NCBI GenBank assembly: GCA_023512135.1
Contig: JAIMAG010000018.1
Coordinates: 1 to 47,026 of the forward strand
Source: Terriglobia bacterium
GTDB taxonomy: Bacteria; Acidobacteriota; Terriglobia; Acidiferrales; UBA7541
Direction: 5' to 3'
Length of the DNA stretch: 47,026 nt
This document shows positions 1-47,026 of the stretch, piece after piece; positions within the stretch are counted from its first letter, which is position 1, and the number at the start of each line of letters is the position of its first letter. Made by a program: the position numbers and the translations under genes. Under the pieces are notes generated by a model, which had not been told where the DNA came from, searched no databases, and saw only the letters and a list, made by a program, of their open reading frames with translations.

Positions 1-171
1 CTCAAGAGTAATGAACCAATCGGCCGCCAACTGACGTTCCTCTTGCAAGAAATGCATCGGGAGATCAACACGATCGGTTCGAAAGCAAACGATGCTGACA
101 TAAGCCAACACGTTGTAACCGTCAAGGAAGAGCTCGAGCGCATTCGCGAACAAGTGCAGAACATCGAATAA
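1..171 (+). CDS. yicC: YicC family protein, C-terminal end (partial)
   Basis: The window opens inside this gene. Frame 1 gives 56 residues ending in TAA at 169-171. They match the conserved tail of YicC/DUF1732 proteins: a [20 protein letters not shown]-type stretch, then a helical end closing with REQVQNIE. YicC-family proteins are linked to stationary-phase survival and, in E. coli, to endoribonuclease activity; that is family knowledge. The stop overlaps the next start (TAATG at 169-173), so translation with gmk is probably coupled. yicC-gmk is a common bacterial neighbourhood, which supports the call. The N-terminal part lies outside the window. Confidence 0.85.
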
Positions 172-737
172 TGCCTCGGCGGCTCGTTGTCCTGTCCGCA
201 CCGAGTGGCGCCGGCAAGACGACAGTCGCCCGCCACTTACTCTCGACGATTCCCAATGCTGTGTTCTCTGTTTCTGCAACGACACGCCCGCGACGTACTG
301 GCGAGGTAGATGGCCGCGACTACCACTTTCTCACGCACGAGGAATTCGAGCGAAAAATTGCGGCTGGCGAGCTTGTTGAGTATGAAGAAATTTTTGGCAA
401 CTACTACGGCACGCTCCGCACACCGACAGAAGAAGCGCTCCGGAACGGCAACGTGATGATTTTCGACGTGGATGTCCACGGAGCTCTCTCGCTCAAGCGA
501 GCATATCCCAATGATACCTTCTTGCTCTTCATCGCCCCACCCTCACTGGAGGAGTTGGAACGAAGGCTGCGACGTCGTGGCACCGAAAGCGATGAGCAGA
601 TTCGACGTCGGCTTGAGCGTGCAGCAATGGAGATGTCGTACCAAGATCAATTCGACGCAACGATTATCAACGATGACTTACAGACGACACTCTCCCAAGC
701 ACACGAGCTTGTCCTTAGTGCCATCAACCAGGCGTGA
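171..737 (+). CDS. gmk: Guanylate kinase
   Basis: This 188-residue protein should phosphorylate GMP to GDP with ATP in the cytoplasm. The P-loop APSGAGKT is at residues 10-17. It is followed by the GMP-binding SATTRPRRTGEVDGRDYHF-type stretch and by the lid segment rich in Arg (LERRLRRRGTES). The length is slightly short of the usual 200-210 residues. The start overlaps the yicC stop. The gene converges on ftsI with a 24-bp gap and no visible terminator. It belongs to the first, Chlorobiota-like segment of the contig. Confidence 0.95.
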   Translation: MPRRLVVLSAPSGAGKTTVARHLLSTIPNAVFSVSATTRPRRTGEVDGRDYHFLTHEEFERKIAAGELVEYEEIFGNYYGTLRTPTEEALRNGNVMIFDVDVHGALSLKRAYPNDTFLLFIAPPSLEELERRLRRRGTESDEQIRRRLERAAMEMSYQDQFDATIINDDLQTTLSQAHELVLSAINQA

Positions 738-761
738 TCATTGCATGCGTGTAAGAGGTTC

Positions 762-2858
762 TCACGGCATGGTAGCAGTCACTACCAAACGCCGCGCTGA
801 GTCCCACCGATAGGAACGGACCCAACCAGAACCGTGAACGGCAGCTACCGATAACCCCAGTGCGTGTGCACACGCAAGTGCATTGCGAAGTGGCAGCCCT
901 ACAAGCGGTGGCTCCCGCCGTAACAAACCCACCGACTCAAGACGCACGCGGAGCTCCGTCCCGCGAGGGACTATCACAGCCTGCGGTGGTTGCTGTGTAA
1001 CAACAATGTGACCGCTCGCCCCTCCTTCGCTCCGTGCACGGAGTCCAACTGCACCGAGAATGCGCTCTGCGTGTTCCAGTGTCAATCCCCTGATATCGGG
1101 CACAACAACACTATCGTGATGCAAGGAGCCGCTGTGCACCGAATCGAAGCCATATCGAGCAGCAAGCTGTGGGAGATTCATCATCGTCTGAATGATTCGG
1201 CGGAACAATGGTGCAGCAGTGTTGCCGCCATAGATATCCGTGCGTGGGCGATCGAGCATGACGAGGACGACAAGTCGAGGTTGCTCTACCGGCACCATAC
1301 CAATAAACGACGCTGTATAGTCGCGCTTGGAATACATGCCATCACTCCACTGTTGAGCTGTGCCTGTTTTTCCTGCGACTGGCATCCCTTCGATGCGTGC
1401 ATTCGCGCCGGTCCCACGCTCGATGACGCCTGCAAGAAGTCGTCGGAGCACTGCAGCAGCGCTATCGGAAATCACTCGTCGGCGCCGTTGCGGGACAGCA
1501 CGGTACAGCTCTTCGCCCTGTGACGAAACGATGCGCTGCACGACGTACGGCTGCATGAGAACACCTCCGTTGGCAATAGCTGCATAGGCATACGCCAGTT
1601 GGATCGGCGTACATGCGACGCCATATCCAAAACCGAGGAAGAGGAGGTCGCTCCCCCGAAGGTCGCGCGGGAGTTTGAGCACACCTCGCGCCTCACCTGT
1701 GAGCCCAACCTCCGTACGGAGTCCGATGCCAAAGTCTCGTGCGTATCGGTAGAGCGTTCGAGCACCGAGTTCTGATGCAAGTTGTGCAAAGACGATGTTG
1801 CTCGAGTGTGCCAGTGCATCAGCAAGCGTACACATACCGAGCGGCTCATGGTCTGTGATTGTTCGTCCATCGGGAAGGCGGAGCGTGCCGCCGCGGCCAT
1901 CGAAGACTCTGTCTGGAGTCACACGTTGTTGGTCGAGCGCAGCAGCAGCCACAATTGCTTTGAACGTCGAACCGGGCTCGTACATGTCGCTGGTCGCACG
2001 CAGTCGTAGTGCATCCGGATCGGAACGTTGAGAGTGGACAAACGATGGCTGCTGTGCACAAGCAACAAGCTCGCCCGTCTGTGGTCGGATGACGATGACG
2101 GTCCCTGCAGCTGCTCCTGTTGCATCAACACTATTGGCAAGCTCGGTTTCAACGAGCTGCTCGAGCTGCCAATCAATCGTTAATTCGATCATCGCGCCCG
2201 GGCGTGCACGTTGGAAGGGGTTGTCCTCCAGCGTTGGTCGAAGCCGACCGCGGCCAATGCGTTCCATGATGCGCTCACCGACACTTCCCTGCAGGAGCGA
2301 ATCATACGCAAGTTCGATTCCTGCAATTCCACGACTGTCGACATCTGTTGTACCAATCAGTGGTGCAGCCATCCAATCGTGGATGTAGCTTCGACGATGC
2401 TCTCGAATACGGAGCAGTCCAGGCTCGCTCAACGTATCAAATGCTGCTGCCATCGGAAGGGGGATTCCACGCACAAGCCACACGAAATTCCGGTCGCGTG
2501 CAGCATCTATCCGAGCGATGATGTCGTCAGCTCGAGCAAGACCGAGCCGCTCGAGGAGGGCAGCAACTCGCTGTGGCGATCGTGCTACCTTCGGATCGAG
2601 GGCAAGCGAAACCGTAGCTACCGAGGATGCCAACTCAACACCATTCCGATCGAGAATCGCACCACGCTCTCCCTGAATACGGATTCGTGCACGGTACTGC
2701 TGCTCGGCACGTTCGAGCAACTCCGAGCGGCCAGACAGTTGGATCATTGCAAGGCGTCCAACGATTGCAAACGCTCCGAGCGTCATCGCTCCGACGACCA
2801 ATCGACGACGCCAGCGGAGGTGCTCCGGCTGATAGATTTTGTGATGCTCGATGCTCAT
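762..2858 (-). CDS. ftsI: Peptidoglycan transpeptidase FtsI/PBP3 with PASTA domain
   Basis: This 698-residue class B penicillin-binding protein should cross-link septal peptidoglycan. A basic cytoplasmic N-terminus precedes one membrane segment (about residues 19-42). The dimerisation domain begins around the RGAILDRNG motif. The transpeptidase domain carries STFK with the nucleophile at Ser297, then SSN (in AHSSNIVFA) and KTG (in AGKTGTAQ, near residue 494). The C-terminus has at least one PASTA-type repeat starting VVVPDIRGLTLEHAERIL, plus a second weaker one. Its start overlaps the stop of the FtsL-like gene (ATGA). The ftsL-ftsI pairing is the usual one in division clusters. Confidence 0.93.
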   Translation of the reverse strand: MSIEHHKIYQPEHLRWRRRLVVGAMTLGAFAIVGRLAMIQLSGRSELLERAEQQYRARIRIQGERGAILDRNGVELASSVATVSLALDPKVARSPQRVAALLERLGLARADDIIARIDAARDRNFVWLVRGIPLPMAAAFDTLSEPGLLRIREHRRSYIHDWMAAPLIGTTDVDSRGIAGIELAYDSLLQGSVGERIMERIGRGRLRPTLEDNPFQRARPGAMIELTIDWQLEQLVETELANSVDATGAAAGTVIVIRPQTGELVACAQQPSFVHSQRSDPDALRLRATSDMYEPGSTFKAIVAAAALDQQRVTPDRVFDGRGGTLRLPDGRTITDHEPLGMCTLADALAHSSNIVFAQLASELGARTLYRYARDFGIGLRTEVGLTGEARGVLKLPRDLRGSDLLFLGFGYGVACTPIQLAYAYAAIANGGVLMQPYVVQRIVSSQGEELYRAVPQRRRRVISDSAAAVLRRLLAGVIERGTGANARIEGMPVAGKTGTAQQWSDGMYSKRDYTASFIGMVPVEQPRLVVLVMLDRPRTDIYGGNTAAPLFRRIIQTMMNLPQLAARYGFDSVHSGSLHHDSVVVPDIRGLTLEHAERILGAVGLRARSEGGASGHIVVTQQPPQAVIVPRGTELRVRLESVGLLRREPPLVGLPLRNALACAHALGLSVAAVHGSGWVRSYRWDSARRLVVTATMP

Positions 2859-3187
2859 CGCAGCCGACCGATGAGAATTGGTGGGTGCGGTGAATCGATC
2901 ATTCCAAGCCGCTCCGAGGCAAACCGTCGGATGCGTTCTGCAGATTCAAGCCGTGCAATGGTTGCTCGCTCTTGTCGGATGAGCGTTTCCAATGAATCGA
3001 GCTGGCGTTGGCTTGCCTCTATGTGCATCAACAGGGTGTTGATTCGTACGACGTTGCTCACCTGCCAGAAAAGGCTTGCAAGCACGGCGAGCACTCCAAG
3101 CGCTACTGCCAATCCACGGTGGAATGACATCGGGTGGAAGAGATTCGATGATGCTGCAGTTGCAAAATACTGCGTCTGTGCTGTCAC
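2855..3187 (-). CDS. ftsL: FtsL-like cell division protein
   Basis: The 110-residue product has a short cytoplasmic N-terminus, one hydrophobic segment (GLAVALGVLAVLASLFW, about residues 25-41) and a periplasmic coiled coil. It ends with the RIRRFASERLGMI-type stretch seen in FtsL/DivIC proteins. FtsL sequences diverge widely, so the call rests on topology, size and the 4-base overlap with ftsI directly downstream. rsmH, often found upstream of ftsL, is not here: the next gene upstream encodes an outer-membrane protein after a 79-bp gap. Confidence 0.75.
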   Translation of the reverse strand: MTAQTQYFATAASSNLFHPMSFHRGLAVALGVLAVLASLFWQVSNVVRINTLLMHIEASQRQLDSLETLIRQERATIARLESAERIRRFASERLGMIDSPHPPILIGRLR

Positions 3188-3266
3188 GCAGCAAGCAACC
3201 AGGATGTCCGTTCGATATCGTCTCGTTCTGCGTCGATTGGGTCACTCTCTTGCGTTCCTCCATCTT

Positions 3267-5162
3267 TTACCGCTGCCCGGATGAATCATCGAGAGCATAT
3301 CGCAGTGTCACTGCAACAAGCTGCGCATACCAGACTCGCTCCGGTGTGAAGGCTCTGTAGAGCGCATCTCGTCTCTCGATTCGCGGATTGGGAAGTCCGC
3401 CATCGGAAACGTACCGCTGAAGGTTGCTCAGTGCCTCCTCTGTTTCGAGCGAATTCCCATAGGCAATGATGGCGTAATCCCGCAGCCGTTTGCGGTATCG
3501 TTCGATCAACATCGTAATACTATCCCTGTGTGGCAGATGAGTAGGGAAATAGTACAACTCTCGTTCAGCCATAACCTCTCGAGACGTTAGCTCACGCCGA
3601 TTCAAGGTCAGCGGTACCAGTTCAGCCGCGTTAGCACGACTACCGCCCACGCTTTCTACATCCAGTTCGATACGGAGAGGTGCATCGGTGAGCAATCGCT
3701 CCAGTGACGATGAAAGGTCGAGATCGAGCCGCAACGGCAATCCCCCGTTCCCTGCGTAACGAGCTATTTCGTGCGAATCCTGCACAACGCGGACCATCCA
3801 TTGGCGGAGCAGTTCTGCCCCGTTCGTCGCAGGACGCATGCGGAGGATGGGTGGAGTGATCGTTCGTGCAGTATCGGTGTATTCGACAGGTGCAAACAGC
3901 TGCTCATTCCCTTCGAGTACGACACGAGCTGTTGTATCGCGCTCATCGATCCTTCCCTGAACACGAAGCTGCCGAGCAGGAATCTTCCAGATCGCCTGCA
4001 AGTACCGTGCGATGTACTCAGCGCGGCGTCGCGCAACGGTAGCCGATTGTGCATCGATTCCGACGAGCTTGAGTGTATCACCGCGTTCCCGTAGTCGCGT
4101 GGCGACGATGGGTACCAGTGCATAATACGCTCCTAGTGGCGAGCTCACGAGTCGGTACCAAGAAGTATCATCGGATGATTCTGGCAGCACATAGCGCTCT
4201 GGAAGTTCCACCCCGTTCATGTAGAGCACTGGAAGGAGTGGAAACACGCGATGACGCAGATGTTCTTCGATCCGAAGCGGAAGAGGCTCTTGCGTACTGC
4301 CGACACCGTAAGCTACGATGGAAGCGGCAAGTGCTGGGAGTGCTGGTTCTGTTCGTACGGGCTCGGGCTCTGGCTCTGGGAATGATTGCAGCGTGACGGG
4401 TGCATACGCAATCCCCGCTCCGACAAGGACGCTATAGACATACCACATCTGCTGTCGCATCAGTGGATCGAGTGCATAGCGGAAACTCAACTCCGGGACG
4501 AACCACCATTGCTGCGTACGTCCGAGTGGAATGGAAAAGCGCACGCTCGCAAGGAGGGACACCATCGAACGCGTACTCGATTCGAGTCCGGAAGTCCGTT
4601 CGTTCCGAACACGGCGACCATTTTCGAACGTGCCGGTGTTCGGTTGAACCAGTTCTTCTTTCGTCGTCGCAGTCGCCTGTTGTATCAAATCCGTACCGGC
4701 ACCGATGGAGAGATCTATCAGCGGTGATGCTCGCACACCGAGGTAGCTCTCCCACCGTATCGAACGGAATTGTGCATCGATGCTGTGTTGGATGACAGCC
4801 TCTGTGGGTGTATCATCCACGAGCACTGGTTTGCGTTCGAGTGTACGGAGAATGCCAGCAAACTGCGCTACTCCCATCCGTAGGCCAAGCACCAACGACT
4901 TCCACACAGGATACTCTCCCCACAACATTCCTAACGTTGTTAGCCCGCTCCCATCGCGGAATCGTGGGCAACAGGTCGGCAACTCGGGAAGAGATGAAAA
5001 ATCAGCTCCATGGATCGTAACCCCACCTGCGCCGAGAATACCGACGCGTACGCTCCGCGGCGACGTCCATGAATGTCGAGCGCTGTTGTCATCTTCCCCA
5101 GAGTGCACTTCTGTCCTCCCAAGTACGCACAGCAGCACGACGACGAACGTCCCTGCCTTCAT
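3267..5162 (-). CDS. Large OmpA-like outer-membrane protein, hypothetical
   Basis: The 631-residue product starts with a hydrophobic signal peptide (about residues 1-20). Residues about 30-255 look like an outer-membrane beta-barrel with alternating aromatic strands. A Glu-Pro linker lies near residue 260. The C-terminal half holds a stretch like an OmpA peptidoglycan-binding domain (LVGIDAQSATVARRRAEYIA) and a repeated, more degenerate version near the end. I chose the start at 5162 because its ATG overlaps the TGA of the upstream gene (ATGA); an earlier TTG at 5186 is less likely. Such barrel-plus-OmpA proteins are common in Chlorobiota-type genomes. No specific function is assigned. Confidence 0.65.
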   Translation of the reverse strand: MKAGTFVVVLLCVLGRTEVHSGEDDNSARHSWTSPRSVRVGILGAGGVTIHGADFSSLPELPTCCPRFRDGSGLTTLGMLWGEYPVWKSLVLGLRMGVAQFAGILRTLERKPVLVDDTPTEAVIQHSIDAQFRSIRWESYLGVRASPLIDLSIGAGTDLIQQATATTKEELVQPNTGTFENGRRVRNERTSGLESSTRSMVSLLASVRFSIPLGRTQQWWFVPELSFRYALDPLMRQQMWYVYSVLVGAGIAYAPVTLQSFPEPEPEPVRTEPALPALAASIVAYGVGSTQEPLPLRIEEHLRHRVFPLLPVLYMNGVELPERYVLPESSDDTSWYRLVSSPLGAYYALVPIVATRLRERGDTLKLVGIDAQSATVARRRAEYIARYLQAIWKIPARQLRVQGRIDERDTTARVVLEGNEQLFAPVEYTDTARTITPPILRMRPATNGAELLRQWMVRVVQDSHEIARYAGNGGLPLRLDLDLSSSLERLLTDAPLRIELDVESVGGSRANAAELVPLTLNRRELTSREVMAERELYYFPTHLPHRDSITMLIERYRKRLRDYAIIAYGNSLETEEALSNLQRYVSDGGLPNPRIERRDALYRAFTPERVWYAQLVAVTLRYALDDSSGQR

Positions 5163-6517
5163 CGTGCGATCACGATCAATGTGCAACTAACCCCGAACGG
5201 CGATCGTGCCTGGAGGACATAGTGCCCCGCTGGAAGCGGAAGGCTCACGGTCTGTTCGATTGCATCGCGCACTGTGCCTAATGGTACGCTCCACCGTTCG
5301 ACACCCACAAGGTCATAACACGCAAGCTCAACCGGCGACTCACGATCGACAGTGACGCGCAGGTGAAACGTCCCACTGCTCGGTTGTGGCTCGATGCGTT
5401 CGATGCGGGGTGCTCGACCTGCAATGAAAAGTCGTGTTGTCCCTCCCGCTGTGCAGTAATCGTTGAAGAAAACTGTCACGGACGCTGGCGCAAGTTCACT
5501 CGAGCAGTCATCGAGCCAGGCGAAATCCTCGACGGCAATCTGGACGACTGGTTCATCGCCCCAAAACGTGCTGAACCGCAGGAGTGCGAGCGTATCTCCA
5601 ACGAGAAAGCCGCGACCAGTGACTGTGATACGTCGCTCTCCATCCGCAACAGTACCACGCTCGAGCGGAGGTAACGGCAACAGTGTCGATGCATTGCAGC
5701 GGACAGTAAAGCGGTATGGTCGTTGCATGGACCGAAACTCCCTCGGTACCGATGGCATCCACACTGGTACAGTAATGACACGTCCCGCTTGGGTGACGAT
5801 ACTCCGCGGCATACTGAGTGCTGCACCCCGATAAGGTTGTGCACACACGACATCAGCGACGACGACACATTCGTACGGCTGACGCTCGCTTCCTTCCACC
5901 AAGAGTCGTAGGCAGGTACGACCGACGCGGTCCGTCCGAATACCGAACGGGTACGCCAGACATGGTGTCTCCTCCGTCAACGCAAATTGACGGATGGTCA
6001 GCAGTCGGAGCTGTGTTGTATCGGGCCAATCGGCAATCAACCGGATCTGTTGGGGCGACGTTGCACACACCAGCCATTGGACGAGTGTATCCCGCACGAT
6101 ACCGGGAGGCATCGTCCCCATCCACAGTGTCGGTGGTAGTGTCAATGTCGGGCTCGGAGCATACCCTACGACAACAGCTCGTTGCATCCCAACCGGCGTA
6201 TAGACTTCGAGTGTATCAGCAAACATTCCAGCCCGTGTCGGCGAAAAGCGAAGCTGGAGTGTGATACACTGCCCTGGGGGCAGGAATGCTGGATTGCCTT
6301 TCGCAAAGGAAAACTCACGCCCTATGACAAATCGGATGGAATCGATGCGCACCGCATCGCTTGTATCCGAGCAGATGAGCTGTGGTGGCTGAAATTCGAC
6401 CACTGTCCCTGCTCGTGCGGTCTGCACATCAGGTACTACCAAACTCAGCGGCGGCTTGATAACCTGGACCGCACCGGAGAGTGCCTGCATTCTCCCTGTC
6501 CGATCGCGTAGCTCGAA
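5159..6517 (-). CDS. Secreted protein with Por/T9SS-like C-terminal sorting domain (5' truncated by junction)
   Basis: About 452 residues of a secreted protein remain. It has beta-rich, Ig-like repeats of the HYDIN/ASPM kind (for example PGQCITLQLRFSPTRAGMF) and several Cys residues. The last 75 or so residues start IEPQPSSGTFHLRV and contain YDLVGVERWSV, and they look like a type A sorting domain used by the type IX secretion system in Bacteroidota/Chlorobiota relatives. The frame runs on without a stop into hisS at about 6518, so the real N-terminus and signal peptide are missing. The stop overlaps the downstream outer-membrane protein start. The cargo role is inferred from the C-terminal domain. 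Confidence 0.6.
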   Translation of the reverse strand, partial: FELRDRTGRMQALSGAVQVIKPPLSLVVPDVQTARAGTVVEFQPPQLICSDTSDAVRIDSIRFVIGREFSFAKGNPAFLPPGQCITLQLRFSPTRAGMFADTLEVYTPVGMQRAVVVGYAPSPTLTLPPTLWMGTMPPGIVRDTLVQWLVCATSPQQIRLIADWPDTTQLRLLTIRQFALTEETPCLAYPFGIRTDRVGRTCLRLLVEGSERQPYECVVVADVVCAQPYRGAALSMPRSIVTQAGRVITVPVWMPSVPREFRSMQRPYRFTVRCNASTLLPLPPLERGTVADGERRITVTGRGFLVGDTLALLRFSTFWGDEPVVQIAVEDFAWLDDCSSELAPASVTVFFNDYCTAGGTTRLFIAGRAPRIERIEPQPSSGTFHLRVTVDRESPVELACYDLVGVERWSVPLGTVRDAIEQTVSLPLPAGHYVLQARSPFGVSCTLIVIAR

Positions 6518-6530
6518 GCGGTAGCGCCCT
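6505..6530. other. Chimeric junction between two genomes
   Basis: On the minus strand the HisS motif 2 sequence reads RRERPQKGRYR, where the family continues with QFHQ. Here it switches to FELRDRTGRMQAL, which belongs to the T9SS-like cargo protein. The switch is inside a codon run around 6515-6526. Third-position base use, gene families and apparent phylum all change at this point. An assembly join across a short shared GC-rich word is the simplest explanation. A true genomic fusion would have destroyed an essential gene. Confidence 0.8.
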
Positions 6531-6913
6531 TTCTGCGGCCGTTCGCGGCGAAACATCGGGCCGATGTAGTAGAGCTTGACGTCACCGGGCCAGGTGTGCA
6601 TGCCGTGCTCGATGTAGGCACGACAGACCGACGCGGTGGCTTCCGGCCGCAGGCTGATTCTGCTTCCGCTCTTCTCTTCCTCGGCACCGGCATCCAGAAA
6701 GGTGTACATCTCCTTGGAGACAATGTCCGTGTCGGCGCCGACGGAGCGGGCGAACAGCTCAGTCGGTTCGAGAATCGGCAAGCGGATTTCGCTGAAGCCG
6801 TAGGTGGCGAAAACCTCGCGGGCCGCCTGCTCAACGCGGTTCCACAACTCGGACTCCGGTGGCAGGATGTCGCGCATACCTTTGATGGCTCGAAATGGTC
6901 TTCCTTTTCCCAT
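6518..6913 (-). CDS. hisS: Histidyl-tRNA synthetase, N-terminal fragment (3' part missing)
   Basis: The first 132 residues of a class II HisRS are present. They include the N-terminal KGMRDILPPE signature (residues 11-20), motif 1 region residues (IRLPILEPTELFARSVGADTD), SLRPEATASVCRAY (87-100) and motif 2 FRRERPQKGRYR (121-132). The histidine-specific loops, motif 3 and the anticodon-binding domain are absent because the sequence changes to another protein at about 6518. As assembled, the product could not aminoacylate tRNA-His. The start at 6913 fits the family's N-terminus. Upstream on the same strand are the carbonic-anhydrase-like gene and mrp. Confidence 0.9.
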
Positions 6914-7134
6914 CGGCTCCGAGTGATTCGTAGCGAACAGCTACTGGTCGGCGATTTCGCCCGGGCTTCGGTGCATCCCCGGGCACCGGCTCCGCAACAC
7001 ATCCGCGGCGCCGCTGCCGTCGGGCATCCTGCCGACCGTTGCCACGCGATCCGCGGCACCCCGGAATATTTCATCCTGCGCCTGGCGCCCCACTGCGTCG
7101 CTTCTTTTCCTGGTCCCCTGACAGCCCTGTGCCT

Positions 7135-7647
7135 CTATTCACTGTTTCTGTAGATTGCGGCGTATTCGACATAGCGCAGGGCGTAGCCGTCGATTTCCTG
7201 CTGTTCGGCAGCAGTCAGTGTGCGGCGAAACTTTCCGGGATGACCCATGAACAGGCTGCCGGGCGGGACTTCGGTTCCTTCGGGCACCAGAGTGCCGGCA
7301 GCGATAATCGAGCCGGTGCCGATGCGCGCGCCGTTCAGAATGATTGCGCCCATACCGATCAGTACTCGCGATTCGATGGTGCAACCGTGGAGTATGCACC
7401 GATGGCCGACGGTTACGCTATCGCCGATCTGCAGCGGATGGGTACCGCGCATCACGTGACAGATAGTTCCGTCCTGAATGTTGGTGCGGGAGCCAATCCG
7501 AATCCAGTGCACGTCACCCCGTATCACCACACCCGGCCAGACCGAGCTTTGCTCGCCGATGGTGACGTCACCAATGATCACGGCCGCCGGGTCGATGTAG
7601 GCCGACGCGGCTATCTGGGGTCGTTTGCCTTGATAGCTGCGAAGCAT
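7135..7647 (-). CDS. Gamma-class carbonic anhydrase family protein (YrdA-like)
   Basis: The 170-residue product is a left-handed beta-helix protein of hexapeptide repeats, from about IDPAAVIIGDVTIGEQSSVWPGVVIRGD onward. The metal-binding histidines of the gamma-CA/YrdA family are visible in CHVMRGTH, VGHR and ILHGC. Members bind zinc or iron as trimers. Some hydrate CO2, but many YrdA-type proteins show no proven activity. I chose ATG at 7647 (MLRSYQGKRPQ) because it matches the family's N-terminus; a GTG at 7659 would add four residues. It lies 70 bp downstream of mrp on the same strand. Confidence 0.85.
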   Translation of the reverse strand: MLRSYQGKRPQIAASAYIDPAAVIIGDVTIGEQSSVWPGVVIRGDVHWIRIGSRTNIQDGTICHVMRGTHPLQIGDSVTVGHRCILHGCTIESRVLIGMGAIILNGARIGTGSIIAAGTLVPEGTEVPPGSLFMGHPGKFRRTLTAAEQQEIDGYALRYVEYAAIYRNSE

Positions 7648-7717
7648 CGCTGAACGCACTGCCGGTCGAGGCAGGGAAAGCTAACACACACCCCGCAGAC
7701 TGACAAGCAAGCTGCCT

Positions 7718-8560
7718 TCAATCGATTTGCACGACCGGTCCGGCGGTACTGGCGGCGAGCGCGGCCACACGCGCCATCACGGCTTCGGCCATGGCGTAGA
7801 ATCCGCGGGCGGCCGGCGCCTGCGGGCCTTCGAGTGCGACCGGCTTTCCGGTGTCACCACCGATGCGAATCTGCGGGTCCAGCTCAATCTCACCCAGAAA
7901 GGGGACGCCGAACTGCTCGGCCACGCGCCGCCCTTCACCCTGTCCGAAAATGTAGTGCCGGCTGCCGTCCGGCGCACGGAAGTAGCTCATATTTTCGACC
8001 ACGCCCAGGATGTCAGTGTTCACCTGACGGAACATTTCGATCGCCTTGCGCACATCGGCCAGCGCGACAATCGAAGGCGTGGTGACGATAATGGCTCCGG
8101 TTACCGGCACGGTCTGGATCAGCGTCAGTTGCACATCGCCGGTGCCGGGCGGCAGATCCACGACCAGATAGTCCAGCTCACCCCAAATCACGCTGCGCAG
8201 GAACTGCTGGATCACGCTGTGCAGCATCGGACCGCGCCAGATCATCGGGCGGTCCTCCGGCACCAGCAGGCCCATCGAAATGACCCGGAGGCCGTTCACG
8301 GCGACGGGCAGAATCTGTCGTTCGCCAGTGGCCTGCGGCTGTTCGCTGGTGCCGAGCATGGTGGGCACGTTCGGGCCGTACACATCGGCGTCGAGCAGAC
8401 CCACCCGATGGCCCAGTTGGGCCAGCGCAATCGCGAGATTGACTGCGACCGTCGTTTTGCCCACGCCACCTTTGCCGCTCGCAACGGCAATCAGGTTTTT
8501 CACGCCCGGAATAGGTGCACGTTCGTGCTGCAGGCGGGGCGGCTGCGGACTGGCTCCCAT
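7718..8560 (-). CDS. mrp: Mrp/NBP35-family P-loop ATPase (Fe-S carrier type)
   Basis: The 280-residue protein belongs to the Mrp/ApbC group of deviant Walker A ATPases that carry or help insert iron-sulfur clusters. GKGGVGKTT is at residues 29-37, followed by LLDADVYGPNVP and the switch region VVDLPPGTGDVQLT. Two features differ from E. coli Mrp. There is no N-terminal MIP18/DUF59 domain. The usual C-x2-C after ENMSYF is replaced by RAPDG, so the bridging cluster ligands are absent from this copy; Cys-less forms exist in other bacteria. The start has an AGGAGGG ribosome binding site 3-5 bases upstream. Confidence 0.92.
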   Translation of the reverse strand: MGASPQPPRLQHERAPIPGVKNLIAVASGKGGVGKTTVAVNLAIALAQLGHRVGLLDADVYGPNVPTMLGTSEQPQATGERQILPVAVNGLRVISMGLLVPEDRPMIWRGPMLHSVIQQFLRSVIWGELDYLVVDLPPGTGDVQLTLIQTVPVTGAIIVTTPSIVALADVRKAIEMFRQVNTDILGVVENMSYFRAPDGSRHYIFGQGEGRRVAEQFGVPFLGEIELDPQIRIGGDTGKPVALEGPQAPAARGFYAMAEAVMARVAALAASTAGPVVQID

Positions 8561-8905
8561 CTTCCCTCCTGAACTGCGCGCTCGAAACCGACGGCGCGTC
8601 AGCGCAGGGGCTGAAGCCCCTGCATGGCCATTGCCATGGCCTTGATTCGTCGCGGCTGATGCTGCGACCCCTCAACCTCAATCATTCGTCAGCGGCGCGC
8701 TGAAAACCAATGATAAACGCCGGGCCCCACTCGTGCAAACGGCGCGCTCTTGAGAAGAACAAGAACGGCCCGGATGCGAACTGGCGCTGCCCGCTCGGCT
8801 GATTCCTTTGATTTGAAGTCGTCGTCGGAGTGGGCGGGCCGTTTTTCGACGACCAGGTAAGTCAGGGGACGCGTTTTTTTTCGGAACCTCGACAATGACC
8901 AAATC
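8561..8905. other. Gene-poor stretch between mrp and a decayed beta-barrel gene
   Basis: I see no supportable complete gene here. The stretch holds the mrp ribosome binding site at its left end and a pair of tandem hairpins (8604-8638, listed separately). An eight-T run lies at 8874-8881. Open frames on both strands lack start signals and recognisable domains. If the beta-barrel gene to the right once had a signal peptide, it should lie here, but no frame encodes one. Confidence 0.5.
8604..8638. repeat. REP-like tandem palindromes
   Basis: A perfect 9-bp inverted repeat (gcaggggct / agcccctgc, 8604-8612 and 8615-8623, two bases between) is followed at once by a second one (catggc / gccatg, 8623-8628 and 8633-8638). 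Palindromes with a GGGGCTGAAGCCCC core are a familiar form of short extragenic repeat in several phyla. I found only one copy in this window, so the repeat status is an inference. Confidence 0.5.
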
Positions 8906-9489
8906 GTGATTCTGGCGAGCTGGGACCGCGAATCCATTGCCAGTTCGGTGCGCTCCGTTCTCGGGCTTCGCTTCTGGCTGAACGACTCAGAAGCGCTTGA
9001 GGCCAGCTACCCGGCGGGGCCAAACGACGTGAATATCCGGCAGGCGGTGGACTGCGTGCCCATCTCCCTCAGCGGGAGCCAATTGCTCTCCGACCCACGG
9101 ATGGATCTGCGCTTCAAGGTGCGCAGCTCGATCCACTTCCAATCCGCGAATTACGTCCGTTATCTGCCGCAGGGCCGTGCTTGGCGGCTTTTCGTGACGG
9201 GAGGTGGTGGCGTGACGATTCTCGACGAGTTTTTCATTCACCGGAGATTTGCAATGAACTTCGCGGAGGGTTCAACCGTCCGCTCAACGAATATCTTTCC
9301 TTTCGCTCTGAATACCGTGTCTTTGCGTTCCGCCAGCCAAAGCTGAGCAGTATCTTCGTGCCGCATCCAGCTTTGCTACCGCCACGGCCCTTCGGCCGGG
9401 CTCGCCTTCCGCTTCTAGCCCACTCGCGGGGCTTTATTGTGCAGTGGCGACCGAAGCAGGAGCCAGCCGCCGGTCGTTCCTTTTCGTGA
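8861..9489 (+). pseudogene. Outer-membrane beta-barrel protein, frameshifted and 5' truncated
   Basis: One frame reads LGLRFWLNDSEALEASY, then a run of amphipathic strands ending in GGGVTILDEFFIHRRFAMNF. At about 9255-9265 the sensible protein moves to another frame as GGFNRPLNEYLSFRSEYRVFAFRQ. Adding one base in ttcgcgg would restore MNFGGGF and a continuous barrel ending. The 5' end has no signal peptide or ribosome binding site. The last 40 residues before the stop at 9489 are not barrel-like. It is either a decayed gene or an intact one with a sequencing error. Two intact, perhaps related barrel genes lie at 14148 and 14870. Confidence 0.6.
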
Positions 9490-9570
9490 CAACTTCCTGA
9501 GCTCTTTATACTACTTGGCAAATATTTATGCATATAAATAATTCTCAAAATTTGCAGGAGGATGTGGGCG

Positions 9571-10096
9571 ATGGTTCAGTCCAGTCGGCGGTCGGTGATG
9601 AAGGCCATGCTCGCTTTCCCGATCCAGGGAAAGCAAAATCAACGGCTGGCAGGAAACCTGTTTCTGGCGATAACTTTGCCTCTTCTCGCCGGTGTTGGCT
9701 GCGGCTGTTCAACGGATAATCGACTTCAGCCGGCTAAAAGATCAGTTGGGGAGGAGCGCAGCTGGTGACCTCGAAATCCTTCTGGAGGGCGATCCGGAAT
9801 TGGCCAATCGGGCCGATCCGCATACCCGCCTTACCGCCCTGCGGTGGGTTGTGCTGGGAAAATCTCACGCTGCCGTAGAACTTCTGTTGCGCAAAGGGGC
9901 AGACCCGAATGTGGACAGTCAGCCACCTGTCCCGACCAGCCAGTTGGTGCTCGCGATTAGGCAGGATGACATCGAGATGGTTCGGCTGTTACTGCGATAC
10001 GGAGCGGACCCAAAACGCTTCTACCCGGGCTGGGGAACGCCTTACACAACGGCCACGGCCCAAAAGCGGATGGACATCGCAGAATTGCTGAAATAA
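9571..10096 (+). pseudogene. Ankyrin-repeat lipoprotein-like gene, split by a frameshift
   Basis: An AGGAGG at 9556-9561 precedes ATG 9571. This first frame encodes a secretion signal with a lipobox-like end (LLAGVGCGCS) and stops at 9768. From about 9740 the other frame encodes two to three ankyrin repeats: DLEILLEGDPELANRADPHTRLTALRW, HAAVELLLRKGADPN and IEMVRLLLRYGADPKRF, ending IAELLK before TAA. A GTG at 9692 could start the second frame alone but has no ribosome binding site. The simplest reading is one exported ankyrin protein with an indel at 9730-9768. Ankyrin repeats bind proteins; the partner is unknown. Confidence 0.6.
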
Positions 10097-10133
10097 AGCA
10101 CATTTTCATCTTTCTCCTGCTCACGGCACTGCC

Positions 10134-10675
10134 ATGACGGGCACGCTTGTGCATGTGCTTGCTGTTCTCGCGCGATTGCTCGTCGGTTCCGTGTTGGTGT
10201 TTGCGGCCATAACGAAACTGGGCAGATTCGACAGATTCGTTCGGGCCGTCGCCGGATATCGTCTGCTAACGGAGTGCGCAGTTCATTCAGTATCATAGTT
10301 GTCATCGTCTACGAGCTCGCTGCCGGGGCTGCCGTAGCAGTGGGACTTTGGTTGCCATTTTCCGCGTGGGCAGCAACAGCGTTGCCAGGAATTTTCGCGC
10401 TGGCCATTGGTTCCAACGTCATTCGAGGGCAGGATACTCAGGACCGTGGATGCTTCGGAGGATGGCAACTGAAGGTTGGCTGGCTGCTGTTTTGCAGGAA
10501 TTTCGGGCTGGCAGGATTCGCCATGCTCTCCGTGCAGACGGAATTGGTCCCCACCTGGCCACAGGCAGGTCTTTTCGCCATGTGCTTGGGAATGAGCGTA
10601 GCTCCGTTTTTGGCGTCACGCGTCGCTGCTGAGACGCCTCCTCAGAGGGACCAACCCTCCCGGTCTGAACAGTAG
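10134..10675 (+). pseudogene. MauE/DoxX-like membrane protein, split by a frameshift
   Basis: ATG 10134 opens a frame with a first membrane helix, ARLLVGSVLVFAAITKLGRFDRF, then VAGYRLL, a typical MauE/DoxX-like start. It stops at about 10298. The protein continues in another frame from about 10274 with IVVIVYELAAGAAVAVGLWL, further helices and the RGQDTQDRGCFGGW loop that resembles the Cys-containing loop of MauE proteins. It ends at 10675. An indel at about 10270-10290 explains this. Members are four-helix inner-membrane proteins linked to quinone or thiol redox and methylamine dehydrogenase maturation; the substrate here is unknown. Confidence 0.65.
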
Positions 10676-10743
10676 GCTATCCCAGAGGCAATCTTCTTTT
10701 CGCTGCTCTCACGATCCCATAACCTGACGAATGCCGTGCGGCT

Positions 10744-10773
10744 TTGCCGAGCGGTGGGCGGGCGCGGTAGAAT
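10744..10773 (+). promoter_or_regulatory. Sigma70-type promoter upstream of secA
   Basis: TTGCCG (10744-10749) and TAGAAT (10768-10773) are 18 bases apart. Transcription would begin near 10780, about 250 bases before the secA start. The call is from pattern only. Confidence 0.45.
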
Positions 10774-10810
10774 GAGATGCTGGTTCTGAGGAGCTACAGT
10801 TCTCGCCGCG

Positions 10811-10865
10811 AAGCAGTCCCGGCCAGCCCGCAGCATGGAGCGGCAAATGGGGACTGCTTTTGTTG
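10811..10865 (+). ncRNA. Terminator-like hairpin in the secA leader (attenuator or small RNA end)
   Basis: A perfect 10-bp stem (aagcagtccc, 10811-10820, with gggactgctt, 10850-10859) encloses a nested 4-bp hairpin (10828-10831 with 10840-10843) and is followed by CTTTTGTTGTG. Together with the promoter-like site at 10744 this could release a transcript of about 85 nt or attenuate secA. I do not recognise the family: the SRP RNA tetraloop core is absent. The rest of 10681-11032 holds no gene. Confidence 0.4.
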
Positions 10866-11032
10866 TGTGGGCCGCAGAAAAATGTAGCCGGACGCACCGG
10901 CAGGCGGGGGAAGGCAGCAGGACGCTGCGCAAGAGGACGAGCCAGAAAGCCGGGGTGGGCACAAGCATGAATTTCGATGGCTGCGTCTGAGCGGGCTGCG
11001 TTCCGAGTCTGTTCCGAACGAACCCGAAGCGT

Positions 11033-13915
11033 ATGCAGGTTGACCAGATCATTGACCGCGTGTTGGCGCGGTTCATCGGCACCAAGCACGAGCGCGATAT
11101 TCGTCGGCTGAAGCCGTTCGTCGAAGCGATCAACGCGCTGGAGCCGGAGATGCAGCGACTGACGGACGCCGAGATGCGCGCGCGCACCGAACAGTTTCGC
11201 GCACAGGTTCGCGCGGCGTTGGGCGACACCACGCCGGAAGACTCAGACTATCGCCAGAAGCTCGATGCGGCGCTCGACACCCTTCTGGTTCCCGCCTTTG
11301 CCCTGGTGCGCGAAGCCGCCCGACGGCGGCTGGGCATGCGCCACTTCGATGTGCAACTGATCGGCGGGATCGTGCTCCACCAGGGCAAAATTGCCGAGAT
11401 GAAAACCGGCGAGGGAAAAACGCTGGTGGCCACGCTGCCGGCATATCTGAATGCCCTCGCGGGCCAGGGTGTGCACATCGTCACGGTGAACGACTATCTG
11501 GCCCGGCGCGACGCGGAATGGATGGCGCCCATCTACACTGCGCTGGGCTTGAGCGTGGGGATCATTGTCCACGACCTGGACGACGCCCAGCGGCGCGCCG
11601 CCTATGCAGCCGATGTGACTTACGGCACCAACAACGAATTCGGCTTCGACTATCTGCGGGACAACATGAAGTACGATCTTGCCGACTGTGTCCAGCGCGG
11701 GCACCACTATGCCATTGTGGACGAGGTCGACTCCATCCTGATCGACGAAGCCCGCACCCCTCTGATCATTTCCGGGCCGGCAGAAATCTCCACGGAAAAG
11801 TACTATCGCGTGGACAAAATCATCCCGAAATTGATTCGCGATCTGGACTACACGATCGACGAAAAGCATCGCACGGCCACCCTCACCGAAGAGGGAGTGG
11901 CCAAATGCGAGCGGCTGCTCGGTGTGAGCAATCTGTACGACCCGGCTCACATCGACCTGCTCCACGGCGTCTATCAGGCGCTGCGTGCCCACACCCTGTT
12001 CCACCGCGACCGCGATTATGTGGTCAAGGATGGCCAGGTGATCATCGTGGACGAGTTTACCGGGCGCCAGATGCCGGGCCGCCGCTGGTCGGACGGTCTG
12101 CACCAAGCCATCGAAGCCAAAGAGGGCGTGAAAATCGAACGGGAAAATCAGACGCTGGCTACCATCACCTTTCAGAACTACTTCCGCATGTACCGCAAGC
12201 TGGCGGGAATGACCGGTACGGCGGAAACGGAAGCTGCCGAGTTCAGCAAAATCTACAACCTGGATGTGGTGGTCATTCCCACCAATCGTCCCCTGATCCG
12301 GCACGAATTTCCCGACGTTGTCTACCGCACCGAGCGGGAAAAATTCGAAGCGGTCGTCAACGGCATTCTTCAGGAAGACGGCACCTACACCGGCGGGATC
12401 CGGCAGTTCTACGAACGCGGTCAGCCCGTGCTGGTGGGCACCATCTCGATCGAAAAGTCCGAGCGGCTGAGCGCCCTGCTGAAAAAAGCCGGCATCCCTC
12501 ACCAGGTGCTCAACGCCAAGCAGCACGAACGGGAAGCGAAAATCATCTCGCAAGCCGGCCGCAAGGGCGCGGTCACCGTCTCGACGAACATGGCGGGGCG
12601 CGGGACGGACATTCTGCTGGGCGGCAATCCGGAGCTGCTGGCACGGGAGCATTGTCTGCGCGAGAAGCTGGCCATTCCCTATGCTCCGGCTGGATCCGTG
12701 ATACGTCCCGATGAAGCCGATGCCCTGAGTGCGGCGCAGCGGGTGATGTTTCAGCACGAGGGGCGCATCTATCAGGTTCCCCTCGAGGTCTGGAAGCCGA
12801 TCTACGAGCAGTACGCCGCGCAGTGCCGCGCCGAACACGACGAAGTCGTCGCCCTGGGCGGACTCCATGTGCTCGGCACCGAACGTCACGAAGCCCGGCG
12901 CATCGACAACCAGCTCCGGGGCCGCGCCGGCCGCCAGGGAGACCCGGGCTCTTCCCGATTTTTCCTCTCGCTGGAAGACGACCTGCTGCGCATCTTTGGC
13001 GGCGAGCGCGTGAAAAACCTGATGTACCGGCTGGGCATGACCGAGGGAGTGCCCATCGAATCCCGCCTGATCAGCCGTCGCATCGAAAACGCGCAGAAGG
13101 CGGTCGAGGCGCAGAACTTCCAGGCCCGCAAGCACCTGCTCGAATACGACGACGTGATGAACAAGCAGCGGGAAACCATCTACTCGATCCGCCGCTCGAT
13201 CCTGGAGGGCAAGGACCAGAAAGACTACGTTCTCGGCATCGCCGAAGATATCGCGCGGGAACTCGTGGCCACCTACTGTCCCCGCGATGCCCACCCGGAC
13301 ACCTGGAACATCGCCCAGCTCACCAACGAAGTCCTGCACCAGTTTGGTCTGGACCTCGCCGCGGCCGGCATCGACCCGAAGCAACTCGAGCACGAGGAAC
13401 TGGCCGACCAGCTCGTCGAGGCCATTCACCGCCGTTATCAGGAGAAGGAGCAGCTCTTCGGCGCAGAGGTGATGCGCTGGCTGGAACGCCGCGTGGTACT
13501 CGACGTGGTGGACACGCAATGGAAAGACCACCTGCTCTCGCTCGACCACCTGAAGGAAGGCATCGGCTTGCGCGGCTACGGGCAGAAGGATCCGCTGGTC
13601 GAGTTCAAAAAGGAAGCCTTCACGCTGTTCGAAGAGATGATGGACCGCATCGACACCGAAACGGTCCGCTTTCTGTTTCTCGTTCAACCGGCCCGGCCTG
13701 AGGTGGGCACCGCGACCGCTCATCAGGCCGCACCGCCCATGCTCGAAGCAGTCGAACGCCGCCGTCGCCAAGCACAGCAAAACCTGCAGTTCCAGGCCGG
13801 TGCCAAGCAGGAAGCGCCACGCCCGGTGCGCGCCGGCGCAAAAATCGGTCGCAACGATCCCTGCCCCTGCGGCTCCGGCAAGAAATACAAAAAGTGCTGC
13901 GGGAAAGTAGCCTGA
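11033..13915 (+). CDS. secA: Preprotein translocase ATPase SecA
   Basis: The 960-residue motor drives unfolded preproteins through SecYEG. The Walker A motif MKTGEGKT is at residues 123-130, with the conserved [13 protein letters not shown] and [16 protein letters not shown] segments after it. DEAD-type [20 protein letters not shown], the preprotein cross-linking domain, and the second nucleotide-binding fold ([13 protein letters not shown]) follow, then the helical scaffold ([12 protein letters not shown]). The C-terminal zinc-binding tail [13 protein letters not shown] (from residue 944) binds SecB or ribosomes in other bacteria. The ATG at 11033 has only a weak ribosome binding site. SecY is encoded at 35560-36975. 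Confidence 0.97.
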
Positions 13916-14147
13916 GCCAGGCACCGGTACGGAATGCCCTCGGACTGACCGGTACGCCACTCAGAAAGGCGCAAAATGTCGGGCATTCCTGCCGTCGTTT
14001 CCAAACGGTTCATCCCGGGAGTTCCCAGGGGTTACTTAAAGGGTTCTTAGTACGAACTTTTCATAGCAGAACCCGTATGCGCATGCTATTCAAGCGAGGG
14101 TGAGCCAGAGCCTCTCAGAGGCCTGCGTAACTGGAGGAGAGTTGCCT

Positions 14148-14690
14148 ATGCGAAAGCTATTTGTGGTGTGTGGGGTCGTTGCATTCATTCTGGCTGCGGG
14201 TCAGCCCGCTGCTGCACAGGGTGAACATAGCTGGCGGCTGCGCGCGGCGGTTGTGAACGAACAAATCAGCGAAGACGTCTCCAACATCGACTTCCACCTG
14301 ACCGGCTTCGCGGTTCGGGTGTCGCGACAACTGTACGGTCCGCTGGCAGTTGCTGGAGAGTATGGGGCCACATTTGGTGATCCTTTCGATCTGGACACGA
14401 ACAATCAGTGGATCGTCGGAGGGCTCCAGGTCTACCCCTACGCTGGCGAGTATGTGGAAGTTTACTTCCAGGGCCTGGGCGGCTGGGATCGGGTCAAAGT
14501 CGGCGAAGGCCCCGGCAGCAGTGACAGTGGCGGAACGGTAGTCGTGGGTGGAGGAGTCAACATCTACTTCCACCAAAATGTGGGCCTGAACTTCGAAGCG
14601 AACTACAAGTCCATGTGGACGTTCGACACCCGGCAGGACGTGGGCCAATTCCGCGGCGGGATTGTCTTCCGCTGGGGTGGCTCGTACTGA
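14148..14690 (+). CDS. Small outer-membrane beta-barrel protein
   Basis: The 180-residue product has a signal peptide (MRKLFVVCGVVAFILAAGQPAAAQ) and then alternating strands with a barrel pattern, ending in FRGGIVFRWGGSY. It has no periplasmic domain. ATG 14148 is preceded by GGAGGAGA seven bases upstream. A bidirectional terminator follows directly. Its neighbour at 14870 encodes a protein of the same size and style (both end in GxxFRW), which suggests an old duplication. The specific function is unknown; such barrels are often annotated only as outer-membrane beta-barrel proteins. Confidence 0.75.
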   Translation: MRKLFVVCGVVAFILAAGQPAAAQGEHSWRLRAAVVNEQISEDVSNIDFHLTGFAVRVSRQLYGPLAVAGEYGATFGDPFDLDTNNQWIVGGLQVYPYAGEYVEVYFQGLGGWDRVKVGEGPGSSDSGGTVVVGGGVNIYFHQNVGLNFEANYKSMWTFDTRQDVGQFRGGIVFRWGGSY

Positions 14691-14706
14691 GGGATTCATG
14701 TCCCAC

Positions 14707-14757
14707 AAAAGAAAAGGGCGGACCAGCAGCGAGCGCTGGGTCGCCCTTTTCTTTTCT
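14707..14757. terminator. Bidirectional intrinsic terminator
   Basis: The arms aaaagaaaagggcg...ccagc and gctggg-tcgcccttttctttt pair over about 18 bp around an AGCGAGC loop. There is an A-tract before the stem and a T-tract after it. It closes the beta-barrel gene ending at 14690. Confidence 0.85.
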
Positions 14758-14869
14758 AACCAGTCATTGGCGATTTAAGTTGCCGATTTTCTGCTGACGC
14801 ACTGCCACAGGGCTTGCGAAAGCAGAATCTGTCCAAATCTGTACGGCGGACTCGATCCGGCGGTCACCG

Positions 14870-15409
14870 ATGCCTCTTCGCATTTCAATGTTCGTTATCG
14901 TGCTGGCATGTGCTGCCCTGCCGACAGCAGCACAGCCCAGCCATCGTGCGGAAGTGGGCGTGCTGTATGAGCGCTTCGAAGCAGGGGCTCAAACGCCGTT
15001 CGACGACTTCGGCATGGACGGATTTGGAGGTGTACTGACCGTCTATCTGCTGCGCTGGTTTGCCTTCAAAGCAGAAGTGGGCGGCAGTTGGGGGCGGCCC
15101 GCGGGTGTGCTGGCCAGTCTGTACAGCTACCATTTCGGCATTCAGTTGGCCTGGCGGGAGCGCTGGCCGCTGATTCCCTGGTTGCACCTGCTCGGTGGTC
15201 GGAGTCGCATCAAATTCGACGTGGATACGCCGGAAGCGTTTTCGGTGCACGACAACACAGACTCGTGGGTCCTCGGTGGAGGCGTGGACGTTCCCTTTCA
15301 CCGTCACTGGGTCTTCCGCCTAGCAGAGCTCAGCTATGTCCGCACGGCCTTCAACGATCAAACCCAGAACAACTGGCGAATCAAGTCTGGCTTCCTGTTC
15401 CGGTGGTGA
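14870..15409 (+). CDS. Small outer-membrane beta-barrel protein, possible paralogue
   Basis: The 179-residue product has a signal peptide ending near TAAQP (about residue 22). Its barrel strands then include GGVLTVYLLRWFAFKAEVGGS and WVLGGGVDVPFHRHWVFRLAE, and the ending KSGFLFRW matches a beta-signal. It sits downstream of the terminator at 14757, so it is probably transcribed separately. Similar size, same order of elements and a shared FRW ending link it to the 14148 gene. No function beyond outer-membrane location is claimed. Confidence 0.75.
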   Translation: MPLRISMFVIVLACAALPTAAQPSHRAEVGVLYERFEAGAQTPFDDFGMDGFGGVLTVYLLRWFAFKAEVGGSWGRPAGVLASLYSYHFGIQLAWRERWPLIPWLHLLGGRSRIKFDVDTPEAFSVHDNTDSWVLGGGVDVPFHRHWVFRLAELSYVRTAFNDQTQNNWRIKSGFLFRW

Positions 15410-15608
15410 GGTCAAAAGTTAAAACTGACGAGCCGGGGCCGACACCCGGGTTTCCCCGGAAACTCAGAACCCCAGGGCACAGCACTTCGAACTCCACAGA
15501 AGTTCCCAACTTGGGTAGTTTCTACCCCTCAGCTTATCCGAGGATAGCCAGATAGTCAGGGAAATTTCCATAAGTAGTTTTTTTTCAATTTATTAGACAG
15601 CGTACGGG

Positions 15609-16013
15609 TTGGTGGACACCGTGCTCAGATGCCCAGGGGCAGACCCCTCAAGGTCTGTCGAAGCGAGGTGCAAGGTGGGGAATTCCGCTGCGCCGAAGTG
15701 CCGGATTACTGGCTGCGAACAACGGGTGCGGCCGGCGCTGGCTGCTCAGATGCTCTGCCTGGACCACTTCTTCGAGTACACCTACACGAAGGCGCTCGCG
15801 ACGCTGGAACTATGCCAGCAAGGCCGGGCGGTGGACTGGGATTCGCTGGAGTGGTTGTTCACCATCGCGGACTTTTCCATCCGCATGCTGGCACAAAATG
15901 CGCATGCGCTCAGTCCGGCGCAGCGCGACAAAACCCTGGAGCTGCTGCTGTGCCTGTCAAACATCCGCGAATATGTTCGGCACCACTCGGTAGCCGGTGT
16001 CAACACCGCTTGA
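15609..16013 (+). CDS. Hypothetical protein with a CCCH zinc-like motif
   Basis: I do not recognise the family. The longest reading gives 134 residues from a TTG at 15609, but the first 25 or so look unstructured and a later GTG may be the true start. The core has C-x4-C-x13-C-x2-H (Cys31, Cys36, Cys50, His53), which could bind zinc. It is followed by a helical region (FEYTYTKALATLELC and later LLLCLSNIREYVRHH). The spacing to the next + gene is 93 bp, so they may be co-transcribed. An AT-rich stretch with eight Ts lies just upstream (15576-15583 region). Confidence 0.55.
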   Translation: MVDTVLRCPGADPSRSVEARCKVGNSAAPKCRITGCEQRVRPALAAQMLCLDHFFEYTYTKALATLELCQQGRAVDWDSLEWLFTIADFSIRMLAQNAHALSPAQRDKTLELLLCLSNIREYVRHHSVAGVNTA

Positions 16014-16106
16014 GCTGCTTATCGGCACCTGCGCAAACCCGAACTCACTCCGGCGAAGTGGTGCGGCCGCTGCCGGCACGCTTCCGAGAAATCTAAGTGG
16101 TTCACC

Positions 16107-16850
16107 ATGGCTACAGACATTCAAAATCTCGATCCGTTCAAACCTTCGCAACCACAGATTCCAGGTGTGACGCCAACGCCGCCGACACGCAACTGGAGCA
16201 AACGCTGGCAATGGTTTGCCGACGCCGAGTGGCGTTCGCGCTGGCTGCGCCGAGCGGGGATTCCTGTCGCGGCCGTACTGGCCGGGGCGGTTCTGGCCTG
16301 GATAACGTTTCCCACCCTGCCCGAGCCACGGGAAAAACAAACCGAGCAAAGGCGGCTGTCGCAGCCGGCAGCCTCAGCGGCTATCCAGACAGCAGCGCCG
16401 ACGGCGCGGGTGCTCGAAGAAGTTCCGCCCGGTCCGGTAACCGTGGCCCGTGTCGGGGAGCTGGCCAAACCTTGGGAAGCTCGGTTCTTCCGCATCCGCC
16501 GCCAGCACAATGGGCGCGAGGTGCCAGCGATTCTGATTCGCCTGCCGAACGTTTCGGCGCGCTCGGCGAATGCCTACTGGGCACTGGTGCTGGAAGAACC
16601 GTTCGGCCGCTGCAAACTGGAATACGTAACCGACCGAAAGCGGCTCGAGCGCGAATTCGGCTATCGGGCGCAGCACCCGATGGTGGTGGACCCATGCAAC
16701 GGGTCGGTCTATCATCCGCTGCGCTTTGGACCGCGAACCGACGGGGCCATGCTTCGCGGCGAGGTGGTTGCAGGGCCAGCGATCCGGCCGCCGCTGGCGA
16801 TTCTGGTGCACGTGCGCGGCAACGAGATTATTGCGGAACGAACCGAATAA
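16107..16850 (+). CDS. Membrane-anchored protein with a Rieske-like fold lacking cluster ligands
   Basis: The 247-residue product has a cytoplasmic N-terminus, one membrane helix (about residues 51-70), an Ala/Pro-rich linker and a C-terminal domain. That domain ends in DPCNGSVYHPLRFG (Cys197) followed by GAMLRGEVVAGPAIRPPLAILV. This parallels the second half of Rieske proteins, where CPCHGS-x-Y/F is followed by LRGPAPRPL. The C-x-H and C-x2-H ligand sets are not present, so a 2Fe-2S cluster is unlikely. No cytochrome bc genes are adjacent. The fold call is by eye; the role is unknown. Confidence 0.5.
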   Translation: MATDIQNLDPFKPSQPQIPGVTPTPPTRNWSKRWQWFADAEWRSRWLRRAGIPVAAVLAGAVLAWITFPTLPEPREKQTEQRRLSQPAASAAIQTAAPTARVLEEVPPGPVTVARVGELAKPWEARFFRIRRQHNGREVPAILIRLPNVSARSANAYWALVLEEPFGRCKLEYVTDRKRLEREFGYRAQHPMVVDPCNGSVYHPLRFGPRTDGAMLRGEVVAGPAIRPPLAILVHVRGNEIIAERTE

Positions 16851-16865
16851 CGACGCCGACCGCTT

Positions 16866-17207
16866 TCAGTGCGACCCTGCCGACTGCATCGTGCGCCGGA
16901 CTTCTTCTCCCATTCTTCCCGTCAGCATCAGCCAGACCATTTTCTGGTCCGAGAGCCACGACCAGAGCGGATGGCCGAACGTGGCCGGCCGGTTGTGTTC
17001 GATGAAAAAGTGGGAGATCCAGGCCAGGGCGTAGCCAACCAGCAAGGCCGCCAAGACGAGCCAGGGATTGCGCAGCAGGATCGCGGCCACAAGTAACCCC
17101 CAGCCCGCCACCGTTCCGGTGAAATGAAACACGCGGGTCAGCGGCCGGCTATGCGCACGAACATAGTAAGGCCAGAATTCGGCAAAGTTTCTGGGTGCTT
17201 CCGACAT
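16866..17207 (-). CDS. DUF962 / Mpo1-like membrane protein
   Basis: The 113-residue product begins SEAPRNFAEFWPYYVRAHS and carries the conserved His residues of this family in FHFTGT and SHFFIEHNRPATFGHP, between two membrane segments. Yeast Mpo1 is an Fe-dependent dioxygenase in fatty-acid alpha-oxidation; bacterial members are mostly uncharacterised. I chose the ATG at 17207 because of the GAGGCAGGG just upstream and the family's N-terminus. It converges on the Rieske-like gene with a 15-bp gap and follows the lipoprotein gene at 17296 on the same strand. Confidence 0.8.
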   Translation of the reverse strand: MSEAPRNFAEFWPYYVRAHSRPLTRVFHFTGTVAGWGLLVAAILLRNPWLVLAALLVGYALAWISHFFIEHNRPATFGHPLWSWLSDQKMVWLMLTGRMGEEVRRTMQSAGSH

Positions 17208-17295
17208 CCCTGCCTCGCTGGTGCAGCATTCTACGCGGCCGACGTGTACAAAACAACCTGCAAAGAACAGGCTGTGACGAGGCAGAGCCAGGGGA

Positions 17296-18693
17296 TTACT
17301 CGTTCCGTTCGCGCAGCACCTGGCGCGCCAGCACCACCTGTTCATTCGTCAGATGATCGAGCAGAACCAGACCGACAATCCGCAGCGGAATCGGCTGATC
17401 GCCGCTCAGGTCATCCAAGCCCGACAGGTTGACGAAGCGTGTGCGAGCCGAGGTGAAAACGCGCACCGGCCGCTCGAACAGCAATCCCGTCAGACCGAAA
17501 GTTCGGAAGGCAAAAACGCCGGTCTGGGTGTTTTCCGCGCGAGTCGAACCCGGCAGCCAGATGCCTTCCAGGCCCTGCGGGTGGAGCGTGACCCGGCGGG
17601 CATCCAGCGTGGCCGGTGCCGTGGAAGTATCCAGGGCGCCGCCAATGGAGATGCGCTGGCCTTCGATGAGGCTGGCGCGGTTGAACAGGAGATGGCCGAG
17701 CGGCAGCCGCATGTGGTGAATCAAGAAGCGTTCGTTGCCATCGAAACCAACCGTGGCAATGCGACCGATGCGAGCGCCGGACAGATCCGGCAGTTCGGTG
17801 CGCACCAGCAGATCGACCTGTTCGGCAGGCCCGGGGGCAGGGCGAACATCGGTGAGCAGCCCGCCGAGCAAGAAGCGATCGCGGCTCAGCACGAGCACTT
17901 CCCGGGCGCGCAGGGCCAGCGTGCTGCGTTCGAGCACGCCGGAAACTTCGACGATCGTGTTGCTGTCAAGTGTCTCCAGGCCTTCGCCCTCTTCGAACTG
18001 TGTCTGGCCGTCGGTGAGAACCTTGAGGGTGCGGCCATGCGGCCCCTGGAGCAGAAAGCTGCGCTCCGCCAGGTCGACGCTCACAACGCCGCCCCGCAGT
18101 TCGTCAATTTCGGCATCCGGGGCATCGGGCGGAATGGCGCGGATGACGATACGGGGATCCACCGTGCCGGTGAGCTGGCCATCCGGCCCCACTTCGAGCG
18201 AATCGCGCAGACGAAAGTCCACAAACAGACCCACCAGGTCGTCCGCATTCACGACCAGCGGCGTGCGCAACGGCACCGTGACGCTGGACCGCGTCAGGCG
18301 ACCGTTCAAGGTGCCCACGCTGGGCGGGTCGGTGCTCGTGTCGAGAAAGCTGATCACCGGCGCGGCCAGCGTGATGGTCACCGAGGAATAGGTGCCCGCG
18401 GGTACGGCTTCCAGCGTGAGCAGAGTGCGCAAGCCATGCAGCCTGGCAAATTCGATCTCGACGGGGGCAGCCAACAGCGAGGCCGTGTTGGTGCCGTCGG
18501 AAACGGTCATGCCGGTGAAGGTCACCTGGAAAGCCAGTACACTGGCCAGCGGGGCATCGGTACCCACAACAAAAATGTTGCCGAAGCCCGGCCGCGCGGA
18601 ATTCGGTGGCGGAGGACTGCCTCCGGAACAGTGCAGCATGCCCAACGCCAAAACAAGTGTCAGCAGCAGGCCCAGATGACGTTGGAGGTTCAT
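17296..18693 (-). CDS. Lipoprotein with DUF4382- and DUF5666-like domains
   Basis: The 465-residue product has a lipoprotein signal (LGMLHCSGGS). An N-terminal domain resembling DUF4382 follows (GTDAPLASVLAFQVTFTGMTV...VPAGTYSSVTITL). After it come repeated beta-rich units (LRGGVVSVDLAERSFLLQG, VEVSGVLERSTLALRAREVLV) of the DUF5666 kind. Such proteins are abundant in Acidobacteriota and Proteobacteria and have no proven function. The start at 18693 has a GAGGAG site six bases upstream. It is divergent from the TonB-dependent receptor, sharing the 350-bp intergenic region. Confidence 0.75.
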   Translation of the reverse strand: MNLQRHLGLLLTLVLALGMLHCSGGSPPPPNSARPGFGNIFVVGTDAPLASVLAFQVTFTGMTVSDGTNTASLLAAPVEIEFARLHGLRTLLTLEAVPAGTYSSVTITLAAPVISFLDTSTDPPSVGTLNGRLTRSSVTVPLRTPLVVNADDLVGLFVDFRLRDSLEVGPDGQLTGTVDPRIVIRAIPPDAPDAEIDELRGGVVSVDLAERSFLLQGPHGRTLKVLTDGQTQFEEGEGLETLDSNTIVEVSGVLERSTLALRAREVLVLSRDRFLLGGLLTDVRPAPGPAEQVDLLVRTELPDLSGARIGRIATVGFDGNERFLIHHMRLPLGHLLFNRASLIEGQRISIGGALDTSTAPATLDARRVTLHPQGLEGIWLPGSTRAENTQTGVFAFRTFGLTGLLFERPVRVFTSARTRFVNLSGLDDLSGDQPIPLRIVGLVLLDHLTNEQVVLARQVLRERNE

Positions 18694-19043
18694 GACGAGC
18701 TCCTCGAAGATGGAAGATGACCGGGCCACCCCCTTCCCGGCTCATCCATATCAACCCCGCTGCGCAGAAAAAGTTGCAGGGAATAAGACTCGGTGGAACG
18801 CGAACTAGCGAACATTTGGCGAAGGCCAAATGCGCGGGGGATATCCTCAGGCGGGGTCTTTACATTAAAAACGCTGAGTAGTAAAAGCACGAATTGCTTA
18901 TATGTCAGAAAGGTATATTCAAGGAAATTTTCGGCTGCAACCCCGATTCCCGTTACGAAACCCTGAATTGCATCGCACCCATCCGCGGAAGAATTTCTTC
19001 TGCTTCTTTTTCGCACATGCAAATCTCAACAGGAGGTGGGCAT
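18694..19043. promoter_or_regulatory. Divergent intergenic region of the lipoprotein and TonB-receptor genes
   Basis: No gene is visible. The region must hold promoters for both flanking genes. A perfect inverted repeat, catttggc-gaag-gccaaatg (18813-18832), could be an operator or a GAAG-loop hairpin. To its right the sequence turns AT-rich (18859-18920), with TTTACA and TATATT-like words but no well-spaced pair. AGGAGG at 19031-19036 serves the receptor gene. Confidence 0.45.
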
Positions 19044-22000
19044 ATGCTTTCGAGAAAACATGGCCTGTGTCTTTGCCTGTGTCTGCTGCTGATTGGGACA
19101 GCCGCATGGGCACAGCGCATCACAGGTTCTCTCTCTGGTCTGGTAACCGACCCACAAGGTTTGCCCATAGCAAAGGCGAAGGTGACGGTTGCCAACGCCT
19201 CGATCAACTTTCGTCAGGAACTGACCACCGGGAACGACGGTGCGTTTCTGCTGACGGACCTTCGTCCTGCCACCTATCAGGTCACGGTAGAGGCGGAGGG
19301 GTTCAAAACTTTACGAACCAATGTGACGGTCTACGTGAATTCTGTCGCCTCATTGTCTGCTCAGCTTGAGCTGGGCGAAACCCGTGAAGTGGTGGTGGTT
19401 GAATCCGGGGTTGTAACCGTGGACACCACGCAGCATACCGTACAGGGTGTTGTCACGGGCTCCCAAATTGACCAACTGCCCCTGAACGGGCGCAATTTCC
19501 TCGATCTGGCCCAGCTGCAGCCGGGCGTGCAGACGGTGGACGGCGGGACCTTTGACCCGACGAAGAACCAGATGGTCGGCGTTTCGATCGGCGGTCGTTC
19601 GGGCCGGGTCACGCGCATCCAGATTGACGGCGTGGACATCACCGACGAAACCGTGGGCACAACGGTGGCCAACGTCTCCAACGAATCGATTCAGGAATTC
19701 GCGGTGGCGCAGTCGTCGCTGGACGTCAGCACCGACGTGACCTCGTCCGGCGCCGTGAATATCATCACCCGAAGCGGTAGCAATGAAATCCACGGTTCGG
19801 GGTTTTTCTTCTGGCGGGATGAATCCTTTGCGGCCGACCAGCGCCTGGCCAAATCCGGGCCGAAGCCTCCGTTCGACCGCGAACAGGGAGGCGGACGTGC
19901 GGGTGGACCCTTCATCAAGAACAGGTGGTTCTGGCATGTGGAATTCGAAAAGACCAATATTGACAGCCAGACCATCGTCAATATCCCGGAGTTTCCTCAG
20001 TTCAGCGGGGCGTTTGGAGTCCCCGTGGACGAAAACATGGGTGGGGTTCGAACGGACTACCAGTTCACCACGCGTTGGAAGGGATTCTACCGCTACATTC
20101 ACAACGACAACTTCGGTGTAACGGGATTTGGTGGTCGCGATCTGGCCGCCTTTTCCAACCGCAACAACACGAACATCCATGTGGCGGGGGTGGATTTCGG
20201 CGGGAGCCGCTGGACCCATCAATTCCGGTTCAGCTACTTGAACTTCAACAACTTTATCTTCCCGGCGAACGATGCTGCCGGAACACCGAACACACTGGAT
20301 CCCGGCGGGCGTCCGGTGCTGGTGCGCATCGTTGGCGTACTCCAGGATGCGGGGCCTGATTTGCTTGCACCGCAGAAGACTTTTCAGGACAACAAGCAGA
20401 CGAAATACGATGGTGGTGTCATCTTCGGCAACCATGCCCTGCGATTCGGTGCCGAATGGAACCGGATTGACCAGTTCGTCTTTGCCGCGTTCTTCGGCCT
20501 GGCTCCGCGTGTATTGTCGCGACGCAACACGGCCACGCGGGCATTTGCCAACACCAACCCGTTCAGCCCACAGGGAGACCTGGACCCGCTGAACTATCCC
20601 GTGCAGCAAATCGTGCTGGGGAACGGACTCGGATTCTTCAGCGAAAAGCCGGCTCTCGGTTTTCCGTTCGGCGGGACGACCAACGACCGGCTGGCGTTCT
20701 ATCTGCATGACATCTGGCGCGTCAAAGACACTTTCACGCTGAACTTCGGGCTGCGCTACACCTACCACACAGCCCTGTCGAACCACGACCTGCCACGGGC
20801 ACCGCTGGTTGGCTTGTTCGACCAGCGCCTGGTGGGCCGGCCGCGACGGGACACGGATGACTTCGGTCCAACGGCGGGCTTTGCCTGGAATGTACTGGGG
20901 AACAACAAACTGGTGGTGCGCGGCGGTGCTGGTATCTACTATGAGACCAACATCTTCAACAACATTCTGTTTGACCGAGTCATTAACATCCCGCCGGGAA
21001 TCGGCTTCGATGTATCTGTGAACACCAGCGGTTTCCCCTTTGTACTCGATCCGGTGACGGGCAATGTGCTGTTCGATTTCAGCACGGATTGCATTGGTCT
21101 GCCCGGAAACAATTGTTTCAATGGCTCGATCGGCCAGGCCATCCCGTTTGCGGTACAGGCCCAGCAACTCTACCAACAGGCCTCGGCAGCCGCCACTGCC
21201 AATTTCCCCTCGGGCGATCCTCTGTTCAATGCCACGCTGGACGGTACGGACTTGATCAACCCCGATTATCACACTCCGTACGGTGCGCATATGAACATCG
21301 GGTTCCAGTGGGAAATCAAGACGGGGCTCGTGCTCTCTACGGACTATGTCCGCAACCGAGGCGTCCACTTCAACTTGATCCACGACTGGAACCGCATCGG
21401 CGCTGCCGACACGCTGAACATCCCTCTGGCGCAGGCAGCCATTGCGGCCACACTGAACGACTTCGGCTGCCCGGACATTGACTGCGTCATCGCGCTTGGC
21501 GGAACCATCTCTGACTTCGCCGATCGTGGCCTGGGGGCCGGCGCGGGCGTGGATGGATTTGCCTTCAGTGGGCGGAACCCGAACTTCCGGAATATGGGCG
21601 TGATCAGTCCGCAGGGGTTGTCCCTGTTCCAGGCCCTGCAGGTCCGCCTGACCGGTGACGTTGGTGCCTTCGAGCAGTTCGGCATCAGGCGGCTGTTCAC
21701 CAACATCACCTATCAGCTGGGCCGGTTCGAATCCACAGGCGCCGATCAGGACTTTCTGTCTACAGCGGCATTCAACGACCGGCCGACCCAATTCTTCGGG
21801 CCAGCCAACCTGGACCGCACCCACATGGTCAGCGTAAGCTTCGTGGCCGACCTGCCCTGGAACTTCACGATCAGCATGAACAACACGTTCCGTTCCGCAT
21901 TGGCCAATTCGTTGTTCTTGCCGGCGACGACCGGCGGAGCAGACGAAATCTTCTTCTCAGACTGGAACGGCGACGGCATAACCCAGGATCCGATTTTTGG

Positions 22001-22466
22001 ATCCAACCGTGGGTCGTTCAGTCGAGACATCAAAGCAAACGACATCAACGACGTCATCAGCCGGTGGAATTCGACGTTTGCCGGCACGCTCTCTCCAGCC
22101 GCCAGGGCGCTTGTGCAGGCGGGGCTGTTCACCGAAGCCCAGTTGCAAGCGCTCGGAGCGGTGCTCACCTCGGTTCAGCCCGCGCCGGCGGGTCAGGTAA
22201 ACAACGATTCGTTCATCAACACAGACCTGCGCATCTCTCATCGAATCCGGCTGACCGAACGTTGGACAGTGGAACCGATGGTCGAAGTGTTCAACCTGTT
22301 CAACGTGGCCAACTACGCGGTCTTCAGCTCCACACTCGATGGGAACCCGGGCAACGCCAACGGCACCACCGCGAGCACGCGGCCGACCCGCGTCGGGCAA
22401 GGCACCGGCTCGTTTGCGCCCGGTGTGCAGCGCGCGTTCCAGTTCGGAGTCCGCGTCAACTTCTAA
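19044..22466 (+). CDS. Oar-like TonB-dependent receptor with carboxypeptidase-regulatory domain
   Basis: The 1140-residue product has a signal peptide (about residues 1-23), then a carboxypeptidase-regulatory-like Ig fold (SGLVTDPQGLPIAKAKVTV to about residue 110). A TonB plug domain follows, with LPLNGRNFLDLAQLQPGV and GGRSGRVTRIQIDGVD. A large barrel runs to the terminal Phe (GVRVNF). This architecture is the Oar family greatly expanded in Acidobacteriota. It probably imports a large substrate such as an oligosaccharide or peptide; the substrate cannot be told from sequence. The start at 19044 has AGGAGG seven bases upstream, which excludes longer readings from 18894. A strong terminator follows. 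Confidence 0.92.
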   Translation: MLSRKHGLCLCLCLLLIGTAAWAQRITGSLSGLVTDPQGLPIAKAKVTVANASINFRQELTTGNDGAFLLTDLRPATYQVTVEAEGFKTLRTNVTVYVNSVASLSAQLELGETREVVVVESGVVTVDTTQHTVQGVVTGSQIDQLPLNGRNFLDLAQLQPGVQTVDGGTFDPTKNQMVGVSIGGRSGRVTRIQIDGVDITDETVGTTVANVSNESIQEFAVAQSSLDVSTDVTSSGAVNIITRSGSNEIHGSGFFFWRDESFAADQRLAKSGPKPPFDREQGGGRAGGPFIKNRWFWHVEFEKTNIDSQTIVNIPEFPQFSGAFGVPVDENMGGVRTDYQFTTRWKGFYRYIHNDNFGVTGFGGRDLAAFSNRNNTNIHVAGVDFGGSRWTHQFRFSYLNFNNFIFPANDAAGTPNTLDPGGRPVLVRIVGVLQDAGPDLLAPQKTFQDNKQTKYDGGVIFGNHALRFGAEWNRIDQFVFAAFFGLAPRVLSRRNTATRAFANTNPFSPQGDLDPLNYPVQQIVLGNGLGFFSEKPALGFPFGGTTNDRLAFYLHDIWRVKDTFTLNFGLRYTYHTALSNHDLPRAPLVGLFDQRLVGRPRRDTDDFGPTAGFAWNVLGNNKLVVRGGAGIYYETNIFNNILFDRVINIPPGIGFDVSVNTSGFPFVLDPVTGNVLFDFSTDCIGLPGNNCFNGSIGQAIPFAVQAQQLYQQASAAATANFPSGDPLFNATLDGTDLINPDYHTPYGAHMNIGFQWEIKTGLVLSTDYVRNRGVHFNLIHDWNRIGAADTLNIPLAQAAIAATLNDFGCPDIDCVIALGGTISDFADRGLGAGAGVDGFAFSGRNPNFRNMGVISPQGLSLFQALQVRLTGDVGAFEQFGIRRLFTNITYQLGRFESTGADQDFLSTAAFNDRPTQFFGPANLDRTHMVSVSFVADLPWNFTISMNNTFRSALANSLFLPATTGGADEIFFSDWNGDGITQDPIFGSNRGSFSRDIKANDINDVISRWNSTFAGTLSPAARALVQAGLFTEAQLQALGAVLTSVQPAPAGQVNNDSFINTDLRISHRIRLTERWTVEPMVEVFNLFNVANYAVFSSTLDGNPGNANGTTASTRPTRVGQGTGSFAPGVQRAFQFGVRVNF

Positions 22467-22491
22467 AAAGCCTGTCTAAACAAACTGCATC

Positions 22492-22526
22492 CCGGGGCAA
22501 GGCCGCTGGCCTTGCCCCGGCCTTTT
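22492..22526 (+). terminator. Intrinsic terminator after the TonB-dependent receptor
   Basis: A perfect 13-bp stem (ccggggcaaggcc, 22492-22504; ggccttgccccgg, 22508-22520) with a 3-base loop is followed by CCTTTTTC. Confidence 0.92.
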
Positions 22527-22685
22527 TCTCGGTTCGAGACAGACAGGACGCGGGCGGGCCGCGCCCAAGTTACCTTTGGCACACTGCGGAGCGACATTTT
22601 CACGGCGGAGTTGCATCCTATAGACTGGGCTTGCCCGGTCGGCCAGCACACATAGCCCGGAATGCCCGAACCGCAAGGAGGAACG

Positions 22686-23696
22686 ATGAGGAAATCAGGA
22701 GTGCTGTGGGGAATCAGTCTGATCGTCCTGCTGAGCCTCGCCGGCTGCACACGCGGGCGCAGCGACGAGGCCCTGGCAAATGAGATCAAAGCCAGAATCT
22801 TCTCGACAGCAGAGCTGCGGGATGCAAATTTGGAAGTGACGGTCAGCCATGGCGAAGCTACCCTGAAGGGAGAAGTCGCCAGCGACGCCGACCGACTGGC
22901 CGCCTATAAGCTGGCCGCTGAAACCGAAGGTGTCCGCAAGGTCCATGATCAGATGACGGTGCGCGTGGCCGAAGTTGCCGCCCCAGCACCGGAACCCGCA
23001 CCGGAACCCGCACCGGCACCAGCGCCGAAGCCTCGACGAGCCTCAGCTCCGGCTCCCGCACCACAACCAGCGGCTCAGCCCGCAACGGCACCCGTCTCGA
23101 CACCAGCAGCCGCCCCGGCGCCAGCCCCGGCGGCTCCAGCGGCACCGCCGGCTGAGCCAGCTCGCCCGAGAACAATGACCGTGCAGGTGCCCGCGGGCAC
23201 CGTGATCACCATCCGCATGATCGATGGCGTGGACTCAGAAAAGCATCGCGCCGGACAGGTGTTCCAGGCTTCGCTCGAAGAGCCCCTGGTCGTGGACGGT
23301 GTGGTCTTGGCGGAGCGCGGCGCGGATGCGTACGTGAAGCTGATCGAGTCCCGTTCGGCTGGTCGGCTGGCCGGTCGGAGCGAACTGCGGCTGCAGTTGA
23401 TCCGCCTGATGATCGATGGACGTCCCTACACGGTGGAAAGCAGCACGTATGAACAAGTCGGCAGCTCGCGCGGCAAGCGAACTGCCGCTACGGTAGGCGC
23501 AGGTGCCGCCATTGGTGCAGCCATCGGCGCCATTGCCGGCGGGGGCAAAGGCGCGGCCATCGGCGCCGCGGCGGGCGCGGGCGGTGGCACCGCCGTGCAA
23601 GTGCTCACCAAGGGCGAGCAGGTGCGTGTGCCTTCGGAGACCTTGCTCGAGTTCCGACTCGACGTGCCGGTGCAGGTGACCTACACGCCCAAGTAG
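22686..23696 (+). CDS. BON-domain lipoprotein with Pro/Ala linker and glycine zipper
   Basis: The 336-residue product has a lipoprotein signal (VLLSLAGC). A BON domain spans about residues 28-95 ([20 protein letters not shown], then [12 protein letters not shown]). A long Pro/Ala linker of APAPEP-like units covers about 98-160. Next is a beta domain ([15 protein letters not shown]). A glycine-zipper segment follows ([23 protein letters not shown]), and the tail is short. BON domains bind phospholipid or peptidoglycan in envelope proteins such as OsmY and DolP. The start at 22686 has AAGGAGG five bases upstream. An envelope-stability role is inferred. Confidence 0.8.
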
Positions 23697-23735
23697 TTCC
23701 CGGACCTCGCGCCGAAAAGAACGGTCGGCACACGG

Positions 23736-23766
23736 GCCGGGGTTGCCCCGGGCAGCCCCGGCTTTT
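23736..23766 (+). terminator. Intrinsic terminator after the BON lipoprotein gene
   Basis: A 12-bp stem with one G-T pair (gccggggttgcc, 23736-23747; ggcagccccggc, 23751-23762) and a 3-base loop is followed by TTTTCG. Confidence 0.8.
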
Positions 23767-23852
23767 CGTGTGGTCGCGGTGCGGGCCTGCTTGACTTCGC
23801 CGGCAAGCAGGGCTACAAACGCGCGTTCCGAAAACCCACCCGGGAGGACAGC

Positions 23853-25133
23853 ATGGGGATTTCCCGTCGCAGACTGCTGAAAGCTGCCGCACTCGGCGCC
23901 GCCGCGACTCCGGCACTGGCAACCACGGGCGCGGTCGAAACACCACAGCGACCGTTGCCGGAGTCGTTTGAGCGGTTGAAACCGATCCGGGATCGCATCC
24001 GGCCGATCACCGTGCAGGAGTTCCAACAGCGGATTGCCCGGGCACAGCGGCTGATGGCCGAATCGAAGCCTCCGTTCGTGGCGCTGTTCACGGCACCGGG
24101 GAGCACACAGTATTACTTCAGCGGGATTCGCTGGGGCGGCGGCGAACGGTTGATGGCGCTGGTGATTCCGCAGAAGGGCGAACCGTTCCTGGTCTGTCCG
24201 GCGTTCGAGGAGGCCACATTGCGGGAGCGGCTGCGCTGGCCGATGGAAATCCGCACCTGGCAGGAAGACGAAAGTCCGTATGCCCTGGTCGCACGAACGC
24301 TGGCCGAACGCGGCTTCCGCACCGGACGGATCGGGATCGACGAAACGACGCGGTTCTTCTTCTTCGACGGATTGCGACGGGCAGCACCGCACTACGAGTA
24401 CACCATCGGCGACCCGATCACGGTGGGCTGCCGTGCGCAGAAAACCGAGCACGAACTGGAACTGATGACGCTGGCAAACTGGGCCACCGTCGAAGTCTAT
24501 CGTGCGGCCTTTGCCGCGCTGCGGGAAGGAATGACGAACCGCGAGCTGGGTGGGCTGATCGCACAGGGCTATCAGCGCATGGGACTTTCGGGCGGCGCAC
24601 TGGTGCTGTTCGGGGCCTGGGCAGCGCTGCCCCACGGCACACAGCAGGAACAGGTGCTGCGCGAAGGCGACATCGTGCTGGTGGATGGCGGCACCAGTGT
24701 GGATGGCTATGCCTCGGACGTAACGCGCTGTACCGTGCTCGGCAAACCCTCCGACACACTGCGGCGCGCGTTCGATACGGTGCGGCGCGCGCAGGATGCG
24801 GCGCTGGAAGCAGCCCGTGCGGGACGCACCTGTGGATCGGTGGACGACGCAGCACGTCAGGTCATCGCAGCCGCGGGGTTCGGCAAGGATTACGAGCGGT
24901 TTGCGCATCGGCTCGGGCACGGCATCGGACTCGACGGACACGAACATCCCTACCTGGTTCGTGGCAGCCGCGTGCTGCTCGAGCCCGGCATGACGTTTTC
25001 CAACGAGCCGGGTATCTACGTGCGCGGCGAATACGGGCTGCGGCTGGAAGACATCATGGTGATCGAACCCGACGGGCCAGCACGACTGCTGACCCCCGGG
25101 TTCAGCCCCTCACTCGAACATCCGTTTGGCTGA
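23853..25133 (+). CDS. Tat-exported M24 metallopeptidase (Xaa-Pro aminopeptidase type)
   Basis: The 426-residue product begins with a twin-arginine signal (SRRRLLKAAALG), so it is probably folded before export. A creatinase-like N-terminal domain precedes the pita-bread domain. All five metal ligands are visible: Asp278 (LVDGG), Asp289 (ASDVTR), His356 (RLGHGIGL), Glu385 (NEPGIY) and Glu399 (RLEDIM). The family cleaves N-terminal residues next to proline, using Mn or Co. Its last 24 bp overlap the end of the opposite-strand hydrolase gene. Confidence 0.92.
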   Translation: MGISRRRLLKAAALGAAATPALATTGAVETPQRPLPESFERLKPIRDRIRPITVQEFQQRIARAQRLMAESKPPFVALFTAPGSTQYYFSGIRWGGGERLMALVIPQKGEPFLVCPAFEEATLRERLRWPMEIRTWQEDESPYALVARTLAERGFRTGRIGIDETTRFFFFDGLRRAAPHYEYTIGDPITVGCRAQKTEHELELMTLANWATVEVYRAAFAALREGMTNRELGGLIAQGYQRMGLSGGALVLFGAWAALPHGTQQEQVLREGDIVLVDGGTSVDGYASDVTRCTVLGKPSDTLRRAFDTVRRAQDAALEAARAGRTCGSVDDAARQVIAAAGFGKDYERFAHRLGHGIGLDGHEHPYLVRGSRVLLEPGMTFSNEPGIYVRGEYGLRLEDIMVIEPDGPARLLTPGFSPSLEHPFG

Positions 25134-26108
25134 TTGCTGCCGGCAAAATTCCACCAGACGCGCTTCAGCCCAAAAACGCTCGTCACCACGATGGCGTGAG
25201 ACAAACGCACAATGTCCGCCATGCTCCGGCGCCACGAGCGTAATCCAGGAGTTGTTTTCGACTCCGGCCGCGGCAAAGATTGAAAATGGCACCAGCGTGT
25301 CGTCGCGGGCCGTCAGAATCAACGTGGGCAGGCGGATCTGCGCAATCACGCGGGCGGCGCTGGCGCGGTGGTAGTAGTCGGCGGCACTGAGGAAGCCGCT
25401 ATGCGGAGCTGTGATGCGGTCGTCGAATTCCCGGATGCTGCGGATCGAATGCAGGCCATCGACACGATAGAGGTGGGGGAACAGGCGGGCCTTGCGTTCC
25501 ATGCGGCGCTTGAGCTGGCGCAAAAAATGCCAGTGGTAGAGCGCATTTTCAGGACGCTCGATGGCCGCCACACAGGGAGCCAGCTCGAGCGCGGGACAGA
25601 CTCCCGCTACCCCGCACAGCCCCCGCGGCGGCTGCGCTCCAAACTCGCCCGCCATCTTCAGCACAAGATTGCCACCCATCGAAAAACCAGCCAAACAGAC
25701 CGCCGGAAGACGATCGCGTTCCAGCAGCTCCACGACGACGGCAGCGAGGTCGGCGCTGCGGCCGGAGTGGTAGAGCGTGGGAGTGAGATGATCGGTGCCG
25801 CCGCAGTTGCGCTGGTTCAGTCGCACCACGTTGCAGCCGGCGGCAAAGGCCAGCGCGGCCGTGCCGACCATATAGGGAGAGTCGCTCGAGCCTTCCAGGC
25901 CGTGCACCAGCACCAGCGTGGGGCCTTCGGCTGGCCGAAGCTGCCAGTGACAGTGAGCCAGAATCTGCGTTCCCGGCTCGACTTCGAACCATCGCACCTG
26001 TGCCGGCGGCAGGCCGCGGCGCTCGCGCGGCCAAAGCGTGGCCGCGACGGTCATCAGGTGTGGATTGCGCAGCAGCGGATGCGGTTCAAACTCGCGCACA
26101 GCGAGCAT
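25110..26108 (-). CDS. YheT-family alpha/beta hydrolase
   Basis: The 332-residue product shows the YheT/EMB8 pattern: an N-terminal NPHLMTVAATLWPR, the oxyanion loop VHGLEGSSDSPY, and the nucleophile Ser143 in GFSMGGN. The acid is in ARDDTLVP and the catalytic His in EHGGHCAF. Members hydrolyse esters, with unclear natural substrates. The gene is tail-to-tail with the M24 peptidase, overlapping it by 24 bp, and its start is divergent from guaB with 177 bp between. Confidence 0.88.
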   Translation of the reverse strand: MLAVREFEPHPLLRNPHLMTVAATLWPRERRGLPPAQVRWFEVEPGTQILAHCHWQLRPAEGPTLVLVHGLEGSSDSPYMVGTAALAFAAGCNVVRLNQRNCGGTDHLTPTLYHSGRSADLAAVVVELLERDRLPAVCLAGFSMGGNLVLKMAGEFGAQPPRGLCGVAGVCPALELAPCVAAIERPENALYHWHFLRQLKRRMERKARLFPHLYRVDGLHSIRSIREFDDRITAPHSGFLSAADYYHRASAARVIAQIRLPTLILTARDDTLVPFSIFAAAGVENNSWITLVAPEHGGHCAFVSRHRGDERFWAEARLVEFCRQQSAKRMFE

Positions 26109-26143
26109 ATTAGCCGTCCCGGCGGAATGCGCAAGGCGGATGC

Positions 26144-26172
26144 TTGACCGCAGGCGGGCAAACGCCTAGAAT
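26144..26172 (+). promoter_or_regulatory. Sigma70-type promoter of guaB
   Basis: TTGACC (26144-26149) and TAGAAT (26167-26172) are separated by exactly 17 bases. Transcription would start near 26179 and leave a leader of about 107 nt before guaB. This is the best-spaced promoter I saw in the window. Confidence 0.65.
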
Positions 26173-26221
26173 CGTGGCTTCCTGTATGAATGTAGCGGTG
26201 CACAGGGGGCGGTAAGTTTCA

Positions 26222-26247
26222 GCGGGCCGACCGATGGGTCGGCCCGC
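26222..26247 (+). promoter_or_regulatory. Hairpin in the guaB leader
   Basis: A perfect 11-bp GC-rich stem (gcgggccgacc, 26222-26232; ggtcggcccgc, 26237-26247) with a GATG loop lies between the promoter and the guaB start. It is followed by gatgttttcc, a short T run. It could be an attenuator or a transcript stabiliser. Confidence 0.5.
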
Positions 26248-26285
26248 GATGTTTTCCGCCAATGGGCAAACGGGAAGGGGACGGG

Positions 26286-27746
26286 ATGAACGACGGCGCA
26301 ATTCCAGAAGCCTTGACGTTCGATGATGTGCTGCTGCTGCCCGGCAAATCGGCCGTGCTGCCGACGCAGGTGGACACCCGCACCTGGCTGACCCGGAAGA
26401 TTGCACTGAACATTCCGATCACCTCGGCAGCGATGGACACCGTAACGGAGTCGCGGCTGGCGATTGCCCTGGCGCGGCAGGGTGGCATCGGGTTCATTCA
26501 CCGGAACATGTCCATCGCGCGTCAGGCGGAAGAAGTGGACAAGGTGAAGCGCTCGGAAAGCGGCATGATTGTGGATCCGGTGACGATCTCGCCGGAGATG
26601 AGCGTCGCGCAGGCGCTCGAAATCATGAGCAAGTACAAAATTTCCGGCCTGCCGGTCACCGAGGGGACCCGGCTGGTGGGCATCCTGACGAACCGGGATC
26701 TGCGCTTTGAGAAAAACCTGCACCAACCGGTGCGCAACCTGATGACGAAAGAGAATCTGGTGACCGTTCCGGTGGGCACCACGCTCGAGCAGGCGGAACA
26801 GATGCTGCAGAAGCACCGCATCGAAAAATTGCTCGTGGTCGATCAGGAGTTCAACTTGAAAGGCCTGATCACCGTCAAAGACATTCAGAAGAAGCTCGAC
26901 TACCCGAACGCAGCCAAGGACGAGCACGGGCGGCTGCGGGTAGGCGCGGCCATCGGCGCCACCGGAGATTTTCTCGAACGGGCACAGGAACTGGCGCGAA
27001 TGCAAGTGGATGTGCTGGCCATCGACACCGCGCATGCGCACACGACGCGCGTCATGGAAGCGATCCGGGCCGTGCGCAGCAAGCTGCCGGAGATGCAACT
27101 GGTCGCCGGCAACGTGGGCACCTATGAAGGGGCCCGCGACCTGATCGCGCTGGGCATCGACGGACTGAAGGTGGGCATCGGGCCCGGCTCGATTTGCACG
27201 ACGCGGGTGGTCACCGGTGCCGGTGTGCCTCAGCTCACCGCGATTCTCGAAGCGAACCGTGCCGCACGGGGCACCGGCGTGCCCATCATCGCCGATGGCG
27301 GCATCAAGTTTTCCGGAGACATCACCAAGGCGATTGCCGCCGGCGCCTCCACGGTGATGATCGGCAGCCTGTTCGCCGGGACCGAGGAATCGCCCGGCGA
27401 GACGATTCTCTACCAGGGCCGCACCTTCAAATCCTACCGGGGGATGGGCTCGCTGGGTGCAATGGAAGCCGGCTCGGCCGACCGCTACGCGCAGGAGGGC
27501 GCGGAACGGGGCAAGACGGTGCCCGAGGGCGTCGAGGGGCGGGTGCCGTACAAGGGTCCGCTGGCGGGGCTGGTCGAGCAACTGGTGGGCGGGCTGCGCA
27601 GCGGAATGGGATACGTCGGCGCTGCGAATATCGCCGAGCTACAGCAGCGCGCGCGGTTTGTGCGCATCACCGCCGCCGGGCTGCGCGAAAGCCACGTGCA
27701 CGACGTCGTCATCACGCGCGAGGCGCCGAACTATCAACTCGAATAA
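26286..27746 (+). CDS. guaB: IMP dehydrogenase
   Basis: The 486-residue enzyme oxidises IMP to XMP with NAD+, the first committed step of GMP synthesis. The barrel begins [13 protein letters not shown]. Two CBS domains lie between about residues 95 and 205 ([21 protein letters not shown] and [22 protein letters not shown]). The catalytic Cys304 is in GPGSICTTR. The flap and [11 protein letters not shown] follow, and the C-terminus ends [16 protein letters not shown] chose ATG 26286 because of the purine-rich site upstream and the family's N-terminus, over ATG 26262. A promoter-like site and hairpin precede it. Confidence 0.97.
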
Positions 27747-27765
27747 GAGCGCAGGCAACCGGCCG

Positions 27766-28218
27766 ATGCGACGACTGCTGGACTGGGCTCCGGCAATCGC
27801 CTGGGCCGCGCTGATCTGGACGTTTTCCTCGCAGCATTTCGCGGCCGAATCCACCGGTCACCTGCTGCGGCCCCTGTTGCAGTGGTTGCTGCCGGGCGCC
27901 TCCTACGAAACCCTGGAACAACTTCACTGGCTGCTGCGTAAAACCGGACACTTTGTTGAATACTTCGTTTTTGCACTGCTGGTCGCGCGCGGCGTGCGCG
28001 GACGGGCGTCCGGCTGGCAGGCCCGTTGGGGAGGGTACACCCTAGCGATTGTTTTTCTCTACGCGGCACTCGACGAGTGGCATCAGTCGTTTGTCCCGAC
28101 GCGTACCGCCGCGGTGGCCGACGTGGCGCTGGACGTCGTCGGAGGAGCCGCCGCCATCGCACTGCTGTGGTGGCGAGCGCGGAGACACAATCCTGTGCGG
28201 GCGAACCCAGCACTGTAG
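27766..28218 (+). CDS. VanZ-like membrane protein
   Basis: The 150-residue product has about four membrane helices and the VanZ hallmarks: an early WTFSSQ stretch, RKTGHFVEYFVFALL and ALDEWHQSFVPTRTAAVADVALDVVGG. VanZ itself gives low-level teicoplanin resistance; most relatives have no known role. It begins 19 bp after guaB and is probably in the same transcript. The ATG at 27766 matches the family start; longer in-frame readings run back into guaB. Confidence 0.85.
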   Translation: MRRLLDWAPAIAWAALIWTFSSQHFAAESTGHLLRPLLQWLLPGASYETLEQLHWLLRKTGHFVEYFVFALLVARGVRGRASGWQARWGGYTLAIVFLYAALDEWHQSFVPTRTAAVADVALDVVGGAAAIALLWWRARRHNPVRANPAL

Positions 28219-28247
28219 GCTCGCGGCACGATTTCGGAGGTGAACCG

Positions 28248-30125
28248 ATGCGATGCAGGCGAACCAGCAGAATCATTCTGTGGATCGGGGTGCTGCTTGC
28301 AGGCGCCCTGAGCCCGGCGCAGACACCGCGCACGCCGCTGCGCTACGAGCTGCGCTTCGCAGCACCGAACACACACCTGCTCGAGGTGACCGTGCATGCG
28401 GATGGTCTGCACGGCAGCACGGCAGAGTTCGCCATGCCGGCCTGGACGCCCGGCTCGTATCGCATCAACGATTACGCGAAGATGGTGCAGGAGTTTTCAG
28501 CAGCCGACCCGCAGGGCCGTCCGCTCCCCTGGCGCAAAACCGACAAACAGACCTGGCGCATCGAGCTGAATGGAACCAACGCAGCCACGGTGCGATACAA
28601 GGTGTACGGCAACACCATGGCCAACCACTGGACCCAGTACAACCAACTGCACGCGTTTCTGGCCGGCCCGGCCACGTGGATGTATCTGGTGGGCCACATG
28701 GACCGGCCCATCGAGCTGAGCATCGCTGTCCCCGAAGGCTGGCGGGTCGCCACGGGCCTCGTGCCGCTTGGTGGTAACCGCTACCGCGCCGAGGACTACG
28801 ACTGGTTCGCTGATTCGCCGATCGAAATTTCCGACTGGGAACGGCAGAGCTTCACCGTGGGCGAGACAACCTACCACGTTGTCGTGCACGACGTGTTGGG
28901 ACAGAAAGACTTCACCCGATTCACCGCCGACACCAGGAAAATCGTCGAGACCGTGGTGGGGATGTTTGGCGGCCGGGCACCGTTCCGCGAGTACTGGTTT
29001 CTGTTTCATATCTGGCCGGATGTGGGCGGCGGGCTCGAGCATTTGAATTCGACGCAGATCAACTTTCCCAGCACGTGGGATGCCGATGGATACGCCGGTC
29101 GCTACGGCAGCGAGTACCAGCTGAAGCTGTTTGTGACCGCACACGAGTTCTATCACGCGTGGAACGTGAAGCGCCTCCGGCCAGTGCCACTCGGCCCGTT
29201 TGACTACACCCGCGAAGCGCACACGCCTTCGCTGTGGATCAGCGAAGGGTTGAGCAGCTACTACGCTCAGCTGGCGATGGTGCGTGCGGGATTCTACACG
29301 CCCGAGCAGTATCTGGAATCCATCGCCGAGCTCATCACCGAATTCGAACAGATGCCCGGCCGTCGCTTTCGCAGCATCGCCGAAACGAGCTGGGACGCCT
29401 GGTTTCAGAACACTCCGCCCGGCGACACGAACCTGAGCAACACGAATTACTCCTACTACGATGCCGGACAGATCCTGGGCCACCTGCTCGATTTTGCCAT
29501 TCGGCAGGCGACCGCCAACCGGCGCTCGCTCGATGACTGGATGCGATTGCTCTACGAACGCCACGCGCTGCCCCGCCCCGGGTTTACCCCGGAAGACGCC
29601 GTGCGCGCCGCCAGTGAAATAGCCGGGAAGGATCTGAGCGAATTCTTCCGTAGGTATGTGGAGGGGCGCGAGCCGCTGCCGTATGAGGAATACTTCGGCT
29701 ATGCTGGCATCGAGGTCGAGCGCGTGCCGCAGTCGGCGCAGCCGTGGCTCGGCGCCACGCTGCAGCGCACCGACGAGGATTCGACGCTGGTCGTGAACAT
29801 CGAACCAGGCAGCCCCGCTGAACTCGCCGGGCTGGACCGCGGCGACATGATTCTGGGTGCGGACGGCCGCAAGTTCGATATGGACCAGCTCCTGCAGACT
29901 CTGGCAGAAAAAGCTCCCGGGGCAACGGTGAAGCTGATGATCCAGCGCTGGGGACAGCAGGGCACGCTGACGGTGCGGCTCGGCTCCAACCCGTACGCAA
30001 ATTTTGTTCTACGGCGAGTCGAAAATCCTACGCCGCTGCAACAAGCCATCTATGAAAGCTGGCTCGGGCTGGCCGGCAGGGCAGCGGCACAGAATTCGCT
30101 TGCTGCCGACAAGCGAACGCGGTAG
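28248..30125 (+). CDS. M61-family (glycyl) aminopeptidase with PDZ domain
   Basis: The 625-residue product has a signal peptide ending near SPAQT (about residue 25). An N-terminal beta domain follows (AMPAWTPGSYRINDY). The catalytic domain has the zinc motif HEFYH at residues 299-303 and the third ligand Glu333 in WISEGLSSYY. A PDZ domain covers about residues 490-590 (LGATLQRTDEDSTLVVNIEPGSPAE). M61 enzymes remove N-terminal Gly or Ala and act outside the cytoplasm. The start at 28248 has GGAGG nearby. It sits 29 bp after the VanZ-like gene. Confidence 0.92.
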   Translation: MRCRRTSRIILWIGVLLAGALSPAQTPRTPLRYELRFAAPNTHLLEVTVHADGLHGSTAEFAMPAWTPGSYRINDYAKMVQEFSAADPQGRPLPWRKTDKQTWRIELNGTNAATVRYKVYGNTMANHWTQYNQLHAFLAGPATWMYLVGHMDRPIELSIAVPEGWRVATGLVPLGGNRYRAEDYDWFADSPIEISDWERQSFTVGETTYHVVVHDVLGQKDFTRFTADTRKIVETVVGMFGGRAPFREYWFLFHIWPDVGGGLEHLNSTQINFPSTWDADGYAGRYGSEYQLKLFVTAHEFYHAWNVKRLRPVPLGPFDYTREAHTPSLWISEGLSSYYAQLAMVRAGFYTPEQYLESIAELITEFEQMPGRRFRSIAETSWDAWFQNTPPGDTNLSNTNYSYYDAGQILGHLLDFAIRQATANRRSLDDWMRLLYERHALPRPGFTPEDAVRAASEIAGKDLSEFFRRYVEGREPLPYEEYFGYAGIEVERVPQSAQPWLGATLQRTDEDSTLVVNIEPGSPAELAGLDRGDMILGADGRKFDMDQLLQTLAEKAPGATVKLMIQRWGQQGTLTVRLGSNPYANFVLRRVENPTPLQQAIYESWLGLAGRAAAQNSLAADKRTR

Positions 30126-30174
30126 AAAGCAGACAGCTCGAAGCCGGGAAGAGGCAACCGGGGAGAACTCAACG

Positions 30175-30438
30175 ATGGCCGACGTCATTTTGTGCACCCG
30201 ATGTGGGAGCCGCGCTGCCGTAGCTCTGGCGCCGAACGAACGGGACCTGGTGGATGTCGGTATGCTGGAGCGGCACTGCGCACGTTGTGGGGAAGCAACC
30301 CGCTGGGGTCGTGCCGAAGACTACCGACGCGGCGGCGACCGGCGCCAAGGGGAGCGCCGCAAAGGTGTGGGCCGCTGGACCGGCGTGGAACGCCGCGTTG
30401 CCGACCGACGCAGCGGTCGCGACCGGCGCAGCGAATAA
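30175..30438 (+). CDS. Small zinc-ribbon protein with Arg/Asp-rich repeat tail
   Basis: The 87-residue product has two C-x2-C pairs (Cys7/Cys10, Cys35/Cys38) that can form a zinc ribbon. A tail of short charged repeats of the (D/E)RRxx(D/E)RR type runs from about residue 51 to the end (GGDRRQGERRKG, GVERRVADRRSGRDRRS). I know no function for it. Tails of this kind occur on many unrelated bacterial proteins. It follows the M61 peptidase by 49 bp. Its start has a GGGGAGAA site about eight bases upstream. It converges on rplQ across the operon terminator. Confidence 0.7.
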   Translation: MADVILCTRCGSRAAVALAPNERDLVDVGMLERHCARCGEATRWGRAEDYRRGGDRRQGERRKGVGRWTGVERRVADRRSGRDRRSE

Positions 30439-30470
30439 ACGCGCCACGGACCGAACGGATTCCCTGTGCA

Positions 30471-30504
30471 CAAAAAAATTGGCCCCGGGAAACGTTCCGG
30501 GGCC
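30471..30504 (-). terminator. Intrinsic terminator of the ribosomal protein superoperon
   Basis: Read on the minus strand, an 8-bp perfect stem GGCCCCGG / CCGGGGCC (30497-30504 and 30481-30488) with an 8-base loop is followed by AATTTTTTTG. It lies 28 bp after the rplQ stop and between convergent genes. Confidence 0.93.
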
Positions 30505-30531
30505 GAAGTTTGTTCCAGGGCGTGAGACGGC

Positions 30532-30972
30532 TCAGCTCTGCGCCGACGCTGCGGTTTCCGGCGCCGGCTCTTCGGTTTTGCGCGGTTTCTTTTCCTTCTT
30601 TTCTTTCTTCTGCAGCTCGGAACCGATCAGCTCGAGGATGGCGAGCTGTGCGCCATCGCTGATCCGCCAGCCGGCGCGGACGATGCGGGTGTAGCCACCC
30701 GTGCGGTCGGCGAAACGCGGAGCGAGGACACGAAACAGCTTGCGGGTGGCCTCGTCGGTCATCAGGAAGGCCGCGGCCTGACGACGGGCATGCAAGGTGT
30801 CGCGCTTGCCGAGCGTGATCATGCGTTCGACCAGAGGCCGTGCGGCTTTGGCGCGGGCGACTGTGGTCTGGACGCGCTCGTGCAAAATGACGTTGGTCAC
30901 CAGGTTGCGCAGGGTCGCGCGGCGGTGAGCTGGGTTGCGTCCCAGCTTGAATCCGGCTTTGCGGTGTCGCAT
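30532..30972 (-). CDS. rplQ: 50S ribosomal protein L17 (bL17)
   Basis: The 146-residue protein begins [23 protein letters not shown]-like and has [14 protein letters not shown] and [10 protein letters not shown], all typical of bL17, near the exit tunnel. A Lys/Glu- and Ala-rich tail of about 30 residues extends it beyond the E. coli length. I chose ATG 30972 (conserved MRHR) over ATG 30981. It is the last gene of the superoperon and the terminator follows. Confidence 0.95.
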
Positions 30973-30986
30973 GGCCACCATCCCGC

Positions 30987-32009
30987 TTACAGCGTCGAGG
31001 TTTCTTCCGGCGGCGCCGTCTGGCTGGGCAGCGGCGGCCAGATGATGCGTCCATGCTCGTCGAATTTCATGCCCAGGCTCAGGCCCATGCGCTGCAGGAT
31101 TTCCTTGATTTCGTTCAGCGATTTGCGGCCGAAGTTTTTCGTCTTGAGCATCTCGTTTTCCGTGCGCTGGACGAGCTCGCGAATCGTCTGAATGTTGGCG
31201 TTCTTCAGACAATTGTACGAGCGGACCGAAAGTTCGAGTTCTTCCACCGAGCGGTCCAGGTGCTCCAGGCGCGGGTCGGGGAACGCTTCGACGACTTCCT
31301 CGGACAGTTCAGGTTGTTCTTCAAAGTTGATGAAGATGGTCATGTGATCTTTGATCAGTTTGGCGGCCAGACCGATGGCGTCCTGAGGGGTGATGGCCCC
31401 GTTGGTCCAAACTTCCAGGTTCAGTTTTTCGTAGTCGGTCATCTGTCCCAAGCGTGCGGCTTCGACCGAATAGTTCACCTTGCGGACCGGGGAGTGGACG
31501 GAATCCACCGGGATGTAACCGACCGGCAGGTCTTCGTCGAAGTTGCGGTCGGCGCCGACGTAGCCGCGGCCGTTTTTGACGCGCATCTCCATCTGGAGGC
31601 GACCGCCTTCGCTGACCGTGGCGATATACACATTCTTGTCGAGGACGGCGAAATCCGCATCTTCTTCAATCATGGCCGAGGTGACCACGCCGGGCTGCTC
31701 GACATTCAGGTAAATCGTCTTCGGCTGATCCACGTTCAGCTTGAGCGGCACCTGTTTGAGATTCAGGATGATGTCGGTGGCATCTTCGACGACGCCGGGG
31801 ATCGGCGAGAATTCGTGGAGCACACCTTCGATCCGGACTGCGGTGATGGCGGCGCCTTCAATGGAACTGAGCAAGGCGCGTCGCAGGGCGTTGCCGACGG
31901 TCGTGCCCCAGCCGCGCTCAAACGGCTGGGCGGAAAATTTTCCGTACCGATCCGTCAGCGTGCCGAGCTCCGCGGCCATCCGTTTCGGTTTCTGAAAGCC
32001 CTTCCACAT
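30987..32009 (-). CDS. rpoA: RNA polymerase alpha subunit
   Basis: The 340-residue subunit has the N-terminal assembly domain ([25 protein letters not shown]) and, after a linker near residue 240, the C-terminal domain that contacts UP elements and activators ([14 protein letters not shown] and [11 protein letters not shown]). The length matches the family. It follows rpsD and precedes rplQ, the standard alpha-operon order. Confidence 0.97.
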
Positions 32010-32069
32010 CGTGAGACATCCTTCCTCCCCGCTCGGAGCGGGGCAGCGGTGATCTGAAACTCGTGCGTC

Positions 32070-32702
32070 CTATTTCGAGTACAGCTCGACGATGAGCTGC
32101 TCGGTGATCGGCGGCGTCTGCACATACTCGCGCTTGGGCAGCGCCACGACGCGCGCCTTCAGGTTCTCCCGGTCCACTTCGAGCCAGGGTGCCAGCGCCT
32201 GCGACTGGGCAATATTGCGCGCTTCCAGCACCATGGGGTTCTGGCGCATGCGCTCCTTCAGGGCAATTTCTTCGCCGACGTTGACCAGATAGGACGGGAT
32301 ATTCACCTTGCGGCCGTTGACCAGCACATGCCCGTGCAGGACGAACTGCCGCGCCTGTGCCCGCGAACTGGCCATACCCGCACGATAGACGACATTGTCC
32401 AAGCGTCGCTCGAGCATCACGATCAGGTTTTCGCCTGTGGGCCCTTTCATGCGCACGGCTTTTTCGAAATAGTTGCGGAACTGGCGCTCAAGCAAGCCGT
32501 AGGTGCGCTTGGTTTTCTGTTTCTCGCGCAACTGGAGGCCGTATCCGACCATTTTCGCGCGACGACGCTGGCCATGCTGGCCCGGAACGAAGTTGCGCTG
32601 CTCGATGGCGCACTTTTCTGTAAAACACCGCAAGCCTTTCAGAAAGAGTTTCATACCTTCCCGACGGCACAAGCGGCAGACAGCTTCACGATGCCTAGCC
32701 AA
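32070..32702 (-). CDS. rpsD: 30S ribosomal protein S4 (uS4), zinc-binding form, TTG start
   Basis: The 210-residue protein has four zinc-ligand cysteines (Cys9, Cys12, Cys26, Cys31), so it is the C+ form. The S4 RNA-binding domain is intact ([25 protein letters not shown]). The family N-terminus MARH...CRLCRREG is reached only from a TTG at 32702, which has AGGAG six bases upstream. S4 starts 30S assembly and often represses its own operon. Confidence 0.95.
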
Positions 32703-32735
32703 GAGTCTCTCCTCTCCTTACGACGTGTTTGCCCG

Positions 32736-33179
32736 CTAGACGCGCCGGCGCTTCGGTGGCCGGCAGCCGTTGTGCGGGATCGGAGTCACGTCTTTGATCG
32801 CGGTAATGTGCAGGCCCGCCGAGGCCAGTGCCCGCACCGCCGATTCCCGACCTGAGCCGGGACCCTTGACGCGAACTTCCACCGATTTCATGCCGAACTG
32901 ATCCCGTGCCGTGGCGCCAGCGGCGAGCGCGGCCTGCTGGGCCGCGTAGGGTGTTCCCTTGCGCGAACCCTTGAAGCCGATGGCCCCGGCCGAAGACCAG
33001 CAGACGGTGCGACCTTCGGGGTCCGTGATGGTGACCATCGTGTTGTTGAAGGTCGCCTGGATGAAGGCGATCCCCGCGGGCACGATGCGCTTTTCGCGCT
33101 TTTTCTTGTACTCCTTGCGACGCCGCGTCGGTTTGGCGGGCGCCGGCGCCGCAGGTGTCGTTTCAGGTTGTTTTGCCAA
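32736..33179 (-). CDS. rpsK: 30S ribosomal protein S11 (uS11)
   Basis: The 147-residue protein has the family core [21 protein letters not shown] and the end [23 protein letters not shown]. The N-terminus carries about 15 extra residues rich in Ala, Pro and Lys. It lies in the 30S platform near the Shine-Dalgarno helix. It sits between rpsM and rpsD, as usual. Confidence 0.96.
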
Positions 33180-33203
33180 GGCTTTCTCCCCTGCGAAGAA
33201 TCG

Positions 33204-33590
33204 CTATTTCTTGGCCACGGCCTTCTTTTTGGCAGCAATGGCGGCGCGCCGCGGACCCTTGCGCGTGCGCGCATTGGTGTGGGTCCGCTGGCCGCGCACC
33301 GGCAGATTGCGCCGGTGGCGCAGGCCCCGGTACGACTGAATGTCGATCAACCGGCGAATGTTCATCTGAATTTCTTTGCGCAGATCGCCTTCGACGCGCC
33401 CTTCGCTTTCGATGACCTGACGGAGCCGGGTGATCTCCTCTTCGGTCAGGTCTTTGATTTTCTTCGTTTCGTCCACATTCGCTTTGGCGCAGACGGCGCG
33501 GGCGCGCGACTGGCCAATGCCGTAGATGGCCGTCAAGCCGATCCAGAGCCGCTTCTGCGGCGGCAAATCCACTCCGGCGATGCGTGCCAT
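33204..33590 (-). CDS. rpsM: 30S ribosomal protein S13 (uS13)
   Basis: The 128-residue protein begins [14 protein letters not shown] and has the helix-two-turn-helix signature near [12 protein letters not shown]. It ends in a basic tail ([14 protein letters not shown]) that contacts the P-site tRNA. The gene follows rpmJ by 40 bp. Confidence 0.96.
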
Positions 33591-33630
33591 TTCCCTCTCC
33601 CTCCTGCTCCACGAGCCAGCGGGCGGCGCA

Positions 33631-33744
33631 CTAACCCTGGCGCTGTTTGTGCTTCGGGTTGATGCAAATCACCCGCACGACGCCGCGCCGATGGACGATC
33701 TTGCATTTGTCGCAAATCTTCTTCACCGAGGAACGGACTTTCAT
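33631..33744 (-). CDS. rpmJ: 50S ribosomal protein L36 (bL36), zinc form
   Basis: The 37-residue protein [20 protein letters not shown]... ends in [10 protein letters not shown]. The zinc ligands Cys11, Cys14, Cys27 and His32 are all present, so it is the C+ form. It fits the expected place between infA and rpsM. Its ATG is at 33744 and its TAG stop at 33631. Confidence 0.96.
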
Positions 33745-33792
33745 CGGTCCTCCTGCACCGCAGCGCTTCCGCCATTGCGCGACCGAACCGGT

Positions 33793-34056
33793 TCACTTGT
33801 AGCGATAAACGATCCGTCCGCGCGTCAGGTCGTAGGGCGACAGTTCCACGGCAACCCGATCTCCCGGCAGGATCCGAATAAAATTTTTACGCATCTTGCC
33901 GGAGATGTGCGCCAGGACCTGGTGCTTGTTTTCCAGCTCCACCCGAAACATGGCGTTGGGCAGCGGTTCGATCACCGTGGCCATGACTTCGATGGCGTCT
34001 TCTTTTGGGTTACCGCTCCCGCCGGCCTTGCTTTTTTCGCGTTCCTTTCTGGCCAT
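33793..34056 (-). CDS. infA: Translation initiation factor IF-1 with N-terminal extension
   Basis: The 87-residue protein contains the IF-1 S1-like fold ([21 protein letters not shown], then [18 protein letters not shown]) and ends [10 protein letters not shown]-1 is usually 71-73 residues; here about 15 basic or polar residues ([16 protein letters not shown]) precede the fold. An internal start at Met25 would remove part of the fold, so the extension is probably real. It follows map by 45 bp. Confidence 0.94.
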
Positions 34057-34101
34057 ATAGGTTCCACCCCAGACCGCTTCTGGCGTCCCCGAATTGCGGG
34101 G

Positions 34102-34875
34102 TTACCAGGACGGTCCGGACAACTCTCTGGGCCGCGTGAGAATCCACGGGCCGTTTTCCGTGACCGCGACCGTGTGCTCGAAATGAGCCGCCAAGCTGCC
34201 GTCCACCGTCACGGCCGTCCATCCATCGTCGAGCACGCGCACTTCGGGCCGCCCGGCTGCTACCATCGGCTCGATCGCCAGCACCAGGCCGGGTTCGAGC
34301 CGCGGGCCTTTGCCGGGTGGGCCGTAGTTCGGCAACTGGGGTTCCTCGTGCATCTGCGTGCCGATGCCGTGCCCGACGAACTCCCGGACCACAGAGAAGC
34401 CGAGCGGCTCGACGGTCTGCTGCACCGCCGCGCCGACGTCGCTCAGACGGTTGCCCGGGCGCATCTGCGCGATGGCGCGATCGAGTGCGTCGCGGGTCGC
34501 GATGAGCAACCGCTCCACCTCCGGAGCGACCCGCCCGACCGGAATCGTGACGGCCGCGTCGGCATAGTAGCCATCCAGTTCGACGCCGTAATCAATCGAG
34601 ACGACGTCGCCTTCGCGCAGCGTCCGGCGCGCCGAAGGAATCCCGTGCACGACCTCGTTGTTCACCGACGTGCAAAGCGTACAGGGAAACCCGCGATAGC
34701 CTTTGAACGCGGCGCGAGCGCCGTATTCGGCGGTGCGCCGCGCCGCGAAGGTTTCCAGGTCCAGGGTGGTCACTCCCGGAGCCACCATCTGCCGCAGGCT
34801 CGAGAGCACGTCCCAGACAATCAGCCCGGCACGGTGCATTTTTTCCAGTTCTGCGGCCGACTTCAGCACAATCAT
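34102..34875 (-). CDS. map: Methionine aminopeptidase, type I
   Basis: The 257-residue enzyme removes N-terminal Met from nascent proteins. The metal ligands are visible: two Asp in [18 protein letters not shown], His in [15 protein letters not shown], Glu in LAIEPM and Glu in [11 protein letters not shown]. It lacks an N-terminal zinc-finger or SH3 extension. Its ATG overlaps the adk stop (ATGA). Confidence 0.95.
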
Positions 34876-35549
34876 GACGCCGCAGCCCGTTCCACCAGCG
34901 CAACCACCTGGCGCGAGACGGCTTCGATATCCGCCGTGCCGTCCACGTCGACCAGGACGCCGCGTGCGCGATAGTAATCCACCAGGGGACGGGTCTGGCG
35001 GTGATAGGACGCCAGACGCTGGCGAACCACTTCCTCCCGGTCGTCCGGGCGCTCGACGAGCTCCCCGCCGTCGAGGTCGCAGCGACCGGGAACCTGTGGC
35101 GGGCGGTCATAAATATTATAAACCGCTCCGCAAAGTTTGCACGTGCGGCGCCCGGCCAGGCGACGAAGCAACAAAGCTTCGTCAGCAACGAGGTGCAGCA
35201 CCACCGGCCGGCCAAACCCGTGGGCCTCCAGCAGGCGGTCGAGCGCTTCGGCCTGCGCGAGAGTGCGCGGAAAACCGTCGAGCACAAACCCCATCCGGCA
35301 ATCCGGCCGCGCGATGCGCTCCTCTACCATGCCCAGGACGATTTCGTCGGGCACCAGTTCGCCGCGTTCCATGATCGGGCGCGCCCGCCGGCCCAATTCA
35401 GTGTCGCGGCGGACGTGGTCGCGGAACATATCCCCGGTGGACAGGTGCGGCACGCCATAGCGTTCGGCGATCAACCGTGCCTGTGTGCCCTTGCCCGCAC
35501 CGGGCGGGCCGAGAAAAATCAAGGCGCGCTGGGGAGCCGTCCGGGCCAT
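34872..35549 (-). CDS. adk: Adenylate kinase with zinc-type lid
   Basis: The 225-residue enzyme interconverts AMP, ATP and ADP. The P-loop GPPGAGKGT is at residues 14-22, with the AMP-binding [11 protein letters not shown] and the DGFPRT motif after it. The lid has Cys137, Cys140, Cys157 and Asp160, a known CCCD zinc-ligand set found in bacteria with long lids. I chose ATG 35549, 10 bp after the secY stop, as the only start that matches the family. Confidence 0.95.
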
Positions 35550-35559
35550 GGCAGCGGCG

Positions 35560-36975
35560 CTACCCACGGCGGCTCCGGAGGCGGCCCTTGCGCACAAAAC
35601 CTTCGTAGTGGCGCATGACGAGCTGGGCTTCCAATTGCTGCACGGTGTCCATCGCCACGCCCACAACGATCAGCAGCGAAGTTCCACCAAAATAGAACTG
35701 CACGTTCAGCCCGTTCAGGATCCAGTCGGGCAGGTTCTGATCGAACCAGGCCCCGCCCAGCCAGGTGGGCAGGTGATGCAGCTTGATGCCGAACAGCATC
35801 CATTCCGGAATCAAGCAGACCAGGGCCAAATAGCAGCCACCGACAAAGGTCAGACGGCTGAGGATGCGGCTGATGTGTTCGGAGGTGTGCCGGCCCGGGC
35901 GAATACCGGGAATGAACCCGCCGTATTTGCGCATGTTGTCCGCAAGCTCGGTCGGGTTAAAGACGATGCCGACATAGAAAAAGGCAAAGAAGATGATCAG
36001 CGCGGCATAGACGATCATGTGGAGAACTTCGCCGCTGCTGAACATGCGCGAAAATTCGCGCAGACCTGAGAACTGGGCGCCAAACATCAGCGCAATCGTG
36101 CCCGGGAACGTCAGCAGAGAACTGGCGAAAATCGGCGGAATGACGCCACCGGAATTGACCCGCAAGGGAAGATAGGTCATCTGCCCGCCCATAATGCGGC
36201 GGCCGACGACACGCTTGGCGTACTGCACCGGGATGCGCCGCTGACCGCCTTCGACCAGCACAATGAAGGCAACCACGATCACCATCATCAGCAGCAGCGC
36301 ACCCATCGCAATCGGGGTAAAGGCGCCCCAGGCGCGATTGGCGAATTTGTCCAGCAGGTCCGAGATGGCTCCGGGCAGGCCGACGACGATGCCGGCAAAG
36401 ATAATCAGCGACATACCATTGCCGATCCCACGGTCAGAAATCTGCTCACCGAGCCACATGATGAAGGCGGTGCCGGTGGTCAGCGTGAGCATGGTCATCA
36501 GGGTGAAGCCCCAGCCCGGATTCAAAACCAGGCCCTGCTGTTCGATGTTCTGCTGCATCAGGATGCGGGCGATGCCGAAGGACTGAATCAGGCTGAGCAG
36601 AACCGTAAGGTACCGGGTGTACTGCGTGATTTTGCGGCGGCCGAGCTCGCCCTCTTTCTGCAACTGCTCCAGATAGGGCCAGACGACAGTCATCAACTGC
36701 AGGATGATCGAAGCCGTGATGTAGGGCATGATGCCCAGGGCGAAGATGGTCATGTTCGCGAAGTTGCCGCCGCTGAACAGGTTCACGATGGCAATCACGG
36801 AGCCTTCCGCCTGCAGTCGCTGCAGGATATCCCGCAGCAGTTCGGTGTTGATGCCGGGCGTAGCGATGAAGGAACCCACGCGATAGACGGCGAGCAGGGC
36901 CAGCGTAAACAGCACTCGTTTGCGCAGGTCTGGAATCCGGAAAATGTTCTGAAACGCTTCGATGAACCGCTTCAT
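35560..36975 (-). CDS. secY: Preprotein translocase channel subunit SecY
   Basis: The 471-residue protein has ten predicted membrane helices. It begins with the RIPDLRKRVLFTLALLAVYRVGSFI stretch. YLTVLLSLIQSFGI and the GIGNGMSLIIFAGIV plug-side signature follow, and IRPGRHTSEHI is in the C-terminal half. It is somewhat longer than E. coli SecY (443 residues). With SecA (11033-13915) it forms the Sec pathway. It lies between rplO and adk as in most spc operons. Confidence 0.96.
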   Translation of the reverse strand: MKRFIEAFQNIFRIPDLRKRVLFTLALLAVYRVGSFIATPGINTELLRDILQRLQAEGSVIAIVNLFSGGNFANMTIFALGIMPYITASIILQLMTVVWPYLEQLQKEGELGRRKITQYTRYLTVLLSLIQSFGIARILMQQNIEQQGLVLNPGWGFTLMTMLTLTTGTAFIMWLGEQISDRGIGNGMSLIIFAGIVVGLPGAISDLLDKFANRAWGAFTPIAMGALLLMMVIVVAFIVLVEGGQRRIPVQYAKRVVGRRIMGGQMTYLPLRVNSGGVIPPIFASSLLTFPGTIALMFGAQFSGLREFSRMFSSGEVLHMIVYAALIIFFAFFYVGIVFNPTELADNMRKYGGFIPGIRPGRHTSEHISRILSRLTFVGGCYLALVCLIPEWMLFGIKLHHLPTWLGGAWFDQNLPDWILNGLNVQFYFGGTSLLIVVGVAMDTVQQLEAQLVMRHYEGFVRKGRLRSRRG

Positions 36976-36996
36976 ACCCGGTTTCCCACAGCCGTG

Positions 36997-37440
36997 CTAG
37001 GACAACCGCTCGATGCGCCCGCCCGCACGGACGATCTTCTGCTCGGCGGAGCGGCTGAAGGCATGCGCACGCACCAGCAGCGGGGTGTTCAGCTCGCCCT
37101 CGCCGAGAATTTTCACCGGCCGACGCGAGCGGCGGACCAGCCCCCGGGCCCGCAGCGCCTCCGGCGTGACGGTTTCGTTGGCGGCAAAGGCGTTCAGCAT
37201 CCCGACATTCACCACCGCAAAATCGGTGCCGAACGGATTGTTGAAGCCGCGTTTGGGCAGACGGCGATGCAGCGGCATCTGGCCGCCTTCGAACCCGAGG
37301 CGGCGCGAATACCCCGTGCGGGATTTCTGTCCCTTGTTGCCCCGGCCGGCGGTCTTGCCCAGCTTCGAGCCGATGCCGCGGCCGACGCGGACTTTCCGTC
37401 GGCGCGAGCCGCGCGGCGGACGCAGTTCGTAGAGTTTCAC
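36997..37440 (-). CDS. rplO: 50S ribosomal protein L15 (uL15), GTG start
   Basis: The 147-residue protein begins MKLYELRPPRGSRRRKVRVGRG and has GRGNKGQKSRTGYSRRLGFEGGQ, the uL15 core. The start is GTG at 37440, overlapping the rpmD stop as GTGA. It is a late-assembly 50S protein near the 5S RNA region. Confidence 0.95.
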   Translation of the reverse strand: MKLYELRPPRGSRRRKVRVGRGIGSKLGKTAGRGNKGQKSRTGYSRRLGFEGGQMPLHRRLPKRGFNNPFGTDFAVVNVGMLNAFAANETVTPEALRARGLVRRSRRPVKILGEGELNTPLLVRAHAFSRSAEQKIVRAGGRIERLS

Positions 37441-37631
37441 GATTCCACCTCAACCAGATGACGCACTTTCTGAATCATGCCCCGGATGGCCGGCGTATCC
37501 GGCCGTTCGACGACCTGATGCAGGCGCCGCAGGCCCAGACCGCGAATCGTCTGGCGCATATCCTGCGGGCAGCCAATGAAACTGCGTACCCAGCGGATGC
37601 GCAAGGTGCCGGACTTTTTCCTGGCCATCAT
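37437..37631 (-). CDS. rpmD: 50S ribosomal protein L30 (uL30)
   Basis: The 64-residue protein has the uL30 pattern: LRIRWVRSFIGCPQDMRQTIRGLGLRR with conserved IGCP, then TPAIRGMIQKVRHLVEVE. Two adjacent ATG codons (37631, 37628) make the start uncertain by one residue. Confidence 0.94.
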   Translation of the reverse strand: MMARKKSGTLRIRWVRSFIGCPQDMRQTIRGLGLRRLHQVVERPDTPAIRGMIQKVRHLVEVES

Positions 37632-37632
37632 T

Positions 37633-38169
37633 TCAAGCGCTCAACTCCTCTGCCGGCTTGCCCCGCAATTCGGCCACCTGCGCCGGATCCTTCAGCTTCA
37701 ACAAGGCGTCGAAGGTAGCTTTGATGACATTGTGCGGGTTCGAGGTGCCGATGCTTTTTGTCAGCACGTTCTGGATGCCGGCCACCTCCATCACCGCACG
37801 CACCGGTCCGCCGGCGATGATGCCGGTGCCTTCCGGCGCGGGCTTCAGCAGCACCTGTCCGGAGCCGTAATGGCCGAGGACCTGGTGCGGGATAGTGGTG
37901 CCCTTCAGGTTCAATCGGATCAGGTTTTTCTTGGCCTGCTCGACTGCTTTCCGGATGGCCATGGGCACCTCGCGCGCCTTGCCCATGCCGAAGCCCGCAT
38001 GGCCGCGGCCGTCGCCCACGACGACCAGCGCGGTGAAGCTCAGATTCTTGCCGCCCTTGACCACCTTGGTGACGCGGTTGATCGACACGACCTGGTCTTT
38101 CAGATCCGCGGGGTTGATGGTGATCTGGCGGCGAACCGAAAGTGTTTGCTTGAGCACGTTTTTGGGCAT
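37633..38169 (-). CDS. rpsE: 30S ribosomal protein S5 (uS5)
   Basis: The 178-residue protein contains the S5 double-stranded RNA-binding fold ([35 protein letters not shown]) and the C-terminal domain with [13 protein letters not shown] and [13 protein letters not shown]. It contributes to decoding accuracy. The gene starts two bases after the rplR stop. Confidence 0.96.
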
Positions 38170-38171
38170 GG

Positions 38172-38552
38172 CTAGAACTGCAACCCCGCTTCCCGGGCAG
38201 CATCGGCCAGCGCCTGCACGCGGCCGTGGTATTTGTAGCCGCCACGATCGAAAACAACCCGTTCGATGCCGGCGGCGCGGGCCCGTTCGGCCACCACGCG
38301 GCCGACAATTTTGGCCGCGGCAACGTTGCCCCCGTTGCGCACCTGCTGACGCACCTGGCGGTCCAGAGTCGAAGCCGAAACCAGTGTGCGTCCGGTGCGG
38401 TCGTCGATCACCTGCGCATAGATGTGCTTGAGCGAACGGAACACCGCCAGCCGCGGCCGGTCCGCGGTACCCGCCACGCGGCGGCGCACACGGCGATGGA
38501 TTCGCAGCCGATGCGCGTTGCGCGAAATTTTGCGAATGGGCAGGTTCGCCAC
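38172..38552 (-). CDS. rplR: 50S ribosomal protein L18 (uL18)
   Basis: The 126-residue protein shows the uL18 core [29 protein letters not shown] and the end [26 protein letters not shown]. It binds 5S rRNA together with L5. The order rplF-rplR-rpsE is standard. Confidence 0.96.
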
Positions 38553-38571
38553 TGCTGCACTCCTCTCTGGA

Positions 38572-39114
38572 TTAGCCGCCGGTCTTCAAGGTTGCCTTGC
38601 CGGCCTTCTTCTTCAAACGTTCACCGGTCAGCCGAATACCCTTCTGTTTGTACGGGTCGGGCGGACGCAGCGCACGCAGGTTGGCGGCCACCTGACCGAC
38701 CAGGGCCTTGTCCGCGCCGGAAACCACCAAGTGCGTATTCTTTTCGACAGCGATCTGCACGCCTTCCGGAATCGGGAAGACGACCGGATGCGAGAAGCCC
38801 AGGCTGAGCACCAGCGAACGGCCCTGCAGATCGGCGCGGTAGCCGATCCCGACGATATCGAGCTCTTTTTTGAAGCCCACAGTGACGCCCTGGACCGCAT
38901 TGGCCACCAGGGCGCGAGCCAGACCGTGGGCGGCCTTGAATTGATCGTTCTGGCGCACGGCGACCAGTTGGCCATCCTTCTGCTCGAAGCGGATGCCCTG
39001 GGGCACCCGCACGCTCAGGCGTCCCTTGGGCCCCTGAACCACGACGGTGTCCGCGCCCAGCTCAACCTTGACGCCCTGCGGCAGAGGAATCGGTTTGCGT
39101 CCGATGCGCGACAT
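38572..39114 (-). CDS. rplF: 50S ribosomal protein L6 (uL6)
   Basis: The 180-residue protein begins [12 protein letters not shown] and has the two related L6 folds, with VVQGPKG in the first and the [10 protein letters not shown] signature near the C-terminus. It lies close to the sarcin-ricin loop where elongation factors bind. Confidence 0.96.
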
Positions 39115-39123
39115 GACGACCTC

Positions 39124-39522
39124 TTACCAAACCTCACAAATCAGCTCGCCGCCCACGCCGGCCTTGCGGGCGGCGCGTCCGGTCATGATTCCCCGCGGCG
39201 TGCTCAGGATACTGATGCCCATGCCGCCGACGACCGGCCGGAGGTCGGCTTTGCCGACGTAGACGCGCCGGCCCGGCCGGGAAACACGGCGCAGAGCAGT
39301 GATCACGCTGCGGCGGTCGGGCGTGTACTTCAGGAAAACCCGCAGGATTTTGCGCGGCCCGCCTTCGTCCACCAGCTTGTAGGTGGCGATGAAGCCCTCC
39401 TCCTTGAGGATGCGGGCAATTTCCACCTTGAGTTTCGACGCGGGGATTTCCACGCGCGGCAGGCGCGCGCGGGTGGCGTTGCGAATCCGCGTCAGCATAT
39501 CGGCGATGGGATCGGTCTGCAT
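39124..39522 (-). CDS. rpsH: 30S ribosomal protein S8 (uS8)
   Basis: The 132-residue protein begins [19 protein letters not shown] and ends with the S8 signature [29 protein letters not shown]8 binds helix 21 of 16S rRNA and in E. coli represses spc-operon translation at rplE; I did not see a matching mimic in the rplX-rplE gap. Confidence 0.96.
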
Positions 39523-39538
39523 GCGTGCATTGCTCCTG

Positions 39539-39724
39539 TTACCAGCTGGCCTTGACTACGCCCGGAATTTCCCCGCGCAGGGCCAGACTGCGGAAACAGA
39601 TGCGGCAGAGCTGGAATTTGCGCAGGAATCCGCGGGGGCGTCCGCAGAGGCGGCACCGGTTGCGCCAGCGCACCTTGAACTTCGGCTTCTTTTTCATCTT
39701 TGCGAACTGTGCCGTTCGAGCCAT
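39539..39724 (-). CDS. rpsN: 30S ribosomal protein S14 (uS14), zinc form
   Basis: The 61-residue protein [20 protein letters not shown]... carries the zinc ligands Cys24, Cys27, Cys40 and Cys43 (CRLC, CRIC). It is the short type Z form. The start at 39724 has GGGAGG about 11 bases upstream; a 12-residue longer reading is not needed. Confidence 0.96.
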
Positions 39725-39756
39725 CTTCGCTTCGTCCTCCCGCCCGGCTCTGCCGC

Positions 39757-40299
39757 TCACCCGCGCAGGGGCACGCCGAGCAGTTTCAGCAACTCACGCC
39801 CTTCCTCATCGGTGCGGGCCGTGGTCGTGATGGTGATGTTCATTCCTTTGATCTTGTCCACCCGGGTGTAATCGATTTCGGGAAACACGAGCTGATCCCG
39901 CAGGCCCAGGGTGTAGTTGCCGCGGCCGTCAAAGGAGTGCTGCGGCAATCCCTTGAAGTCGCGGACGCGGGGCAGGACGATGTTGCAGAGCCGGTCGAGA
40001 AATTCGAACATGCGCTCGCCCCGCAGCGTGACGCAGCAACCGATGGGCATGCCCTTGCGAATTTTGAAATTGGCAATGGACTTTTTCGCCCGGGTGACGA
40101 TCGGCTTCTGACCGGTGATCAGGGCCAGTTCCTGCACGGCCACGTCGAGCAGTTTGATGTTCTGACTGGCTTCGCCCAGGCCGATATTCACGGTGATTTT
40201 CGTCAGCCGGGGCACGGCCATCCGGTTCCGGTACTGGAACCGCTTCATCAGGGCCGGCACGACCTCGGTGCGATAACGCTGATGCAATCGGCTGAGCAT
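39757..40299 (-). CDS. rplE: 50S ribosomal protein L5 (uL5)
   Basis: The 180-residue protein begins [21 protein letters not shown] and has [32 protein letters not shown] and the [21 protein letters not shown] ending. It binds 5S rRNA and the P-site tRNA. AGGA lies seven bases before the ATG at 40299; long upstream readings overlap rplX and rplN and are not real. Confidence 0.96.
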
Positions 40300-40322
40300 G
40301 CTCGGTTCCTGTTCCTCCGCGA

Positions 40323-40718
40323 CTACTTGTCCAGCGTGGCGCCGCAGCGCTTGCAGGCGCGGAAGCGGGCCACGATTTTTTTGCGCTCGATCTCGGTTCC
40401 ATCGGCGCGGGTCACCCGCACTGTGCCCCATTCGACCTGGTGCGCGACGCGAGTCGGCTTGCCGCAGGCCGGGCAGATGACCATGACATTGGAAACATCC
40501 ATGGGGGCCTCGCGTTCCACGATGCCGCCCTTGATGTTTTTCGCCGGGTTCGGCCGAGTGTGCCGTTTGATCAGGTTGGCATGCTCGACCGTGACCTTCC
40601 GGCGCACCGGGTCTACGGAGAGCACGCGGCCGGTCTTGCCGGCGTCGCGGCCAACCAGCACGCGCACCTGGTCGCCCTTGCGGACGCTGAGTCTGGTTCG
40701 AATCGGTTCGCTGCGCAT
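40323..40718 (-). CDS. rplX: 50S ribosomal protein L24 (uL24) with zinc-ribbon C-terminus
   Basis: The 131-residue protein has the KOW motif ([21 protein letters not shown]). Its C-terminal part includes two C-x2-C pairs (Cys82/85, Cys122/125), which probably bind zinc. I chose ATG 40718, since GGAAG is about 10 bases upstream; a GTG at 40727 is too close to that site. It initiates 50S assembly at the 5' domain of 23S rRNA. Confidence 0.94.
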
Positions 40719-40720
40719 CG

Positions 40721-41089
40721 CTACCACACTTCCGGTGCCAGAGAGACGATTTTCGTAAACTTCTTTTCGCGCAGTTCGCGCGCGACCGGGCCGAACACGC
40801 GGGTGCCGATGGGCTCACCCGCTTCGTTGATCAGCACCGCGGCGTTGTCGTCGAAACGGATGTAGGTGCCGTCGCGGCGGCGATGTTCTTTGCGCATGCG
40901 CACCACCACGGCACGGACCACCTTGCCTTCCTTGATCGGGCTATCCGGCGCCGCTTCCTTCACCGACGCGGTGACCACATCGCCGAGACCGGCGCGGAGG
41001 CCGACGTGGCCGCCGACCGGCAGAATACACATCAGCCGGCGAGCGCCGGAATTGTCCGCTACGGTGAGCCAGGTTCGCATGCCGATCAT
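40721..41089 (-). CDS. rplN: 50S ribosomal protein L14 (uL14)
   Basis: The 122-residue protein has the uL14 pattern [41 protein letters not shown] and [33 protein letters not shown] lies six bases upstream of the ATG at 41089. It is the docking site for RsfS and part of the inter-subunit bridge. Confidence 0.97.
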
Positions 41090-41109
41090 GGCGTACCTCC
41101 CTGCCCAGC

Positions 41110-41403
41110 TCAGAGCACCCGCGTCGAGCGGGAGAGGATTTCGACCAGTCGCCAGCGCTTCAACCGGGACAGCGGCCGCGTCTCCACAATGCGCACGGTG
41201 TCGCCGGGGCGAGCCTCGCCGTGCTCATCGTGCGCATAGAATTTCTTGTGCACGCGGATGTAGCGCCCGTAGAGCGGATGCCGCACCGTACGGGTCACCT
41301 GCACGACGATGGTTTTCTGCATCTTCGTGCTCGTCACCACGCCGACTTTCGATTGTCGCGGCCGGCGCGCGGGCGCCGGAGCCGTTCCGCTGGCTTCAGC
41401 CAT
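41110..41403 (-). CDS. rpsQ: 30S ribosomal protein S17 (uS17)
   Basis: The 97-residue protein has the family core [31 protein letters not shown] and [13 protein letters not shown]. About 17 Ala/Pro/Arg-rich residues precede the usual start, and its gene overlaps rpmC by 8 bp. It binds the 5' domain of 16S rRNA. Confidence 0.96.
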
Positions 41404-41620
41404 TCCGTTTCTTCTCCCGGGCTGCCGCGAGTTCTCGTTCCCGCAGCAGGGTTTTCACGCGGGCCAGGTCTTTGCGCGCCTGGCGCAGTCGTTTCAGGCT
41501 TTCCGCCTGACCGCTGACAAGCTGGAAGCGGAGACGAAAAATCTGCTCGTAGAGTTCCCGCTCCTGTGCGGCCAGCTCTTCCGTTTTCAGTTCGCGCAAC
41601 TGATCGATGCGCCGGGGCAT
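41396..41620 (-). CDS. rpmC: 50S ribosomal protein L29 (uL29)
   Basis: The 74-residue, all-helical protein has [30 protein letters not shown] and [14 protein letters not shown], typical of L29 at the exit tunnel rim where SRP and trigger factor bind. The start shares one base with the rplP stop (TGATG). Confidence 0.95.
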
Positions 41621-42036
41621 CAGAATTCCTCCGCGCGGCTGACAAATTTGGTCACGATCGGCAGTTTGTGGGCCGCCAGTTGCATGGCTTCGGCGGCGGT
41701 TTCCCGATCCACGCCCGCCATTTCAAACAGGATGCGGCCGGGTTTGACCACGGCGACCCAGCGCTCCGGCGGCCCTTTCCCTTTGCCCATGCGCGTTTCG
41801 GCCGGCTTTTTCGTGTAGGGCTTGTCCGGGAAGATGCGGATCCAGAGCTTGCCGCCCCGCTTGATGAAACGCGTGATGGCCACGCGAGCGGCTTCGATTT
41901 GCCGGTCGGTGATCCAGGCCGGCTCAAGCGCCTTCAAGCCGTATTCGCCGAAGGCGAGCGAGCCGCCGCGCCAGGCCTTGCCCTTGCGCCGGCCGCGCTG
42001 CTGCTTGCGGTACTTAACTTTTTTCGGCATCAACAT
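41620..42036 (-). CDS. rplP: 50S ribosomal protein L16 (uL16)
   Basis: The 138-residue protein begins [19 protein letters not shown] and has [39 protein letters not shown] and [23 protein letters not shown]. It positions tRNA in the A site. GAGG lies about eight bases before the ATG at 42036; a start two codons later is also possible. Confidence 0.96.
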
Positions 42037-42067
42037 GGCGAAATCCTCAACCCTCCGCGCCGCCCGG

Positions 42068-42754
42068 TTACGAAGCGGGCATCAAGGTCGTGCCGGGTTC
42101 GGGCTCCCGACGGCCCCGCGGGCCGCGTTCCGGGATATTTTCACCCTGATAGATCCAGCACTTGACGCCGATGACGCCGTAGGTCGTGTAGGCCTCGGCG
42201 AAACCGTAATCGATCTCCGCACGAAGCGTCTGCAGCGGCAGCCGACCCTGCAGGTACCACTCCTTACGGGCAATTTCCGCACCGTTCAGACGACCCGCCA
42301 CGCGCACCTTGATGCCCTTGCAGCCAAACCGAAGCGCGGAATCAACCGCCTTGCGCATGGCGCGGCGGAAGGCGACTCGCTTTTCCAGTTGCAGGGCAAT
42401 GGATTCGGCCACCAGTTGTGCGTCCAGTTCCGGTCGATGCACTTCCTGGATGTCGATGTGCACTTCGCGGCGGGTGCGCGCCTGGATTTCATTTTTCAGC
42501 TTGTCGATTTCCGATCCCTTCCGGCCAATGATGATGCCGGGACGGGCCGTGGCGATGCGAATGACCAGTTTGTTGGCGGCGCGTTCGATGTCGATCCAGC
42601 TCACACCGGCCGAACGCAACCGCGAACGCAACTGTTCGCGCAGGCGCAGGTCTTCATGGAGCAACTCGGCGTAGTCCCTTCCGGCAAACCAGCGCGAGCG
42701 CCAGGTTTTGTTGTAGCCGAGCCGGAATCCGTAGGGATGAGTTTTCTGCCCCAA
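42068..42754 (-). CDS. rpsC: 30S ribosomal protein S3 (uS3), TTG start
   Basis: The 228-residue protein has the N-terminal [21 protein letters not shown], the KH domain ([19 protein letters not shown]) and the C-terminal domain ([20 protein letters not shown]). The family's first residue maps to a TTG at 42754, with AGGAGGAGG six bases upstream. That site lies immediately after the rplV stop. Confidence 0.95.
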
Positions 42755-42767
42755 AGCCTGCCTCCTC

Positions 42768-43298
42768 CTACTTCTTCTTTTTCGTTTTCTTGCGAGCTGG
42801 CGCGGTGCGTTTGCGCTGCTGTTCGGCCATCCGCTTGCGAACCTTCTTGACCGCGCCGGCGACACCTTTCATCGCTTCGGCTTCGGCCGCGGCCGCGGCG
42901 GCGCGCTGCTGGGCGGCGCGTTCCTGTTCGGCCACCGCCACCAGAATGTGGCTCGTCCGGCGCTGGTAGCGGTAGGCACGGCCCATCGGGGCCGGGCGGA
43001 TGCGCTTCCAGCGCGGGCCTTCATTCACATAGCATTCCGCCACATACAACTGATCCACGTCGAGCGCGGCACCGGCCTCTTCGGCTTTGCGTTCGGCGTT
43101 GGCCAGCGCGCTGCGCAGAACCTTTTCGATATCGCGGGCCACGCGTTTCCGAGTGAAACGGAGAATCTGCAGCGCCTCTCCGACGCGGCGGCCGCGAATC
43201 AGATCGATCACCAGACGGGCTTTCTGCGGCGAGACCCGCACATAGCGGGCCAGCGCGCGCGCCGAAAGTGCCGTGGTTGCCAGCGTTGCGGTTGCCAT
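42768..43298 (-). CDS. rplV: 50S ribosomal protein L22 (uL22) with long Lys/Ala tail
   Basis: The 176-residue protein has the uL22 core ([23 protein letters not shown] and [25 protein letters not shown]). It is about 60 residues longer than the E. coli protein because of a C-terminal extension rich in Ala and then Lys, ending KKTKKKK. L22 lines the peptide exit tunnel; the extension would reach solvent or rRNA. Confidence 0.96.
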
Positions 43299-43301
43299 CG
43301 C

Positions 43302-43613
43302 CTATGCCTTTGCAGCCGGCGCCGGGGCCGGACCGGCAGTTTTTTCCAGCGCCGCCTTGACCGAGTGCCCCTTGAAGGTGCGGGTCGGGGCAAATTCGCC
43401 GAGCTTGTGGCCGACCATCTGTTCGGTGATGTAGACGGGAATGAATTTCTTCCCGTTGTGTACGGCAATCGTGTGGCCGACCATCTCCGGCACAATCGTC
43501 GAGCGGCGCGACCAGGTCTTGATCACTTTTTTTTCATGGCGCGCGTTCATGGCCTCGATCTTTTCCATCAGGTGATCGTCCACGAACGGGCCTTTTTTCA
43601 GCGAACGTGCCAT
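43302..43613 (-). CDS. rpsS: 30S ribosomal protein S19 (uS19)
   Basis: The 103-residue protein begins [21 protein letters not shown] and has [26 protein letters not shown] and [14 protein letters not shown]. The start at 43613 is the conserved one, four bases after the stop of the extra gene upstream. It contacts the A-site finger and S13 in the head. Confidence 0.96.
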
Positions 43614-43617
43614 CGGG

Positions 43618-43953
43618 TTACTCCGCGACGCGACGCAACTTGATCCATTTGGCCCGGCGCACCTTCTGGAAGCCCCGCACCGGTCCGGGGACACGATGCG
43701 AGTGCGGGCAGAACGGACAGACAAACCGCGTGCCCACACCCGCCGGATTTTTTTCGACCAGCACGGCCCAGCCCGGCTTGCACACGCGGAACAGCACCGG
43801 GGCCGGAGGCTCGACCGCCGAGCGCAGCTCAGCGCCCGGTTGCGGTTTCCGCGCGGCCGGTTTCGTCGTTCGCACCGACGCGCGGCGGCGCGAAGAGATT
43901 CGTCGTGTTGCTGTCATCGTCATACCCGTTTCCACCCGCCGCGCCGGGTTCAT
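43618..43953 (-). CDS. Unrecognised 111-residue basic Cys/His-motif protein between rplB and rpsS
   Basis: This gene stands where rplB is normally followed directly by rpsS. The product is very basic. Residues 1-50 look disordered and rich in Arg, Ala and Pro. Residues 51-111 form a compact part with Cys58, then Cys79-x2-Cys82, His84 and His86 ([11 protein letters not shown]) and a basic end ([18 protein letters not shown]). A zinc-binding RNA or ribosome-associated role is my inference. The ATG at 43953 has GGGAG eight bases upstream, at the foot of a perfect hairpin. It ends four bases before rpsS. I do not know a family for it. Confidence 0.7.
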
Positions 43954-43964
43954 GGTTTTTTCTC

Positions 43965-43988
43965 CCGTTCGTCCCTCGGGACGAACGG
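43965..43988 (-). promoter_or_regulatory. Perfect 11-bp hairpin abutting the ribosome binding site of the extra gene
   Basis: The arms ccgttcgtccc (43965-43975) and gggacgaacgg (43978-43988) are exact complements with two bases between. On the transcribed strand the 3' arm ends ...AACGG and GGGAG begins within its last bases, so the folded hairpin could hide the ribosome binding site. The T run beyond is too short for a terminator. Confidence 0.7.
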
Positions 43989-44046
43989 CTTGCTGCTGCG
44001 CTCCCCCGATCCCGTCTCGAGGACAGGAGCGCCGTCAACACTGCGG

Positions 44047-44865
44047 CTACTTGCGCCGCTGCACAATCAACCGGTCCGACGGCTTGCGCCGGCGCGTCCG
44101 CGCACCCAGGGTCGGTTCGCCCCAAGGGGTCTGCGGATGATTACCCTTGACGCGGCCTTCGCCGCCGCCGTGCGGATGATCTACCGGATTCATGGCCACA
44201 CCGCGCACGGTCGGGCGGATACCCCGCCAACGCGAGCGACCGGCTTTGCCGTACGAGATGTTTTCATGGTCCAGGTTACCGACCTGACCGATCGTGGCCA
44301 TGCACTCCACCGAAAACTTTCGCACCTCGCCGGAAGGCAGTTTGACCAGCGCCACATCCCCTTCTTTGGAAAGCAACTGAGCCGCCGCGCCGGCCGCACG
44401 CACCAGTTGGCCACCTTTGCCCGGGTACAGCTCCAGGTTGTGCACCTGGGTGCCCGGCGGAATCAGCCGCAGCGGGAGCGCATTGCCGGGCAGAATGTCG
44501 GCACCTTCGCCGGCGAGCACGGTCATGCCCACTTCCAGTCCGACCGGATGCAGGATGTAGCGCTTTTCTCCATCCGCGTAGTGCAGCAGCGCCAGGTTCG
44601 CCGAGCGATTCGGATCGTATTCGACCGCTGCGACGCGCGCCGGAATGCCGATTTTGTCGCGTCGAAAGTCCACACGACGATACTGCCGCTTGTGGCCACC
44701 GCCTCGGTGCCAGACGGTGATTTCGCCGTGGTTGTTGCGTCCCCCGGTGCGCTTCTTGGGCTCCAGCAGCGATTTTTCCGGCTCCTGCTTGGTGATCTCG
44801 CGCTTGTCCAGCACGGTCAGGAAGCGTCGCGATGCGGTGTACGGGTTGAAACTTTTCAGGGGCAT
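44047..44865 (-). CDS. rplB: 50S ribosomal protein L2 (uL2)
   Basis: The 272-residue protein begins [21 protein letters not shown] and has [22 protein letters not shown], and near the end the signature [17 protein letters not shown] needed for peptidyl transfer. It is followed on the transcript by a 93-nt gap, the extra gene and then rpsS. Confidence 0.97.
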
Positions 44866-44887
44866 GGCGATTTCTCCACCGCGTCCG

Positions 44888-45184
44888 TTACAGATTCTCG
44901 GCGTACTCGATCATCTTTTCGCCCGGGGCCAGCTTCACGTACGCTTTCTTCCAGTCGCGCCGGTACCCCACGGCCAGGCCCCGGCGACGCATTTTGCCGC
45001 GGAAATTGGCCGTGCGCACGGCGGCGACTTTCACCTTGAAGATGCGCTCGACAGCCTGTTTGATCTGCGTCTTGGTGGCTTCGCGCGCCACTTCGAACAC
45101 CACGGTCTGCTGGGTCTCCTTGACCCCCAGACCCTTCTCGGTGATCACCGGCCGACGAAGAATCTGATAGAGTTCCAGCGCCAT
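44888..45184 (-). CDS. rplW: 50S ribosomal protein L23 (uL23)
   Basis: The 98-residue protein has the uL23 pattern [44 protein letters not shown] and [16 protein letters not shown]. It forms the docking site for trigger factor and SRP at the tunnel exit. Confidence 0.95.
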
Positions 45185-45187
45185 CGT

Positions 45188-45940
45188 TCAGTCCCTTCCC
45201 GTCTTTTTCGACGACCGGGTTGTTTTCGGCTTCGACGCCGTCCGGCGCGGCGATGCGGTTTCGGTGGCCGGCTCCGCTCCGGCGACCTCGGGCTGCGAAG
45301 CGGCTGCGGCGGCCGGCGCCAGCGAACGACTGAGCTGCACCGCCGCCGCGCGCGAAAGAATCAAACGGTCATGCCGGAGCAGGTCGTAGGGCTGCAGCTG
45401 CTGCGGTGCAACCAAGCGAACCCCGGCCAGATTCCGGCTGGCCAGCTCGAGATTGCGATTCTCTCCCTGTTCGACGAGCAGAATCGTGCGCGCATCGCCA
45501 TTCAGCCGGTCCAGCACCTGGCGAAATGGTTTTGTCTTATGCGAGTCGAGCGCAAAGGACTCCACCACCGTCAGCCGCTGTTCGGCGAGTTTGGCCGACA
45601 GCGCCGAACGGAGCGCACCCAGGAACATCTTGCGCGGCAAACGGTAGCGGTAGCTGCGCGGCTGCGGACCATGCACCGTGCCGCCCTTGCGCCACAGCGG
45701 CGAACGAATCGATCCGACCCGGGCGCGTCCGGTGCCCTTCTGGCGCCAGAGTTTGCGTCCGGAGCCGTGCACCTCGCCGCGTCCCTTGGTCTTGTGCGTG
45801 CCGGCACGCTGCCAGTTCAGATACCAGCGCACGGTTTCGTGGAGCAGGTGCGGGTTCGGGCGCACGGCGAAGACCGCATCCGTCAGTTCGACGGTGCCGA
45901 CTCGCTGTCCCTGCAGATTGACCACTTCGACGACCGGCAT
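45188..45940 (-). CDS. rplD: 50S ribosomal protein L4 (uL4)
   Basis: The 250-residue protein starts MPVVEVVNLQGQRVGTVEL and contains the tunnel-loop region GSGRKLWRQKGTGRARVGSIRSPLWRKGGTVHGP. A tail of about 45 Ala/Pro/Thr/Lys residues extends it. I chose ATG 45940 because AAGGTGGG is nine bases upstream; an ATG at 45949, overlapping the rplC stop, is too close to that site. In E. coli L4 represses the S10 operon. Confidence 0.94.
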   Translation of the reverse strand: MPVVEVVNLQGQRVGTVELTDAVFAVRPNPHLLHETVRWYLNWQRAGTHKTKGRGEVHGSGRKLWRQKGTGRARVGSIRSPLWRKGGTVHGPQPRSYRYRLPRKMFLGALRSALSAKLAEQRLTVVESFALDSHKTKPFRQVLDRLNGDARTILLVEQGENRNLELASRNLAGVRLVAPQQLQPYDLLRHDRLILSRAAAVQLSRSLAPAAAAASQPEVAGAEPATETASPRRTASKPKTTRSSKKTGRD

Positions 45941-45945
45941 CGGAC

Positions 45946-46602
45946 TCATCCCACCTTGCGCGGTGTTTTCGTCTTCGATTTTCGAATCACCAGATAACCA
46001 CCGTTCGGTCCGGGCACGGCCCCGCGGACCAGCAGCAGATTTTCTTCCGGATCGATCTTGACGATTTCGAGATTCCGAACGGTCACCCGCTGGTGCCCCA
46101 TGTGCCCGGGGAAGTGCTGACCTTTCCAGACGCGCGAAGGAAACGAGCTGGCGCCAATCGAACCGGGGGCGCGGTGGAACATTGAGCCGTGGGTGGCATC
46201 GCCTCCGCGATAGTGCCAGCGCTTCACGCCGCCCTGGAATCCCTTGCCCTTGCTGACGCCGGTGACGTCCACGAACTCTCCGACGGCGAAGCGATCGACC
46301 AGCACGCGGTCGCCCACGCGGGTATCTTCGTCCGAGGCGCTCAGTCGAATCTCGCGCAGGAAACGCATCGGCGGCAGGTCCGCTTTTTTGAAATGACCGC
46401 TCATGGGCCGGTTGACCCGCTGGGGCTTGACGAATTCGACCAGTCCCAGTTGCACCGCTTCGTAGCCATCTTTTTCCCGGGTGCGTTTCTGCACGACCAC
46501 ACAGGGGCCGGCCTGCAGCACCGTGCAGGGAACGACCGCGCCGTCTTCGGCAAAGACCTGGGTCATGCCGAGCTTGATGCCGAGAATGCCATCGACCGCC
46601 AT
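45946..46602 (-). CDS. rplC: 50S ribosomal protein L3 (uL3)
   Basis: The 218-residue protein begins [21 protein letters not shown] and has [26 protein letters not shown] and [16 protein letters not shown]. It reaches toward the peptidyl-transferase centre. It stands between rpsJ and rplD, as in all S10 operons. Confidence 0.97.
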
Positions 46603-46612
46603 TCACACACCT

Positions 46613-46945
46613 CTAGGCGACGCCGTGCGTCCCGAAGGCTTTGATTTCGACATCCACGCCGGGCGGCAAGTCCAGCTTCATCAGCGCATCCACGGTGTCC
46701 GGCGTCGGATCCAGGATGTCAATCAGCCGTTTGTGCGTGCGCATTTCGAACTGCTCGCGGGACTTTTTGTCCACGTGGGGCGAGCGCAGCACGGTCCAGC
46801 GGTTGATCACCGTGGGCAGCGGAATCGGTCCGGCGACGGTGGCCCCGGTGCGTTTGGCCGTTTCCACGATGTCCCGCGTGGACTGATCCAGCACGCGGTG
46901 ATCATAGGCCTTCAAACGAATGCGAATTTTGTTTCCGGCAGCCAT
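46613..46945 (-). CDS. rpsJ: 30S ribosomal protein S10 (uS10)
   Basis: The 110-residue protein [20 protein letters not shown] has [35 protein letters not shown], the S10/NusE core that also joins antitermination complexes. The ATG at 46945 lies four bases after the tuf stop; a longer reading from 47011 overlaps tuf and is not real. Confidence 0.97.
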
Positions 46946-46949
46946 CGCT

Positions 46950-47026
46950 TTACTCGAGGATTTCGGAGACGGCGCCGGCGCCGACCGTGTGTCCGCCCTC
47001 GCGGATCGCAAACCGCAGCCCCTTCT
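46950..47026 (-). CDS. tuf: Elongation factor Tu, C-terminal end (partial)
   Basis: The last 24 residues of EF-Tu are visible: [19 protein letters not shown], then SEILE and TAA at 46952-46950. This matches the EF-Tu domain III ending ([16 protein letters not shown] in many bacteria). The rest lies beyond the window. tuf directly before rpsJ is a common str-S10 join. Confidence 0.93.

Follow-up and report, generated by a model that had tools for sequence, protein, structure and literature searches.

Probable false assembly join of two bacteria at a 21-base word shared by hisS and a foreign secreted-type gene

The stretch analyzed here (the window) is the whole of contig C46, 47,026 bases, from draft genome G000 (2.83 Mb in 51 contigs). 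We conclude, with a probability of roughly 93%, that this contig is chimeric, DNA of two different bacteria having been falsely joined during assembly at a shared word of 21 bases. The closest relatives of the two sides differ: the right side is nearest to G001, a genome of the same genus, and the left side to G084. Moreover, the gene cut at the joint is uninterrupted in the close relative of each side, as hisS in G001 and as a 974-residue open reading frame (ORF) in G084. Different relatives on two sides that meet inside a gene whole in each of them indicate two source bacteria. The original prediction that the contig combines two organisms is thus supported by the separate relatives, the whole genes and the exact shared word, and the comparison of best matches on each side that it had proposed bears it out.

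The ORF spanning the joint (5159-6913, reverse strand; 584 residues) is present in the window. The histidyl-tRNA synthetase profile TIGR00442 covers only residues 9-132 of the fusion, corresponding to profile positions 2-118 of 406, with a score of 160.6 bits, where the cut-off is 286.75. The ORF therefore has neither a score above the curated cut-off nor full-length coverage of the profile. Compared with a histidyl-tRNA synthetase, the fusion matches the family through motif 2 but lacks profile positions 119-406, and the remainder is an unrelated protein. The native part consists of the first ~130 codons of hisS (6519-6913, reverse strand), cut in motif 2 and continuing in the same frame into a secreted-type protein from the other organism; this hisS start is 87% identical to its counterpart in G001 (contig C218) and has matches in 21 of 25 genomes searched. 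The 3' part of the foreign gene (5159-6539, reverse strand) covers fusion residues 121-584 and is 75.6% identical to G084 by tblastn. Its homologue there, the 974-residue ORF (L127:7658-10582, reverse strand), reads VPQKGRYRFELRDRTGRM. We rejected a real domain fusion, since both halves exist as whole genes in relatives. The fused gene is most likely an assembly artefact and not a real protein; the hisS fusion does not represent a biological feature. The two parts share one reading frame, which a random join would produce in about a third of cases.

The joint can be delimited from both directions. Homology to G001 starts at 6519 and homology to G084 reaches 6539, with identity to G084 falling from 29/30 at 6511-6540 to 12/30 at 6541-6570. 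Between these limits lies the overlap GCCGCAGAAAGGGCGCTACCG (6519-6539, reverse strand), the site of the false join. It is exactly 21 bases long, is identical in G084, and encodes PQKGRYR both in motif 2 of the host hisS and in the foreign gene. The word occurs once in G000, at the joint, and once in G084, and is absent from G001 and G521; the host hisS in G001 reads RRERPQKGRYRQF. The base before the word is G in the window and T in G084, and the base after it is C in the window and in G084 but G in G001 and in a second G000 contig, C40. Judging from G001 and C40, the native base after the joint would be G. The presence of the word in the foreign organism itself, here called X, is likewise presumed from G084, not read from X. 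The joint had been placed at 6505-6530; it is confirmed, but the interval lies slightly further right. The match to histidyl-tRNA synthetase does end at the proposed RRERPQKGRYR, but PQKGRYR belongs to both genes.

A shared word of this length is not exceptional. Given the base composition of both sides, two genomes of 2.83 and 2.19 Mb should share about 7.5 words of 21 bases by chance alone. For the same pair the expectation drops to 0.035 for words of 25 bases and to 1e-5 for words of 31. Shared words of 10-16 bases in the compared pieces were observed at 1.2-1.7 times the chance expectation. A shared 21-mer is therefore ordinary, and only an assembler working with such short words would be misled by it.

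The left side (1-6539), which reaches the contig end, is assigned to X by DNA homology, absence in host relatives and tetranucleotide usage, G084 being the nearest genome compared. DNA homology to G084 (L127) extends over 1-712 and 804-6539, at an identity of only ~68%. The segment carries a guanylate kinase gene (gmk; 171-737, forward strand), followed on the reverse strand by genes for an FtsI-type penicillin-binding protein (762-2858), an FtsL/DivIC-like protein (2855-3187; PF04977, E 1.6e-5, below the curated cut-off), an outer-membrane-type protein (3267-5186; weak OmpA match, PF00691, E 0.01, below cut-off) and the secreted-type ("cargo") protein. Order and orientation of these five genes are as in G084, with protein identities of 84, 70, 71, 61 and 76%, respectively. 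A search for the cargo protein (5159-6505) recovered it from its own genome but from none of 40 host relatives. A search of G000 for the upstream half of X's cargo gene, run without a positive control, returned an empty and hence uninformative answer. G000 has a second guanylate kinase, on contig C47 (742-1272), that is 43% identical to the window copy. Of the two, it is the window copy that is foreign and would be scored as contamination.

The FtsI-type protein was used to place X. A scan with 67 loci yielded only distant relatives (27-37% identity), among them the draft genome L013, recorded as Chlorobiota bacterium (31%), and led to G041 and then to G084. Within the phylum of L013, matches were obtained in 294 of 395 genomes (E up to 1e-60), the best being in G084 (70%), G370 (66%) and G288 (58%). 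The cargo gene was not found in the stretches taken from G370, G288, G253 and G185, so that its place as a neighbor is seen in G084 only. The description of the foreign half as a Chlorobiota-type secreted protein is consistent with these matches, with the phylum taken from a single draft genome, L013. The further label of type IX secretion cargo is unsupported. The C-terminal tail of this large secreted-type protein does resemble such cargo by eye. However, profile searches for the C-terminal sorting domain matched no model in NCBIfam (E up to 1) or in Pfam (tail alone, E up to 10), and we rejected the label. Compared with type IX cargo proteins, the foreign protein thus lacks a profile-supported sorting domain.

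Comparison with the same-genus genome G001, followed to ~24 kb, shows the sequence to the right of the joint, from 6519 on, to be native to G000. Beyond the hisS start, the native genes comprise a gamma-carbonic-anhydrase-like protein (gCA; 7135-7659, reverse strand; 96% identical to G001, NF050158 match below its cut-off), an Mrp/ApbC-type ATPase (7718-8560, reverse strand; 94%) and SecA (11033-13915, forward strand). SecA shares 94-96% identity with two G001 pieces and 75-81% with the best same-family copies, and 39 of 41 genomes searched had a match. G001 carries the row secA, mrp, gCA, hisS and aspS, with hisS whole. Further right, positions 14000-24000 align to G001 over nearly their whole length at 83% DNA identity and have no DNA match in G084.

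Two local features of the right side were also recorded. A stretch of ~1.6 kb (8795-10385), which holds an ankyrin-repeat ORF and the greater part of a MauE-like ORF, does not align at the DNA level to G001, in which its flanks adjoin; it reflects either an insertion in the window or a loss in G001. ARAGORN called a tRNA-Thr at 8315-8389, antisense within mrp, while no tRNA was called in the mrp-bearing stretches of G001, G005 and G006. The call is probably false.

The predicted change in gene content and third-position composition at the joint is present, although the compositional split is not clean. GC content at third codon positions (GC3) is 0.54-0.60 in five left-hand genes, compared with 0.77 for the hisS start, 0.69 for gCA, 0.77 for mrp and 0.79 for secA. 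The contrast is blurred by three right-hand ORFs with values of 0.53, 0.61 and 0.64, in or near the left-hand range, the first of which (16097-17005) may be in the wrong frame. Tetranucleotide usage, a comparison also proposed with the original prediction, separates the sides: z-score correlations of the left part with four right-hand pieces were -0.05 to 0.22, as against 0.71 with G084 and 0.40 to 0.68 among the right-hand pieces themselves.

A further intact hisS in G000 had been named among the observations that would refute the chimera. Contig C40 of G000 (L113; 11,656 bases) does contain a full-length hisS reading frame, adjoining the only aspS in G000 that scores over the family cut-off. 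The aspS and mutL genes of C40 are 88-89% identical to G001, indicating a native or nearly native region. The C40 hisS, however, is a mosaic of three sources, with switches at ~1203 and ~1515. Before 1203, G582 is, among the genomes compared, nearest or tied in 17 of 18 bins of 50 bases (301-1200), at an identity well below species level. The segment 1203-1514 is identical to G521, from another family of the same class, at 307 of 312 positions (98.4%). From 1515 onward the sequence is that of the native genus, G001 being nearest in all 17 bins of 1501-2350; the last bin (2351-2400; G521 27/50, G001 23/50) was left out because the aligned pieces end there. At the protein level, codons 1-200 are 87-88% identical to G521 and 52% to G001, whereas codons 205-415 are 73% identical to G001 and 52% to G521. 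These switches of source led us to reject the view that C40 holds the native gene and the window a duplicate. Neither hisS of G000 is the gene of one organism, and both contigs lack the central part of the native hisS. That the same conserved gene is chimeric in a similar way on C40 supports an assembly error in the window, and the second hisS no longer counts against it. The gamma-carbonic-anhydrase gene beside the C40 hisS is not native-like (54% identical to the window's copy).

How could the join have arisen? Widely used short-read assemblers have 21 as their smallest default word, and we infer that a de Bruijn graph with k = 21 gave rise to the chimera. The host hisS and the secreted-type gene of X would carry GCCGCAGAAAGGGCGCTACCG by coincidence, an assembler with a smallest word of 21 letters would merge both copies into one node, and its path would then leave the host hisS and continue into X DNA. 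The join might instead have been made in the sample or library, by ligation or by template switching at short homology during amplification, which the short exact homology at the joint would also suit. We regard this as unlikely, because the overlap equals exactly the smallest default word of common assemblers and because the two additional switches in the C40 hisS, located at conserved stretches, are better explained by graph ambiguity than by random chimeras in the library.

The other alternative is biological: a piece of X would have been inserted into the host hisS by horizontal transfer, with function kept by the C40 copy. In favor of it, a full-length hisS frame does exist elsewhere in G000, and the native sequence breaks within hisS on both contigs. 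Yet the foreign piece consists of housekeeping DNA arranged as in G084, reaches the contig end, retains X-like composition, and has no mobility gene among the five ORFs scanned; the foreign gene was found in none of the 40 host relatives examined. Transfer also fits poorly with a C40 hisS of three sources and a native hisS whose middle is on neither contig. The host would truly have to carry foreign DNA in hisS motif 2 while enzyme activity is maintained by a patchwork hisS that arose through recombination with two other lineages. Both the transfer and this arrangement strike us as barely credible, and a false join during assembly remains our preferred explanation.

The finding is of value for quality control. 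Automatic annotation would yield a histidyl-tRNA synthetase of 584 residues with a secreted protein attached, and 6.5 kb of DNA from a distant bacterium would be credited to the host, among it the genes for a second guanylate kinase and for a penicillin-binding protein. The C40 hisS would pass a completeness check despite being a patchwork, and trees or transfer claims based on the hisS of G000 would therefore mislead. G000 scores 97.4% complete and 1.56% contaminated in spite of the chimera; thus, completeness and contamination scores fail to expose such joins.

In conclusion, the window has the properties of chimeric contigs from de Bruijn-graph metagenome assembly: two organisms, a short exact word at the joint, one gene cut and a foreign contig end. 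It does not differ from them in kind, and the 21-base overlap together with the second mosaic makes it an unusually clear case.

Follow-up and report, generated by a model that had tools for sequence, protein, structure and literature searches.

A small, basic protein with a predicted zinc site is encoded between rplB and rpsS throughout one family of Acidobacteriota. It is, in our judgement, probably an undescribed lineage-specific zinc protein of the ribosome, either a component or permanently bound, whose synthesis is probably controlled by a leader RNA; the zinc, the ribosome binding and the autoregulation are what we infer. Judged from sequence, this clade-restricted protein family with its conserved leader is real, undescribed and most likely, if not yet provably, ribosomal. 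The window referred to below is the whole stretch of DNA that was analysed, 47,026 nt of contig JAIMAG010000018.1, and not the feature under study.

A wider claim is held more tentatively, and we lean slightly against it: that a ribosomal protein with a new zinc fold entered a whole family of soil Acidobacteriota at the rplB-rpsS junction of the S10 operon, together with its own autoregulatory leader RNA. If true, both the emergence of a new bacterial ribosomal protein and that of its feedback control could be assigned to a single branch. The protein would mark its clade, being found in every member with an assembled locus and absent from sister families, and its insertion site is an otherwise tight junction in a very conserved operon. 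Leaders differ between sub-lineages, so that the acquisition of the protein could be examined alongside that of its control, and the protein would offer a concrete proteomics target for uncultivated soil Acidobacteriota. To our knowledge, only a small number of lineage-specific ribosomal proteins has been described in bacteria. The way in which ribosomes gain new proteins is stated to be an open question (PMC10764239).

The insertion at the rplB-rpsS junction

The gene and its neighbours lie in the window as follows.

44047..44865, minus strand: rplB (uL2), the upstream neighbour (open reading frame and homology)
43618..43953, minus strand: open reading frame of the new protein in its longer reading, from Met1 (111 aa; first ATG, GGGAG upstream)
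43618..43917, minus strand: coding sequence of the new protein when begun at Met13, the favoured start (99 aa; invariant M column, constancy of the locus, C-terminal dN/dS)
43302..43613, minus strand: rpsS (uS19), the downstream neighbour (open reading frame and homology)

The earlier note had described an additional gene between rplB and rpsS, running in the same direction and ending four bases before rpsS, and the coordinates agree, with 4 nt between its stop and the rpsS ATG. The same order and direction are found in all 79 distinct loci, where rplB and rpsS, with the insert between them, stand 330–673 nt apart; in 65 of the 79 the new gene stops no more than 10 nt from rpsS. Among 15 outgroup genomes, sister families included, the rplB-rpsS gap measures −4 to 37 nt (130 nt in one) and contains no homologue.

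The family in question is a single Acidobacteriota family, in which relatives carry the labels Ca. Acidiferrales, UBA7541 and gp2. Strong homologues, at 54–87% identity, were confined to the window's own family in a protein search of 61 genomes, and a search with a 30-member alignment matched the gene in 77 of 89 family genomes, representing 13 of 13 genera. The 12 assemblies without the gene are the same 12 that are without rpsS, which means that no locus-bearing genome was seen gene-free and that the gene is universal among the family genomes with an assembled locus (77/77). Relatives that share the locus yet lack a homologue, an outcome that the earlier note had said would speak against it, did not turn up.

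Beyond the family, a profile of the C-terminal domain found no convincing homologue in the order's two other families, among some 190 genomes of the class outside the family or in a phylum sample of 247 genomes, the best matches in these samples being partial with E about 2e-4. A scan of 84,980 species genomes, which detects near-exact short peptides and may let remote homologues escape, returned 77 loci, 75 of them from genomes labelled as Acidobacteriota (Acidobacteria, Ca. Acidiferrales, Ca. Acidiferrum UBA7541, Terriglobia or gp2). No match to the protein was found in the plasmid collection. The insertion cleanly marks one Acidobacteriota family, and the lineage-restricted family foreseen for this junction is borne out by 79 of 79 loci and by nothing convincing elsewhere. 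Two metagenome-assembled genomes labelled Bacillota and Betaproteobacteria (L031 and L096) bear an Acidobacteriota locus, and their labels are probably wrong. Two further genomes (G086 and G102) have two copies of the gene each, on separate contigs, which could reflect strain mixture or contamination instead of duplication.

Chance open reading frames abound in GC-rich DNA, and the insert might be taken for one of these, with no gene behind it. That reading has a negligible probability and is already refuted by the occurrence of the gene in 77 family genomes, by a C-terminal dN/dS of about 0.1 and by 22 invariant columns among the last 63 of 79 aligned sequences. The insert is a real gene. A comparison of the two species in the window's genus gives a dN/dS of 0.07 over codons 51–111, 0.26 over codons 13–50 and about 1.1 over codons 1–12, the last a weak estimate from only 12 codons. 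The C-terminal median over 524 pairs of moderate divergence is 0.11. Purifying selection on the C-terminal 60 residues is strong; the conserved C-terminal half that had been noticed in the window is thus upheld, and the value near 1 between close relatives that would have told against it was not obtained. Mean pairwise identity over these 60 residues is 79%, comparable to that of the ribosomal proteins on either side (rplB 84%, rpsS 87%), and divergences of the new protein correlate with those of rplB (r = 0.80), as vertical inheritance predicts.

The protein and its predicted zinc site

Read from Met13, the protein is 99 residues long, with a pI near 12. Its N-terminal tail, across 79 sequences, is variable, basic and rich in alanine and proline, with acidic residues almost absent. 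The conserved part is made up as follows.

43621..43809, minus strand: conserved C-terminal domain, residues 49–111 (22 invariant columns; AlphaFold2 model)
43780..43782, minus strand: Cys58, predicted zinc ligand (invariant, 79/79)
43708..43719, minus strand: C79-P-F-C82 knuckle, predicted zinc ligands (invariant, 79/79)
43696..43698, minus strand: His86, predicted fourth zinc ligand (invariant, 79/79)
43702-43704, minus strand: His84, a variable position (K, R, L, V and others in relatives)

The 22 invariant columns fall within the C-terminal 63 residues of the 79 sequences. They comprise a CCCH-type set of four (C58, C79, C82 and H86) and, among others, G61, W62, T75, R76, R87, G90, P91, V92, R93, G94, F95 and R108. 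The spacing C-x20-C-x2-C-x3-H probably denotes one zinc site, the metal itself being deduced from these residues. All the motif residues listed in the earlier note are present and four of them are invariant, but His84, which it had listed with them, varies and is no conserved ligand. AlphaFold2 models the C-terminal domain as five strands and a short helix (pLDDT 87.1, pTM 0.71), and the full-length chain with a pLDDT of 58.6. Foldseek found no match among solved structures for either model, which is weak evidence of a new fold given how small the domain is.

Searches of Pfam and NCBIfam gave no family match for the whole protein or for the C-terminal domains, only zinc-knuckle matches below threshold, and the best PDB sequence profile (E 0.08) covered a 20-residue stretch of L37a. 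A known named family matching the full length, another finding that the earlier note held would refute its reading, therefore did not emerge from Pfam, NCBIfam or the PDB. One member matched Flavi_NS4B, which was taken as chance as the match falls in the low-complexity tail. A (F/V)-C-P-F-C knuckle is common to the new protein, Elf1 (PF05129) and eL43/L37a (weak matches, E 0.05–0.4); however, only about 20 residues match, below the cut-offs, and the first CxxC pair of the ribbon is a single cysteine in the new protein. Identity with these zinc ribbons was rejected, since in place of two CxxC knuckles the protein has one Cys, then CPFC, then His. Neither sequence nor fold searches matched it to any ribosomal protein, and no description of it was found in the open-licence literature.

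The leader RNA and the start codon

Three elements precede the gene in the window.

43965-43975 / 43978-43988, minus strand: perfect 11-bp inverted repeat (arms 100% complementary)
43962..43966, minus strand: GGGAG, a Shine-Dalgarno-like site placed for Met1 (sequence)
43935..43948, minus strand: Form A element, CCCGGCGCGGCGGG, which can form a CCCG/CGGG hairpin (about 33/79 loci)

The GGGAG abuts the hairpin and partly overlaps its 3' arm, in keeping with the perfect 11-bp hairpin that had been reported beside this site, and the window leader is more structured than its shuffles (z = −2.3). This hairpin occurs in the window and a congener only, the congener having a 10-bp version formed with G-U pairs and a bulge. 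A conserved upstream hairpin with compensating changes, which the earlier note had anticipated, does exist in 30 loci, but it is a different structure from the genus-specific one of the window.

That structure, Form B, is a 9–10-bp hairpin immediately ahead of a GAGAG or GAGG site in 30 of 79 loci, mostly from one large genus. Two-sided changes affect 9 of its 10 pairs, the kind of compensated conservation expected of a ribosomal-protein leader. Its covariation score is 0.444, against 0.201 for shuffled alignments (reached by 0 of 500) and 0.06–0.14 for slid controls; these exact numbers are flattered because the structure came from the very alignment on which it was scored and the shuffles ignore relatedness, yet the two-sided changes are many. 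A covariance model of Form B had its top match at this locus in all eight genus-g6 genomes scanned, with modest scores in two (G092 and G018).

Form A is a conserved 14-nt element of the window and about 32 other loci, arising in 0.2% of shuffled leaders. It usually stands 17 nt upstream of the conserved ATG. Form A is kept not only where it is in frame with an upstream ATG but equally where it is out of frame or where no such ATG exists (for example in L004, L007, L008, L010, L012, L013, L028 and L068), which points to constraint on nucleotides and not on a peptide. Its CCCG/CGGG stem varies too little for covariation. A genome-wide regulon was rejected, exact 14-mers elsewhere being at background level. 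Form A lies inside a short out-of-frame upstream reading frame in L012 and L077; that of L077 reads MNPARRV-stop, and the TGA of that in L012 overlaps the ATG of the gene. Such short frames suggest translational coupling in these members. Three loci (L026, L067 and L081) have a leader of about 23 nt with neither form. An RNA element has thus been retained in some parts of the family, while other parts have lost or exchanged it.

Ribosomal operons are often controlled autogenously through a leader, and the position of the hairpin beside the ribosome-binding site would fit such control. The present leader resembles such elements in being a conserved RNA structure with compensatory changes directly upstream of a ribosomal-operon gene. 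It differs in lineage and gene from the 20 candidate ribosomal-protein leaders already reported (PMC7247131), and cmscan of five loci against Rfam 15 found nothing relevant and no known leader of this class.

Two starts compete in the window. Met13 (ATG at 43917) aligns with the start of the family, the M column being invariant in 79 sequences, though alignment of the first residues is ambiguous in one divergent group (L030, L089, L090, L101 and L102). In the window's genus the better Shine-Dalgarno site, GGGAG, suits Met1, while codons 1–12 are without constraint at the protein level; their dN/dS indicates that the Met1 extension may be untranslated or unconstrained. This value and the family alignment make Met13 the likely start. 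Met13 is favoured, although not settled, with conservation on its side and the Shine-Dalgarno-like site on that of Met1. The ribosome-binding site noted before Met1 is therefore present, but the true start is probably 12 codons downstream.

Ribosomal component, visiting factor or regulator

The new protein fits a ribosomal protein in where it is encoded, in its universality and basic tail, in a degree of conservation like that of ribosomal proteins, and in its predicted zinc domain. With its predicted zinc it resembles the small basic zinc-type proteins bL31, bL32, bL33, bL36 and uS14, of which bL32 likewise has its zinc domain after a basic tail; it differs from them in its C-x20-C-x2-C-x3-H pattern and in having no Pfam match. 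It would be an addition to the zinc ribosomal proteins checked, not a replacement: bL31, bL32 and bL33 are present in 9 of 9 family genomes tested and bL36, zinc-type uS14 and zinc-type uS4 in the window, so that substitution for bL31, bL32, bL33, bL36 or zinc-type uS14 was rejected. Lineage-specific bacterial ribosomal proteins include bS22, bL37 and bL38, and in Borrelia two such proteins were unannotated until a cryo-EM structure revealed them (PMC10618245). The new protein shares with bS22, bL37 and bL38 its small size, basic charge, restriction to a clade and escape from annotation; it differs in its CCCH motif and in sitting inside the S10 operon. Homology to these three was rejected, as PDB profile and Foldseek searches gave no match, although so weak a search leaves remote analogy possible.

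As a ribosomal protein, it would thread its flexible tail, rich in Lys, Arg, Ala and Pro, into rRNA. The beta domain of about 60 residues would fold around one zinc held by C58, C79, C82 and H86 and dock on rRNA through its invariant arginines and aromatics. Because the gene is in the S10 operon, mostly within 10 nt of rpsS, the protein would be made in step with its neighbours. A protein, most likely the new one, probably binds the structured leader beside the ribosome-binding site and limits translation of the new gene when rRNA is short. Sub-lineages have different leaders and a few have none, so autoregulation would be either not general or rewired.

Ribosome assembly, hibernation and quality-control factors can also be small and zinc-binding, and the operon location, basic charge and zinc motif would suit a factor of this sort, visiting the ribosome and forming no part of it, equally well. 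We consider this unlikely, though it deserves serious attention, because universal presence, a C-terminal conservation near that of rpsS and rplB and placement in the S10 operon of every genome fit equimolar production better. The mid-operon position and the structured leader directly upstream could instead belong to an RNA-binding protein dedicated to regulating the S10 operon (rpsS and the genes downstream), acting on mRNA and off the ribosome. This is less probable still: the leader varies by sub-lineage and the C-terminal domain hardly changes, so that the main partner should itself be conserved, as rRNA is.

The leader hairpin might, on the other hand, have nothing to do with the new protein, and this we find quite possible, if not what we would expect. 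A hairpin next to a start site can work with no ligand at all, and the present one could do no more than shape mRNA stability or coupling from rplB. It could also be bound by another ribosomal protein, uL2 being a rival ligand since an L2 leader has been proposed upstream of the Alphaproteobacterial rplB-rpsS operon (PMC7247131). Against either form of this explanation, the hairpin is placed downstream of rplB and immediately ahead of the new gene, and its best copy in the scanned genomes is at this gene.

In a comparison of sequences within and outside the family, neither uL2 nor uS19 showed a family-specific change that would point to it as a binding partner. The C-terminal loop of uL2 in the window (44047-44865) is one residue shorter than usual, 22 against 23; the short loop is common to the family, one sister-family genome and one genome of another family of the class, and so does not track the new gene. 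Elsewhere in the window, rplV (uL22, 42768-43298) encodes 176 aa in all, with a long Ala/Lys-rich C-terminal extension ending KKTKKKK, and the C-terminal half of the uL24 reading frame (40323-40727) resembles a zinc ribbon, with four cysteines in the arrangement CPAC...CKRC.
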